Below, piece after piece: positions 1 through 64,000 of a stretch of 64,000 bases of DNA. The position numbers and the translations under genes are program-made. This stretch comes from Mesodorylaimus sp. YZB2_4 (taxonomy: Eukaryota; Nematoda; Enoplea; Dorylaimida; Dorylaimidae): positions 1 through 64,000 of the forward strand of contig JASANH010000720.1 of the NCBI GenBank assembly GCA_030248295.1, written 5' to 3'. The notes beneath the pieces are model-generated. The model ran no database searches. It had not been told where the DNA came from and was given only the letters and a program-made list of their open reading frames with translations. Every line of letters starts with the position of its first letter. The first letter of the stretch is position 1.

Positions 1-440
1 AGCACGGCCAGATCGCCTGGGAAGGCAAAGTTGGCCACAATGCCCATGGGGCCTGGGGAGCTTGCGGTGCTATCCTCCTTCTGACCACAAAATGGTCAGA
101 TGGGGTTATGTATTGAGTTTCATAACGAAACTTTAATCATTTTCCAGGTTTTCGTCAAGCTATCAAGCTTATTGAATTGCCTACTTTCAAAGAGACACAC
201 GTGCAGCATAATTTCAAGCAAGTTAGATTTCGTCAAAAGCTGTTCAGTATCGACGAGACAAGCCATCGATAAAATCACCTTGTGCTTGCAAACCTTGTAT
301 ATGTCTGTCAGGTAACACTAGTTTTGCACATTTTCTATTCCACAGAGATACAGTATCCTAGACGACCTGAGCCATGTCATGCCATGTCATACTTTATCCA
401 TAGCCAAGCACTATATGGCGCACTCGAGAACTGAGAAACA

Positions 441-600
441 TATAATGACAATCATTTTGTTCCGAGGCGGGAGTCGAACCCTCCCCTGTGAGTGCGCACC
501 CACCGTGAGCCAATAACAAAGCACCGATCGAGTGCAAAGAACCCAAGCCTCTATCTGTTTTCCTTGGGAATGTACACGCGGCACTATGCTGCAACGTGAC
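441..600 (-). repeat. tRNA-derived SINE-like fragment
   Basis: On the minus strand, 471-480 reads GGTTCGACTC, a consensus pol III B box, inside a perfect 5-bp T-stem (GGGAG/CTCCC). An A-box-like TGGCTCACGGTGGG lies about 40 bases upstream. The flanks do not pair as an acceptor stem and no anticodon arm forms, so this is a tRNA-derived repeat head, not a tRNA gene. Ends are approximate. Confidence 0.45.
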
Positions 601-1728
601 GGGCGTGTATACTCCCAGAGAAAACAGGCTATAGTCACTGGTAATTACGGAGGGTGTTCTTGGGAATGTCTCACACTCACATAATCCTCGTTCACTCTGC
701 AAAATTGAACACAAGAAAGCTCTAGTCTTGGGCGAACAATTAAAAATACCCACTCTTTATAGCATACAAGACACGGCTTCTTCGAATATGCGCCACCTGG
801 GGGGATTAGGTGTGTATGGTATGTTGCAAGGTAATGTAGAGAATTCACTGGTCGATAACGCAGAAAACTCTAATCAGTTCACATACAGCGCCGAGGTGAT
901 TGCTGGTGAAATTATCGTAATATGTTTGTACGGCCTATGCAGCAGTCTGAATGGGCATATGTTGGAAAACGTGCCGCGGGGAGAGGATGGTCTCAAAAAA
1001 CACTCCTAGCAGTAGGAGCCTGAGAGATCAACCCGACGGGTCTGCGTCCCCTTGAGGTGAGTGCCGAACGGCCAACCAATACAGCTCCCCTTTTAAGGCA
1101 GTCAAATGCTTAATCCTTCTCGCTGCCCAAGCATGCCCATCGCACATTAAATACTCCTCCTCAGATCAAGTGCATTCAAGCATATGACAGTAAGATTTCT
1201 CATAGGAAGTGCAAATCTGCCGTCCTCAGCACGTTCTAAACAATGAAACCCGGGCAGTTAATAGAGGATCTCTATGATTAGTTGGGCTAACATCATTGCG
1301 CCGATGAGCAGCAAGTGCAACGCGTGTGTGGAAAAATTTTGACTAGTGCAATTATGTCAGCCCAACAAGAAACTTACGCGTAGTGTTCTTTATTATGCCC
1401 TGGGACCTGGAATCCAAGACATGTGGAGGACGAGCCCTACGTACAGTATGCTGCGTTATCTACCCATGCTACTACAGTATACTACGCATGCTCCTGTGAT
1501 GCCACGCCGCCAAACGCGGGTATACGCGCTCGAGTGTGAGACGCATAGGGCAAAATGATGCCGAAGTCGAAAACTCGCCCAAAGCTCCTGAAATGATGAT
1601 GGGCATACAGCCGCTACAGCGACTGGCGTCTTAGCGCCATTCTATTTGGCTCCGCTATTTTGGCGTCAATCACCCTGGCGCTGTGCGCTTCTGGAGCCAG
1701 TCTTCACTGCTGCTCTCTATCAAGCGCT

Positions 1729-2343
1729 GGTGTCATGACATAATGCGTCCAGGTGGCTCAAAAGCAACTAAGTCGATTCAAATGTAGACTGTACTGTCGT
1801 ACCATATAACATCAAAACAAAGCAAAGAAAAGCAAAGACTTGAAGGCGATATATACCCAATGCGATAAAGAGAATAAAGGAATTAACATTTATACAACGG
1901 CACAAAATGATGCGAGCGATTGACAATAAAAATCGCTTCATTGGACGAGCGGATCTTTGGCCCCAAGCAAACCCACTGACCTGTGGACGGTAACACCAAA
2001 TTTCGGTCTCCAATACATAGATCCGGAGCAACTTGCAAATCAACATCTGAGGGCCACAAGTGATCTTCTCGCATCTTTGTCTTTTGGAAGTAGTCCTCGC
2101 CGGGCTGTTGCAGGTATCGGCTGTCGTTCTTGCTGATTTCATCGCGGATCAATTTGCGAAGAGCTGAATGATGTTCCTCGGAACTGGTAACGACATGGCT
2201 CAAGGTTCAGAACAGACAGTTGGCAGCTCAACATTAACCCCGGACGCACTACGATTGCCCTCGGCGCATTGTGATGACCGCTGACCAATCATAATGCGTC
2301 CTGCCAGACGCTTTATGATGAAGACGCATTATGACGCGACACC
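1729..2343. mobile_element. MITE-like element with 21-bp terminal inverted repeats
   Basis: The left end, 1729-1749, starts GGTGTCATGACATAATGCGTC. The right end read on the other strand gives GGTGTCGCGTCATAATGCGTC, matching at 18 of 21 positions. A second inverted pair (ATAATGCGTC at about 2291 and GACGCATTAT at about 2323) forms a subterminal hairpin. No clear target-site duplication is visible. The interior has an open frame on the minus strand (1883-2203, about 106 codons, translation beginning MSHVVTSSEE) with no recognised domain. It could be a transposon remnant or chance. The length of about 615 bp suits a non-autonomous DNA element. Confidence 0.5.
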
Positions 2344-3490
2344 GGCCGACTGAATGTCTTGCGTTTTGGCGATCCTATTTTTTGCCCCAATGCTTTTGAC
2401 AAGTGGGAGGGTTTCGCGAGGAATTTTAGCGGCTTCTGTGGTGGCGATTTCCGCTTTTGGCTTGACTTCTTTCTTGGCTATCCGTCGAAGATATGCGTGA
2501 TCGAATCAAGTACGTCAGATGATGGTACCATTTGTTTCTAAAGCCATTCACCCTCGCAAGTTTTGTACTTTTTACGTCAACGCACAAAGTGACCCAATAT
2601 TCATGCAGTTATTCAATTATTTTGAGCCTTAATCATTTGGAAACACGCCATGGACGATTTGGAACTTTCTCAGGTACAGTAGCAACTTCGCGCCAGCCAA
2701 ATTGTGAATCGAGCTATCGATCCATCAATTTTCGCATCGGTCTGCTTCGAGGAAGGTTTGAAAGACCGGACATAGATGCGACGCAGGTTTTGCAGATTCA
2801 TATATACTTTGATTTATGATGAATTTAATTCTGATGATATGATGAGGATTGATGATTGATTTTAATTTTGTCTTGCTTATCAACGGATCGCCTTCTTAAA
2901 CTCTTTGCTGTCACCCTAATCCCCTTGTCTCTAATTTCTAATGTACAGGCAACCGTCGCATTTGAAAATCGTGTCTTATTGTATGGTTTGAAGACTTTCC
3001 TAGATTTATAAAGATAAGGATGATTCCAGCAATATACGTGGAGTGTATATACGCGATTTGCGAAGAGCACCCTTTGAGCGCTGAATGAAAACCCATGCTT
3101 TCTGATAAAACCGCCAAAATTTCATATCGCTGAAAAAGTAACAGCCAAATCGCTTAACGCTGCATAAGTCGACGCCAAATTCTTGAGCGCTCAATACAGT
3201 ATACATGGCGCTATTTTAGCGGATGCCAAATCGGCGCAGCCAAAATGCATGGCGCTAGAACGGCAAAAGTCATACCGGCTGTGAACCTGATGATGATTTA
3301 TTCGATCACACCTAAGCTTCAATGAGTGTGTGCAGAACATCTAACACATTTTTTCGCCACGTGCCACAAGGTTTTACATGAACAACGAGCATTACTCAGC
3401 CCACAAAAGACTCCTTCAGTAAACATTCTTACGATTACTGTAGAATAGCAGACATGTCCTGGCTCCAACATTTCTAATTACCCAGTTCTT

Positions 3491-5050
3491 TCATTCTGAT
3501 CTGGCTCTGAAGGCCGATTGAACGGCCATATCGGCTTCAAATTGCAATACTTTCGAGACAACTTTCAAATTGACATTCTTTAATTGATAGCCGGGTACAA
3601 ATGTGGCGGCCACGGGTGCATCGAACCCTTTGGCTAACATACTGGCTCCTTGATCCACGACGAAGCCACGTAGGCTATCGGCCAATTTGGCATTACTCAC
3701 TTTGACCAATCCAGCCACACCGACTGGGCGCGTGACCAGATCAAATTTTGTCAATTTCCAATCGCCCATAATTCTTTTCCCCTCTTTATCGACCGATAGG
3801 CGCACAGTGGATGCCATGTCCACATCGGCCACCAGCAAGTTGTCTTCGGCGTATTGGGGTGGCCCAGTGCGCACATTGATCTCCATGGTGACGGGTGCTA
3901 GTAAGTCGGCGCTGCCTTCGTTGAATCGTATTTGCGGGGTACGACTCGTATAGATACGAAAAGCGCCCTTGGCTGGTGCTGGATAAATGGTCGAAATGCC
4001 TTCCAAACTGCGACCCAAACAATTCTCCTGGGCAGAACAATCCAGCCGCAGGTAATCAGCAGTTTGCGCGCTTGTGTGCTCATCGATAATGAATGCGGTC
4101 ATATTCTCCATGTGCATGGTGTAAAGGATCATGTTGATAGGCTTCTCACTCATGCGGATGTATATCATACGATCCAAGGGTGGCTGCAGGGGTGTGGCTG
4201 CCCCAGGGCTCAGACCTTGGCTGCCTGATTGCATGTATCGGCCAGTCTGGTCCTTGCCATCGTAGATGATGCCCGTTCGGTGATTGAGCCGAATATAGCC
4301 TGATTGATGATCAACATTTGGTGCATCGGTCATGGACACTGTCAACTGGAATTTCCTCCCCACGTCGTACATTGTCGGAAATTTTTGAAATAGTTCACGA
4401 TCAACGTCTTGTTCGATCAGATACTCCATTTGGTTACAGATAGCTTCTTCCAGCAAGGGTTTGACTTTGTTGGCAACAGTGGTCCGGAAAATGTTAAGGA
4501 CGTAACCCATGACACCGCCTGTCGCCCGTGTGCTGAGATTACCGATCGAGGCGTTGCATTGGAAATTATCGATTTTGGTTAATCCGCTCGACTCGTTTCG
4601 ACCCATTTGAGCTTTCAACCAAAGGCTTAACTGCTCCAGTTCTGCCTCGAATCCACCACTCCCTTTCAAGAAAGGTAAGGAGATCTTACCAGGCAACGTG
4701 ATGTGTTTTCGACCGGACCATTGGCCATTGACATACAGGCTGGCGTCGTTCAGTCCCCAGACCAGGATGTGGGGTGACTCCAGATCGTAGTAATAGGAGG
4801 GTGGTACGAACCGTGTCAGTCGGACATCGCGTACTTCCACTTCGCCACCTTCGATCGTTTGACTCGCCGACGGGAGTTTGAGAGTGACCAATTGGCGATC
4901 GAGGATCTTCTGCGTTTCGCCCAGCAGGAAGTCGAGGGCCTTTCGTGACAGGGTAAACGATAGGTCTGCAGTGCTGGGGGTCTGTTGTGTGCTCATTAGG
5001 CGAGGGTGCAATAAGGCGAGGTGGAAAAGGATTAAAACTAGTCGTGTCAT
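3491..5050 (-). CDS. BPI/LBP-family lipid-binding secreted protein
   Basis: This uninterrupted 519-codon frame begins with ATG at 5050 and an N-terminal signal peptide (hydrophobic residues about 3-16, basic at R3). The fold family is bactericidal/permeability-increasing protein, LPS-binding protein and PLTP/CETP: two-lobed tubular proteins that bind lipid or lipopolysaccharide outside the cell. Support is the N-lobe pattern (alternating beta segments at about 55-130, then the amphipathic helix region around 170-215) and two cysteines, C165 and C205. Their spacing of 40 residues equals that of the family's conserved N-lobe disulfide (Cys135-Cys175 in human BPI). Several N-glycosylation sequons occur (N152, N166, N171). 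The length fits the family (about 450-500). The gene is intronless, whereas vertebrate BPI genes have many introns, so it may have arisen by retroposition or intron loss. Role in lipid handling or innate defence is inferred from family only. Confidence 0.85.
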   Translation of the reverse strand: MTRLVLILFHLALLHPRLMSTQQTPSTADLSFTLSRKALDFLLGETQKILDRQLVTLKLPSASQTIEGGEVEVRDVRLTRFVPPSYYYDLESPHILVWGLNDASLYVNGQWSGRKHITLPGKISLPFLKGSGGFEAELEQLSLWLKAQMGRNESSGLTKIDNFQCNASIGNLSTRATGGVMGYVLNIFRTTVANKVKPLLEEAICNQMEYLIEQDVDRELFQKFPTMYDVGRKFQLTVSMTDAPNVDHQSGYIRLNHRTGIIYDGKDQTGRYMQSGSQGLSPGAATPLQPPLDRMIYIRMSEKPINMILYTMHMENMTAFIIDEHTSAQTADYLRLDCSAQENCLGRSLEGISTIYPAPAKGAFRIYTSRTPQIRFNEGSADLLAPVTMEINVRTGPPQYAEDNLLVADVDMASTVRLSVDKEGKRIMGDWKLTKFDLVTRPVGVAGLVKVSNAKLADSLRGFVVDQGASMLAKGFDAPVAATFVPGYQLKNVNLKVVSKVLQFEADMAVQSAFRARSE

Positions 5051-8019
5051 GGCTTCGGACGGATTGGATTGGCTTGGCCTGCAGTTTTCTTGGAAATTTT
5101 TGGAGTCGGTTGTTTTGGTTGAGGTCTCCTTCAGAGATTTAATGTTTTTTTTCCCCCGATCTAGCAGGCTTCAAAATTTTTGTCCACAAAAATTTCAATT
5201 CTTGGCGCACTGTTGAACAATCGTACAACTACGCAACTGTACCATCCGCTCCAACCATGATCTTCAATCACCTTCCATCTCTGACTGTCTCTCTACCCAG
5301 CCGCCAGTCGCTAGGTAACTCATAGACCACCGAGGTTTAGATTTGAGAATAGAATTTTAAATGCGCCAGGTTTGAAATCGATCCGAAACTCTGTCGTTCA
5401 GACTGTCTTGGTTAGGGATGAGTATTCGAAACGACTGGTCCTTGTTTCCTAGCTACCATAGGCCTACTAAGCAACTCACTAAACAACCATCAACAGAAAG
5501 AATGTAGAACACGAATTACATAAGGAGAATCCGGAGAGGCTATCACAGTGGAAAAAGAGTTATTTATTGCGTTCACAAGGCATTTTCAGAACATCGTCAT
5601 TCGGCGAAACCCAAATTACCAGGCAGTTAAAAATGAGGGTCTACAGTATGTATACTATACATTCAATGCAGGCACATTGTTCCACGTGGACAGCTAAATA
5701 AGGATATAAGAAAGGCCGAATTCGTTGCCAATTTTCGTTGCTTATTGTAGATAAGTATAGTGTAGGTCTCGATGCGAAAATTTATCACATAAAGCACGTA
5801 AAAACCATACTGTTGTACAGGCATATGCTGCAGGAGAACAGGGTGGGTAAAGCTACTTTAGCCATGCAACAGTATTGGGCAGAAAAATTGAGTAAGGACG
5901 ACATTGCCTTTCCATAGTACAAACAGGCATGTGGATGGACTTACCAGAAGCATACACTACTGATTAAAGACTCCAGAGCCTGAGCTAAGGACTCCGACAT
6001 TTTTTGACTAGTTGAGATATGTACAGATTTCTAGGTTTGCAACCATGGTCTTTTCGTATGCAAAAGCCATTTATGCGTTAGACTTACTGAGATAGAGCAT
6101 AAAGGCGTTATGTGACCCAAATATTGGGAATTTTGGAGCACACATAAAGGTGTTTTGTGCTCTATTCCGACTGGTGCAAGGCGAAATCGCTAAATCACCC
6201 CCCCCCCCCCCAGCAGCAAATTAACGTTATATCAATTTTTCTCGAAATAAGTTTTTGTCACATAACATTTTTTTGCTCGGGAGTCCTCAATTTGCAATAT
6301 AGAGCATTGTACACTGCGTACATACTGTAGGAACAGGGTTTCAAACTTTGCTAACGTTGAACACTATTGCAACCTTTGTTGTAATAGACTGATGAGTGCC
6401 AAAACGGATAAGAGCGTGTTTCATGTTTGTCGTTTGTTGTATGTTGGACGGTTTCTGGCAAAATATTGAGGCATTTCTGAGGCAGCTGGACCAACCGATA
6501 ACAGTAGCAAGCAAGAATAAAATATTTGGTATTGTGGGAGATGGGAACAATCATACTACAACGCTTGCAAATCTTGTGGTGCAATCTGCGCAACGAGTCA
6601 TCTGGTTCTCACATGTGGACTTTGTGAATGAGGGCATACTGTATGGGCTTCATTACTGAGGCGGCTTCGACTCCTAGTGAATCGAGCTAAATGTATTCAC
6701 AGAAATCAGTTTTTAAGAAACTTTTGTAAAATCTGGCTTCCAAAACATTGTAGCAAATATGTACTAATCGCAGCAACAGAAAAAAATACTCTCTTTATAA
6801 GGGGCGGCAGAGACTGCAAATGGTTTTTTCTAGAGCTAGCATGCAAAATGTAACTCTAATGTAAGTTTAAAATATGTAAGATCTGATCACTCGACAAATT
6901 TTGACAGTTTTTGACCCAGTATGCTAGACACAGTACCCGAGGACCCTACGATGCGATTCGCGAAATTTTCCTAGGTTTTGGAATTATCGAGAAATCACCA
7001 ACTAAAGGGTGGACCTCTGTCTGTAGTATCTGGGCTCACAAATTTTACTAGGCCTTCAACTTGCTGGATTGACACATTCTTGCACACTCGCGCTTTGGCT
7101 GTGTGGCACTGACCGTTTACATTATATACACCATTTTATTGTTTCCAAAATATTAGAAAAATGTACGCCTCAGTAATCTTCTTTGAACACTTATAGAAAA
7201 AAAATACGTTTTCGATGGCCGTTTGCGCGTTTTGTCCGTTCATTTTCGCACAGGACAACAGCGATCAAGCTTGGATTCTTGGCAAGATTTTAGACGCAAA
7301 AATGTAAGCTCAAGTGTGTCAGTTCCGCAAGTTTATCATTTCAAGAGAAGCATTCAGCAAGAGAAGTCGGGCGCATTTTTTGCATTTGAAATAGAATAAA
7401 ACAAGAAATCACTTTTTATTCTCAAATGTCAATTCATCGTTCTCAGTAATGCTCTAATTTCTGGTATGCAAAATCTGACGAGGTAAAACCCGTCCTGATC
7501 AGATCGGATGGTGGAAATAGGCCACGTCAATGGCAGCGGCAACTACGGTTTGGTTGCTCTTTGCATGCCAATATTATGTAGGTATGTATCACGTGAAACG
7601 CTCGCAAACTTCGCCAAGAAAATTTTACAGACACTTCAGAGTAAGTCAGTGAACTGTAAAGTCAGCTGATACCAACTTTTTCTGCTCAGACAAATGCTTT
7701 CGTCAAAAATAATCAAAGATTTTTCTTAGCCATTTATGCAAGCGCACCTAGAAAACTTTTTAACAGCTACAGCATTTATCAAAGGTATTTTGTATGCTAT
7801 CTGCTAAAATCACTTTTAATCAGCTTTTCTTTGCTAAAAATGAATCAGTTGACATTTTCGGAGCAGTTTTATTGATGTCCGCTTGCATTTTTTACATCTT
7901 CTCTATAAGCATTGATCATTTGATCGGCCCAGGTTTCTTCGTTCAGTGGGAAAAAGTACCTAAACGTGCATCGTTTTTGCTCCAATTGCGTTCAGGGGAA
8001 AGGGGTGGGAGAGAAATCA
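5051..8019. other. Intergenic DNA
   Basis: No gene is recognised. It should contain the upstream region of the BPI-like gene (5' end at 5050) and the 3' flank of the aldo-keto reductase (stop at 8020). A poly-C tract lies at 6198-6211. Short frames at 6341-6659 and 7794-8114 show no family features; the latter overlaps the last exon of the reductase on the other strand. Confidence 0.6.
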
Positions 8020-10157
8020 TTACTTTTCCAATATGTGATACAAGCATTGTCTTTCCTCGTTGGTCAAATAGCTCCAGCAAGCTTCGAGGTTTTCTTGCAC
8101 CTGCGGCGGGCTAAATTAGCGAGAGCCAGAAGAAATTAGTAGAGGACATTAACGAAGACGTTTGCCTGACCTGTCCATTCCCACGAGTGTTGTAGCCACT
8201 CCAGGAAAATTGATACTTTCATAAGTTGCGATTTTGGAAATGTTCACACCCTTTTGCTGAAATTTGGAAAACGCATTGTGCGAAATTCCTTTTTAGCGCT
8301 GTATTGCTAATCTCACTTTGCAATAATCAACAGCTGCTTTGCAAGCAGCCTTGATTCGGTTTGATGCAGGATGCCAGTCCATGGGGCCATCATTCCTCAG
8401 CATGCCGCATGATAGCGGCGCCGCTGCGATGATACCAACGTTCCTGTCCTGCGAAATAATCAAGAGAAGCACTGAATTTCTGACGGCAAGCCAAATAAAA
8501 TATGTACTACCCAGTTATGACATCAAGAATCCATGAACTCAGGTAAAACTTCTACTTTTTTTGCGGATGCTTACTTTGAAGAATGGTACAAAATAACGCA
8601 AACTGTAGTCATGCAAGACTGTATGGCTGTAGGTCAATATAACATCGATCGGGACTTTAGATTTTTCCACTATCGATCTGAAATAGGGAAAAATTAATGT
8701 GGGATGTTGTTTTGGGGCGTTATGTGACTGTACAGCGCTGCACTCTGCAGTTATGTTCCACATACAGATGTGCAGGTGCGCAGATGTGCGTAGTCCACAT
8801 GCAAATGTGTTCCACACACTGTATGTGGAGTACGTGTAAAGCAGCGCTGTTTGTGGAACAGTGACCCACCGTATTGCTTACTTCAATACATTTAAATTAT
8901 ATCCAGTGATCCCGATGTAACGTGTTTTCCCATTCTTCTTGGCGACTTCCAATGCAGGTAGAGTTTCTTTCACAATTATTTCAATGTCGTCGCAAAAGTC
9001 GACGTCGTGAACCTGAAAGCAGATTTGTGGGTGTCGCCTGAAACAAATATTTGGAGTAATACCATCGCAAAACTTGGCAGCCTGACAAAACCTACGGCAT
9101 TTTAACCGTTTTACACTTGAAACCTTCAAGTTTGAGTGAGCAGTGAATAACTGGCAGTCACTGTCAGACTTGGGCAGCTTTCCTGCTAATTTAAATGACT
9201 GCAACAACTTTACAGCAACTGGTGAACTATAATTAATATTTTTTTTACCGTTGAGCTAGTGATTTATAATTGGTGAATTCGATACCAGTATTATGTCTTT
9301 TGCTCATATTGTTGTTGAGAGATGAAGAAATCAATACAGAATGAGGTCGGACGCTTGCACTTTCCTGTTTCTTACATTTATAATGTCGATATAAGGGACA
9401 CGTAGGCGTTCCAATGCGCTATCGATTTGTCGATGGGTTTTCTCGGCGCTGAAGTCAAACATGCGCAAATAATCTTTTTCATAGCGGCCAATCTTTGTTG
9501 CGATGTAGTAGGCTGATCTGGGGATATTTTTCAATGCCTGGAACACGATGATTGTCGTGCACTGGACGATCATCTTATCACAAGAAATTTATTTGACCTC
9601 AGCAATCGCTTGCTCCGATTTTCCTTGTCCATACCAATACGAAGTGTCGATCAAATTAATGCCATTTTTCAGTGAATCCTCCACTATCTTATTGATCGTG
9701 GTTTGGTCACAAGGATTGTAAAGACCACCGAATGGAGAACCTCCTGAAATCATTCCAGATTTTTATGGGGGATGCTGGACTTGCATACAAAGAATGTTGC
9801 GTGCAGACATCGAGTCGGTTCTTTAGCTGACTGCAGACCTCGTACATGGGCCCATCCGATGGCACTTACATATTAGCATGTGGAATAATATGTGTGGCGG
9901 AGAGGGGTTTCAAGAAACCCAGTGTTTTGGTGAGTTTAGTTTTCTGATTGTCAAAATAAGGAGTCGGGTGCAGAGCGTCAGTAACCTGATTTTGAGTTAG
10001 TCGTCACGGTTGAGGGCTCGGTTGAGTCTGAGTGACTACTACTGGTACAATGAGTGCATAGCACCAGAGGGTGGCTTCAATTTAAAAAAATGCAGTTCTT
10101 ACCTAGACTTAATTTCGACACAAACATGTCCGTTGCTCCTAGCTTGCGATATTCCAT
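8020..10157 (-). CDS. Aldo-keto reductase, L-galactose dehydrogenase-like (8 exons)
   Basis: Eight exons join in frame into 301 residues: 10157-10103, 9743-9598, 9537-9376, 9012-8882, 8677-8575, 8448-8317, 8256-8171 and 8110-8020 (stop TAA). The product is an NAD(P)H-dependent (beta/alpha)8 oxidoreductase, probably cytosolic. The full AKR tetrad is present: D51 and Y56 in the strand after LKNGINLI, K82 in IATKIG, H123 in IINVHDVDF. The N-terminus MEYRKLGATDMFVSKLSLGG is typical, as is the C-terminal GMD...VQENLE segment. Spacing and the DTSxxYG and VHD motifs place it with L-galactose dehydrogenase-like AKRs; the substrate is not predictable. All introns are GT...AG, 60 to 369 bases. Two donors are weak (GTCAAA after exon 2, GTCAGG after exon 7). 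The last acceptor was chosen at 8111-8112 because only it restores the frame and the PPQVQENL segment. No damage is seen. Confidence 0.9.
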
Positions 10158-10783
10158 CTGCTTCACGCTCGATTCATTATGAAAGTTTTTCACAAAAGTT
10201 GGTGGCCACTTCCCATTAATCATTCTCTCAACTGCCAACTTAGCTATTGATCAACAAAGGGCGCTGACAATGGACTACCCAAAACAAAAGATGTGTGCAA
10301 AATAAAGTCTATAGGTCTCATAAACAAGTCGACCGCCGTCTGTGACATTGTCTCACCTAACTAAGAATAGTTTATCAGTCTATTGTGTACACAAAAAGTT
10401 AGCCCCTGTCTGTGCTGAACCTGACCGCGACAACTTGTTACACTTGTCAGCAGCTAGGCACGAGAGCAGGGATCTCTTGCTGACGGGAATAAACAATTCC
10501 AACCACGTAGCTCATCTTATCAACTTAGCTCCCGGCTTATCGTTATCTTAGTTTGAGCTAAGTCAGCACTCAAGCTATAGTTTGATACGTTGTTCATATG
10601 AAGAAATTCGAATTCCCGCTGAAACACTGTACCGAGTCTAACTAAGTCTACTGGATTCTTACCCACCAGTAAACTAGTCTGCTAGAAGCGGTAACTGGTG
10701 ACAGGATGTTCACATAAACGCATTTTAAAAAGCTCGTAAGCAAAGCTTCGATGGAGTTCCAAAGTCAGTTATAGGAAAAAATT
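10158..10783. promoter_or_regulatory. Divergent upstream region between AKR and THAP genes
   Basis: This 626-bp spacer separates the start codons of the minus-strand reductase and the plus-strand THAP gene, which are transcribed away from each other, so it probably holds both promoters. I see no TATA or initiator motif convincing enough to place. Confidence 0.4.
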
Positions 10784-11963
10784 ATGCCAATGCGATGCGT
10801 ATATCCTGGATGTTCTGTGAGATCACAGCAAGGAATACAATTATTCGATTTTCCAAATTTCTTCACTGATCATGATCGAAGAGCTGAGTGGTTGGAAAGA
10901 ATTCGAGTTGAAGAATCCGATTTAAAGTCTTCGTCGCGTATTTGTAGAAAACATTTTGATTCTGAGTACATTATTCCAATGCCTAACAGCCCCGATCGAT
11001 TAAAACCAAACGCAGTCCCTTTTTATTCCCATGAACTTATCACCAATATTGGTTCAGGCATTGCGGTAATAAAGGTTAGTTTGTCAAAGTGCCTAGCATG
11101 TAGCTGCACTAATTTTCGTCATTTTTGGAACTTGCAGTTTTTCTACTGTGCTGGCTGATGTTGAACCATGAAATTCGGGGTTGATTATAGTCGGTATGCT
11201 GAAGGCTGGGTGCATCTGCTCGCTCAAAATCTGATGTGGGCAAGCCGCTCTGTCGCAGCGGCGTATCTCCTCGGCATAAACTTACGACGAACCTGTTACA
11301 GTACGAAGCCACTTTGAAAGTCATGTGGAGACAGAAGTTTTGGTGCTATTTAGGAGACATCTGTGATGAAAGAATTCAGACAAAGCATCAGGTTTAAGTT
11401 GTAGGAGAAAACCATTGGAAACACTTTACATCGCGCTCAGCGCATCGAATTATTTAAGTCAGCATCTAAACAACTTCGAAAATGCACTCGATGTTGCTAA
11501 GTTCAATCAAATGGCTATTATCTTGACAAGCGAGCGGAATAGAATCATGAATTTTGTGGCCATATTCACAAAATTCTGCTGTTTTTAGGAAGAAATCGAA
11601 GAACCAGTAGAAGATCCGCCCAGTATTGAAGTTGTACGAGGAGCTGGACTTAGCCACCAAAATAATTCTGTTACACCGTCTCGTCTGATCGCTCCTGAAA
11701 TCAGTAGCGCAATCGATGCAGTTAAGCTGGAACCAATGAATGAACATTGTCTGGTTGCTAATACTGCTTCTTCTACTGGAACATCATTCATTGTCCACGA
11801 ACATAATTTGCGTATACTTTTCCAACGATGCCAGCATTGTGGTTTCAAGATAGAGAAAAGCGTGCGGTTCTTTACAGGTGGCGGTCATTTGCGAGTAGAA
11901 ACTTTTTGCGATGGGTGCCAGCGTTCGATCGATTGGCATTCTCATCCACCGATCAGCGAATGA
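10784..11963 (+). CDS. THAP-domain protein with second C2C2 zinc motif
   Basis: Exon 1 (10784-11074) and exon 2 (11589-11963) join in phase 0 across a GT...AG intron, giving 221 residues. Residues 1-82 are a THAP zinc DNA-binding domain: C5, C10, C54 and H57 as zinc ligands, the invariant W36 and P75, and the closing AVPF at 77-80. A linker (about 98-170) is followed by C178-x2-C181-G, C204-x2-C207 and then W213-x-S-x-P. This pattern follows THAP domains in many invertebrate proteins related to P-element-like transposases. The role is DNA binding in the nucleus, with the target unknown. The protein stops soon after the second zinc motif. One base out of frame, the sequence continues for about 20 codons (GVVALAGLVPHL at about 11968-12003), so the 3' part may have suffered a frameshift. 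An ATG two codons downstream (10790) is an equally possible start. Confidence 0.75.
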
Positions 11964-13654
11964 GATCATTGGTGTTGTTGCCCTTGCAGGTCTTGTTCCA
12001 CATTTATCGCAGTGTATGTTCATCTAAACCTGGCCATGCCGCATGTGCTTGTGTTTTCACTGTTTTATATACTGTGCAGATAGGCAAAACCAGTCGTACA
12101 TCAACGAGCTAGTAGTAATGGCGGTTTGACTGCTGGTCGGCTACTGGCTAAAGTGGGGGTCCATGGAGAAACTGCGAAAGTTCACGTTTTGTCTGTGTCT
12201 GGGCTTTATATAAGACCAGGGTCTTATGTAGAGCACAGACGAAACGTTGCATGCAAATGCGAATGTACAGTACAGCCGACATCATCTTATGAGCAAAGTA
12301 TGCTAATATCATGGCTCCATACGACAATGTCCATACAACTTCGCCGGATCAAGACACAAGGAGTGAGACAAAAGCCTTGACTTTTGTCGCACTACAAATC
12401 CGAAAGATGTAGACAAATATTAGCACCTGAATAAATGCGAGTATACTGGGGTACATTTGGCCTAGGACTGGGTCGAAGATTCTACAAGGTCGCATAACCT
12501 TGTAGGTAAATGCGGTAAACTCCTCAATTGGGAAACGGGGAAGCAGCAAAGCTCCAATGGGACACCACTACATGAAAACAGGGCACCAAGTTACTTAAAT
12601 GTGTCCCATTTTTTGAGTGATTGCAACATTTTCTTTCCCAGTCTGATCAAAATAAAGAGCATCCAGTTTACTAGGAAGGGAAGCTCTCAGTATGTCGAGT
12701 AGTGGACTGATCGATTTTTCCTCGGGGTAATATTCCGGGGAGCAGCCAGCATTTACATTCCATAGTTATGAGAGGCGGAAAACGTGAGTGTTCCAACCTC
12801 GATCTTTAGGTTAATAATTTGCCACTTTTCCTAATATAGTGCTGTAATCGTTATAGATTTTTGGCTCGTGCATCTTTTAATAAGCTGCAATCTTCTTTTT
12901 CTAATACTGCACCTACGTCAAGGAGGTCTATTGTAAGTCTGTCATAACAGTATGCGCATCCCCATTTCGAAATATCTCCGTGTCGAAGGGAACAAGAACT
13001 TGATAGAAGCTTGTGCTGTTTTTCACCGAACATTAATGGAAACTGACGCAGTCGCCGACGCTAGTTTCAGCGAAGACGCTATTAGCTAATGAGGCTTTGC
13101 AGAAAGAATTTCAAAATGACTTTCACAATTGCACTTTTTGAGAAGTGCTTCGAGTTGGCACCAGATACAATGAAAATGTTGGCAATCCAGGCCACAATAT
13201 TTTGTGATGCAATTGAGCGCAAATTAAATTGCACGAAACAGACAAATCAAAGTTTGACATCGAGCTTTCCCGCCAATTTCAGAATTGCGCAGAGCTTGTA
13301 TTTTCAAATTGTTCTCCCATAGAAGGAACTGAAAATGAGCACCATCCGAAGTGAATATTGTGAATTCGGCTTTCTTCCCCTAGGTTGACGAAAATAAGAC
13401 CTTTCCTTCCACATGGAAAGGCTCTACTTCTCTGCCCGATCACAACCTGATGATTTTTGAAGGCACTTCTGGCCTGGAGCATCAAAGTAGTTTTCGAGAG
13501 AGTGCATCCATCGGAGCTCAAAACATGCTTCGAATGTGCTGTAAGACTACAAATTGCCAGCTCCCTTGACAAAATAACCTTAAATTTAAATTTGATGAAG
13601 CTATATTGGCGGGAAACTTGGGTGAACAAAGTACAGTATGACGAGAACTGTCTT
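11964..13654. other. Intergenic DNA, possible degenerate coding pieces
   Basis: No gene is assigned. Between about 12855 and 13135 short stretches look coding (a frame ending PTSRRSI before GTAAGT at about 12933, then a frame reading LQKEFQNDF near 13096), but they lie in different frames broken by stops. They may be decayed exons, perhaps of a transposase-related continuation of the THAP gene, or chance. Confidence 0.35.
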
Positions 13655-14770
13655 TCAATCGACTAGGTCGCGAAGCATGCGTCTAATCAGTCGAACCAAG
13701 GACAGCGGAAGATGGAACGAATTTGATGCGGTCACCAAATTCGTTACATCTTTCATTTGTAGCCATATTTTCACAGCATTTGGCATCATTTTGATCAGCC
13801 CTCGTCTCAGATGGGTATTTTTCCAAAAAGCTAAGATAGGATAGGCAAAACAAAAACAAACTTTCCAAAAATAATTACACTGAATAAGTAGGGTCTTAAG
13901 TTCATAACTCAGCTGTAATCCAACAATTGCAGACAACAAGAAAATTTGATTTGGTAAAAAAGTGAAAAATTCTAAAAACGCTGATGGGCCAATAATTTGT
14001 GTCAGTTGTATATTTTGTTCTAGTTGAAATCGCGTCGCTAAAGTATGCGTTATCGCACGCATTGATAACATTTTGCCCAACTGATAACGATTTTTATAAT
14101 GAAGAGCACAAGCCAAACAAATCGAACATAAAGTAAAACTTAAATTTATAGCTAAACTGATTTTCGCAGAATCAGGCGAAATTCAAAGTAAATTTTCGCA
14201 GACAGCCACATATTTATCAGCATTCAAAGGAAGAGTACAAAAAAAGTTTTGTACAGAAACAATATAACAACAGAAAATTAACATCATAGCTAAAAGGAAA
14301 TCCTTGATATGATTTTTTTATCCTTTTAGTACAATAGAGACGTTCGATAGTAGTGCTACCGCAATCGTACATTAAAACTTGCGCCATCCAGCTCGAAGGG
14401 ATTTCACGTAATTTTTAACATAAAAACATTAGTTATCAAAGAACACGGTGTCTCCCAAATTGAACTATGCATTATCAGACCTGCTTTGACCACAATCCCA
14501 GTACAATACACCACAGAAAAAAATTGCCAGATTGGCAAATAATAAACGTAAATTAGCATGAATTATGATAGCGTTCAAAACTGCTAGAAATAGTGCACTG
14601 TTTAAAATGATTCCTATACTGCCTAAAATGAACTCCAGACTCAGGAGAACATGGAGACCCGGAATGTCGAGCAGTTGTGATGCAACTCGGCAAAGAGATT
14701 GGAAATCAGCAGAATTAGAAAATGAGCTAGTTATGTTGGTCTTATGTTGGCTGTTCAACTCAGGGGGCAT
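13655..14770 (-). CDS. Probable nematode Srab/Sra-type serpentine chemoreceptor
   Basis: A 7TM receptor split over at least two exons. The first starts with ATG at 14770 and covers TM1 and TM2, including the segment IHANLRLLFANLAIFF, the HxNLxxLLxN pattern typical of Srab/Sra chemoreceptors. The last exon runs from about 14156 (acceptor AAAATCAG) to the stop at 13655. It carries a TM, then ATRFQLEQNIQLTQIIGP, which matches the (S/A)xRFQxxEN pattern of these families, then two more TMs ending near FWKNTHLRR and a cytoplasmic tail. A middle exon somewhere in 14210-14410 is likely (a frame reading MYDCGSTTIERLYC followed by a hydrophobic stretch), but I could not fix its borders or phase. Such receptors act in sensory neuron membranes. 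The family call rests on these motifs alone. Confidence 0.55.
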
Positions 14771-17700
14771 ATTGGTGTAAGAAAGGTAAGAAATGCAGGG
14801 TAGGTGTCTGGGCTAAATGAGGCACCGTCAGGTTTCGATGGGGAACACACTCTCCGCAAGACTACTAACAGTCTGAAGAAAGCTAGAGAGTCTTTCAAAC
14901 TGCGGATAGACAGACAATGTCGGATTATGTCTGCTGTCTGCTGGATATTAATTCCAAATCCGAATAAATGTGGAGCGCCAAAGTATTAATTCTTCTAGCT
15001 CACTTACGCTATTCGAAGGAAATGACGGATAGAAAGAAAGAGATAGCAATGTACCGTCGTTAGCATCTCTACAGCAGAGGCTCAGCTGTTAAAGTTTTTT
15101 GGGCATGGAATTTTTAGCCAACAGAAGAGAACTGCATGGAAAGCAATTCTGAAAGGCAATAGATAAGAATGTATTAGACATGTCGATTGCACTGTATGCT
15201 CACCATATCAGGCAGATACACCCATTATGTCAGATATTGGCCAGTAAAAGTGCTAGCTAGATTTCCTGGCTAGACCTAATTGACCTATTCCTGCACCAAA
15301 AAGCACTGGAAGCGTCAATGGCAGGTGTTGTTCTTATGACATTATTTGCCAGCTCTTGTTTCGGCCATTTCATATCAGCGCGTTTGCTTAAACTCTTTCC
15401 TAATTTTTTCTATTGTAAAAATCTAGTTCTGTTCATCTCCTAGAAATCATGTTTTTATGGATGCGACCTATGTTAGGAAGTCTGAAACAGAGTGCAAAGG
15501 AATGGAAAATAGTAGTGTTTTTAACATGGTAGCACTCCTATAAGGCAGCGGTGAAAAATAGAATCGTCCTTTAAGAAACGGATTTCAAAAAGGAAATAGA
15601 TTTTTTATGCCCAGAAGAATGTTTCAATGATGCGTGAAAGAAAGATAGAAATACAAATGGACACGGCATCCTACAAAAGCTTGCACCATTTCACATTTGT
15701 AATAAACAAACCGAAATGAATTTTTAACAAGAACAAATGCATAATAACGAGCATTGCAGCATCGGAGCTATTTTGTATCACATACTGGTACATAAAAACA
15801 GCTTTCCTCGTGTTTTTACATACCGGTATGTCATCAGCTCTGATTTTTTAAAAATTCTCCTTTATCATGAATTCTCTAATGTACAGCTTGCTTTCTCACC
15901 AGTCACGACCAGAGTAGGCGACAAGCATAGAGAATGGGTAGACCGTTACATAATTCTTTGCCCGCCTAGTTGGTCTCTAATCGTCAGTACTGTAGAGTTG
16001 GTTGCGTACAAAATACGCAAACTTGCTTCCACGCAATACCCACAATGCTTTTTTTAATGTTGACGGCCTCAAGAAAATTAAAAATTATTGCGCGATTTCC
16101 GACTTTGTTGTAGTACAATGAAAAGCTACCGCACAGTATAAGTGATACAGTGTTATATCTCCCACCCCAGGAACATATCCGATGCGACGCCTTTCAAACA
16201 ACATCGGAAAGCACCGTTGATGCGGTCAAGTTGAACGCTGGATGCCCATGTGGAATCGCATCGCTCTAAAAAACCAATGATTCGCAGTCCAGTGGGTGTT
16301 TTGATCATCAGAAACTGCAATTTCATTCGTAATATACTGCTTTTTTATGAGACACTGACAGGACAGATTTCTAGCATGGTTGCTCGTTCACCCTCGGGGG
16401 GGTTGCATCTATAATTCATTGTGATTGAAATTCATGCATGACCGCGCTAATCGTAAGCCGCAGTAGGAAGCTATGAAGGTGCCGTTTTATATATTTTGTG
16501 CCAAGTGATGCTGTTATTGTCGTCACGACACCACACGACACGACAGGCCTATTCCAACGAGCTGGCATACCAGGGTATACACATGCTGCACAGTTAGAAC
16601 AGCGTGGATGACTCCAGAGGAACTAACAGATCATGATGGCATGCATTCAAAAACAGTGAAGCTGTCGTACTTGATTAGTGAGAACTTGGGATGCATTTGG
16701 GTACTCTAGCAGCGGACCTGTCAGGTCATCACAACCTCCAACGCAAAAAAATCAAAAAAACAAAAACCACCCCCCCCCTCCACCCCCCCCCCCCCCCAAC
16801 AAAACAATCTCTCACGCAGGACTAACGCTTACAGTTTTTGACCATGTATCTACAGCCTGTTTCGTGTTTTGTGTTCTAAAACATCGATTTCACTTCCATC
16901 CCTCCTACGCAAGTAATTTCATTCCTGTTCTCGAATTATTTTATTACCATCTGTCTCTCGTTCCTTTCAGGATTCGTATTACGTGAATGATGGTTGGTAT
17001 TTCTTTTGGTTTTCGTCAGGCAAGTGCCTCAAATCCCCGCGTGACATCAATGCCTTTCCCTCATTGTTAATGCTACATCACGGGTTAAGAATATATTTTA
17101 TTCGCGGATTAATGGTAATCTCTCAAGTGTCCTCATGCGCGAACCCCATCGCAAATGTCACAGGTACCGGAAAAAAGACTTCGGAATTACTAAAAACCAT
17201 GGGACAAATAAAAATTGAATTTTTAATCCCAAAGAAGCTTTTTACGCGTATAAAAACTGCTGACGTAGAAGCCAACCTTTGTATCTGCCTAATTGCAAAG
17301 CACTCGTGATTTTTAACAAGGAAGGAATACAACCTTTGCATGTTTCCCAGAGGGGCCCTAACGAAGATGTTCTCTTAGAGAATGGAGTAAACAATAATTT
17401 GCTCATGTGAGGAACACGAAGCGACCAAGAAAGAAACTAGAACATAGTGGGGAAGAAAAATGTGGGAGAAAGGAAGAAGGCGAGTCTGATTATAAAAAAC
17501 CTAGAAAGAAATCACAAGAAATTTAATTTGTAGGCGATGACGCCCTTGCAGAGGCAAAACATAGTCCTAAAAGGTCGCGAGAATTAACAAGGGGTCTAGA
17601 CAATGAATCTGAAAACCTACGGAGGATTCTAAACGCTGAAGTAATTAGCAGATGACCATTTTAGGAGTGGCCATAATTTATTCATAATCGAAGTCAGCCG

Positions 17701-18107
17701 ACTATTTCAATGCAACACTCGCCTGTTTCCAAAGTAGAAACAAGAAAATGTGGAAATAACATGTTTTCCAAGTCTGTTAGTTTGGGACCCAAGGACTGAA
17801 CGGGCGCGTTTATAATAGAAATTAGTATAACGAAGCCTTCCCAGGATTATCTACTAAGGAATGGAATTCACGTACGCGTACAGTAGGCGTTTTTTTAAAG
17901 AGTATTCAGAATACAAACGACGCGGATTAGCTATTTTGAAAGGCAGAAAGCAATTTGCCATGCAGAACCAAGATCCTCATTCCCTGAGCTCTAGATAGTT
18001 AGTTGCTGCAGGCGGCGCAGGTTCAGATGGCACGAGGACCAGTCTTCAGTTTAATGAAAATATTTCATACTGTACGTTACACTGTACGAGCACTGTACAC
18101 AACATGT
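14771..18107. other. Intergenic DNA
   Basis: No gene is recognised. A mixed poly-C/CCTCC tract lies at 16769-16797 and short A-rich runs precede it. Open frames at 15737-16057 and 16678-17309 have no domain features; part of the second is the translated poly-C tract. Confidence 0.6.
16769..16797. repeat. Poly-C tract
   Basis: This is a low-complexity run of C interrupted by single T and A bases. Similar homopolymer C or G runs occur at 6198-6211, 32822-32833, 50316-50327, 51489-51503 and 58763-58774. Confidence 0.9.
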
Positions 18108-20180
18108 TTACACTCCTGCAGTATCACCATCGGATAAACTATTACTCGCTCCACACGCATGATTATGCAATCCAGTGTTCATGCTCAATCTGGTTGATAT
18201 AGAACTTTGTTGAATATCGCTTTTAAATGACTTCGTTTTGTGGAAAATGAAACGTTTTCGAAGTAAATTTCTACATTCGTCTTTTGCGTTCGGATAATTT
18301 CGTCTATTTGCTAAATGACCTGGACAAAAGCAACAGCATAAAATATGTTTAAAAGTTTGTCGAAATTGACGATTACAAACGGCGTAAATCAATGGATTCA
18401 ATGCACTGTTTGTGTAACCGAGCCACAAAACAATGGTGAATGCCCAGGATGGCACGCACGACTCGTCCATAGGGGCTGAAATGCTAGCCTCGTTTGAGTT
18501 ATCGCTGGAATAGGCGATGGTTTTTAGCTGACAAAACGGCAATGCTTTCATTGTATAAACCACACAAAATCCAGACCAACACACGAAAAAGCAGCCAGTG
18601 ACCAATGCCACCGTTTTAGCCGCCCGAACTTCCCGTTTCAACTTTTTGTCGTATCTTTCATGCAGGCGGTGACGAACTTTTAATTTCGGACTGGTCATCA
18701 ATGCTTGTGTGTCGGCATTGTTATTTGGACGTTCTAATCCAATCGACCCCGAACTTTCAGTATGCCTTTGATCTGTTCTCATTGTAGAATTGGTCGACTT
18801 TGATTTCGCGAATGATGACAATCGATCATTGCACGATTTATAATCGATGGAATTTTTTACGCGCGACATTCGTCGGACATACTCGGCCATTTTTAAATCG
18901 CCCTTGACCGCTTCCTCCTTGTCCAGCTCATCATCGTCGAAAAGATCTTGACTTCGATAATTTGGGGGCGTGGCCTTCTTCATATCAACCAATCGATGGT
19001 GGGGTACATGGGAAATTGTCGCAGGTTTCGTTGCGTTTAGTTTAGTCTGATTTGGTAAATTTGCGTTTTGTTGAGACTGACTATTCGGAGTTGCTCCAGC
19101 CGCATTATATCGTCCTCGATGCACTCGCAAAGCGATTGTTTCCAGATTCGATGATTCGAGTGACCCGTTTTTGGTCACGGAAGCTGCATGAGTCGCTGGT
19201 CGATTAGCGATCATTGATTTTCGATTCCTCTTCCATGTACTCATTCTTGTTACTGGAGAAAAAGACTTTTTCGTAGAATATGATCGTCGATTTTGATTTT
19301 TTACTGATCCGATAACATTTTGTGTCTCGCTAGTCATCAAGTCGTCAGAAGCCGTAGGTGCTGATTCGATGGCTGGCACTTGTTTCTTTTTCAATGTCAC
19401 GTAACCTTTATCGACGGCTGCCGTTGCCTGACGGATTTTGATATATATTTTGACATAAATATATAATAATGCCGTAAATGGCAAATAGAAACTGCTCGAA
19501 GCCGAAAAGAAAATGTAGCCCATGGAATTATCCAAGGCTGTGCATTGACAATCGACTAAATCTGTCCAAGCTCCATCAGCATCCTCACGGCTGCCATCAG
19601 CCTGCCCCGTGCTGGCTTGATGACCTTGAAAAGTAACCATGGGCGGAAAACTGACAAGAAATGACCAAATCCAGGCTCCGCAAACGGCCAACGCAGCTTT
19701 CTTTGGTGTGACTAAAGAACGGTAAGACAAAGGACGGGTAATGGCCACATAACGGTCCAGTGCTATCACAACCAAATTATAAATGGAGGCTGTACTGACC
19801 CACACGTCCAAGGCCAGCCAAATACGACACCATAAATAGCCGAACGTCCAAAAGCCCAGTAAGTCTTGAGTGAATGAAAACGGCAGCACGCCTACGCCAA
19901 TGACAAAATCAGAAACGGCTAATGAGGCAATAAAAAAATTTGTTACTGTTCTCAATCGATGTGATAGCAAGACAGCCAGAATAACTAATAAGTTGCCGAT
20001 TATGATAGAAAAACTTAATAAAATCATTGCTGTTGCTTTGCCAAATGTTGCAGGTTCATGAAGTAGATCCTCGTACACATAACGAGACAATTCTTGGCAA
20101 CGATTCTGATAAATTCGAGCCAACACTTCAATCGTGGTAGTGTTTTCCACAAAATTTAATATTTCATCCAAGTCTACCAT
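18108..20180 (-). CDS. Amine-receptor-like class A GPCR, paralog 1
   Basis: This is a single uninterrupted frame. I take ATG at 20180 as start (690 aa); the frame is open upstream, but without another ATG. Class A landmarks, numbered from that start: N63 in TM1 (GNLL), D91 in TM2 (AVSDF), C118 before TM3, D125 (position 3.32, the amine counter-ion, in WLALDVW), DRY at 142-144, serines in TM5 (ASSSFYLP) and NPLIY in TM7 after WLGYTNSA (W7.40, Y7.43). A sequon (NTT) lies near the N-terminus. The third intracellular loop is about 280 residues and contains ALRVHRGRYN. TM6 reads CWSGF, with Gly at 6.50 where Pro is usual. Most likely a plasma-membrane receptor for a biogenic amine. The ligand (dopamine, octopamine, tyramine or other) cannot be told. 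Paralogs lie at 26.2 and 37.5 kb. Confidence 0.85.
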   Translation of the reverse strand: MVDLDEILNFVENTTTIEVLARIYQNRCQELSRYVYEDLLHEPATFGKATAMILLSFSIIIGNLLVILAVLLSHRLRTVTNFFIASLAVSDFVIGVGVLPFSFTQDLLGFWTFGYLWCRIWLALDVWVSTASIYNLVVIALDRYVAITRPLSYRSLVTPKKAALAVCGAWIWSFLVSFPPMVTFQGHQASTGQADGSREDADGAWTDLVDCQCTALDNSMGYIFFSASSSFYLPFTALLYIYVKIYIKIRQATAAVDKGYVTLKKKQVPAIESAPTASDDLMTSETQNVIGSVKNQNRRSYSTKKSFSPVTRMSTWKRNRKSMIANRPATHAASVTKNGSLESSNLETIALRVHRGRYNAAGATPNSQSQQNANLPNQTKLNATKPATISHVPHHRLVDMKKATPPNYRSQDLFDDDELDKEEAVKGDLKMAEYVRRMSRVKNSIDYKSCNDRLSSFAKSKSTNSTMRTDQRHTESSGSIGLERPNNNADTQALMTSPKLKVRHRLHERYDKKLKREVRAAKTVALVTGCFFVCWSGFCVVYTMKALPFCQLKTIAYSSDNSNEASISAPMDESCVPSWAFTIVLWLGYTNSALNPLIYAVCNRQFRQTFKHILCCCFCPGHLANRRNYPNAKDECRNLLRKRFIFHKTKSFKSDIQQSSISTRLSMNTGLHNHACGASNSLSDGDTAGV

Positions 20181-23100
20181 TTTGAAGCCTTCAGAGAATG
20201 ATTCGACTGCTGGCGGGACAGCACAGTTTCGAATTTCTGGTGTCCTATCACGACAGCTGGCTGCTTGAATACGAAGCTGAAGCGCGACTTTGAATAGCGC
20301 CCTTGTCAATGCTGAAGATTTTTGGCAGAATTAAGAAAGTTGTTTGAATAAGGAGGAAATAAAAATGCGCTTAAATTTTTCTTCCAAGTCCTAACTTTTT
20401 ACTTTTAAAATAAACGCGAGGAGAAATGGAACGCGAATTGAAAATAGGCTCTCACAGAACGCGTGAATGATTGCGTGCTTAATCGAGCGAAGACTTGGAC
20501 GTCCATTGTGCACTTCGCCTACTAAACCACCCACGGACAAAGTTTCCTGCAAAGAGAGCACAATTAAAAGTGTGTTCTAAGAGGTACTTCCTAGACTTGA
20601 GAGCTCGGAAATCGAGTATGCAATAGCAATAAAATGTTCATTGGACCAATTTTTTGTACACAGCCAGGCTGCTATTCCTAACAGTAACTATAAAACGTGT
20701 AAATTGATTTTGACTTTGCCTGTGATATCAAATCTTTTTCATGGAAACGCCTCGTTTCTCGACCACATTTGGCGCCATTTAATCGTAGTAGAGCACGAAA
20801 GTAAAAATGAAGAGAGCCAACTCTAGATTGCTCATATACCCTTCTATCACACGTCACAACGCGGCGGGGAATGCCAATTGGGGGAGAAAAAGAAAATTTG
20901 CATTATTCTCTGCCCTGGTCGCTTGGTTATGAAGCGTGGAGGCTGACTAGTGAAAGGAATTACCAGTGATACATTTTGATCGGAGGTACCCGTTCTGCGT
21001 TCAAATCGGAAGCCATGCATAACCGTTCAGTTCACGCGTACATGGCAACCAAATCGAGAACTTGCAATTTAGAGACCTCACCATCGCTATATCAGTGCTA
21101 GGGGGACAAATAGGCTCGTCAGAAGCCAAAACGAGGAGGCGCTGGAGCTATTGCTAGGGCAAGGCGTTAGTTAGGTTTCATCCCCCGCAAAGGAAAAATG
21201 TTAATAATTTACGACTCAATGTTTGCCCCATTAGCAAACATACATCGCACAATGAGCAATTATGTATGCTGAGCTCATTGGAAGCGATTAGTAGCCACCT
21301 CGTAAAAGAGTGCCCACGTTAACTCGTCATGGACATTCGACAATAGACGTTCATTTGAAAAATGTCACATAGGTAAACACAGACAGCCAACTCGTTTTCT
21401 ATCGAGTGATAATCAATCGATCAGCAGAAAAGAACGTCAATTGACGAACCTAATGAACGCCCTTCTCTCTATGGTTTCGTTATCTTACGTTATCAGCAGG
21501 CCGAGGGCGCGTCAAGAAGCCAACACCGACTTACTGTAAGATACCCCGCTGAGGCGCAGAAGGGAAACGTTTCGAAGCGAACAGTCAAATTACTCATTAG
21601 TTATTCAGTGCGCTTTCGAAAGTGGATTTCCTGATACTCAATGACTTGTTAACGAAAAATGGGAAAAGATTATAGAATTAGACTCGACTAAAAGTAAGGT
21701 AGTACAGGTGAATGATTATTCGTTCTCTGCCCAGAGCAGTGGAGCTGATATGACCTTAACCGTAGGTACCTAAATAGGCTCCGCTCGGCCGACCATCCAC
21801 TCCAACTCGAGTGCGCAGTAAGTGTTTGACACGGGGAAGTGTACACGTAGGCCACGGATAGGGAGGACCTGGAAAAGAAATAGTAACGAAATATTGAGTG
21901 GGCGTTTTCAAAGTCAAGTGCATTATTGGTCGCCTTTGAGCAGTCTAGCCATAAAAGGAAAGACGAAAGGAGAGCAATCGATTTGGGCCGGTTCAAATTT
22001 CAATGTACACAGTGTGCAGGCAGAATAGAATGGTGGCTATTTTTTATAACGACTTTGACTGATTAGATTTCCTTTCAACACTAGGGTCTCGAGGATCATA
22101 AGACTGCGGTTGTCGCACACACAATAAGCATGCATCGGAGTCTGGCTGACTTGACGTTGGTAGACTGAGTTAGGAATTGGTACGAATTGAATTCGAAATA
22201 GACCATCTGCAATGAAAATTCCTTTTTATTAAAGCAATACTCCGCGGACCCAGTCTTGTGCTTGTTTGCGCGGACTCCAGAGTTGGAGCAAGCTTATTTC
22301 CTATGGCTAAAAAGAATATATTTTGACCTTTTCTCCTTAGTGACTGACGCTGAAGGATGATGGACAATATCGAGTAGAACTCGAGGAACCCATCAATAAG
22401 GCTAAAACCAGCTTTCCCTAATTAACTTCAAGTGAGTTCACAATCCACAATTGGAGACAATGTGCGCACGAGAAGAATATTTGCTTGTCGTAGCGGGCCA
22501 AGCGTATGTACCGCCTAGGCCGCGCGAAATAGAGAAGTGTCTCGCGCTTCGACTAAACTTAGAGTTTCCCGTATCTGAAGGCGGTAATTCGATAGACAGT
22601 ACTTTCTTTCAAATTTCCATAGGAAACTCGGTGGTCCTACTAGACAGTCCTGTCTCTGGCTTCTTGTGCTTCAAGCTGGGATCAGAGGAAATTTAGTTGC
22701 CAGAAGTAGCAGACGCTGTTTTCTGTTTTAGATGATTGAATAAAAGTGTCGATGTATGTTGTAAATTTGATTTTATCCCTTTGCTCGGAATAATAAGGAA
22801 GGAATTGTGGAGACTGGTGTCTAGATTGACCATACTGTACAGTATATGTAACTGGAAGAAAACATTTTTTTTTACCTTTCGTGCCCTATGGTTTAAAGAA
22901 ATCGATGTTTCCAGGCGTCAAACGGAACTATTGATTTATAATGGCGGTCATATGGCAATACACTACGGCGGGTTAAGTAATAATAAATGTACCGCGGCAT
23001 TTTGCAGTCAGGCTGTCGGAACAAGGATAGAGAACTGGCCAGCGGTGCATACCCGTCCTGCCTGTCAAGTGGCTGTGCGTTCCAAGTAGGCTAGTGTCTT

Positions 23101-24239
23101 AAATGTCGGTCGGTCGGGGCCGAAACCAACAAATTCCCTTGAAATGGGCAAAAATCAGTCGTTAGCTAGCATCCTGATATGGAATGAGCGTAGGCAAAGG
23201 AAGTAGGAGAATGGATGAAGCAGATGAGTGATTCAATATTCGAAATTAAAACCTCAGTTATCTTTGTAGTACTTTTTTGCTGCGCACAATAACTGATGTG
23301 CGTTTGTAATCTTGATTGATGTGCAGTTTATTTTCAAAAATTACGCTGCACTGTACTTTAACGAACTTATTGTATTAGTCGATTCAAACGGTACATAATC
23401 CAATCCAGCAAAGAAAGTAGAGGAGAAGGCTACAGGGACGGAGTGCGAAGGTTCTAGATCATTTTTGGATGTGACGAAGAGTCTTTCGGCTCTCTCAACT
23501 ACACCACCATAAAAAAAGTTGTGCAGGCTCTTGCATTTGCAAAAGATAATACTCCCGTTTCTTTTCACTCCTTCTGCTTAGGCCTGTAAGTTTACAAGTT
23601 AGTATAAAATTAAAAGGATGGAATTTTACAAGGGCACGTAATTTGTGTATCTGCATTATTCAGTCGTCACGCACTCATAGAACATAGAATGCCGACAAGA
23701 ACATAGAAATGCCAAGGATAAATAGAGTTGCATTTTACGACGGTCCGAGCGAAAATATTTCCTCTCGGGTACCGACGTGGATTCTTAGCATCCATGTAGC
23801 ATGTACAGTACATATGTGAGAGAGAGCGTCACAGTGCTCCGAATGAAGGATCGCAATAGCGGGTGCAGAGTATAAAATTCTGATAGAGGATGATTAATGA
23901 GTTTGGCCAAAGAAATTCGAAGCGCTATATACAGTAGGTATGTAGTTTGGTCCCTTTTGGAGTATGCTGAGAAGTCTGTGGCTTGCTGCTGCAGCATATG
24001 GGATTCTTGATTCTTGTGATCCTGTCTGGCATGCCATCAAGTTAGCACATTTACGCTCTAAAAAATGCTTTGTTGACTGGCTTTTTCTATCGCTTTGGAG
24101 TACAAAAATTAACCAGAATTGGCGGGACTTTAAAAATTGGGCACCGTTGTTCTGCTTCTTACAGTAGTTCATAGCGAAGTGTGATTATCCACAAATTTGA
24201 TGGAGCTCTGTCGCAAGTTTCTTATTCCCCCCTTGTTTG

Positions 24240-24330
24240 AAGGCATGCACTCAAGTCAAAACACAGGTTCTCAGGGATGCGGGTTCGACTCCTGCTGTGA
24301 GCTCATGTTTCTCATGATGTTTCTCTTTCT
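24240..24330 (+). repeat. tRNA-derived SINE-like head
   Basis: 24281-24290 reads GGGTTCGACT, a pol III B box, within a T-arm-like stem (GCGGG/CCTGC). No complete cloverleaf can be drawn, so this is a repeat fragment and not a tRNA gene. It is followed by a T-rich tail. Confidence 0.4.
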
Positions 24331-25897
24331 TGTTATCATGTGTAAGAAAGTGTAATTTTTTAGGTATACCGCGCTGTGTTACAACAGAACAGAAGTCGCT
24401 CGGATTTGATAGTTTTATAGCCGATAAGATCTCATACAACTCGTAAATAACCATTCTAATCGCCTTTCCCGCAAGTCACTGTGCACATCTTGTTTTTGAA
24501 CAGAAATCTATATCACGAGAGATTCGAGGTCAAAATATGACTGATGTACGAAAACATGTACTGCGTGTGCGTATATGGCTCCCACTTACGCAGTGCTATA
24601 ATGGGTTGCAAGCGTGACACTACAAGAGAATGAAGCACCTGCAAACAAGGATAATAGTGACCAGGCTCACAAATTGCAGGTGCCTGTCGCGAGGAATGAC
24701 GCGCAAGTCAAGTAAGGCAAAGTACCCACGGATCATATGTATGAGAGCAAAGTATTGAATCCAGAAATTTCTGAATGAAGGCGTTATTCTGAGACGTGTG
24801 AATGAAGGCACGGTGGGTACGTGAGCATACGCACGAGCGGGTTTGAAGAATTAAGTGCCAGCCGGTACAGAATACGTGGGTGCATACATGAAAAGGTACA
24901 AGGTAATGACAGGATAATAGACGTATTTTTAACAAAGAGGATCATAAGATCACAGAAACGTCCAGGGCGTTCTTCAATGTCTTTAGATTTTAGTGGATAC
25001 GCCTTTATTAGCGAACAAAGCCACTATGTGACCCGGAATCGCTTTGTAAGCCGTGTCAGTCTGGCCTTTTTCAAATAAGACAATGACATGATTTCTGTTG
25101 GTTTGGCGTCCATATTTGCAATTTATGCCGCGCATGCCAATCTATATTGTCATGAATACCTTCAATAACGGCACGTCTTCTGACCGAGCGGGTCCAAAAC
25201 TTCTGCACCAAGTTTTCAACTCATTTTCCGCATACGAAGTTAAAAAGTTGCTTAGTTTTTAAACGATCCATCAAATAGCTTTTAAACTAAAGCAAGAAGT
25301 TTGAACCGCACTTTTGTCAGCATGCAGGGAGAGAAAATAGGGCTTGGAAATACAAAATGTCACTTAAAGTCAGGAAATGTCAGCAGTCACCTCGGCTAAT
25401 CAGGGGTGGCTGCTTTACATAAACGCGTAGGTAAATTGTATGCGCTTATCTCTATCTGAATACTGTGCCTTCGCGAGCACTTTTTCCACGCAAGTAGGGA
25501 GTGGGGTGCTATTATGCCAGTGACTCCTCTCTGCTAGGTTCCTGTTATGAAAATAAGCGAAGATCACGATGCTGCCCTGTGACGATGGGCGAATCAGTTG
25601 CAGGTCTAGTGGGTGATACGTGCAGACCGTGCTGTGTCAGAAGTTCTGATCGCTGTTTAATATTTTTCCGACCTGTAACCCAGTCAAGCCCGTCGTTTCA
25701 AGCGGTCTTAAAATACGATCTTCCCTCAGATTTCAAAAATGATGACGCCTTAATTAAATGACATCGGTTTCGTATTTTGAAAACTAGAGCTCAGATTTTG
25801 TACGATCATCTAGTGCTCAGACAGCCAAATTTTTGTGCAGAGATTCGAATATTGGCAAAATTCTTTTAAATAGCTATCGCAAAAATGAAACATATCA

Positions 25898-25924
25898 CAT
25901 ATAGAGCATATAGAGCATATAGAG
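25898..25924. repeat. Tandem repeat, 9-bp unit x3
   Basis: Three exact head-to-tail copies of CATATAGAG. Confidence 0.9.
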
Positions 25925-26237
25925 TCTAGAATATTCGAAAACATGGTCATGTGATAATATGCAAAAGGTATCTAGTGTCCATTGTGTGATCTAACTAGCT
26001 TTCAATATATTATAAGGCATGACTAACCTTTCAGAATGACCTCGCCCTCATTAGGCTACCGCGCCGTAAGCACGGCAAATGGCCACATACGGAGCCTATT
26101 AAGAGCGGAGGTGGGGTGAGTACGAGGCTATTGTATACCTGTGAGAGAAAGAGTGTTTTGACGAAATCAGTTTCGTCGTCGTCTTCTCCTTCCCATTTCA
26201 TCAGCAGACAGTCCTCGGGCTAACGGCGGGTGCAATA

Positions 26238-28082
26238 ATGTCAAGTTACAGCAACGTTACTGTCTTGGCTCGAGATGAAGAATCTATAGTTTTCAGGTCG
26301 ATATCAATCGTTTGCATGTGTATCGTAAATTTGTGTATTATAGGCGGCAATGCTACGCTCATTGTAGCAGTCATGACCACGAGGGGTCTCCGTCGACCAA
26401 CTTATTATTTCATAGTATCTTTGACTATCAGTGATTTGGCCGTGGGCATTTTTGTTTTCCCACTTTTCATCGACCTTATTCACCAGAATTCTTGGATGTA
26501 TGGTCCAGTTGTGTGCAGGCTGTGGATGGGTGCCCATATCTACTTGTGCACCACATCCATCTATAATTTAATAGCCATCGCCTGCGATCGAACATTAGCT
26601 GTGACCTGGCCACTGAGATACAAGGCCATGATGACTCCCGTGAAGGTCAAGCTGGTCATCGCCATTGTGTGGTTGGGGGCGCTAGTTGTATCTCTGATGT
26701 CCTTGGTGCCCGGCTGGTTCGACATGAATCAACATGAGAACATAAGATCGACGAGTTGCTCGCTGAAAAGTTTCAGCAGTGATTACATCACATTTTCAAT
26801 GTCCTTCTCGTTTTATTTGCCAATTTTGGTGCTCATCTGCGCCTACGTATGCATTTATCGGACAACAAGACGGGTTACACTCAATCAACGATTAGGCCAA
26901 CTGGACGTGCTCTCGATTGGATCAATGGGATCGACCGAATCGAATGGATCAAGGCTGAATTTGGGAATAAAAACTGGCTTTGGCGCAACGAGAAAGCTGG
27001 GAAGTGCGCTTGGACTGAGAACAACTTTGGGGAGTATCAGCGGAGCAGGGAACAATAAGCGTATTGGTATCAGCAATGAGGCGGATAGCGTATCAGGGAA
27101 CAACGCTAAGGCCAGCCTTAATGGATATTCAGCCGGAGGCGTCGCAGGAGCAGGATTTGATCCTGGAATGGCGACAAACGAGACACCGAATACGAGATCG
27201 CGTAGTGGCAGCACTTTAGTAATTGCATCGAAAGCAGAGCTCGATGAGGTGAGCGTAACTAATTTCGAAACGGCAGTGGCGACTGCCGTTCAGTCTCCCA
27301 TGACTAAGGACCCGGACGCAATATCAGCCTTGATGCGCCCTCGATTGAGAAGTCCTGTTCTACTGCGGATCCACAAGGGTCATTATCATCGTCAATCCAG
27401 CGTGTCCAGTGCTGACCGTCCCAAACAACTGCTCACGCCAACATCAGCTCGACCTATGCCCCGCCTGACTCAACGCCTGCAAGCCGTGCCCAGTGTTGGT
27501 TTGGCCGTCTTCTTGGCCACACCGCGTAGAAGTATCAGCGAATGCCATTTCCCCGAAGACTCTAATTTTATTTGGCCACTGCGAAGTCGCGAGAATTCGA
27601 ACGGTGGTCAGTCCCAGTTCTCGTCCCAGAGCGAGCCAGCGGTCGGCGCTACCTCAGAGCAAGTAAGGACATGGATTCGGATGGAACACGATTTCTGGTT
27701 ACGTATGGCCATTCATCGAAAACGACTCAGCGCTCGTTTAAATCACGTTTGGGCCCCGCGGAAGTCAGCAATTCATCGGTATCAGCAAAAGCTATCGTTC
27801 GAATTGAAAGCTTTGAAGACGTTTGGCATTGTGACCGTCTGCTTTCTGATGTGTTGGATGGGATACTGCATTGTCAACACATACGACATGGTGTGGCCAT
27901 CTTGCCAATGGAGTTCTGCATCTGGTAATGGATGCGCGCCTGAATGGGTCCTTCGAATTATGACTGCCTTGGGTTATTTGAACAGTGCACTGAATCCACT
28001 AATTTACGGAGTCTCAAACAGAAACTTTCGATTGGCGTTTAAGCGCATGGTGTCCCCTTTTTGTAGTCAGTCTAATACTTGA
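26238..28082 (+). CDS. Amine-receptor-like class A GPCR, paralog 2 (divergent)
   Basis: A single-exon frame of 614 residues from ATG at 26238. Seven TMs are readable: TM1 with GGN38, TM2 with SDLAVG, C93 before TM3, TM5 SFSFYLP, TM6 CWMGYC and TM7 GYLNSALNPLIYGVSN. It is clearly related to the receptors at 18.1 and 37.5 kb: the same CW-x-G motif in TM6, the same loop-3 motif (LLRIHKGHY) and the same KLSFELKALKTFGIVT lead into TM6. Two amine-pocket positions are changed: 3.32 is His (H100, in WMGAHIY) and 7.40 is Ala instead of Trp. DRY is DRT (117-119). The predicted ligand is therefore unlikely to be a classical amine bound through Asp3.32. Loop 3 is very long (about 320 residues) and Ser/Gly rich. 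The TMs, N/D/P landmarks and Cys pair are intact, so it looks functional. Confidence 0.85.
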   Translation: MSSYSNVTVLARDEESIVFRSISIVCMCIVNLCIIGGNATLIVAVMTTRGLRRPTYYFIVSLTISDLAVGIFVFPLFIDLIHQNSWMYGPVVCRLWMGAHIYLCTTSIYNLIAIACDRTLAVTWPLRYKAMMTPVKVKLVIAIVWLGALVVSLMSLVPGWFDMNQHENIRSTSCSLKSFSSDYITFSMSFSFYLPILVLICAYVCIYRTTRRVTLNQRLGQLDVLSIGSMGSTESNGSRLNLGIKTGFGATRKLGSALGLRTTLGSISGAGNNKRIGISNEADSVSGNNAKASLNGYSAGGVAGAGFDPGMATNETPNTRSRSGSTLVIASKAELDEVSVTNFETAVATAVQSPMTKDPDAISALMRPRLRSPVLLRIHKGHYHRQSSVSSADRPKQLLTPTSARPMPRLTQRLQAVPSVGLAVFLATPRRSISECHFPEDSNFIWPLRSRENSNGGQSQFSSQSEPAVGATSEQVRTWIRMEHDFWLRMAIHRKRLSARLNHVWAPRKSAIHRYQQKLSFELKALKTFGIVTVCFLMCWMGYCIVNTYDMVWPSCQWSSASGNGCAPEWVLRIMTALGYLNSALNPLIYGVSNRNFRLAFKRMVSPFCSQSNT

Positions 28083-29049
28083 ATGTTAGTGTGTGCTTTT
28101 TGAACAGATGCCGCGTTCACTCCTTGGCCATTTACACCTTCGAATATCGAGTTCGCTTTGTCTGAAGCTCCATAAAAGCTCGGTATCAGACAAATATGGG
28201 ATGCTATAGTAAAATGCAAAGCATAAGTCTTCTGCTTGCGTGAGAGTTAGGAAGCCATAAAATAATTCTCGAGCCAGCGACTAACATCTGTGGGCACATT
28301 CTCGCACGTAATGTGTGACGTCTGGCATACAGTTTTATCGAATGCTATTGCGTCAATGCTCCTCAGAGACCATACGTGACCTAATGATTAGTGCTAAATA
28401 ACAAAACTAATTTATGCGCCTGACTCCTCATATCACGAAGTCAGCAACAACTTCCACGAGGGTGAACAAAACTGCATGGCTTCTGAAATAATGCGCAGAT
28501 GACATCTCCGTGGATGCCAGGTGTGTAGGCTGGTTAGTATATTTAGAATAGAAGTATATGACGCGAAGCTAAATTTCTCGTGCTGACTTTTGTACTGTGT
28601 CCAGAAACGAAAAAAGTTGTTTTGATACTTAAATAAGCATAGGTCGTCTGAAATTTTAATAGGTCCTTAATGTATGCCAATACTATTATGTGTACGGGGT
28701 TACGAACGAGTTGAATACACGAAAACACGGCCTCTCATTCAAATTTTTCCGTCGAAAGTGCTCTCGGACATTAGATTATATCACATAACCATATTTAGAC
28801 TTTTCTGGATCAGGGAAGGAAGGTCGAGCCTAAATTATGCTGCATTGGACAACTAGGTTCCTGATTTGAAGTTTGCTTTTGCCTTTCCTCTGTGTGTCAG
28901 GAGGAGCCTCATAATTTCGGTCCGTTGTTTTGATAGCTCCTGGAAGATTGTTCCTGGAGCTCTGTCCTGAGTACAGGTCAAAGAAAGGATTGCTAAAGAC
29001 GTTTTGAGATTCCCAGGACCCGGATAAAGATTTCGATCCGACATTCAAA
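28083..29049. other. Intergenic DNA upstream of orphan 7TM receptor
   Basis: No gene is seen. It holds the 3' flank of the 26.2 kb receptor and the probable promoter of the receptor starting at 29050. Confidence 0.5.
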
Positions 29050-30063
29050 ATGGCAGCTTGGAATGAAACGTGCAATTTAGGAGAGTCTTACAGACTCATG
29101 GTGGCGAATGCCGAGTACGTTGTGTACATCATTATGCCGCCTATACATCTGACTTTAGGCATCTGTTTCCACGTCGCTTTCTTATACATTTTCTACAAAC
29201 AATGGAAAAAAGAAAAGGCCTTCGGGTACCAGATAGTTTGCACTATTAGTGAGCTCGTTTACCTAATTTCCCTCGATGCCATGATATACGCTGATTTCCA
29301 TTGGTCTCGCCCTGGCAATTATTGGTTCACACAATCTTATCCTCTCATGTGCTATACTGCATATTTGGTTACACCGCTGATGCAGATTGCTATGACTAAT
29401 TCGCTGCTTTCCGCCTTGGCTCAAGCTATTGATCGGGCGGTGGCTTTAGCTATGCCCCTAAGGCACAAATCATTTGACCATAAACGGCGTCAAGGTTTCA
29501 CGATCGCTGTTTGTATTTTTTTGAGTTTGGCTACCAGCATCTTTGACTGTTTCCGAATGTCACTAAGACTCGATGACAATGGTGAGTATAAACTTATTTA
29601 TAATCTTGTATTTTCGTCGTCGACATTTGCCAACTTTTCGGCTAACCTGCGCAATATATTGCGTACTGTTGGTTTAGCTGGTTTAATAATTTGTAATATA
29701 ATTATTATTTTCCTTTATAAAAAACAAAACAAAGATATGCTTCAAAAATTATTCCACACTTCTCATACGTTACATAAAGAAAAACTCAGAAAACAGCGTG
29801 AAAATACCTTATTGCTACTGGCAATTACGCAATCGATATTTGCTGCCGTTGCTACTTTGGCCGAGGTATCATATCTGTACATGCTGTTCATAACGCCAGA
29901 CTGGTTTGTAAGGTGTGGATACATAGATTTGGCATCGCCAGTGTTGGATGCTATTATTATGATTGCTAATGTTTCAAGTTTTTTAGCATCCATTATAATT
30001 AATAAGAATATTCGAAGAGTGACATTTAAAGCGCTTTCGTGTGAGAAAACGACAACTGAATAG
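29050..30063 (+). CDS. Orphan 7TM receptor, divergent class A-like
   Basis: A single-exon frame of 337 residues (ATG 29050, stop TAG at 30061). Hydrophobic segments lie at about 22-50, 60-80, 100-125, 148-170, 205-235, 262-290 and 300-325. A Cys before TM3 (C101) and an AIDRAVALAMPLRH motif after TM3 (D128, R129, A130) resemble peptide/FMRFamide-type receptors. TM1 lacks the usual GN and TM7 lacks NPxxY (SSFLASIIINKN in its place), as in many nematode-specific serpentine families. A sequon (N5) is near the N-terminus. It is unrelated by motif to the three amine-type receptors around it. The ligand is unknown. It may be a chemoreceptor or a peptide receptor. Confidence 0.7.
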   Translation: MAAWNETCNLGESYRLMVANAEYVVYIIMPPIHLTLGICFHVAFLYIFYKQWKKEKAFGYQIVCTISELVYLISLDAMIYADFHWSRPGNYWFTQSYPLMCYTAYLVTPLMQIAMTNSLLSALAQAIDRAVALAMPLRHKSFDHKRRQGFTIAVCIFLSLATSIFDCFRMSLRLDDNGEYKLIYNLVFSSSTFANFSANLRNILRTVGLAGLIICNIIIIFLYKKQNKDMLQKLFHTSHTLHKEKLRKQRENTLLLLAITQSIFAAVATLAEVSYLYMLFITPDWFVRCGYIDLASPVLDAIIMIANVSSFLASIIINKNIRRVTFKALSCEKTTTE

Positions 30064-30146
30064 AAACCTGAATTTTCAGTTTGCTACATTGCTGATGTTT
30101 TTACTGTATGTAGTGGCATAGTGTATACTGTAAATCTACTTAATTT

Positions 30147-30725
30147 GGCGAGCGAGTTAATTTGGCTAATTTGGCGGTCGACCAGGCTCCGCCAAAATTT
30201 CTTTCCGCCAATAGCTGTGTACACAATATAGGGCAACAGAAATGAATAGGAAATATTCTTAAACTGGGGCAGCATTGCCTCGGTTATGCATGATTTAACT
30301 AGCAAAATCATAAGATCAATCATTTGAAGTGACAAACATACGCATACACATTCCAATGTTGAGGCATTCTTGTTTAAAGCAATCCAAGGAAAATTTTTCA
30401 TACCCTCATCATCGTGATTGAATCACATGGCAACGCAACACTCGTCTTGATCCAACAAAAACGAAAAGCCCAAAACTCATTTTCATCCTTTGGTTGACCC
30501 AAAATCAAAAACGCAGCTCCGCCATTTGGTTGACCCGAAGTACCAACATCATCTTGACCACTCGGCTCACCCAAAATAAGATCCATGGGCCAGCCTCGCG
30601 CTCAGGAACAGCAAGGCAGGTACCTTCGCTACCACGGAAGTTCAAAACTTCACAGTACTTCCGCCAAAATTTGTCTTCGCCAAAGGGCGCCAAGGCTAAG
30701 GAACCGCCAAATATTGGTGCTGTCA
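30147..30725. repeat. Dispersed repeat with CCGCCAAAATTT ends
   Basis: Both ends carry CCGCCAAAATTT and inverted ATTTGGCGG words. The same 12-mer is found again at 3111-3122. The interior has imperfect tandem copies of a TTGGTTGACCC motif. It could be a MITE relic; ends are approximate. Confidence 0.4.
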
Positions 30726-30748
30726 AATAAAATTAATTTACAGTAGGT

Positions 30749-30774
30749 ATATATACATATATATATATATATAC
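30749..30774. repeat. TA microsatellite
   Basis: TATATATACATATATATATATATATA-like dinucleotide run with one interruption. Confidence 0.9.
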
Positions 30775-31066
30775 AGTATTATTTTGTCTTATAAAAGTGT
30801 ACCTGTGAGCTTATTAGTTATATTTAACTGATTTATGTCCAGAATATCAATGTACTGAATAAACTGAATGTGTATAGGCATGTTTAGACATACAGTAGAT
30901 AAATACGTTATGTGCTAAAGCTAAACGTTGAAAAGTTGGAAAATAGCCAAAACAGGTAACTAGAACTAAATGATCATAAAATTAATTTCTTCACACGTTA
31001 TATACTACTTCAATATAAGAAGCCAAAAAAACTATTAAAAATTTCCCCCTACTACTATTTTCGCGT

Positions 31067-32178
31067 TTACGATTCTGGCAGGAATTCCGGATTTTCAATC
31101 GCCAAAGCTGCCAAAGTATCGCTATGTGGACTGGTCCTCAAAATGTCGGCAAGCATGTCAAAGGTGACCAAGTTTCTGTCCATAAGTAAGTCGGTAACCT
31201 GTAGAAAAATTTGAACCAAAAAAGTAGGACCATTTTGATTTATAGAATGTTCTACCTTGAGAAGCTCGTCTTTCTTATTCTGTAAAACCTTTTTCGCCTT
31301 CTCGTAGGATTCGTCCAACACATTTTTGATTTCTTCAAAATTTTTGTCCATAGCCTGTGGGCCAGGGTTGTAGCTTATTCTTATCTTTAGATCCGGGCCC
31401 CTGATGCCCCATCTTAGATGCGTAGTTTCCAGATGTATCTTACCAAGCGACTCTGCGTAGGCGCATTGGCTAACCTGGATAATGATCGTAGCTTAACCTA
31501 AAGATAGGACGGACTGATTATGACTGACTTACCAAATGTGTCGCATATTCAGTGGCTATTTCAAAATCGTTCCGGCAAAATGTGTAATAATCTCCGTTTA
31601 GCATTTCCTCAGCGGCTGCTCCGGCCATAATGGTCGCAATCACGTTCAGGCCTAAACTTTTTTTAATATCAGGCATTGCATCAGAAATTAATGACCATTC
31701 TTCTTCACCGTTTTCAAATCTTGTGATACGAAGCTGAAACAAAAAATGCAGCATTAAACAGCTTGATGACTTTTTGGCCAGGCAGAGTACGAACAGATAT
31801 GGCCGCAACAAATCTAATAAAAAAAGCACCAAACAATCAAGAAGTTGCCCATTTACTTTTCTCGTGTTTAGTTTCTGAGCTCATACTGGCAACAAATACC
31901 TGATTGAGATTACCTGATTATGCATGCTCAAATTCCTGATTAAGTGAGGCAAGTTTTTATGTTTGCATGGCAGGCATATCGGTAACTGGCCAGACACCTT
32001 AATACGTGTACTGCACCGCACGTGTCTGATCGAGAGTCCAGAGTTGCTGATAATCCAAGAGGGAACGCAACTTACCCTGGGTAATCGTGCGCCTAGTTTC
32101 TCGTAACGCTGCTCGTGGTTGATGTACCTGACATATTCCATGATTTCCACTTTGGCTTCCTCGTAGCCCCCAACGTCG
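31067..32178 (-). pseudogene. AFG3/FtsH-like m-AAA protease remnant lacking the AAA core
   Basis: Four exons with good splice sites join in frame: 32178-32076 (acceptor CCTTTTAG), 31733-31533, 31354-31256 and 31198-31067 (stop). The first encodes VGGYEEAKVEIMEYVRYINH up to LGARLPR, the pattern just before the Walker A loop in AFG3L2/paraplegin/FtsH. The second encodes AGAAAEEML...RNDFEIATEYA, matching the AGRxAEExxFG...NDLxxAT region of the M41 peptidase domain. The last two are the C-terminal helices. Everything between (Walker A and B, SRH, HExxH) is absent: the 342-bp intron 31734-32075 contains no GPPGTGKT or HEAGH in any frame. The family enzyme degrades inner mitochondrial membrane proteins as a hexamer. 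This copy cannot hydrolyse ATP or bind catalytic zinc. It may be a deletion pseudogene or a truncated paralog. Upstream exons were not found. Confidence 0.7.
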
Positions 32179-32207
32179 CTAAAAGGTGGATCTGACTCGG
32201 CACCCAA

Positions 32208-35200
32208 GCTTCATCACCGCATCAGCCCTTATCATTTAACGCGGCGAATCTGGCTTTCTGACTGTAGAGTACTGCAAGTTTTGGGTGCATGTGCCCAAAA
32301 GGCCGAGCTGGTACATAGCTGCCCGTGCAAGCTGGGGAATTCTATTTGCAGTACAGTAAATTCCAACATCCGGCATTTCCATCCCCTTTAAATTTCTCTA
32401 CCCTCGCATATCCCCGGGGGTAAAACGTCTGAGAAAGGTGGTTACATATGTACGTCACGAGATACATTTTGTCGATTTTCTTTTCATAATTTTGTCCTTC
32501 CTTCTCAGGAGTGTCTATTGCTGGCCTAGTTCTGTAGAGACCAGAAATATGTAGGTGCATCTGTACAGAAACATATTTGCTGGGCCCACTTTAAATCCCG
32601 CCTGAGGAAATAATTTAGCACACCGGTATGCCTTGGACGTTCAATCTGAACAACACACAGCAGCCATGGGTTTCATGAAAATATCGGATGCGATTATGAG
32701 CCATCATCTGGGACCTCCAGATCTCCAATTAAAACTTTTTAGCGACAATGATTCCTTTATAAAAACGCCTTTCGTGTTCAAAAATACAAAACTACTGCCC
32801 CGAATTTGTCATCTAAATCCGCCCCCCCCCCCCAGGCTGAATTGGTGCATGCTTCTTGCCAACATTCCCGATTCCGGTTCGAATTTCTTAAGGTAATACG
32901 ATAGTCAAAGGCAAGCTGAAACAGAGTTCATTTAGGCATTTTACTGATGAGGATGCATTTTAGCACGCTCACTCATCACGTAAATCTTTTCCCGCTTGCA
33001 TATTTAGTATCTATTCGTATTTTCCGTAACTGCAACCAACCTTTGAAACAATTTTTCGGAGTGATTGTTATACAGTAATTATGCTCTGTGGGAGAAGAGA
33101 AAATTGGACTTAATTTTTCTGTCGCTTTTGTACAAAATCTTTAATTATTTCTGCTCACAATCACACCCAAGAGCGTTTAATAATCGTCTGTCCTGCAATC
33201 AATACTCGCACCAGCTCCTTCTTGACTATGACTTGCCTAACAAGCACGGTAGCAACAAGGCGCCATAGCAACACAGCTCTCACCTGCGTGACAACACATT
33301 GGCGAGGGGATCGATAATTATTGATCTTGAGCATATCCGAGCGAGAATTTTGAAGTGGCACATGCGCGGTGACGACCTAGTCTTTATTGCGAAATGCTCG
33401 AAATAATTGGAAGATCAAGTTCTGAAACGATCGAGGCCTGATAGAGCAGTCCACAATTAAAGTTTCTCGTTTTTCTTGCCCCCCCTTTGAGAAGTGACCC
33501 TCTCTCGAAGGAGTCTGATTTCATTTTGGCAGCACAAATAAATGCAATACAACATGGCACATCTGTGCGTGCGTCGAGGTGAAAATAGGGTCCAATTCTG
33601 GTGCCAGGAATACAGCTTGGTGTGCTGCGTCAACATTCAAACATGTCAGGATGACACAACCGTGATTGTCTTATCAGGATGAAGATAGCGCTGACCAGTG
33701 GCTAATCTTTTCTTTTTCTTGTTTTCTTGGCCAAATTCTTGTTGCAATTCACAATCTATGTACATACCGGTATATGTGCGGGGTGTGGTAGGCGCTCTAA
33801 TGTTTTGCCTTGCGATGCGGCGAGTGATCACGACCAGGCAGTAAAGAGGACAGTAGACAGAAAAGCCCGGAAAGGCTAACCAGCCGAGAGTCAAGAAGTA
33901 TCTCGAGGGTTTTTTAAGGGGAGAAAACAGAGATAAAAGCAATGTAAATGGATTTTTTCCCGCCGAGTGAACTGTCGCCAGTAGTTTTATCTTGGAAATT
34001 CGATTATTGCTGATCACCCAAGCATTATCTCTAGGGTTTTAAAAAACCTCCAAAAACCTGATATCAATCATTTCATTCAGACAGACTTATTTTGGCCCCG
34101 GGACCGCCTTGCCACTATGTCAAGTGGACAAGTCGATTGGGTCGAGTCTGCCAGAAACTTTGTCCCAAAATAAGGGGTCATGGGTGTAAGACACTAATCT
34201 TTCCTTCCAGACTTTTTCTCCAACAGTAATAGGAAGCTACTTCAGGACGTTGGTCGAACCGTCCCCGAGTTATTAACTGACCAAAAGGGCCCTGTCGCAT
34301 GCGCCTGGTTTGCTTATCTAAGCGAGCTGATTTATTGCTTGCTTCGCAACCATTCTTTTTTCCCTAAAGAACTCGATTCCTTTTATGGAATCTACTGTGG
34401 AAAAATTCTTAGCAAACTTAGACATTTGAGCCTGTTTGTAAGAGGCCTTATAGATGACAGACCTATGCCAATCGCAACAATATAATGGAAGCCAAAAGTG
34501 CTACGCAACACCACGTAGGGGTGTACAGAGGTAGCAACATACAGTAACTCTTTCACCTGTGACTTTGTCCATGTCACCAGGAAGGTCTGTTCTGTTAGAA
34601 CCACTACTGCTCCCACTGTTCCACAAGCTTGGTCAGACCTGACAATATCTGGATTGCGGCCCTGAAAGTGGGCTCCTCATTCTTCTGGCATGCTTTAATT
34701 ATCATCTGAATTGGCTTCCCCTTTCAGACGGGTGGACAAGTCAGCATCACTTGATCCACTTGCGTCTTCGCATTCAGCTTCGACTGCCTCATTAGTCATA
34801 CTCAATAATTTCTCAGTTTACTCATGTAACCTTCGGCACAACCGCGGACATTTACTGCCAGATTGCGTCACTGTTTCCAGTTGTTTGTTATTTCCCTAAA
34901 AATTCCTGGAGCGTTCTCTTACAAGGCTACAACCCCCGGCGCATTTCGAAGTGCGCTAAAATACGCAAGCGCAAATAGCCGACAGCCATGGATACGAAGC
35001 CATGGGCACCTTCCAATAGTGTGCCAATAGGAGTAGTCAATTAAGACAAATGCTTTTCTATTTCGTCCCAGTCGACCTAATCGGCATGCCGGCACACACA
35101 TTCCATCATCGTCAAGCCTAGTCCCCTCACCCTGCAACGTGGCGTATGCCCATACGAGATGTGCGCTCTGCACGGTACCATGGACGTAAATAAACGCTGA

Positions 35201-37509
35201 GGGGTTTATTGAAAAGAGCGAAATGAGTGCCTGTCTCAGATGCTAGGATGACCCGACAGGGGCGACAGTAGATGGAATCTCCCGACGGTGCCCGTCCATC
35301 CCTCCATTAGTAGTGCACCAGCGGGAGCTCCTCATTATCATTCTCGCCTGTCATGCACGCGGCGGAATGCTATCATCCTAGCATCTCGTCACCGAACCCC
35401 CCCCTCCTTCATCTGGCCTCTGTAGCTAATATAATACGAGTTAGGACTGCCGGCGTTAACGTCAACTGCAGAAGCGGGTACAGGCTTATTAGCTATGTAC
35501 GCACTGCGCCGAAAGCTGCCCCGTGTCCAATCCTTGCCGAGCTGTTGTTGCTCTCTGTTCTCTTATGCTTATTACTTAGCCGTGTCCACCTACCCCCTTA
35601 CCTAATGGATAGTTAGACTAGAAGACTGATCAGTTTCGCCGGCAGGTTCAGTCGGTACTTTAGGGTAGAAGGAATACTTAGGAGAAGAAAGCAGCCCGTT
35701 GGCTAACTTGTCACATTTCTTGATTTCTTCGGTGCAAAGCGTTGCTTCCTCATTTTATCAAAATATCCGGTACGTGAGATATAAGCATGATAAAAGGCAG
35801 CCACTTACTTTCCTCCACCTCTTTTGGAAGAGGTCCCTGTGATCACTGCTTGTGAGCTCACAATTTAAGCTTTTCGCAGCTACTGTCTGATTGGACTAAC
35901 TGTATATCGTAGGTTCCAGAATAATACCTACTGATTACGCCGACTGCGCCTGTGCAAAGTTTTGTAAGCAGCTTTATCAGAAGTGCACTGGATGAAAACT
36001 TGGTTGATAAGGTTATAAAGTTGTCAATGATAGTCATGGGCCATAGTGAAAAGCCGTTCAATTTTTATGACCTGTAGCTAAATGTTAAAAAATCGTGAAG
36101 TTTTTTGTGATAACTTATAAAAGGCTGATATTTTCTGTGGAAAGATTCTCTCTAGATTTTGGCGAAATATCAGAATTTTTTTAAACCATAGCGGTTTTTT
36201 TCATGATAGCTCTGATTCTTGCATTCTTTGTCAGCTTACCGCAGACCTCGTATAATCAATATTTCTTAGATGAGGCTCTGAGAATTTACCTTTTCCTGAT
36301 AATACGTCAAATGCAGTAGCCTTCAGGTTTTCCAAACGAAACAATCCGTCTTTGCGTGTTTGCCGTTTTTCCTTATGTGTCGTTTAAGAGAATTTTTCAT
36401 TTCCATTACGATTGACGGGACCTCGAAGCTATTTATGGCAGTGCTTTTCCATTTTCCTATTTTCTTTTATCTAGTTGTTTATAAGTTAGCTCAAATGGCC
36501 CAACATGGCTTCAGTCTTGAAAACATGCAAATGCCTCCCGGAATACGAATGTCTTTAGCTATCTGCGCAGGTAGACGGAACATTTTGCATCAGATATATT
36601 AAAATTACATGCATTAGCGGCCTACAAATTGGACTTGAATATTCTTGAAGAGAAGTCTTTCCATTAGCTGCTGTGGAGGTGGCTAATGAGAGCCGATGGC
36701 GCTTAATGAGCTTGGTCACTCCCAGAAAAGTGTCTACGATGTTTCCTTTCTGATTGATTGTAAGATTAGAGCCTGGCATAGCTTTATACTGTTCACTCTC
36801 CCCGAAGAGGTGCCAGATGGACTCTGCAGGGATCAGCAGAAACACGTATCACCTTTTGTATCATGTCATGAACACGATGCTTTGGGGAGTTGGACTGAAA
36901 TATACCTCACAATTTTTACTGACGTTGGAGAACTGACCGTTAAAGGTTGTCTTTTGAACCCGTCGTAGATACGTAAGCGTCTGTCAGGTGGTAAATGGTG
37001 ACAGATAAAGTCCGATCTAGTCAAGGGCGCGGGCGAATAGGCTCCCAAAAATACTCTTGATCAGCAAAGAATACTCTGCGAAGACATTTATAGGTAACAA
37101 GCCTTATTCTGACTTTTTCATCGCTCTATTTCACCTGAATCCCGAGGCATCGTCTTGCCAAGTTTTAAAAAAAGGCTTTTTTCTAAGGTCACAGTGCATT
37201 AGGCACCTTGAGTGGCTGACGTGTTGTCACGTGCAACAGGATTTCCAAACTCATTTTGATAAAATAAGTGCGATGGTTAACTAGGAATGGCCTCATAATT
37301 GCCAGATGTCCAGTCATTGATTTTTAATCTTTTTATATAGAATAAGAAATGCAATTACTTTTTTCCTAGTTTCTTCCGCCTTCAGTCTTCTGTCGAAAAC
37401 CCTGTTCACAACGTTGTCAGACTTCTCTTTCTAGACTATCAATTGGGACATCTCAGACGGCCCAGAGCGTATCCATCGATTTCACTCGCACTTAATCTTG
37501 TCCTCAACC
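32208..37509. other. Intergenic DNA
   Basis: No gene is recognised over 5.3 kb. A poly-C run lies at 32822-32833. A 123-codon minus-strand frame (33646-34017) has one hydrophobic stretch but no other feature. The last few hundred bases should include the promoter of the receptor at 37510. Confidence 0.55.
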
Positions 37510-39552
37510 ATGAACGCGAGTTCAGAATTTTCGCGTTGCTTATTATCGAAGAATCTGACTGATTCGTACGATTTCGTCACGCCCTTACGTTACTGGAGCG
37601 AAATTAGTCTTTTAATTGTTTTCAATGTTTTTGTTGTCATTGGAAATTCTATCGTTTTATTAGCAATAGCTATTGATCGACAATTGCGTACGCCAACGCA
37701 TTATTTCATAGGCTCATTGGCCGTGGCTGATTTGGCACTGGGGATATTCGTATTGCCCTTTGCAACGGCTTTGCAAATGCGGGGTTACTGGACATTCGGA
37801 TCATTCTTCTGTCAAATATGGTTAGCGTTCGACGTGTGGCTATGTACGGCTTCGATATACAGCCTGATAGCGGTAAGTGGATTCCTAGTCGACATGTCGG
37901 GCAAGTACAAAGCCAGTGCAGCGTAAAGACGACGTAAAGCTGATTTTAGGATGAGCATTGCAAGCTTCTTTTTTGCAGTACCTGCGATTTTAGCAATACT
38001 CGACTCTTTTCAGGTCACTTTCGATCGTTTTATCGCTGTAACCAAACCCCTCACGTATAAATTGATAATGACGCGTCGTAAGGCGAGTCTACTGATTGTG
38101 GTCGTGTGGGTATCGGCTCTGATCATCTGTTTGCCCGCATTCGCATTCTCGCTCCACCGGACCTATCGTCTCAGTTCGGTCACTTGCCAGTGTACTCAAA
38201 TGGCCCATAGCGCGATGTATATCGCTTACAGCTCCACAGGCTCTTTCTACTTGCCCATGGTCATCATAGTCTATTTGTATGCTCGAATTTACAGCACGGT
38301 TCGCAAGATTCGTCTGAGTGGCAGCACTGGAATCGTGAGTATGGCCAAATCGGCGATGGCGGGCGGTGCTGCAGCCATGGCGGCTGCCCACGCTGGCACG
38401 GCTAACCTGAAGAAATCTCTGTCCCATAACAGTTCGAAAAAACACGATACTTTGTTGGACCGTGGACCGCAACTAAGCGCTACTTTAAGAGTACACAAAG
38501 GAAAATATCAGCCTGCAATATATTCAGAACCAAAAAAGAAGTTATCGGAACGTTTAGCAAAAACTCCGAGTCGATATTCTAGCTTCTCATTAGCTAGCGA
38601 TCTAAGAGTGTGTAAAACTAATCCGGATCGTTATTGTAGCGTAGAAAATGTAGCACGAACTGCCAGTCGAGAAGATGACCTGCACGAGATGATCGTCGTG
38701 GAAGCCGCTCAAGATACGAATGAGCCAAAAATGGAAACTGAGATGTCAGATTCGAATTACCCACATTTTGGAAGTCTATGTCCTTCTCGATCGATGAACG
38801 AGGATCATTTGGACACTCGATATCTGACTGTCAACAGTGCAGCGGCCTCGTGCCTGAGTAGCATGTCGAACAGTCCGCGTGGCTCGATGAGCATGGAAAC
38901 GAGATATCTCGAGCGTCAAATATCAGCTGCTGCTGACCAATCAGCCAGCACAGCACTGGGTGCGCAAAATCCAGCTACGGCAGCGGCCGATTTATGGCTT
39001 CATATAATTATGCCATCGCAATTGACATCACTTTGGTGCCAGCGTATGACCGTTTTTCAAAAATATCAAAAAAAGTTTGCTTTGGAACTGAAAGCTCTAA
39101 AAACTGTCGGGATCGTAACAGGTTGTTTCTTCGCGTGTTGGCTAGGTTTTTGCATCGTTTATACCATGCAAGCTTTACCAAATTGTCGCGCTGCTGAACC
39201 GGTTTGGGAAGCGTCACGAAGGCGTGCTATCGACTCTGTGACCGAAGCAGTGCAAAGCCTATTCGGGACTACACTAGCACCAAATATGGAATTCTTTGCT
39301 TCCAGTGCCAGCTCGTCGACATCATATTCGAGTATTGGCAGCTGCGTCCCGGACTGGGTCACGAACTTGATGGTTTGGCTAGGTTATGTTAACAGTGCTA
39401 TGAATCCTATCATATATGGTGTGTCGAACAAACAATTTCGACGCACATTTAGAAGAATTATGCGGTGCAATATTGTGTGGAAGAGATGCGCTTTGGGAGC
39501 GAGAGATCGGAAAAGGTCTCAGGATGGGTTATATAAGAACAGAATAGCCTGA
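37510..39552 (+). CDS. Amine-receptor-like class A GPCR, paralog 3
   Basis: Exon 1 (37510-37872) and exon 2 (38014-39552) join in phase 0 across a 141-bp GTAAGT...TTTTCAG intron to give 633 residues. ATG at 37510 starts MNASSEF, with sequons at N2 and N15. Landmarks: GN46 in TM1, AVAD74 in TM2, C101, D108 (3.32) in WLAFDVW, DRF in place of DRY, CQCT in extracellular loop 2, TM6 CWLGFC (Gly at 6.50), and [14 protein letters not shown] in TM7. Loop 3 is about 280 residues and contains [11 protein letters not shown]3.32, W7.40 and Y7.43 are intact, so a biogenic amine ligand is likely. It is closest by motif to the 18.1 kb receptor, with which it shares CQCT, FC(I/V)VYTM and ALP-x-C. The intron sits just before the DRF triplet, and the two paralogs have no intron there. 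Confidence 0.87.
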
Positions 39553-42500
39553 ACTAGAAAGGATAGTCCATCTTTTAGTCGATTTGGAAATGATATGATC
39601 GTGATTAACTGTGATATAAAACTGATCGCGAGGTGAAATATGTCACTGGTCCTGTTTACAAGTAAATTATTGTGGTGGATTGCGATGAACTCTCAGCAAG
39701 ACAAGCAAGCTCACGATCAGGCACGTTTCTGTATTTCGTTGATATGAAAGAGGTGAAAAAGCAGTGACCGGCCGAAGCAGTCTAAGCCAATAGAACGTGA
39801 CTGCGAGAGCGCGAGCGCCGACTAAATATGATTTAGAAGCTGTATAGAAATCGGCAATTATAATGTAATAATATAAGATCGTTCTGCCTAGTTACTTGGA
39901 TAATTAATTCTATCATGTGTGGATACATTATACTGTATGTCGGTACCGTAATCCACGCAGCTTTATCTCTGACATCTGATCAGCCAGATTTAGCACACTA
40001 ATTGGCTTGCCGACGACGAGTTACTTCGATCCCCTAACTCGATCGTGACCTAATTTGCAACCATCACAATTAATCCTTTCTCTGCCTCGCTCCCTAGTCG
40101 TAAATGGAGGCACGCGATGTTCACTCAGGGGGGAGAAATGGGACCCGAGGCAACTGTGACAATGAGAACTATTAGCGAGATTGACGTGGGTTCCCTGAGT
40201 GGGCGATCAAAGATGGTAGCAAAATAGTTGACGCACAGAGTGTCGAAGGAATGATGGGCAGCAGGGTGGATAATGGTCACCTGAGGCAAGGTATGTTTAG
40301 TTTGCATCGTTATCGTGAAAAGCACGGGATTTGAATTTTTATCGTGGGAAGAAGGACGAAGTTCATACCAGCCCGTAAACGTAAATGGTCGAGGCCGAGT
40401 GGTCTAAAAGGGCAGAATACCGAGGGGTCTGTAAGTCTATAAAGGCGTCACAAGAAACGAAGGCGTCAGAACAGGAAGCCAGAGGCTCAACTTTTAAATC
40501 GAGCAGAGGAGCAAGGGCAGGAAATGGGGAAGGGCAGTGTTGCCGATCGAATAAATAGAGCACCTAAACGATATCAACACACTAGATCCCATAACTACAA
40601 GATGGCAAAAAACAGCATGCTTGTCCTTATCACGACTGTAAAGCGACTCACGTCTGCTTCATGTCACTTTCGTTGCACACATTCTGCAGAATGAGCGGTG
40701 AATCTGTACATCGACCTAGGTACAACACGTTATGCTATGCGATTTCAGCAAATCTCTTCTAAAAGACATCAACAGTTTACTGACTTTATCACTGCTCCGA
40801 AAATCAGAATCTTCCTCTAGTTGCAAGTGTGCCCATAGAGTATTATTATAACAGGCTCGGTAGTCCAACTGGTTCTCGAATTTGTTTGGGGGAAGTGCTG
40901 GACTTAAGTTGCTGCAAATCCTGTGAACAAGAAATTTTCCAGGGGAAATTATTATTTTAAATAAAATGTAGAGGGGATTGGAGATTTTTCAATTCACCAC
41001 ACATTTTTGTTAGCTCTCTCAAATACTGCAACCTATGATTTTATTAGCGGAAACTGCGGGTAAAATTATATCCGTGGTTTCCGTGCGGATATATTTTATA
41101 TTTTCTGTATCAATTTATATTTAGATATATGTCATGAATTTTATCAGTTTACATATAATATATACTTCAAAGCTTATATTTTATACGATGACTCGGTGTA
41201 TATTTATATATAATTTCCACTATGACTCAGCGTAGTAGTTATGTATAGGACTTATATCAGCGCGAATACCTTTGAAGAAAATGGAATTCATACTTTGTTT
41301 TGTTCCTTATTGTTAGTTCAGGAGGAGGATTATTGAATTGAAGTTCGGTCTAAGGGGGAATCCTGAGGGGCCACAATGTATTTGCGATGACAAATGCTTG
41401 AATTTGCTACTTTGAACCAAATTTGCCGTTGCAACCTCGCCTCAGTTTATTGTTTTTCTCCCATCTTCGTGATGATAGGTTTCGAACGAATTCACGTAGC
41501 ACTATCCTGTGATATTAGTTCGATTTTCCGATGAAATTGTGGCGATTGGCTCACGGCTGAAATTGTCAGCGGACGCCAGTGGTTCCTTCGAGTCGCTAGC
41601 ACGAAGATGCATTCTCAGAATACGACTGTCAGAATATCTGTCCTTGGCTAGCTGCTCTATTCACAAAGGACAAAGTTGCTCTTGCGTACCAAATACCAGG
41701 ATATGATGGATACTAATCGCTCCCACTCCCATTTCGCAGTTTTAGATTCCCAAGAGCTGAAAAGGGTGGATTTGCAAGAAGTCAACTACATTTAATTGTG
41801 CCTTTCCGATTCAGGACCGAGCGTGGGTCCGCAATGATTATCTAAAATGATGCTTGTGTCATGTGCGCCAGCAACGCACCACCTCATTTTCTTCGCACTG
41901 TACAAAAGTATAAGAAGTACTGTGCATATGTTCGAACTGTAGTAAAAACTTTTATTAGAGTGTTGGCAAACTGTATCATCTGATATGCCATCAACGTTGG
42001 ACCGTCCCCGACTTGAGCTAATTTCTGAGATATTTCGGGGGGAGGGATTACTAGCAGCAGCTACATCATGTATTGTTTCTGTCTGATCGTGAGTTAATGA
42101 CGTTCGGAATGGATAGGATGTTTATTTCCCTCGCGGCATTGCGTCAATCCAAGCCATCCAAGCATGGGGTACCAGCGATAAGAGCCACTCAAATTCGCAG
42201 CTACTCAGCTTGCTAGCTAGAATAGCTGTCACTCACTACGCCTCGACCAGACTATTGTCGGGGGAGCGGAGACTAATAAGAAGCTCGGAGACCTGCTGCA
42301 GATGGTCGGAGGATCAACACAGAAGAGGGGGCAATCCCTCATCTGAAAAGGTGATTAAGTTGCAACCCAAAGTGGGAATAAGAATTTGGTCGATAAGTGG
42401 CATGACCGGCAGGAACTTTACTGATTATGTAAGCAACGGTATCAGTGTGGACAGGCACGCCGATAAAACTCCTTCCATGTACTTAGCCAGAACCTTTTTG

Positions 42501-42975
42501 GTAAACTCACTATTCGCGTTGTCAATAGAACCAGTAAAGTAAGACCAGATTTGTCAGTAGAAAAAGATGAAACAGGAAAAGAAAACATCGGAAATCGAAA
42601 AGATTCCAATGCGTATTTCTTAGGTTATCGATCCTGTCAAATGATTCGGAAACGCTTTTGTTAGCTTTGTTCCCTCCTTTTACGCGTCCGTTTTGATTGC
42701 CATGGTGTCTCGAGGTCACACTGATCAGGTGCATTCACTAAATCGCCCGTGGTGCGCCTGTATTGTGTAGACATCTCCATACTGCACAAAAACCTCAGCA
42801 ACACATACTTTTTATGAACAGCCTCCATATGCGCGCTATACCTATCTTATTTTGCACATAAGAGGCTGTCGATGTAGTAGGATTGTTCCATCAGTTGTAT
42901 GAGTCCTGCAGACGCACGCACGATAAAACAACAAACCAACTCGCAAAACAAAGGTTTTAGAAAGACTAAAAGCAT
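39553..42975. other. Intergenic DNA
   Basis: No gene is recognised. AT-rich TATA-word clusters lie at about 41090-41220. The open frames here have no domain or signal features. Confidence 0.6.
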
Positions 42976-42982
42976 CGTCCCT

Positions 42983-43043
<61 letters not shown>

Positions 43044-43049
43044 AGAGAC
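42976..43049 (-). tRNA. tRNA-Asn (anticodon GTT)
   Basis: A 74-base cloverleaf on the minus strand. The 7-bp acceptor stem GTCTCTG/CAGGGAC has one G-T pair. The D arm holds the A box (TGGCGCAATCGG), the anticodon stem TTCGG/CCGAA closes the loop CTGTTAA with GTT at 43013-43015, and the T arm is GGTGG-TTCAAGC-CCACC. The discriminator base is G. There is no intron and no encoded CCA, as expected for a eukaryotic nuclear gene. The T-loop has TTCAAGC in place of the usual TTCGAGC, which is tolerated. Confidence 0.96.
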
Positions 43050-44388
43050 GGGAATTATTGTTGTTGGCGCTGATGTCCCATTTTGAACTTAAATTGTGTT
43101 CAAAGACTGAGGCTCAGTTACCATGTTCTTCACAATGATAGTAGAGAGCAGAGTTTCATCAAGCAGATTGCCAACGAGATCATCTGTACACTGTCTTCAG
43201 ACTGTCAATCGCAAATCGTCTCCATCGCTGAACAAGTTTCACTATTAGCAAGCCCAACGATAGAGACAGTTGCGTTGTGCCTACAGTATGTTTTAGTCAG
43301 GTCTTAGGAGCAGCTTATTTGATAGAACTGTAAAGCATTTGAGTGGTCGAACGACGATATTGGGGATGGCCATCGAACGGGGATTGTCAGGATTGCCATG
43401 GAAAATAAGGAACTTACTACAGTTGATAAGCAGTCACGACAAGGAGACCGTATAGTCGAAGCAAAATCGTGGTATAAGAAATGAACGCTTCGACCTACTC
43501 CGCCATTGTAGGCGATACCATTATGTATTGTGCAATCCTGGCAGGTGAAAGGAAATACAGAAAGCAGTGTAAGACGGGACGTCACTTATTAGACGGATCA
43601 GGTGGAAGATCGTATGAACAGTCCTTGCACCGCCTCCCAGACGCGTGGATGACTTTTTTTCTACCATAAGTGAGCCCAAGACTGCCCTGTACCTCGCTAG
43701 TGCATGGGCTATCATCGCATGCCACTGTGTGATCCCGTATTGTGTCAGATGTCTCATCCGACCCAATTAGGGAGACAGTTTTTCAAAAAGTATTTCAAGG
43801 ATCATTCGTTTTATGTCAGATTTTCTCAAGATATGTATTTTCATAAAAGACCTATTTGAGGAATTTTCTCATAAAGCTTTCATCTCCAGGCCAGCCCCGC
43901 ATCCTGGAGATCTCGATTTCCTAAATCTGTATGCCCAACCGTTGCTAACTATAGTGAATTGCCTTGCATTTTTCCAGACTGATGCAATGTGGAGATACCG
44001 ACTATCAACAGGTGTTTGCCCAAGGTGGCCATTACATACCTATCGATTGATAAAATAGCTTCAATTCTTTCAGACTTATTAAAACGCTTTCGCAGCCTTG
44101 GTTACATAAGCAGCAAAGACGCAGCTATCAGCCTGAGTTTCTGATTGACTGTAATTCATTTTTATGTAGTTTCTCTCCTCTCGGAGGTACATATTTGCTG
44201 TTCTCTACTCTGTCCCCAACCTTTCCGCATCGAGTCAATCTGGACCTTGACGTAGCTTATTACCACCCGCCAACCACCTTCCGTCTGGGCGGCCCCAGCC
44301 CACACAGGTAGCTTGTTTTGATCTCGTGATTGAAGTTTCAGCATTCAGTTTTTAAGGTAATCCGACTGCAAGTGTGTCGACTATACGG
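43050..44388. other. Intergenic DNA
   Basis: No gene is recognised between the tRNA and the candidate peptide gene. It should contain the promoter of the latter. Confidence 0.5.
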
Positions 44389-44933
44389 ATGGCTAATTTA
44401 GTATTAGCATGTTTATGCCTCATCCTGGTGATGGCCAGTAGTGCATCGGCGACTGACAGCCCCTGGGTATCGAAGCTACTTTTCCCACGAGGAAGGACAG
44501 AAAAAGTGAGAATGCCGACGCAAGATACGCTAAAGTGAGTTTGAGCTCGTTCGTTGTCTTTACTAGTTGATTTGTTCGATTGCGATTTCGTGAGCACGCT
44601 GCTGACCCGGTTCAAAAGCGAAACAAACCCAGTTTTTCCAGAAGGCTCCCATAAACCATCAGATGAACTCTTCGCAGTTCAATGGCAGAGAAAAGCTTCA
44701 AGCTGATCAGGATGAAAAGACGGGGTTTATTTGGATGACTTTAAAACCGAGTCCCGGATCTGTAGTTTATCCCGAATCATCATCAACTAGTTGTGCTTTA
44801 CATTTGCAGATCTCTTCATAAAGCGCTGAGCATGTACATGAAGCTCAGGCCGGGATTAGGCGAGAAGCGCGATGGCGACAAATTTCGCTCGGGCAGTTGT
44901 TGGAAGAACGAAGGTGATGTGCTCGCAATTTAA
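44389..44933 (+). CDS. Candidate secreted peptide precursor
   Basis: Exon 1 (44389-44534) and exon 2 (44810-44933) join across a GTGAGT...TTTGCAG intron (AA|A) to give 89 residues. Residues 1-21 (MANLVLACLCLILVMASSASA) form a strong signal peptide ending in an AxA cleavage site. The mature part is basic and short, with a potential amidation/processing site FPRGR near residue 35 and a dibasic KR after LRPGLGE near residue 70, followed by a tail with one Cys. This is the layout of a neuropeptide or small secreted-peptide precursor. The segment before GEKR (LHKALSMYMKLRPGLG) faintly recalls NPY/NPF-type peptides, which end in RPRFG, but the match is weak and I do not assign it. If a further donor at 44913 (GTGATG) is used, the C-terminus changes. 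Confidence 0.4.
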
Positions 44934-47900
44934 ATTGCATGTTGGGAGTAAGGTGGGGACTATTCCATTATTGTGCAAGGTAGATGTTAATTGTCTTAAA
45001 ATAATATCTGGATCACTTCGCTTATTATCTGGCATGCGAATGAACGAGGTTGATTAGGGGAATGCATAATATAGTGTTTACTCAGTTGTTTAAAGCCCTT
45101 TGAAGGGGGTGCGTGGGACAGTTTACCGTGATAATAATACTCAAGCCACTAAATTCGCAATCAGTCGAGTTTCCAAAAGCAGCTTACCGAACCAGAGAAA
45201 TCATATGCAAATATGGCTATGCCCAATCTTTGTGAACGCATTTTACCTCTCGATGCATGATTTCGTCTTCCACTTTCCGCGTCCAGTAGAAGGAAGTGCA
45301 CACTAAAAGTGTTTTGGCAGAATGAAAATAGCACAGAGCCACGGGAAGCCACAGAAAGGAAGTCCGCGCGTTTGCTCAGAAACCCCTGCTAAGTCCTTGA
45401 TTAGAAGCTTTACAAGACCTTCCTTTCAGAAACCATGCAAGAGAGGCCCTCACTGTATCCTTTTATGGCAGTAGTTCAGTCTGTTTGATGTCCTAGCCCA
45501 GGATAGGCGCAGCGCAGACTGTTATTGCTGTGAAAGGCCTCGATTGTCACAGCAATAGCAGTATTCTCTAAACATCGTCATCAAACGACAATCTATCTTT
45601 TTCATTGTATGTTCTGCGATTATCTGCAAGCAGCTGACAAAAGTGATCAATGCGTGCGTGAGAATAGTATTTTAGTGTGGGACTTTTTGCAAAATAGCTG
45701 CAACTCTATGAATGATTTTGATAGTGGTCGTGCATCAATGCCGCCTTCCTCACAAGCGACACCGGCAAGACAAGCAGCCTAGAGATTAGCATGAACTTCA
45801 GAAAGGTCGCATGTAGGCGTATGTATGTATGTGTGGGGGAACGGCCTCCCACGGGGTATCCTCCCTCGTGGACCCCGTGGCACACACGCCTACGTCATCC
45901 TTTCTAATCCGCCCCTCCTCTAATCCCCCACTGTGATCGTTAATACCACTTTGTTGGGGTAAATAAGGGACAGACGTCCGTGCGTACTGTGACAGCACTG
46001 ATCTAATGCAGCGCATTTTTCTGAATTTTAGCGTAACTCAAAGTGCGCATGGTATCGGTTTTTTGCTTATACATCCCTGAGATAGTTCTTATGCAACATT
46101 TCATAAATCTTGCAGCCGGGATCAATAAGCTGCACTAAAAGCTTCTACAAACACCAGCCATTGTGTGTCGGAGAATATTCTTGTCTCTAACGGCAGTGCG
46201 TGATATTATTCATTTTTGTCAACTTCTCCAGTCTTCCAACTAGCCTAATCCTATTGGTAGAAGAATGGCATGCGACCATGTTTCCATAGAACAGTAAACA
46301 TGCGGTAAGATGTTGTGGCTCGAGCAACAACAAAACAAGTGCTTTTTGTGCGGAGGAAGCAGCGCGTAGGAGTCTTTTATCCTAGCTATGCTGCTCTTTT
46401 TGTGAGTCTCTAGCCAATTGGTTAGCTTATCTCTAATTGCCAGAGGCGCCTGGGTAAAAGCTATTCTTCATTCCCTTTCCTTTTATATTTCCTGGAGCTC
46501 TTTCTTCTATTTTTCATTAGCTAGATTGCTGGCTAGTCTAGGTGTAAGCGTAGAAAGCAATAATTAGCTTAAGCATCAAAAAAATTGCTGACAAGAAGCT
46601 CTTCGAAAACAGGAAACAAAAGTCAGTCGTTTGGTAAAATGATGAAGGAAAACCAAATTTTAGCATCCTATTGAACTCCTGCTTTTTAAAGGCTATCTCA
46701 GTCGAACACGCGCTTTAGGTGGCAACAAATGCATGAAAACTGCTCTTGTCGTGTCATTCATATTCCTATTGGATCGGCTCACTTGGGATGATGGGACAAG
46801 ACAGAGCGGAATGGTTCATAGAGTTGCTTGATTGCCTGCTGCGTCGCCTCATCGGGTGCATGGCGTGTACATCGGCTGGCTGGCCGGGATAGCCTTTATA
46901 GGCAGGGAAAAAACGAAGTGAGCTTTTCCAGAAAACTCCGCACTTTTTCTGCTTCACAAAGCGGAAAAAGTTCTTATGGCTCGTTACAGTGCGGGTATCT
47001 GGACTTAGGCCCTTTTTTCGTTTCTATTGTTTCGTTCAACTTTAAATTGAGAGCAGTGTTGGCGTTGAGGCTGCTAATTTGCTCCGGCTTCCCGACTCTG
47101 TGACAAGGTGATATTAGCGGGAGGGAGGTACTACAAAGGGGACGCGTAGGCAGCGGTTCTCCAATGTCATGAGCACATGTATTGAATAAAATATAAATGG
47201 GCTCGGCACGGGATGGCAGCGTGACTGGCCTCCGATATCAGTCAGCCATTGATATCATTTAGTGAGAAGCTCTTCAATGTTCGTCTTTGTGATTTGTCCC
47301 CCATGCATTCTGGTCACTGGCGAGAATTAACAGGCTTCGGATCACGACACTGTTGAGCGAGGTATGGTCTGCCACGAAGGGATGGTCGTTCGGGCATCGC
47401 ATGATAGTTTTGTCTATTCTTGGTGCGGGCGAATGTTGACTGGCTGAGGTTGGCCAAGCTAGCAACAGGAAGCTATTTTTCGTTTTTTGCTAGCGCTAGC
47501 TAACATCGCTGTTCGCAACGTCCGGTTTTTCGCCCTGTATATACCTTAATTCATCCGTGTGGGCCATTGGATTGGTTGTTCCTGTTGAGAGATAGCATCC
47601 GATTGCTTGGCCAGCAAAAACTGAGGACCACCAGCCACTACTATATGTTTCCATTTTGCCACACATTTCACTCGCAGAAATTTCCAATAGCCACAAACTT
47701 ACACATCATCACTGGGTACCAGATTATGATACTGTTCTGTTCTGTCACCCACTTGGTTTCAAGGCAAGGTGCACCAGTCGTACTGGAATACACCTGATGG
47801 GAAAAGCTGAACAGGATAAGAGATTTTAATATCCTGCAACGTTAGCACACAATTAGCTGGAGAAATTAAATAAATGATTCTTTTCCCATCCCATCCCATG

Positions 47901-48044
47901 TCTTGCGAATTTTGGCTCACAAGTTCCACTAACGGTTGGCGATGTTCCCTTGTCAGTGCTCTCAGAAAAGCAGTCTCACTGTTTTGCATAAATTTTAACA
48001 TTTCCTTTGTAGTGCACGACATTTGGAAACATCGAATCTGCACA
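44934..48044. other. Intergenic DNA
   Basis: No gene is recognised. The in-frame extension 47874-48044 upstream of the next receptor start is open but looks non-coding; a TTTGTAG acceptor-like site at about 48006-48012 could be the trans- or cis-splice acceptor of that transcript. Confidence 0.45.
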
Positions 48045-49670
48045 ATGGTATATTCGGGATTCGTAGACGGAGCAGCGGCATTCGACGACAGCCACGATTT
48101 GTCGCCATCAACTAAAGACCGTGACGATTATGAACAATATGTTTCGTCATCCGAATCCGTCGAGTACTACACCAATGACACCTACGACGATAATTATAGC
48201 CGATCATTCTATCGAGAAGTTCCTGATGACGAATTCGTACAAGAATTATTTATCTTTAATAAATTTTGGGAATCCTTATTACATTTTTTAGAGCCGTGCG
48301 AGATCGCCCTATTGGCTTTTGGTTTCGTCGGAAATCTCTTAGCTTTCATAACTCTATTACGAAGTAATCGTATGTATACTCCATCATTTTTATATCATCG
48401 CGCTTTAGTGGGTGCTGATTTATTATTCTGCACAAATTTTTTCATTAATTTATCGATCGAGAGATTAGGATCGGTTGAATGTAAACCACAAATTTTCCAG
48501 TATCGATTAGCCGCCCTATACTCGGCAGTGGTGAACCCCCTCGTGAATAGCGTCTGCGCCTACGCCCTCTGCTATGCGACCACTGCTGTGACACTGGATC
48601 GAGTGATCGCTTTGACTTGGTTCCGCAGCTATCAAGTCTGGAATCAACGACGTATCGCTCTAACAGTCATCGCCATAAGCTTCTTCTTATCAGTAACAGT
48701 CCATTCGTGGAGCACATTCGTACAAAACCAGGTGATGGAGTCTGGTGTCAATGACACAGCGTCATTGATTTGGGGCGAGCCGTGTTGGTCGGGTGTGGTA
48801 TATCATTGGGTAAAACGTCCGAATTTAGGCTCAGTCTACGAAACAGCATGGAATGTGAAACGGATTTATAATGCTGCATTTCGAATAGCATACCCTTTTA
48901 TTTTGGCATTGTTGACTTTAGGTGTGATTTGTGGTCTGGTAAGACGAGGAAGGAGGAAAAGAAGGTTAAGAAGAGCAGCATCGCTCATGTCGGCCGATGC
49001 AGCCGTATCGTCCTGTTGGGCCAGACAGCCCGCCTCACCCGCCAGTAGAAGACAACATCGATGCGAACAATCGCTTTTTCTATTAACGATAGCTGTGTTA
49101 ATTTTAGCATTTCTTCAAGTTGCATCAAGTGAAGGAAGACGAATTTTGCAGTTCACGTTTCCGGCGGCAGAAATCATTAAAACCAAAGTTGACAATACAG
49201 AACTGCCGTTGGAGGAAAGACTGGCCAATTTTCGATGGGTCCTCTACGCCCATCAAGCCACTCGAGCACTGGCCAACTTTTTTACAGTGGTGGAAAGAAG
49301 TGCTATTTGTTTTTTATATGTTGCCACAAATAAATTATTTCGTGGCGAATTAATATTACTCGTCATGTCCGCTTTGCAAATGTGCCAAATTGGACGGAAA
49401 ATAGACATTTTGGTGGACTTTCGACATCGCTTCGATTCGGAGGCGAGAAATCTGAGAGTAAATGCGACCACAGTCACGACAACCACAACCACTAATACGA
49501 ATTTTGTACTGGAACAAATGAGGGATCGGAGGAGGACGGATCCATCCGGCATGAAAGAAGTGAAAGATGCTAAGCGGGGGCCAGTGGGTGTGATAGTGAG
49601 GAAGTTGAGTAATAAGAGGAACGGCAGTAGTGCCAGTTTATTGCTGCAGGGGATGAGGGCTCGTGAGTAG
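48045..49670 (+). CDS. Peptide-receptor-like 7TM GPCR with Tyr/Asp-rich N-terminus
   Basis: I take ATG at 48045 (MVYSGFVDG, 541 aa). An in-frame ATG at 47874 is less likely because the added residues are not conserved-looking. The extracellular N-terminus (1-80) is strongly acidic with clustered tyrosines at about 29-56 (DDYEQY, EYYTNDTYDDNY), candidate tyrosine-sulfation sites, and one N-glycosylation sequon (N44). TM1 has VGN97, TM2 has GAD125, and TM3 ends TLDRV (185-187). Loop 3 is short and very basic (RRGRRKRRLRR). TM7 ends ERSAICFLYVATN in place of NPxxY. This resembles FMRFamide/peptide receptor-like nematode GPCRs and not the amine-type receptors nearby. The tail contains a Thr-rich run (TTVTTTTTTNT). 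The ligand is unknown. It is single-exon. Confidence 0.75.
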   Translation: MVYSGFVDGAAAFDDSHDLSPSTKDRDDYEQYVSSSESVEYYTNDTYDDNYSRSFYREVPDDEFVQELFIFNKFWESLLHFLEPCEIALLAFGFVGNLLAFITLLRSNRMYTPSFLYHRALVGADLLFCTNFFINLSIERLGSVECKPQIFQYRLAALYSAVVNPLVNSVCAYALCYATTAVTLDRVIALTWFRSYQVWNQRRIALTVIAISFFLSVTVHSWSTFVQNQVMESGVNDTASLIWGEPCWSGVVYHWVKRPNLGSVYETAWNVKRIYNAAFRIAYPFILALLTLGVICGLVRRGRRKRRLRRAASLMSADAAVSSCWARQPASPASRRQHRCEQSLFLLTIAVLILAFLQVASSEGRRILQFTFPAAEIIKTKVDNTELPLEERLANFRWVLYAHQATRALANFFTVVERSAICFLYVATNKLFRGELILLVMSALQMCQIGRKIDILVDFRHRFDSEARNLRVNATTVTTTTTTNTNFVLEQMRDRRRTDPSGMKEVKDAKRGPVGVIVRKLSNKRNGSSASLLLQGMRARE

Positions 49671-52600
49671 AAAACGGGTCTGCGTGGTGCTCAGAAGGCG
49701 TGCGTGTCTTTCCTAGCAGTATAAATGTTAGCGTTACTTCGTTGCGTTGCTTTATTGTATGTAACGCAAATTGTTCCCTGATTTTGTAAAAGTCGGCGCT
49801 TGAAGACGTGACTTTGAGAACTTGTGTTCATCCAAGTATTTTACGTTTATGTATGTATATGGATGGGGAGAATAAGCTGGCCGCAAATATGGAATGTGCT
49901 GCTTGTACCATTTTAGGCCGTCAGGCACATTTGATTGTTCGCATCCCAAACTCTGGGCCTTTCACATCGGGCGAGCTTGAGCAAGAGGCATACTGATGAG
50001 CCGCGGTGGCTCAGTTGGGGTTAGGCGTTGGTCCCGCATTGCTTGGGCCAGCAACCCTGACCACAGTTCTGTTCCGGCTAAGGACGGCAGTTTACAATAG
50101 TAAGCCCAGTCTCACGGAGGGGAATAGTCTTTTCTCGAACACCAGTCGGGAAGGACCCTCTCTTCTCGCACGAGTGCCCTTGTGGGCGAGTGCTTCTTGT
50201 AGAGACACACAGAGGGAACATGCCGTGAGGGGTGGTCACCTTATGGCCTTGATCATATCACGACTGCTATGTATATCATGGCCGGCTGTAGGCAAAGCGG
50301 GTTGGATGTCCCATGGGGGGGGGGGGGACGGGATGGCATGGGCCAAACCCACAAGAATTTTTAGAAAAAAGAACCATTCTGACGAGGCGGCCGCTGTGGC
50401 TGTGGTTTATCTGCCCATATTTGCTGGTAGAGAAGGCTTTGAATCCAGTGTAATATTTGATTACCAGCTGTAATCTTGAAGAGAGCCGCATATCTACAGT
50501 ACAGTGCACATGTGCAGTACTGCACATAAATAAATATATTGGCAAATACATGCACATATGCACTCAATAAAACTGAACCATAAAATTTTGAAAATGTCTT
50601 AAGAGCAAGGATAATAATTATGGATTCATGATTTTGTGATTTCTATCCTGCTAAATTTTTTGTAATTTCTTTAATGAGCTTAAAAAAATTTTTAAGGAAG
50701 ATCCTCCATACAGAAGTTCAAGAAAAATTGTGTTAATTGCGAAGATTGCGTAAGACGACGTGTCATTTTGGCCGCCCTGCGCTTCTGTCGTTTTTGAGCT
50801 GAAAGAAGCCACATTATCATCTGCAGTCAATCAGGTGCCTCAATGTAGATACTGTATTCATGATTTATGGGGCTCAGCGTAAATTTTGTTTGAGCTAATC
50901 TCTGCAAATATGTAAAATGGCAAGGGCAAAGCAGCTTGAGTGAACAATTTCATTTTCAGGGTCTGATTGGGCATAGCGTCCCTCCTGGTTGGAGCGGAAA
51001 CAACTTTGCTTTGCATCTTTTTTATGCTTAGGTCATTTGAAGTTGGTTTTAATATGCGAGAAGTGGTTTCCATTTTCCAGGCGTGTTTTCAATATTTCTG
51101 CATCGCAAAAGCACTTACCCGACTATCTGGGGGGGCTATAAATATGGAGTTCTAGGCAGCTGTCATTCTTCCACTCTTTAGCAAGCAAGTAATGCCGTGA
51201 TTGAAACAACCACTTGTACAGAACGTAAAACCTATGTGCACACCTGCCTTATAAGATCCACTAACTTCTGATTCGCAATCAAGTGCGTTTTATTCGACTT
51301 CTTGTCACCAAACTTTGTGAAGTTTCGAAATTTTATTTATCTCATTTTTGCGCGAACTCGATAGGAACTCTGGCATCTTAGAGTGGACCTGCGAGAGGTA
51401 CTTTTGTACAAGCTGAACCCGACCTGCTAAAAATCCTATAAGATCCTTCGCTTGTACTGCAGGATCAAACCTGTATCCACGGCCCCTTCCCCCCCCCCCC
51501 CCCTGGCGTGAATTCCGGCGGAAACATCAGTCCTTCCGCTTGGTACGAGAGGATGGCCTATCCTAAGCCTGCCAGGCTTGGTCACTGAGGTGGAAACAAA
51601 GTGGGGGTTTGCGGTGATCAAAGTAGCCTTTTCAAAGAAAACGGCGGCATACGGTGGTGCCTCTTTCCAGTTCCGGAAGGCATGCTTGTATGTCAAGCTC
51701 GATCACCTCGATCTTCGTGTTTCTTCTACTTGAATTCAGACGTGGCCGGATGCACAGGGGGAAGATTAGCCCACTGTAAATATTGCATGGCCCGACTAGT
51801 GAATCAATGCCTACTGGATGGAACACAACTGATAGGAATTTCCAAGCACATGATTTCGCTATCTAATTGCTAGCCGACGTCAATCGGCAATTCGAGTTGC
51901 TGGTTGAAGGCATGCCGTGGCTGTCTCGCTGTGCATGGTTGCACAGCACAGAGCGAGCCCACCCTCTCCTGGCATCGGTCACCCCCGTGCTACATTTCGC
52001 ATGGAACTGCGGGACAGTACAGTGCATGTACAGTGCAGTGCATGGTTCTGGCAGTGTAAAGTGAAAGTAGTCAAAAGGCAATGCATGCATACTTCATAAG
52101 ATACCTCCAAGTTCTGTGATGTATTGTGTGACCAGCATCCCGAGTGGCTTGTCTGTTGCGGCTACATGCAAACGCAGCTTTTATGTACAGCATATTGCGT
52201 TTTATCCTGTCGCACAACTTGCCGAACTATCGAAGGGAACCACTCCCCACAAATTTACATTGTCCCTCTCTCTACTTATTTCAAGCGGGCCCAGAGTGCA
52301 AACCGGAACTGCGGGCGTGTGGCAGCCAATCCAAAGCAAATATGTGAAGCTATGCGCTCGCAGCTGCCACGCTGTGTGCATTTGTGAAACCATAGCAGAG
52401 GAACAGCGGGACCAGAAATCCAGTTGCGACGGTGTTCAAGCATCCATTGTTAGCTTCTCCTTGTGTTTGATTTCAGGTGGGATCTGGCGGTGGGCAGACA
52501 TGTTCTAGCGCGCGCAAGACAATATTCTGTATACTGTGTAAAGAATAGGACACAAGTTTTCATGTGCTGATCAGCATCTAAATTCAAATTCCCGGCTTAT

Positions 52601-53033
52601 TGTCATGAGTAGCTAGCAGACAACTTGACTGCGTGCGATAAGGTCTGTTCTAGAAACTCGGCTGCCAGTGGGCTGTCAATTTTTCCGCCTGCATAATTTA
52701 TACATGCAGTCGTGTCGTGTCCGCTCGCCGCTCTTCTGCTCTCATTCCTCGTCTCATCTTTCACATACTCAACCGTCCTTCGATTTGCTCGCATTGACTC
52801 GTGGTTGCTTCTCGAAATTGCTGTTTCAGGATTGTTGGATTTTTAGTTTTCTTTTTTTACCAAATAAGTTCATTTCGTTGCTTTTATTGGTCGATTCACC
52901 GCACACCGTTCTACATGTCGAACCAGTTGCTAATGAGAATCAAATAAACTTTCTAATTCAAGAGCCGACGTCTTCGTTTTCACGGTGGATCGTTATCGAA
53001 GCGTCGAAGCGGAGAATTTCATCATAAAATAAC
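49671..53033. other. Intergenic DNA with SINE and poly-G/C tracts
   Basis: No gene is seen. It contains a SINE head at 49997-50250, poly-G at 50316-50327, poly-C at 51489-51503, a TACAGT/CATG-rich patch at about 52010-52050 and the presumed promoter and 5' UTR of the zinc transporter gene (TTTC-rich region 52790-53030). Confidence 0.5.
49997..50250 (+). repeat. tRNA-derived SINE, family 1, plus orientation
   Basis: The start GAGCCGCGGTGGCTCAGTTGG is an A-box-bearing tRNA-like head. A B-box-like AGTTCTGTTCC follows at 50065-50075. Downstream words (CTCGAACACCAGTCGGGAAGG, then ATGCCGTGAG, GTGGTCACCT) are shared with the inverted copy at 59340-59670. An open reading frame running through this copy is not a gene. 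The 3' end is approximate. Confidence 0.7.
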
Positions 53034-56000
53034 ATGCTTTTCACAATTTCTCAGTTTGTGCCCATCGTATTCTTTTCTATTGTTGTGGTTGGTGGAATAG
53101 TCGAGGAAACGTTGGATTTGTCTTCATCATCCTCCTCAGCGAAATCAGCGTCGCCGTTAGTCGATTTGGACAGTTCAGCCGGGACGAGCGGCGGCGGAGA
53201 GAGTGGACGCGGTAAAATGGAAAATGGTGATGGCGAAAGTGGATTTATCAATTCCATAATTGCATGGCTAACTACGACGAGTTTATTGACTAATTCGAGA
53301 CTTTTATTCGGCACTAATGACGAAGATGAAATGTTCGTATCGACCATGTCAGGATCTGCATTCGATCGAAGGACATCGATTTGGGCATGGAGCGCCCTCG
53401 CATCGATCATCGTCGCCATGACCGGTGTCGTTCCAGCCATATTTCTTAGTTCGCATTCATCTCAGGCACATCGAAAAGAAGGTAAGGTTTGGGACTTTGA
53501 TAATAATCTAATTCGGTTAGGGAATAATCAGCAATGGGAATCTCGTACTGACAGTGTAGGTAATAAGTGCGATCTTTTTGGCCTCCAAGGAATCCTTGTT
53601 TCAAGACCAGAGCATTCGAAACGGGTAGCAGTTTCATACCGACCCGCACGATATTCTTGCCATAGGCCCATTAGGTTCTCTCCTTATCGAAAAAAGTACT
53701 TCTTCCACTTTGCATCAACTCATTGTTGAGACTGGTCTGAATTTTGATTTCTTGCGTTCCAGCAGTTCCTGTTTTTGATCGTGGCGCTGCAGAGAAAATT
53801 GCCTACCAACAACGAGCTGCGCTGTTTTTTTCACGCATTCACAGTAGGCTTTTTCGAATAATCGAGACATCGGCTCTCTTTTAGTTCGGCCCTGGTCTGC
53901 TTCATAATCCATGCTAACGACCAGGAAGGAAGCCAAAAGTAAAAGAGCACCGATAAGAGGTCTTGGTTTGTGCATTTTCTGTGCAGATTTCCTTTTTTTT
54001 TGCAAAACATTGACGTTTTTCAATGCCACATTTCGTGATGCTAGCTTTTTCAAGGGCTGGTGGATGGTGCTGTGTAGTTTCGCATTTTTCGCGATCAAGA
54101 TAATATTTTTGTTTATTTCTGGTTTCAGTCTCGAATTTATCCCGTAAGAATAGTTTACATGGTACTATTGACATTTTTTAATAATATCGACCAAATTTTA
54201 AAATTTAAAAATTTTTTTTTTTTGTTAACTTGACAGTTTTATAAGCTTGATTATTATTTTTTCGCTCTAATGTTGTGCCATGAGATGGTAAATTTTAAAA
54301 ACAGAAACCTGATTTTCGTTTTGACAAATATATAATGTTTTTGCTTCTATTGCCTGAAACTGTTTTGCGACATGGACTATTTCAGACACCACAGCTCTTA
54401 TCATTTCACCTGCCAGCTATGCCTAAATTCTATCTCTTACGTTTTTTCAGGCAGCGAACGTACGCTAAACCGATTATTGAGCTTCGCCGTCGGCAGTTTA
54501 CTCGGTGACGTCTTTTTGCACATTTTACCTGAAACATGGCGATATGCGTCGGTGGGAGGAAATGGTAAGCCATGTTTTTTTTACTTTTAAATTATTTATT
54601 GACTTTTGAAATGTTTTTTAGATGGCAGTGCGCAGAATTGGGGAATGTGGGTCATATTCGGGTCGGTATTGTGCTTCCTAGTGGAGAAATGTGCTTCGAA
54701 TGCTGAAGATTCTAAGCATAAGGTAAGAAAATGTCCAATGTTTGAACAAAAGCATGAAGTGAATTTTGTACTGAAAGACTGGAACTAGAAGCTGGAAGAC
54801 TGACCTCCTCCCCGGAGTATGGAGCACAATAGCTTGCTGTCAATCAGTTCTCGCAGACAGAATATGAATATGAGTCGTATCTGTCTGGACCCGTGTTCAT
54901 TGTGTGCTGTTCACCCGTCTATGCTTACATACACAAGGACATAGATAGGAACTGTACGCAAGTGGTTGCCTTAGACTCGCCGAGACGGAAAAGGATTCTT
55001 ATCAGTTCATAAGTCGCTTCTTATCATCGTCGCGACAATATTGACAATGGCGGAAGCAACAATGTGTACGAATCTTTTTTACGTTTATAGGCGGCCGCAT
55101 TCGTCAATCTTTGCGCAAATGCCATCGATAATTTCACGCACGGCTTGGCTGTGGGAGCGAGTTTTTCAGTCAGCGTGAAGGTATGATTTGAAAATTACTT
55201 GATTAGAATATAAACTGGAAGGAGAGTTGACTGTGAAATTAGCGTCCAGTGTTGTGATACAGTACTGGAGGGAGTGACGGCCCTCCAAGTAAGCATGGCA
55301 GGCAACAAAGTCTCCCGACTTGATGTATGGCCGAAACATCACGCTGACGGGTGACGCTCGCACGCAGCTACCAGCTCCCTGCAGAGGGTCAAAAAGGTCT
55401 AGCATTATTAGACGGGCTCGCACAGGCGAGCTTGAAACTGTACAGCAGACGGCAGCATTTTAAAACTGCAGTCAAAGGTGGGGTGCGATTGGAGCTTGGG
55501 ACGTGGGACGCTGATGGATACAGTAAAAAATGGCCAGAAAAATGAAGAAACCAAGGGAGGCACAATATCGTAGGCCCTTTCGGTGAACAGAAAAGTACAG
55601 TTTTCAGGGATTTGATTGGGCTCATCTCTTAGTTGTGTGTCTGTTATAACTGCATCCTGGCGGAGTGCTGAGTGAGGCATGCATGGGTGGACCCCAAAAG
55701 AATTGACGTCTGTTCTGGATACCTATCCCAGTCAGGATGGCCATACCCCAACCATCCTGGTCTTGATTTCGATAAAATTGGGTTATGATTCCAAAAAAAC
55801 CAAAGTCACGTTTTGACAAATGGCAGTTGGCACATGAGCGGGGAAAGTAGCAGATACATTCGATGTCATTTGTAAGTGGATGACAAGTTCCATGTGCAGA
55901 TGTACATTATGCTCTCAAAAATTTTGCAGAATGACATCAGCATCGAGACAGTCTAACGATGGAACCTATCCGACTGTCTGTCCTAGAACTGAGAAAAAAA

Positions 56001-59000
56001 ATTTAAACCTCACAAATTACCATAGAAACTGCTTGCTAAAAAAATTTAAGCTTGATTGTGTAGCAGCGACTATATAGAGTACAAAGCACCTCAGTAGAAG
56101 CACGATTGCCCTTCGCTGCGCAAACTTTTGGAATATTTTTCCCGCGTCGAGAAATCTGATAAGCTAAAACAATGGAACCATGCGTCTTTTTTAGCCGAAA
56201 AGCTATACTACTTCTGGATACTTCTGGAATGAGGGATATATAACCCTCTAAGCGAGTGACACCGAGTCTCCTATGACCCTCATGCCTGGCAGGCCATGGC
56301 GAGTGGGAAAGAATAATCGATACTCTCCCCTGGCTGGGAGACGTCAACCCGTCGGGTTGATGTTTCACCCGCTGGTATAGTCGTAAGACTTACCTGCTCT
56401 ACAGTAGTCGGAGTTTTTTCCCGCTGACTTCGGTCGGCCACCTCCCTCCTACGCCTGCCAGGCTTGGTAACAGATATTTCGGATGCGCTTAAATTGGCTG
56501 CTGGTTCCAAGCGATTTTTCTATGCCTGGCTTGCTAATACAATACCTTGTGTTGCTGGTGATGCCAGCATCGACCGACCCGGGTGTGAGGTCACCAAACC
56601 GACCCGACCCGATCCAGAACCGACCCGATCCGACCCAAACCGACCCGATCCACCCGACCCAACGTGGTATTGCGCCCACTCCTTTGTTTTCTGGCATGAT
56701 GCACATTTTTTCTTCGATCGATAACCATCGATTACAGACACCCACAGTCAGGAAGAAGGGGCTGACGGATTTCGGACAAAAACGGACAGGGGGAGGAGAA
56801 CTTTAGGACTAAGTTAACGTGCTCGTCCCTTGCCCCATGCTGTCTGAGGCGACAGCGTAGAATTTCACAAATTTTTACCGTCAAACAGCACCTGCAATAT
56901 CCCGTTTCGCTTCTAGACTTGACTTCTTAGAGTGGAAGGTGGCCGGTATGAGGACAGCTTTTTAAATGTTTTTGGGCTGGGCCCCCACCTACCCCAATTT
57001 CCTATGGGTTTTGCCAGTTGCCAGCCAGCAGTCATAATGACGGGTGCCGGGGTGCGGCAGTGTGTGAGGCGATCAACTCACATGGCAGGTTCCCTCTGAC
57101 GGCCTCACTTGTAGCTGCTCCTCTTGAGCATCACCGCCGAGAGCATCCTGCGCTAGAATCAACGTTTGCGGATGATAGAGGGCAAGAACGGAGGGCCCCG
57201 ACTGGCAATTAGGACCAGTTTTCTCAATCGAGGGCACCACTTCCGCCTCCAATTGAATTCCTGGTGAATCGCCCACAGCCAGTTCTCTGAGAACGGGTTT
57301 CCTAAACTGACGTCTTCAGCCAGAATAAAACTGAGGCGTTTCAGTCAGGGTTGCCCCCAATCAGCCTCTCACAAGTCAAATGACCCCTTGCGCTCCTATG
57401 TGGACAGAAGGTGGATGGGGTCGAAACTTGCAAAAAAAGTCGATGTCATGCATGGGCGACAAGTCCAGTGGGTTGAAGCGTCGATCCTAGCTGCCTGCAT
57501 GAAGACATGACTGAACGCCAGAGAAGATATTTTGGCGGGAATTCAAAATTCCGATCCGGCCGACCCACAGCTTGAGTCGGTTCCCCCAAACCGATCCGGC
57601 CTGGATCGGTGGGTCGGTTCGGCCGGGTCGGTGGGTCGGTCGATGCTTGTGGTGATGGCGTATTAGTCCCATCATTAATTCATATGAGACTTTGCACATG
57701 TCATTGTAAGCGAGGCCCCTATACAGGGTAATACTGTGTAGTCAGGATACCAAATCCCAGTCCCGATCTTGAACAAGAATATCTCTAAAAAGAAAAACAG
57801 AAAAAGGTAGGTGGGATACGCGCGTAGATACCGGGCACATGTCCGCTATTGCATGCACCTGAATCGCTTAAAAGGGGATGTTTATGCTCTCGTTTAGTTT
57901 GGAATGCTGACCACGTTCGCGATTCTCGTTCACGAAATTCCGCATGAAATCAGTGACTTCGCAATTTTATTAAGAGCTGATTTTGATCGATGGTCGGCTG
58001 TGAAAGCACAGGTAATAATTTAGGTTGGATTTAAACAGAATTTTTAGTTGTTTGTTCAAAGTTTGAAGAGGAGCGTTTAAGAAAATTAAAAGTTTCACCA
58101 CATTTTCGACTTTTGAATTTCAACTTCCTGAAGCTTATGATAGTTTTTTCTTCAATGTATTGCAGCTGATCACTGCCACTGGTGGTCTGTTGGGGGCCAG
58201 CGTAGCCTTGTTGAGCCACAGCGACGCCGTTGGTTTGGAACGTCGTGCGGCTTGTTGGATATTACCATTCACTGCTGGCGGGTTCCTGAATGTTGCCTTG
58301 GTACAAGTATTGCCTGATTTATTGAAAGAGAAATCCTTGACGTAAGTAAAATTGTGTTTTTCTTTGGTGGGAGATAAAACTTGGAATAATCCTATGCACA
58401 GAGTGTAGAAATGGAGTCTACGCTGTCATTCGTTCTGGGAACTATAAAAAAGTGTAAATTTTTGTCATTTAATGTTTACACAAGACGAATTTTGTCTTGC
58501 GACTTGTACTAAATTGACGTGATGGTCGTTTTTCAAGGAGCATAGCCATAATGATTCAAATTCTCGACTCGCTTATATGTTATTTCTTAATCTGTTCTGG
58601 GCCAGGAACTTGCTGAAAGTGCTTTTCCTTCAAGAATCTTTGCAGCATTACTAATGATAAGAGGCTGGCTTTTGGGCTGTTTGTAAAAGGCGGTGAGAGT
58701 TAAAAGTTTTGCCATTTAGTGGCCATACATAAAGGTCGACCGCACAAAATCTTGATTTTTGACCCCCCCCCCCTCCCGCCCGAGCGCATGCCGACCACTT
58801 CTCGCAAACCCCCCTCAAAAATGGTCGACCACTTCAGCCATCCCCCCCCTTTTCCAAACGCTGTTTCATGAAATGTTTCATCCTATGCTTTCTTAAGCTC
58901 GACAAGGTGCTCTCTCCTTCGAAGACAAATCTTTTTTTGATTCATGGAGCGGATTTCTATTTTGTAAAAGCCTTTACCAACTTTCCCCCATATTTTTTTA

Positions 59001-60495
59001 AAAAGTTTTGCGTGTTGGGCCGCGTTGGCCCAATTCTCCACGGGACTTTCAATCATATTGGCTGGCCAGCAGTCATGATATGATAAGCGAGGCTGTGAAG
59101 TGACTAGGAATAGGTTGGGATCCCGATCCTGATCCTGACATTGAAGCATCGGGATTCTGCTAATAATTATGATATGCATAAGCATGGTACACTCTGATCC
59201 ATCGTATCTACGATGAAGAGGCAACAGCAACATCGGCTCAAATCGATAATGATAGCAAACAAACAACGTACGACCTCAAACAAAGAATCCCCTGATTGCC
59301 CTGATCCCGATCCTGGAAAAAGCTGATCCCGACCTATCCCTCGAGGTGACCAGCTCTCACGGCATTTTCCCCGTGTCTTCACTGGGAGCACCTCAACACG
59401 ACGGCATACTGGGCGAGAAGGGACTCAGGCTTAGCTTCGGGACCTTCCCGACTGGTGTTCGAGGACAGTTTCCCAATTCTCTACTCTTTGGGTGGGCGTC
59501 CACCATTTAATAGTAGTAGGGGAGGGGTGTCCCCCAGAGCCAGGTGTCCAAAGCCAGCCACAAGCTACTGAACTGCCTGCCCTCCGTCGGAATAGAACCT
59601 CGGTTTCCCAGTCAGGGTTGCGGGCAAGCAAGGCGGATCAACGCCTACCAGCTGAGCTGGCGCCTCCCAACTTCCCCCTTTTGGACCAGATGCCATTCTA
59701 GTTGGAAATAAGAGTCCTGATGAACCCGAAATTGCATTATCGAAAATAACCGACCAAGGAGAAGACAAGACAAAAAGTTTTGAAGGTTTGAGAGCGCAGT
59801 AGGTACTGGTTAAGATAAAAGGTGTTTTTTGTCATCATTAGTTTAAAAATTTGCTGCGGTCGACCATTGGCCGCCTCCCCTCCCCCCTCCCCCCCTCCCC
59901 GACCGCACCTGACCACTTTTTGCCCTTTATGGATGGCCCCTTACGGGAAGTTGGTCTTAGCGGAATGTAAAGTATGATCTCAGCTCTATTAGATATTGTC
60001 ATTTGTTCAAAGGCTAACTGTTTATGTTCATGCTAGACAACATCACTAAACCAAGGTATGCATTGTTGGGAAGTTGAGGGGATGCAACCAGCGCGCCTAG
60101 GCGAAGACAGAGATCAGACACTGAGGTCTCTGGGGCAAAAAACTCCAGCTGTAGCAAGGCAAGTCTCTCGACTTTGTCCGCCACTGAAACATCAGCGGGA
60201 GTGGTTTACTTGCAGTCAGAGAGTTCCAGGAATGTTGGTCACAGACACACTGCTGTACCTACTCGCCAGTACAGTAGTGCACACCTTGCGTCAGGAGAGG
60301 CAGGCGCCACGAATCAATCGGATGCCATGCCATGATCATGAGCAGAGGAAGTCGTATGAAGCCAGTTGATGTCCAGTTGAGGCGTAATATGAGTTAAAAT
60401 TAGATATTGTTGTTTTCAGGGAAAGTGCAATGCAGCTAGTGTACATTATTACGGGCGTGGCTTTGATGGGTCTGATCAGCGCTATGCATGTGTGA
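53034..60495 (+). CDS. Zinc transporter, ZIP13/SLC39A13-like (7 exons)
   Basis: Exons 53034-53481, 54451-54564, 54622-54722, 55091-55180, 57898-58011, 58166-58341 and 60420-60495 join in frame to 372 residues; human ZIP13 is about the same length. ZIP proteins move zinc into the cytosol; ZIP13 and ZIP7 act on secretory-pathway membranes. Evidence: a hydrophobic N-terminus (1-22), a luminal Ser/Gly/Asp-rich stretch (about 28-70), TM with FLHILPE (172-177), the TM4 metal-site motif DNFTHG (234-239), the TM5 LIV-1-type motif HEIPHE (263-268), and the closing DLLKEKSLT plus a last TM. DNFTHGLAV and HE(I)PHE with F(A)ILLRAxFDRWSA are specific to the ZIP7/ZIP13 branch. The long His-rich loop of ZIP7 is absent, which favours ZIP13. 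All introns are GT...AG. Intron 1 hosts an antisense ORF and introns 4 and 6 are full of repeats. Confidence 0.93.
53715..53975 (-). CDS. Nested antisense small secreted protein candidate
   Basis: An 86-codon frame lies wholly inside intron 1 of the ZIP13-like gene on the other strand. It starts at ATG 53975 (context AGAAAATG, directly after an acceptor-like TCTGCACAG). Residues 1-22 form a textbook signal peptide (MHKPRPLIGALLLLASFLVV). A TKR site at 31-33 could be a proprotein cleavage site. The rest is a short basic, Gln/Lys-rich polypeptide with a CEC pair at 45-47. The frame is open upstream (to 54098), but the added part is Lys-rich and would bury the signal, so I chose the internal Met. 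No family is recognised. It may be a small secreted protein, a peptide precursor, or a chance frame. Confidence 0.35.
   Translation of the reverse strand: MHKPRPLIGALLLLASFLVVSMDYEADQGRTKREPMSRLFEKAYCECVKKTAQLVVGRQFSLQRHDQKQELLERKKSKFRPVSTMS
56531..56665 (+). repeat. CCGACCC-rich repeat, copy A
   Basis: It contains GATGCCAGCATCGACCGACCC followed by imperfect CCGACCCGATCC units. The same start (GCTAATAC...CATCGACCGACCC) is present, inverted, in copy B at 57535-57668. The two copies share both the unique lead and the satellite-like tail, so they are one dispersed element and not simple sequence only. Confidence 0.6.
57009..57260 (-). repeat. Old SINE copy, family related to 62445-62829
   Basis: It shares with the 62.4-62.8 kb copy, in the same order, GCCAGCAGTCA, GCATCCTG, a GATGAYRG...CCGACTG segment and GTGARTCRCCCACRRCC. 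Identity is patchy, so this is an ancient copy. Confidence 0.45.
57535..57668 (-). repeat. CCGACCC-rich repeat, copy B (inverted)
   Basis: The reverse complement reads ACTAATACGCCATCACCACAA...CATCGACCGACCCACCGACCC, matching copy A at 56531-56665. Together they form an inverted pair about 0.9 kb apart inside the same intron. Confidence 0.6.
58342..60419. other. Intron 6 of the ZIP13-like gene, repeat-rich
   Basis: The intron holds poly-C at 58763-58774, GATCCTGATCC-type low-complexity words at about 59118-59145 and 59295-59330, a minus-strand SINE at 59340-59670, and CCCCTCCCC runs at about 59876-59900. No independent gene is seen. Confidence 0.65.
59340..59670 (-). repeat. tRNA-derived SINE, family 1, minus orientation
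   Basis: Read on the minus strand it begins GGGAGGCGCCAGCTCAGCTGG (A box) with a B box AGGTTCTATTCC at about 59589-59600. It then has GGGCGTT/GATCC and CAACCCTGAC words like the 49997 copy, then CTCGAACACCAGTCGGGAAGG and ATGCCGTGAGAGCTGGTCACC. Both copies therefore derive from one family. Confidence 0.7.
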
Positions 60496-63266
60496 CACTG
60501 AACTGAAAAGTCGCTTGTGGCAACGAATCGATTTAAAAGGATTTCGAAAGAGCTGGTTAGATGCTAGCAAGGTCAATTTTCTTGTTTGCAGATGCTGTGC
60601 CAGTTTTTTAGTCAAGTGGCTTAGCTTGCATGTTGGACGGACCGTCATGCCGGGAGGGGATAGAACAGTATATTTTGTGAGCAAGTGTCTTTGCCAATGT
60701 GCGCTTACTGTGATCTTTCTATAAATGGGTGGTGCAGGCGCCCAGTGTCTGAAGTTTTGTTTTTTAGTTTTATTTTGATAAAATGCCTTCTTTGGTTTGT
60801 AAAGTAGCTGAGACGGTTGAAAGATTGGACTGGTTGTATCGTGCATTGTAGAATACTGGTTTTTTGCTTGATATGAATTGCGGTTGAGACTGGACTGTGA
60901 TTTTCAGTGAAAGGTTGATGATGTTGAAATATCGGATATGGAGTAGTATGCAACGAATCGTGAATGTCTGCGTCTGCCAGTATGTTCGCCTCTGAAAATG
61001 ATTGCGGAAACCCGAGTTGGATTTGCAAAAGAAAACTTTTCATGGTGTGGGGCTTTTGATCCTTTAATCGGACTGTCAACCTGCTAACACTGCCACGCGA
61101 TAAGAGCCAGACCAGGAGCGCTGGAGGCCACCCAGATTGCAGTCGCATCAACATCTGAATAAAAAACGCTGACCATCGCCATTGAGAGCTGATAGCATGG
61201 CGCCTTCCAGGCGTCTACGATCCTAATTTCACAGTCTGTGCAATCATTGGAACTTCCTCCGCAGTTTATTTCAATTTTTGAATGGAGCAAGTGAGTTGGA
61301 GAAGCGAGGAGGTAATTTTTCAGATCTCCCATGAGCCAAGCCCGTAAATCCCCGCTCGTATGAGCATTCGAGCTGAGGTTCACTTTCCAAGTACAGCCAC
61401 CGGCTGCTTGGCTGGGACCCTTTCGAAACCTTGTGTTTCCTCACTTGAGAATAGTTCCTCCATTATTGCACTTCTTATTATATACTTGCCATTATTATAT
61501 TTGTGATACTAGACTAGGCTTAGGAGACGGGGAGGGAAACCCATGAAGAATGAACAGTCCCAAAGGTGGAAACGCGGTTTGTTGGGGAACAAGGCTCTGA
61601 GTGCCCGCTCCAGTAGCCACCATTCATAGTCCTGTGTGTACACAGCTGCACGATACCGCAAACCACTTTCCTGCTCACTATTATGTTCCAACAATTCTAT
61701 AAGCGCTGATTAGAAATCAGTAATCATCATCTATCACCCACAAGAAAATCAAAAAATAGGTCCACAAAATGGCGCCTATTTGTGGACTCATATCGTGCTG
61801 TACAGGTCTCCACAGTTCGGAGGGTTTTTGATCGATATCTCCCGAATCTTTAAAATCCCATCTTAAAGGCCTCATCGTCAGGTCTCGCATACTGCGTGCT
61901 CTGCATCGGTAATGCTTGAAATATTTTCAAGGTCTGCTCAAGTTTCATGATCATCAAAATTGTAAATGTTGACTGACTGCGAAAATCATGAAACATGAGA
62001 AATAGGAAAGGAAACTCAAATTAATTAAACTTGAGCATATATTTCATGAAAGTCCTCACTCGTATCTCCATCGCTTATATCCTCAGAGCTGCTATGTGAA
62101 ATACAGTATGTGTCATATTAAAACCCAGGGCAAACATTCATTTTTTACACATGCATGTTTTTGCCCACATTTTTTTACCCTTCGTTCTCATGTGCTTTAT
62201 CCCCACACAAGCGGCCTTTTTGTGTATGCCTACATGCCAGCATGGGTGCCTAATAATAGAAACAGTACTTTGGCGCTGGAACATTTGCGCCGGATCTGCT
62301 CGATATCCAATCCACCCTTGCTTGTATCCTGTTCGGGCTATTTTAAAGTCGTTTAGCCTCCGTAATTATGCTTCTGACTGTGTAAAAAGTACCTAGGACG
62401 CTAATAGAGAGTTTTTTTTAAGTTTTGTGGGCTTAAGCCCGTTTGCCGATAACCGGCCAGCAGTCAAACCTTCAAAGCAGGGCTGTGCGGGGATTGGCGC
62501 ACACAGCAGCTTACTTCTGCGTATCCCCACTAGAAGCACATCCATGCGAGGGCATCCTGGACCGGGCACAGACTTCCTCAGACGATGACGGGCGGGCTGT
62601 TGGTTCGACAGCCGACTGTCTACTCGTTTGGCTTCCGTCTCTCCACTCGGAGCACCTCGACAGTACCGGGTGAGTCACCCACGACCTAGCGTGCACGTTC
62701 AGCCGGGGCTTATGGTTCGCAAACCGACCTCCATCACCGGGGATCGAACCCGGGACAAGCCCAGCCACTCGCTCCCAAGAAATACGGGCAGAGGAATGTC
62801 CAACCACTGTACCACCGCGGCCGCTGCTGATTGAGAGTTGCATAACACCTGTATGTATAACTAACAGGGAGGGTCACTCGGTGACGCCAACATATTTGCA
62901 CCCGACAGTGGTTCGTCAGTGTGACATACAGATACACCTATCTTCAGCACCATCTGTAAATCGCACCACTCTTATCAGACCTTTCGTTGCCTCTAAGAGT
63001 AAGCACATTGTCGCCGACAAGGAGCTGCCACCCATTTATCATTGGCTTGGTCGCCCCTTGTAAACAGCTTACGCCTTGCTGCCTAGCAGTCCTATGATCA
63101 GCACGCACCTTTTTGGCAACTGACGCGCTATATATTACTTTCGACAGCCCCACACCGCCTATTAGTCTAGCTTCCTTCAGCTCGCCGACGGCTGCTCCTG
63201 CTTTTGGTGCCACCTTGGACTGCTTCTAGTCCAGTCCAGTGTCTGGGTGTGTTTTTGCTTGTCAGG
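60496..63266. other. Intergenic DNA between ZIP13-like and galactocerebrosidase genes
   Basis: It contains the SINE at 62445-62829. Two minus-strand frames (61694-61509 after a TTATAG acceptor-like site, and 61383-61084 with MGDLKNYLLASP and many Cys/Trp codons) look slightly coding, but I cannot join them or name them. Confidence 0.4.
62445..62829 (-). repeat. tRNA-derived SINE with clear A and B boxes
   Basis: On the minus strand the head reads GCGGCCGCGGTGGTACAGTGG (A-box-like) and 62741-62750 reads GGTTCGATCC, a perfect B box flanked by CCCGG/CCGGG. The body has GTGAGTCACCC-type and GAGGTGCTCCGAGTGG words and ends near TGACTGCTGGCC. It lacks an anticodon arm and 3' acceptor strand, so it is a SINE and not a tRNA. 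Confidence 0.7.
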
Positions 63267-63867
63267 ATGGGAGAATTCGTTCGTTTGGTGATAAAGCTAT
63301 GCATTATTGGTAGTGTGTACTGTGCTAAGCCAGCACCACCGCCATTGGCATTGTACGAAGTGTCTGACGATTTGGGATTGGGAAGACAATTCGATGGCAT
63401 TGGCGGACTGAGTGGAGGAGGGGTAAGATAACGAGGGTGCACTGACTGAACAGAAAAGCTGCTAGTGAGTTCTTTCTAATTTTGGCGACATCGAAATTGT
63501 TGGTCAACTATGTCGAACCACAGAGAAGCCAAATCCTGGATTATTTGTTCAAGGTGAGCGCTACCTCGTGCCCCCATCATCTTGCTTTGATAAGATGCGG
63601 TTTTGTTGCCATTTTGTTACCTCATTTTTTATTCACGACTTCTAGCCCAACTTCGGAGCCAGTTTGCACATTCTAAAAGTGGAGATTGGTGGTGATGATC
63701 AAAGCACAGGTGAAAATAGGATTCTAATGGAAAATGGACGGATAGGCGTAACAAATGGTTCTTAACTTGTAATTTTAGATGGAACAGAATCTTCACATAT
63801 GCACGAAGAATGGGACGAGAATTACAATCGGGGCTATGAGTGGTGGTTGATGAAAGAAGCGAAAAAA
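63267..63867 (+). CDS. GALC: Galactocerebrosidase (GALC-like), 5' part, continues past edge
   Basis: Four exons are visible: 63267-63422, 63485-63553, 63646-63709 and 63779-63867, about 126 residues. The enzyme is a lysosomal glycoside hydrolase of family 59 that removes galactose from galactosylceramide and psychosine. Residues 1-19 are a signal peptide. The GALC signature follows: [68 protein letters not shown] and [11 protein letters not shown], very close to vertebrate GALC, with the same order and no gaps apart from the intron positions. Exons 2-4 have normal borders except at the exon 1/2 junction: the alignment requires GCG (63485) to follow GGG directly, and the bases before it are TTTTG, not an AG. 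The nearest AG (63468-63469) would add FFLIL in frame. The catalytic glutamates lie beyond the window. Confidence 0.92.
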
Positions 63868-64000
63868 GTGAGCTCCTTTCTGTTTTTCTGAACAGATTTC
63901 CCTTATCAGGATTTCACAGGAGATCAGGTAAAATATTATCAACAGTCGTTTTTTATGATAAAGTTTTGGATACGTCCCCTTTCTTAAGTTTGGGCTCGGT
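63868..64000 (+). other. Start of GALC-like intron 4, window edge
   Basis: It starts with GTGAGC. The next conserved piece (the NPxIxLxGLPWxFPGW region of the family) is not visible before the end, so the next exon must lie outside. Confidence 0.6.

Follow-up and report, generated by a model that had tools for sequence, protein, structure and literature searches.

Glycine in place of the conserved proline 6.50 of TM6 in an eight-gene clade of amine-type receptors of a nematode

Proline at position 6.50, in the CWxP motif of TM6, is generally described as the pivot of TM6 movement in the activation of class A receptors. It is reported for 98% of the non-olfactory class A receptors, where it bends the helix by about 35 degrees (PMC3610275), and for 98.3% of the human non-olfactory ones (PMC6059404). 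The window analysed here, i.e. the whole stretch of 64,000 nucleotides (bases 1-64000 of contig C106, in a nematode genome of 145 Mb and 1067 contigs), raises the question of how three neighbouring receptor genes came to have glycine at this position and what this would mean for their activation. According to the first-pass annotation these genes, at 18.1, 26.2 and 37.5 kb, form a clustered sublineage of amine-type receptors in which the change is not the result of decay.

The three genes were located as annotated. The first, R1 (18108..20180, minus strand), is intronless and encodes 690 amino acids with CWSGFC in TM6, Asp3.32, DRY and NPLIY; it matched the Pfam 7tm_1 domain with an E-value of 1.7e-61 (208.4 bits), and its Gly6.50 codon, GGA, lies at 18570..18572 on the same strand. 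The second, R2 (26238..28082, plus strand), is also intronless and encodes 614 amino acids with CWMGYC, His3.32, DRT and NPLIY (E-value 2.4e-52, 178.4 bits; Gly6.50 codon GGA at 27861..27863, plus strand). R3 spans 37510-39552 on the plus strand and consists of two exons. Exon 1 (37510..37872) covers TM1 to most of TM3 (E-value 2.7e-24, 86.5 bits) and ends at a splice donor read in the sequence. It is followed by a predicted GT-AG intron of 141 bases in phase 0 at the end of TM3 (37873..38013), while exon 2 (38014..39552) runs from the end of TM3 to the C-terminus and carries CWLGFC, DRF and NPIIY (E-value 5.8e-34, 118.2 bits), with GGT as the Gly6.50 codon at 39145..39147, plus strand. The frame joined over the intron is open and encodes 633 amino acids. 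All four coding segments (R1, R2 and both exons of R3) scored above the curated 7tm_1 cut-off of 30.5 bits, which places the receptors in class A. An ICL3 motif is present in each of them: LRVHRGRY in R1 (19107..19130, minus strand), LRIHKGHY in R2 (27363..27386, plus strand) and LRVHKGKY in R3 (38485..38508, plus strand).

The reading of glycine at 6.50 in the three receptors is anchored by E6.30, F6.44, C6.47 and W6.48, and all of them keep Cys3.25 and NPxxY, in agreement with the annotation, as well as R3.50. A misread frame at TM6, which had been named as a source of error, a misalignment or pseudogenes would explain the glycine trivially. The open frames of 690, 614 and, after joining, 633 amino acids, the conserved residues on both sides of TM6 and the presence of this glycine at five further loci of the genome make this explanation practically negligible.

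To place the glycine in the context of the genome, receptors were collected by a Pfam 7tm_1 search, which scored 142 of 1485 first-look candidates and gave at least 164 matches. Position 6.50 was read in 61 receptors taken from 75 of the 150 matches listed; this set comprises the stronger matches together with chosen two-exon loci, and is therefore neither a full nor a random sample. TM6 was unreadable in L041, L042 and L048, and L060, L061 and L063 also lie outside the 61. Proline was found in 51 of these receptors, glycine in nine and alanine in one (L056). The N-terminal domain of cuticle collagens, which is a mark of nematodes, was matched 133 times genome-wide, as would be expected of a nematode genome.

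Eight of the nine receptors with Gly6.50 share common descent. In addition to R1, R2 and R3 they include three genes on contig C58 (L003 with CWIGFC, L049 with CWAGFC and L050 with SWLGFC), one on C8 (L005, CWLGFC) and one on C75 (L059, CWTGFC). None of the eight has the proline of the CWxP motif, and a proline is absent from their TM6 over the whole range from 6.30 to 6.58. Outside this clade Pro6.50 was present in 51 of the 53 receptors read, so that, at least in this sample of the genome, the proline is indeed near-universal otherwise. Since about 2% of class A receptors lack Pro6.50 according to the surveys cited above, the proline can be regarded as usual and not as required, and the clade as a variant that still belongs to class A.

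The clade was recovered with the 13 TM6 columns masked (SH-aLRT/UFBoot 99.7/100) and from TM1-5 alone (99.2/99), also under the best-fit model (98.9/100) and after removal of the long-branched R2, which left seven members (TM1-5, 99.6/100). These masked and TM1-5 trees contained 37 rows (36 without R2), of which 34 had been picked as amine-type, acetylcholine-like receptors included, and three were a peptide-receptor outgroup; the first tree omitted four fragments (L042, L055, L056 and L058). Support is low along the backbone of the amine-receptor tree, and no amine family can be named from it as the sister of the clade. Identity in the TM core falls as low as 36% between members. R3 is closest to L050 (72%) and R1 to L005 (50%), which indicates that the cluster in the window belongs to a family that is older and in part dispersed. 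With the TM6 columns masked, R3 was joined to L059 and not to L050, weakly (45.6/88), whereas the group of R3, L059 and L050 was strongly supported (99.2/98). The annotation was thus right as to one sublineage, but its members are only partly clustered, since five of them lie on the three other contigs.

In a protein search with R3 all eight members, each by its best piece, ranked above the first non-member. At the DNA level, the pattern C-W-x-G-[F/Y]-C-[I/M/V] was found at 11 places in the genome, against one for the reversed control. Seven of these places are receptors of the clade; the eighth member, L050, was missed because of its Ser6.47. The four others, on C9, C39, C61 and C233, have stops close on both sides and were taken as chance matches. 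The pattern is blind to members in which 6.47 is not Cys or the motif is interrupted by an intron. As expected, scans of viral contigs and prokaryote genomes gave no further relatives.

The ninth receptor with Gly6.50, L018 on contig C142, is also amine-type, and has SWLGYF in TM6, i.e. Gly6.50 together with Phe6.52. It grouped with the Pro-bearing L010, L031 and L051 with a support of 100/100. A single origin of all Gly6.50 residues seen was rejected, as a tree constrained to include L018 in the clade is worse by 84 log units (AU p = 0.0008; p = 0.0004 for the same constraint on a smaller set). Gly6.50 thus arose at least twice in this genome. The annotation had proposed an alignment at 6.50 and a tree as a check; carried out within this genome, they assign eight of the nine glycines to one clade, with the separate position of L018 as a mild strike against the motif as a strict marker of that clade.

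A second substitution in the same motif was missed by the earlier annotation: all eight members have Cys6.52. The tree has 26 further amine-type rows, in which this position is Phe except in L036 and L038 (Asn) and in L041 (unreadable). In a model of TM6 of the beta-2 receptor, the Pro6.50 kink was found to be correlated with the side-chain states adopted at 6.47, W6.48 and F6.52 (PMC3343417), which would mean that two parts of one local device were altered together in the clade. The glycine does not require the cysteine, as can be seen from L018.

The remaining switches are largely kept. All eight members have N1.50, D2.50, C3.25, I3.40, D3.49, R3.50, W4.50, S5.42, S5.46, F5.47, P5.50, Y5.58, E6.30, F6.44, W6.48, Y7.43, P7.50 and Y7.53. 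The core of the D/E-R-Y and NPxxY motifs is therefore intact throughout, despite DRT in R2, DRF in R3 and DPxxY in L049, the only member without NPxxY. The amine-binding Asp3.32 is present in seven members and replaced by His in R2, which further deviates by Tyr6.51 and Ala7.40. As a result, the designation of the three window receptors as amine-type holds by descent for all of them, but for R2 by descent only. The receptors are probably functional, and seven of the eight would bind amines through Asp3.32, while R2 may either not bind an amine or bind it differently.

Among the eight genes the Gly6.50 codon occurs as GGA, GGC, GGG and GGT, which indicates that the residue was held through synonymous turnover. 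R3 and L050 share 72% identity in the TM core against 56% over the aligned second exon, and this fits a constrained core with a drifting ICL3. No usable dN/dS could be obtained, as dS was undefined in four of five pairs and saturated (4.7) in the fifth. Constraint on Gly6.50 and Cys6.52 is well supported by the sequences compared. As far as the sequence can tell, decay is ruled out along with misreading by the open frames, the conserved flanking residues and the diversity of glycine codons, and the annotation's argument against decay is supported by these long frames and the other switches kept. A related possibility is that the clade has left G-protein signalling, its members acting as decoys, arrestin-only receptors or chaperones, and that the hinge decayed once the TM6 swing was no longer needed. 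The loss of Asp3.32 and of the DRY tyrosine in R2 and the DPxxY of L049 would fit such a change, but E6.30, R3.50, Y5.58, F6.44, W6.48 and Y7.53 are kept in all eight and position 6.50 is conserved as glycine instead of varying, so that we regard it as improbable.

The explanation to which we lean, with modest confidence, is that of a working clade of eight nematode amine-type class A receptors whose common ancestor already had Gly instead of Pro6.50 and Cys instead of Phe6.52, and in which TM6 would bend at 6.50 on demand. Without the proline, TM6 would not be permanently bent at this position, and the glycine would provide backbone flexibility where the proline had been. The loss of the bulky partner of Trp6.48 at 6.52 could make space for the helix to be straighter. 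One would then expect a shifted resting balance, seen as basal activity or efficacy, and not a dead receptor. As an alternative to a straighter TM6, the neighbouring helices may bend it in the usual way even when it has no proline.

If they do, and if glycine tolerates this bend as well as proline, the substitution could be nearly neutral, with ordinary amine signalling and the motif as a phylogenetic marker without mechanism. This possibility carries some weight, although we consider it rather unlikely. It agrees with the other switches being kept, with the second appearance of Gly6.50 in the genome without visible decay and with the presence of other residues at 6.50 in nematode receptors, for example the Trp of NPR-4 (PMC11315170). 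What speaks against it is the retention of proline in 51 of the 53 receptors read outside the clade, together with the fact that Gly6.50 and Cys6.52 are invariant in all eight members while their TM cores diverge to the 36% noted above.

Glycine at 6.50 is known from other receptor classes. In the class B1 receptor VIP1R, which has a PxxG motif, TM6 kinks sharply at Gly6.50 in an activation-dependent manner (PMC7431577), and in the adhesion receptors GPR56 and LPHN3 Gly6.50 is likewise described as a sharp kink point of TM6 on activation (PMC9772185). These reports show that a glycine hinge can serve. By analogy, the clade may have re-evolved a class B-like hinge, with a TM6 that is straight in the resting state and kinks at Gly6.50 only upon activation, the loss of Phe6.52 replacing the toggle partnership with Trp6.48; we consider this specific form doubtful. 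Class B1 receptors combine Pro6.47b with Gly6.50b, whereas position 6.47 of the clade is Cys in seven members and Ser in one. As the receptors belong to different classes, the likeness would be one of possible working and not of descent.

By sequence, the best solved relatives of the clade are adrenergic receptors, with alpha-1A first (among the best 60 of 783 and of 907). With adrenergic-type receptors (alpha-1, beta) the clade has in common the class A match, D3.32 (in seven of eight), S5.42 and S5.46, the PIF triad (P5.50, I3.40, F6.44), the ionic-lock residues, W6.48 and Y7.43. The difference lies in TM6, where alpha-1A has CWLPFF and all eight members have Gly6.50 and Cys6.52 instead of Pro and Phe. 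Departures from Pro6.50 have also been described in nematode class A receptors of the FRPR/NPR type: NPR-4 has Trp at 6.50, and FRPRs keep neither the Trp nor the Pro of the motif (PMC11315170). The loss of Pro6.50 in nematodes is thus not unheard of. FRPRs and NPRs are, however, peptide receptors, and the FRPRs have an altered NPxxY and seem to be without the disulfide between TM3 and ECL2 (PMC11315170). In the clade, in contrast, W6.48 is present in all eight members and NPxxY in seven, and, with 6.50 and 6.52 set aside, most members have the standard form of the tabulated motifs.

In the mostly open-access literature on the motif, titles and opening lines of abstracts among the matches listed mentioned no amine receptor with Gly6.50, and such a receptor was likewise absent from the available sections of PMC4814114, PMC8225760, PMC11943259 and PMC6114109. 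Where Gly6.50 was named in the cases examined, class B or adhesion receptors were concerned.

A natural and constrained clade without Pro6.50 makes the role of this proline testable in receptors that were apparently kept working; single mutants, by contrast, may simply misfold. L018 adds a second, independent loss, with the Pro-bearing sisters L010, L031 and L051 available for comparison in the same genome.

A short motif in the third intracellular loop (ICL3), [L/M/I]-R-[V/I]-H-x-G, was present in all eight members of the Gly6.50/Cys6.52 receptor clade, and outside this motif ICL3 aligned poorly among the receptors compared. In the three clade members of the window, a pattern search placed it at 19107-19130 (R1, minus strand), 27363-27386 (R2, plus strand) and 38485-38508 (R3, plus strand). 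The same motif was found in four amine-type receptors beyond the clade (L014, L022, L032 and L052), all with Pro6.50, and this common element hints at kinship. When the remaining frames of the retrieved loci, 117,414 residues in total, were scanned with a slightly wider pattern, it matched 2 times. The motif may serve as a docking site.

Intron positions differ within the clade. R3 carries a phase-0 intron (37873-38013) directly upstream of position 3.46, like L059 (L059/L062) as judged by the acceptor, while in L050 and L049 a phase-2 intron splits the Arg3.50 codon. L050 is the closest clade member to R3 by identity, yet the two differ in intron site and phase. This difference between the two pairs is read as an intron shift or replacement.

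In R2 (26238-28082, plus strand), His occupies position 3.32, the amine anchor that is usually Asp, and Ala replaces Trp at 7.40. Together, these residues point to a possible altered ligand.

Another amine-type receptor of this genome, L010 (C65), has Cys instead of the toggle Trp at 6.48 (ACLPFF); the small clade containing it also holds L018, with Gly6.50.

Weak receptor-like frames also occur in the window. Two long open frames on the plus strand (29047-30060 and 48087-49667) matched 7tm_1 below the cut-off, with 21.8 and 25.5 bits, respectively, and a minus-strand fragment (13658-14182) weakly matched the Srab chemoreceptor family (20.7 bits versus a cut-off of 21). The window also holds an LBP/BPI/CETP-family protein in a single long frame (3494-5053, minus strand) and a THAP domain (10775-11158, plus strand).
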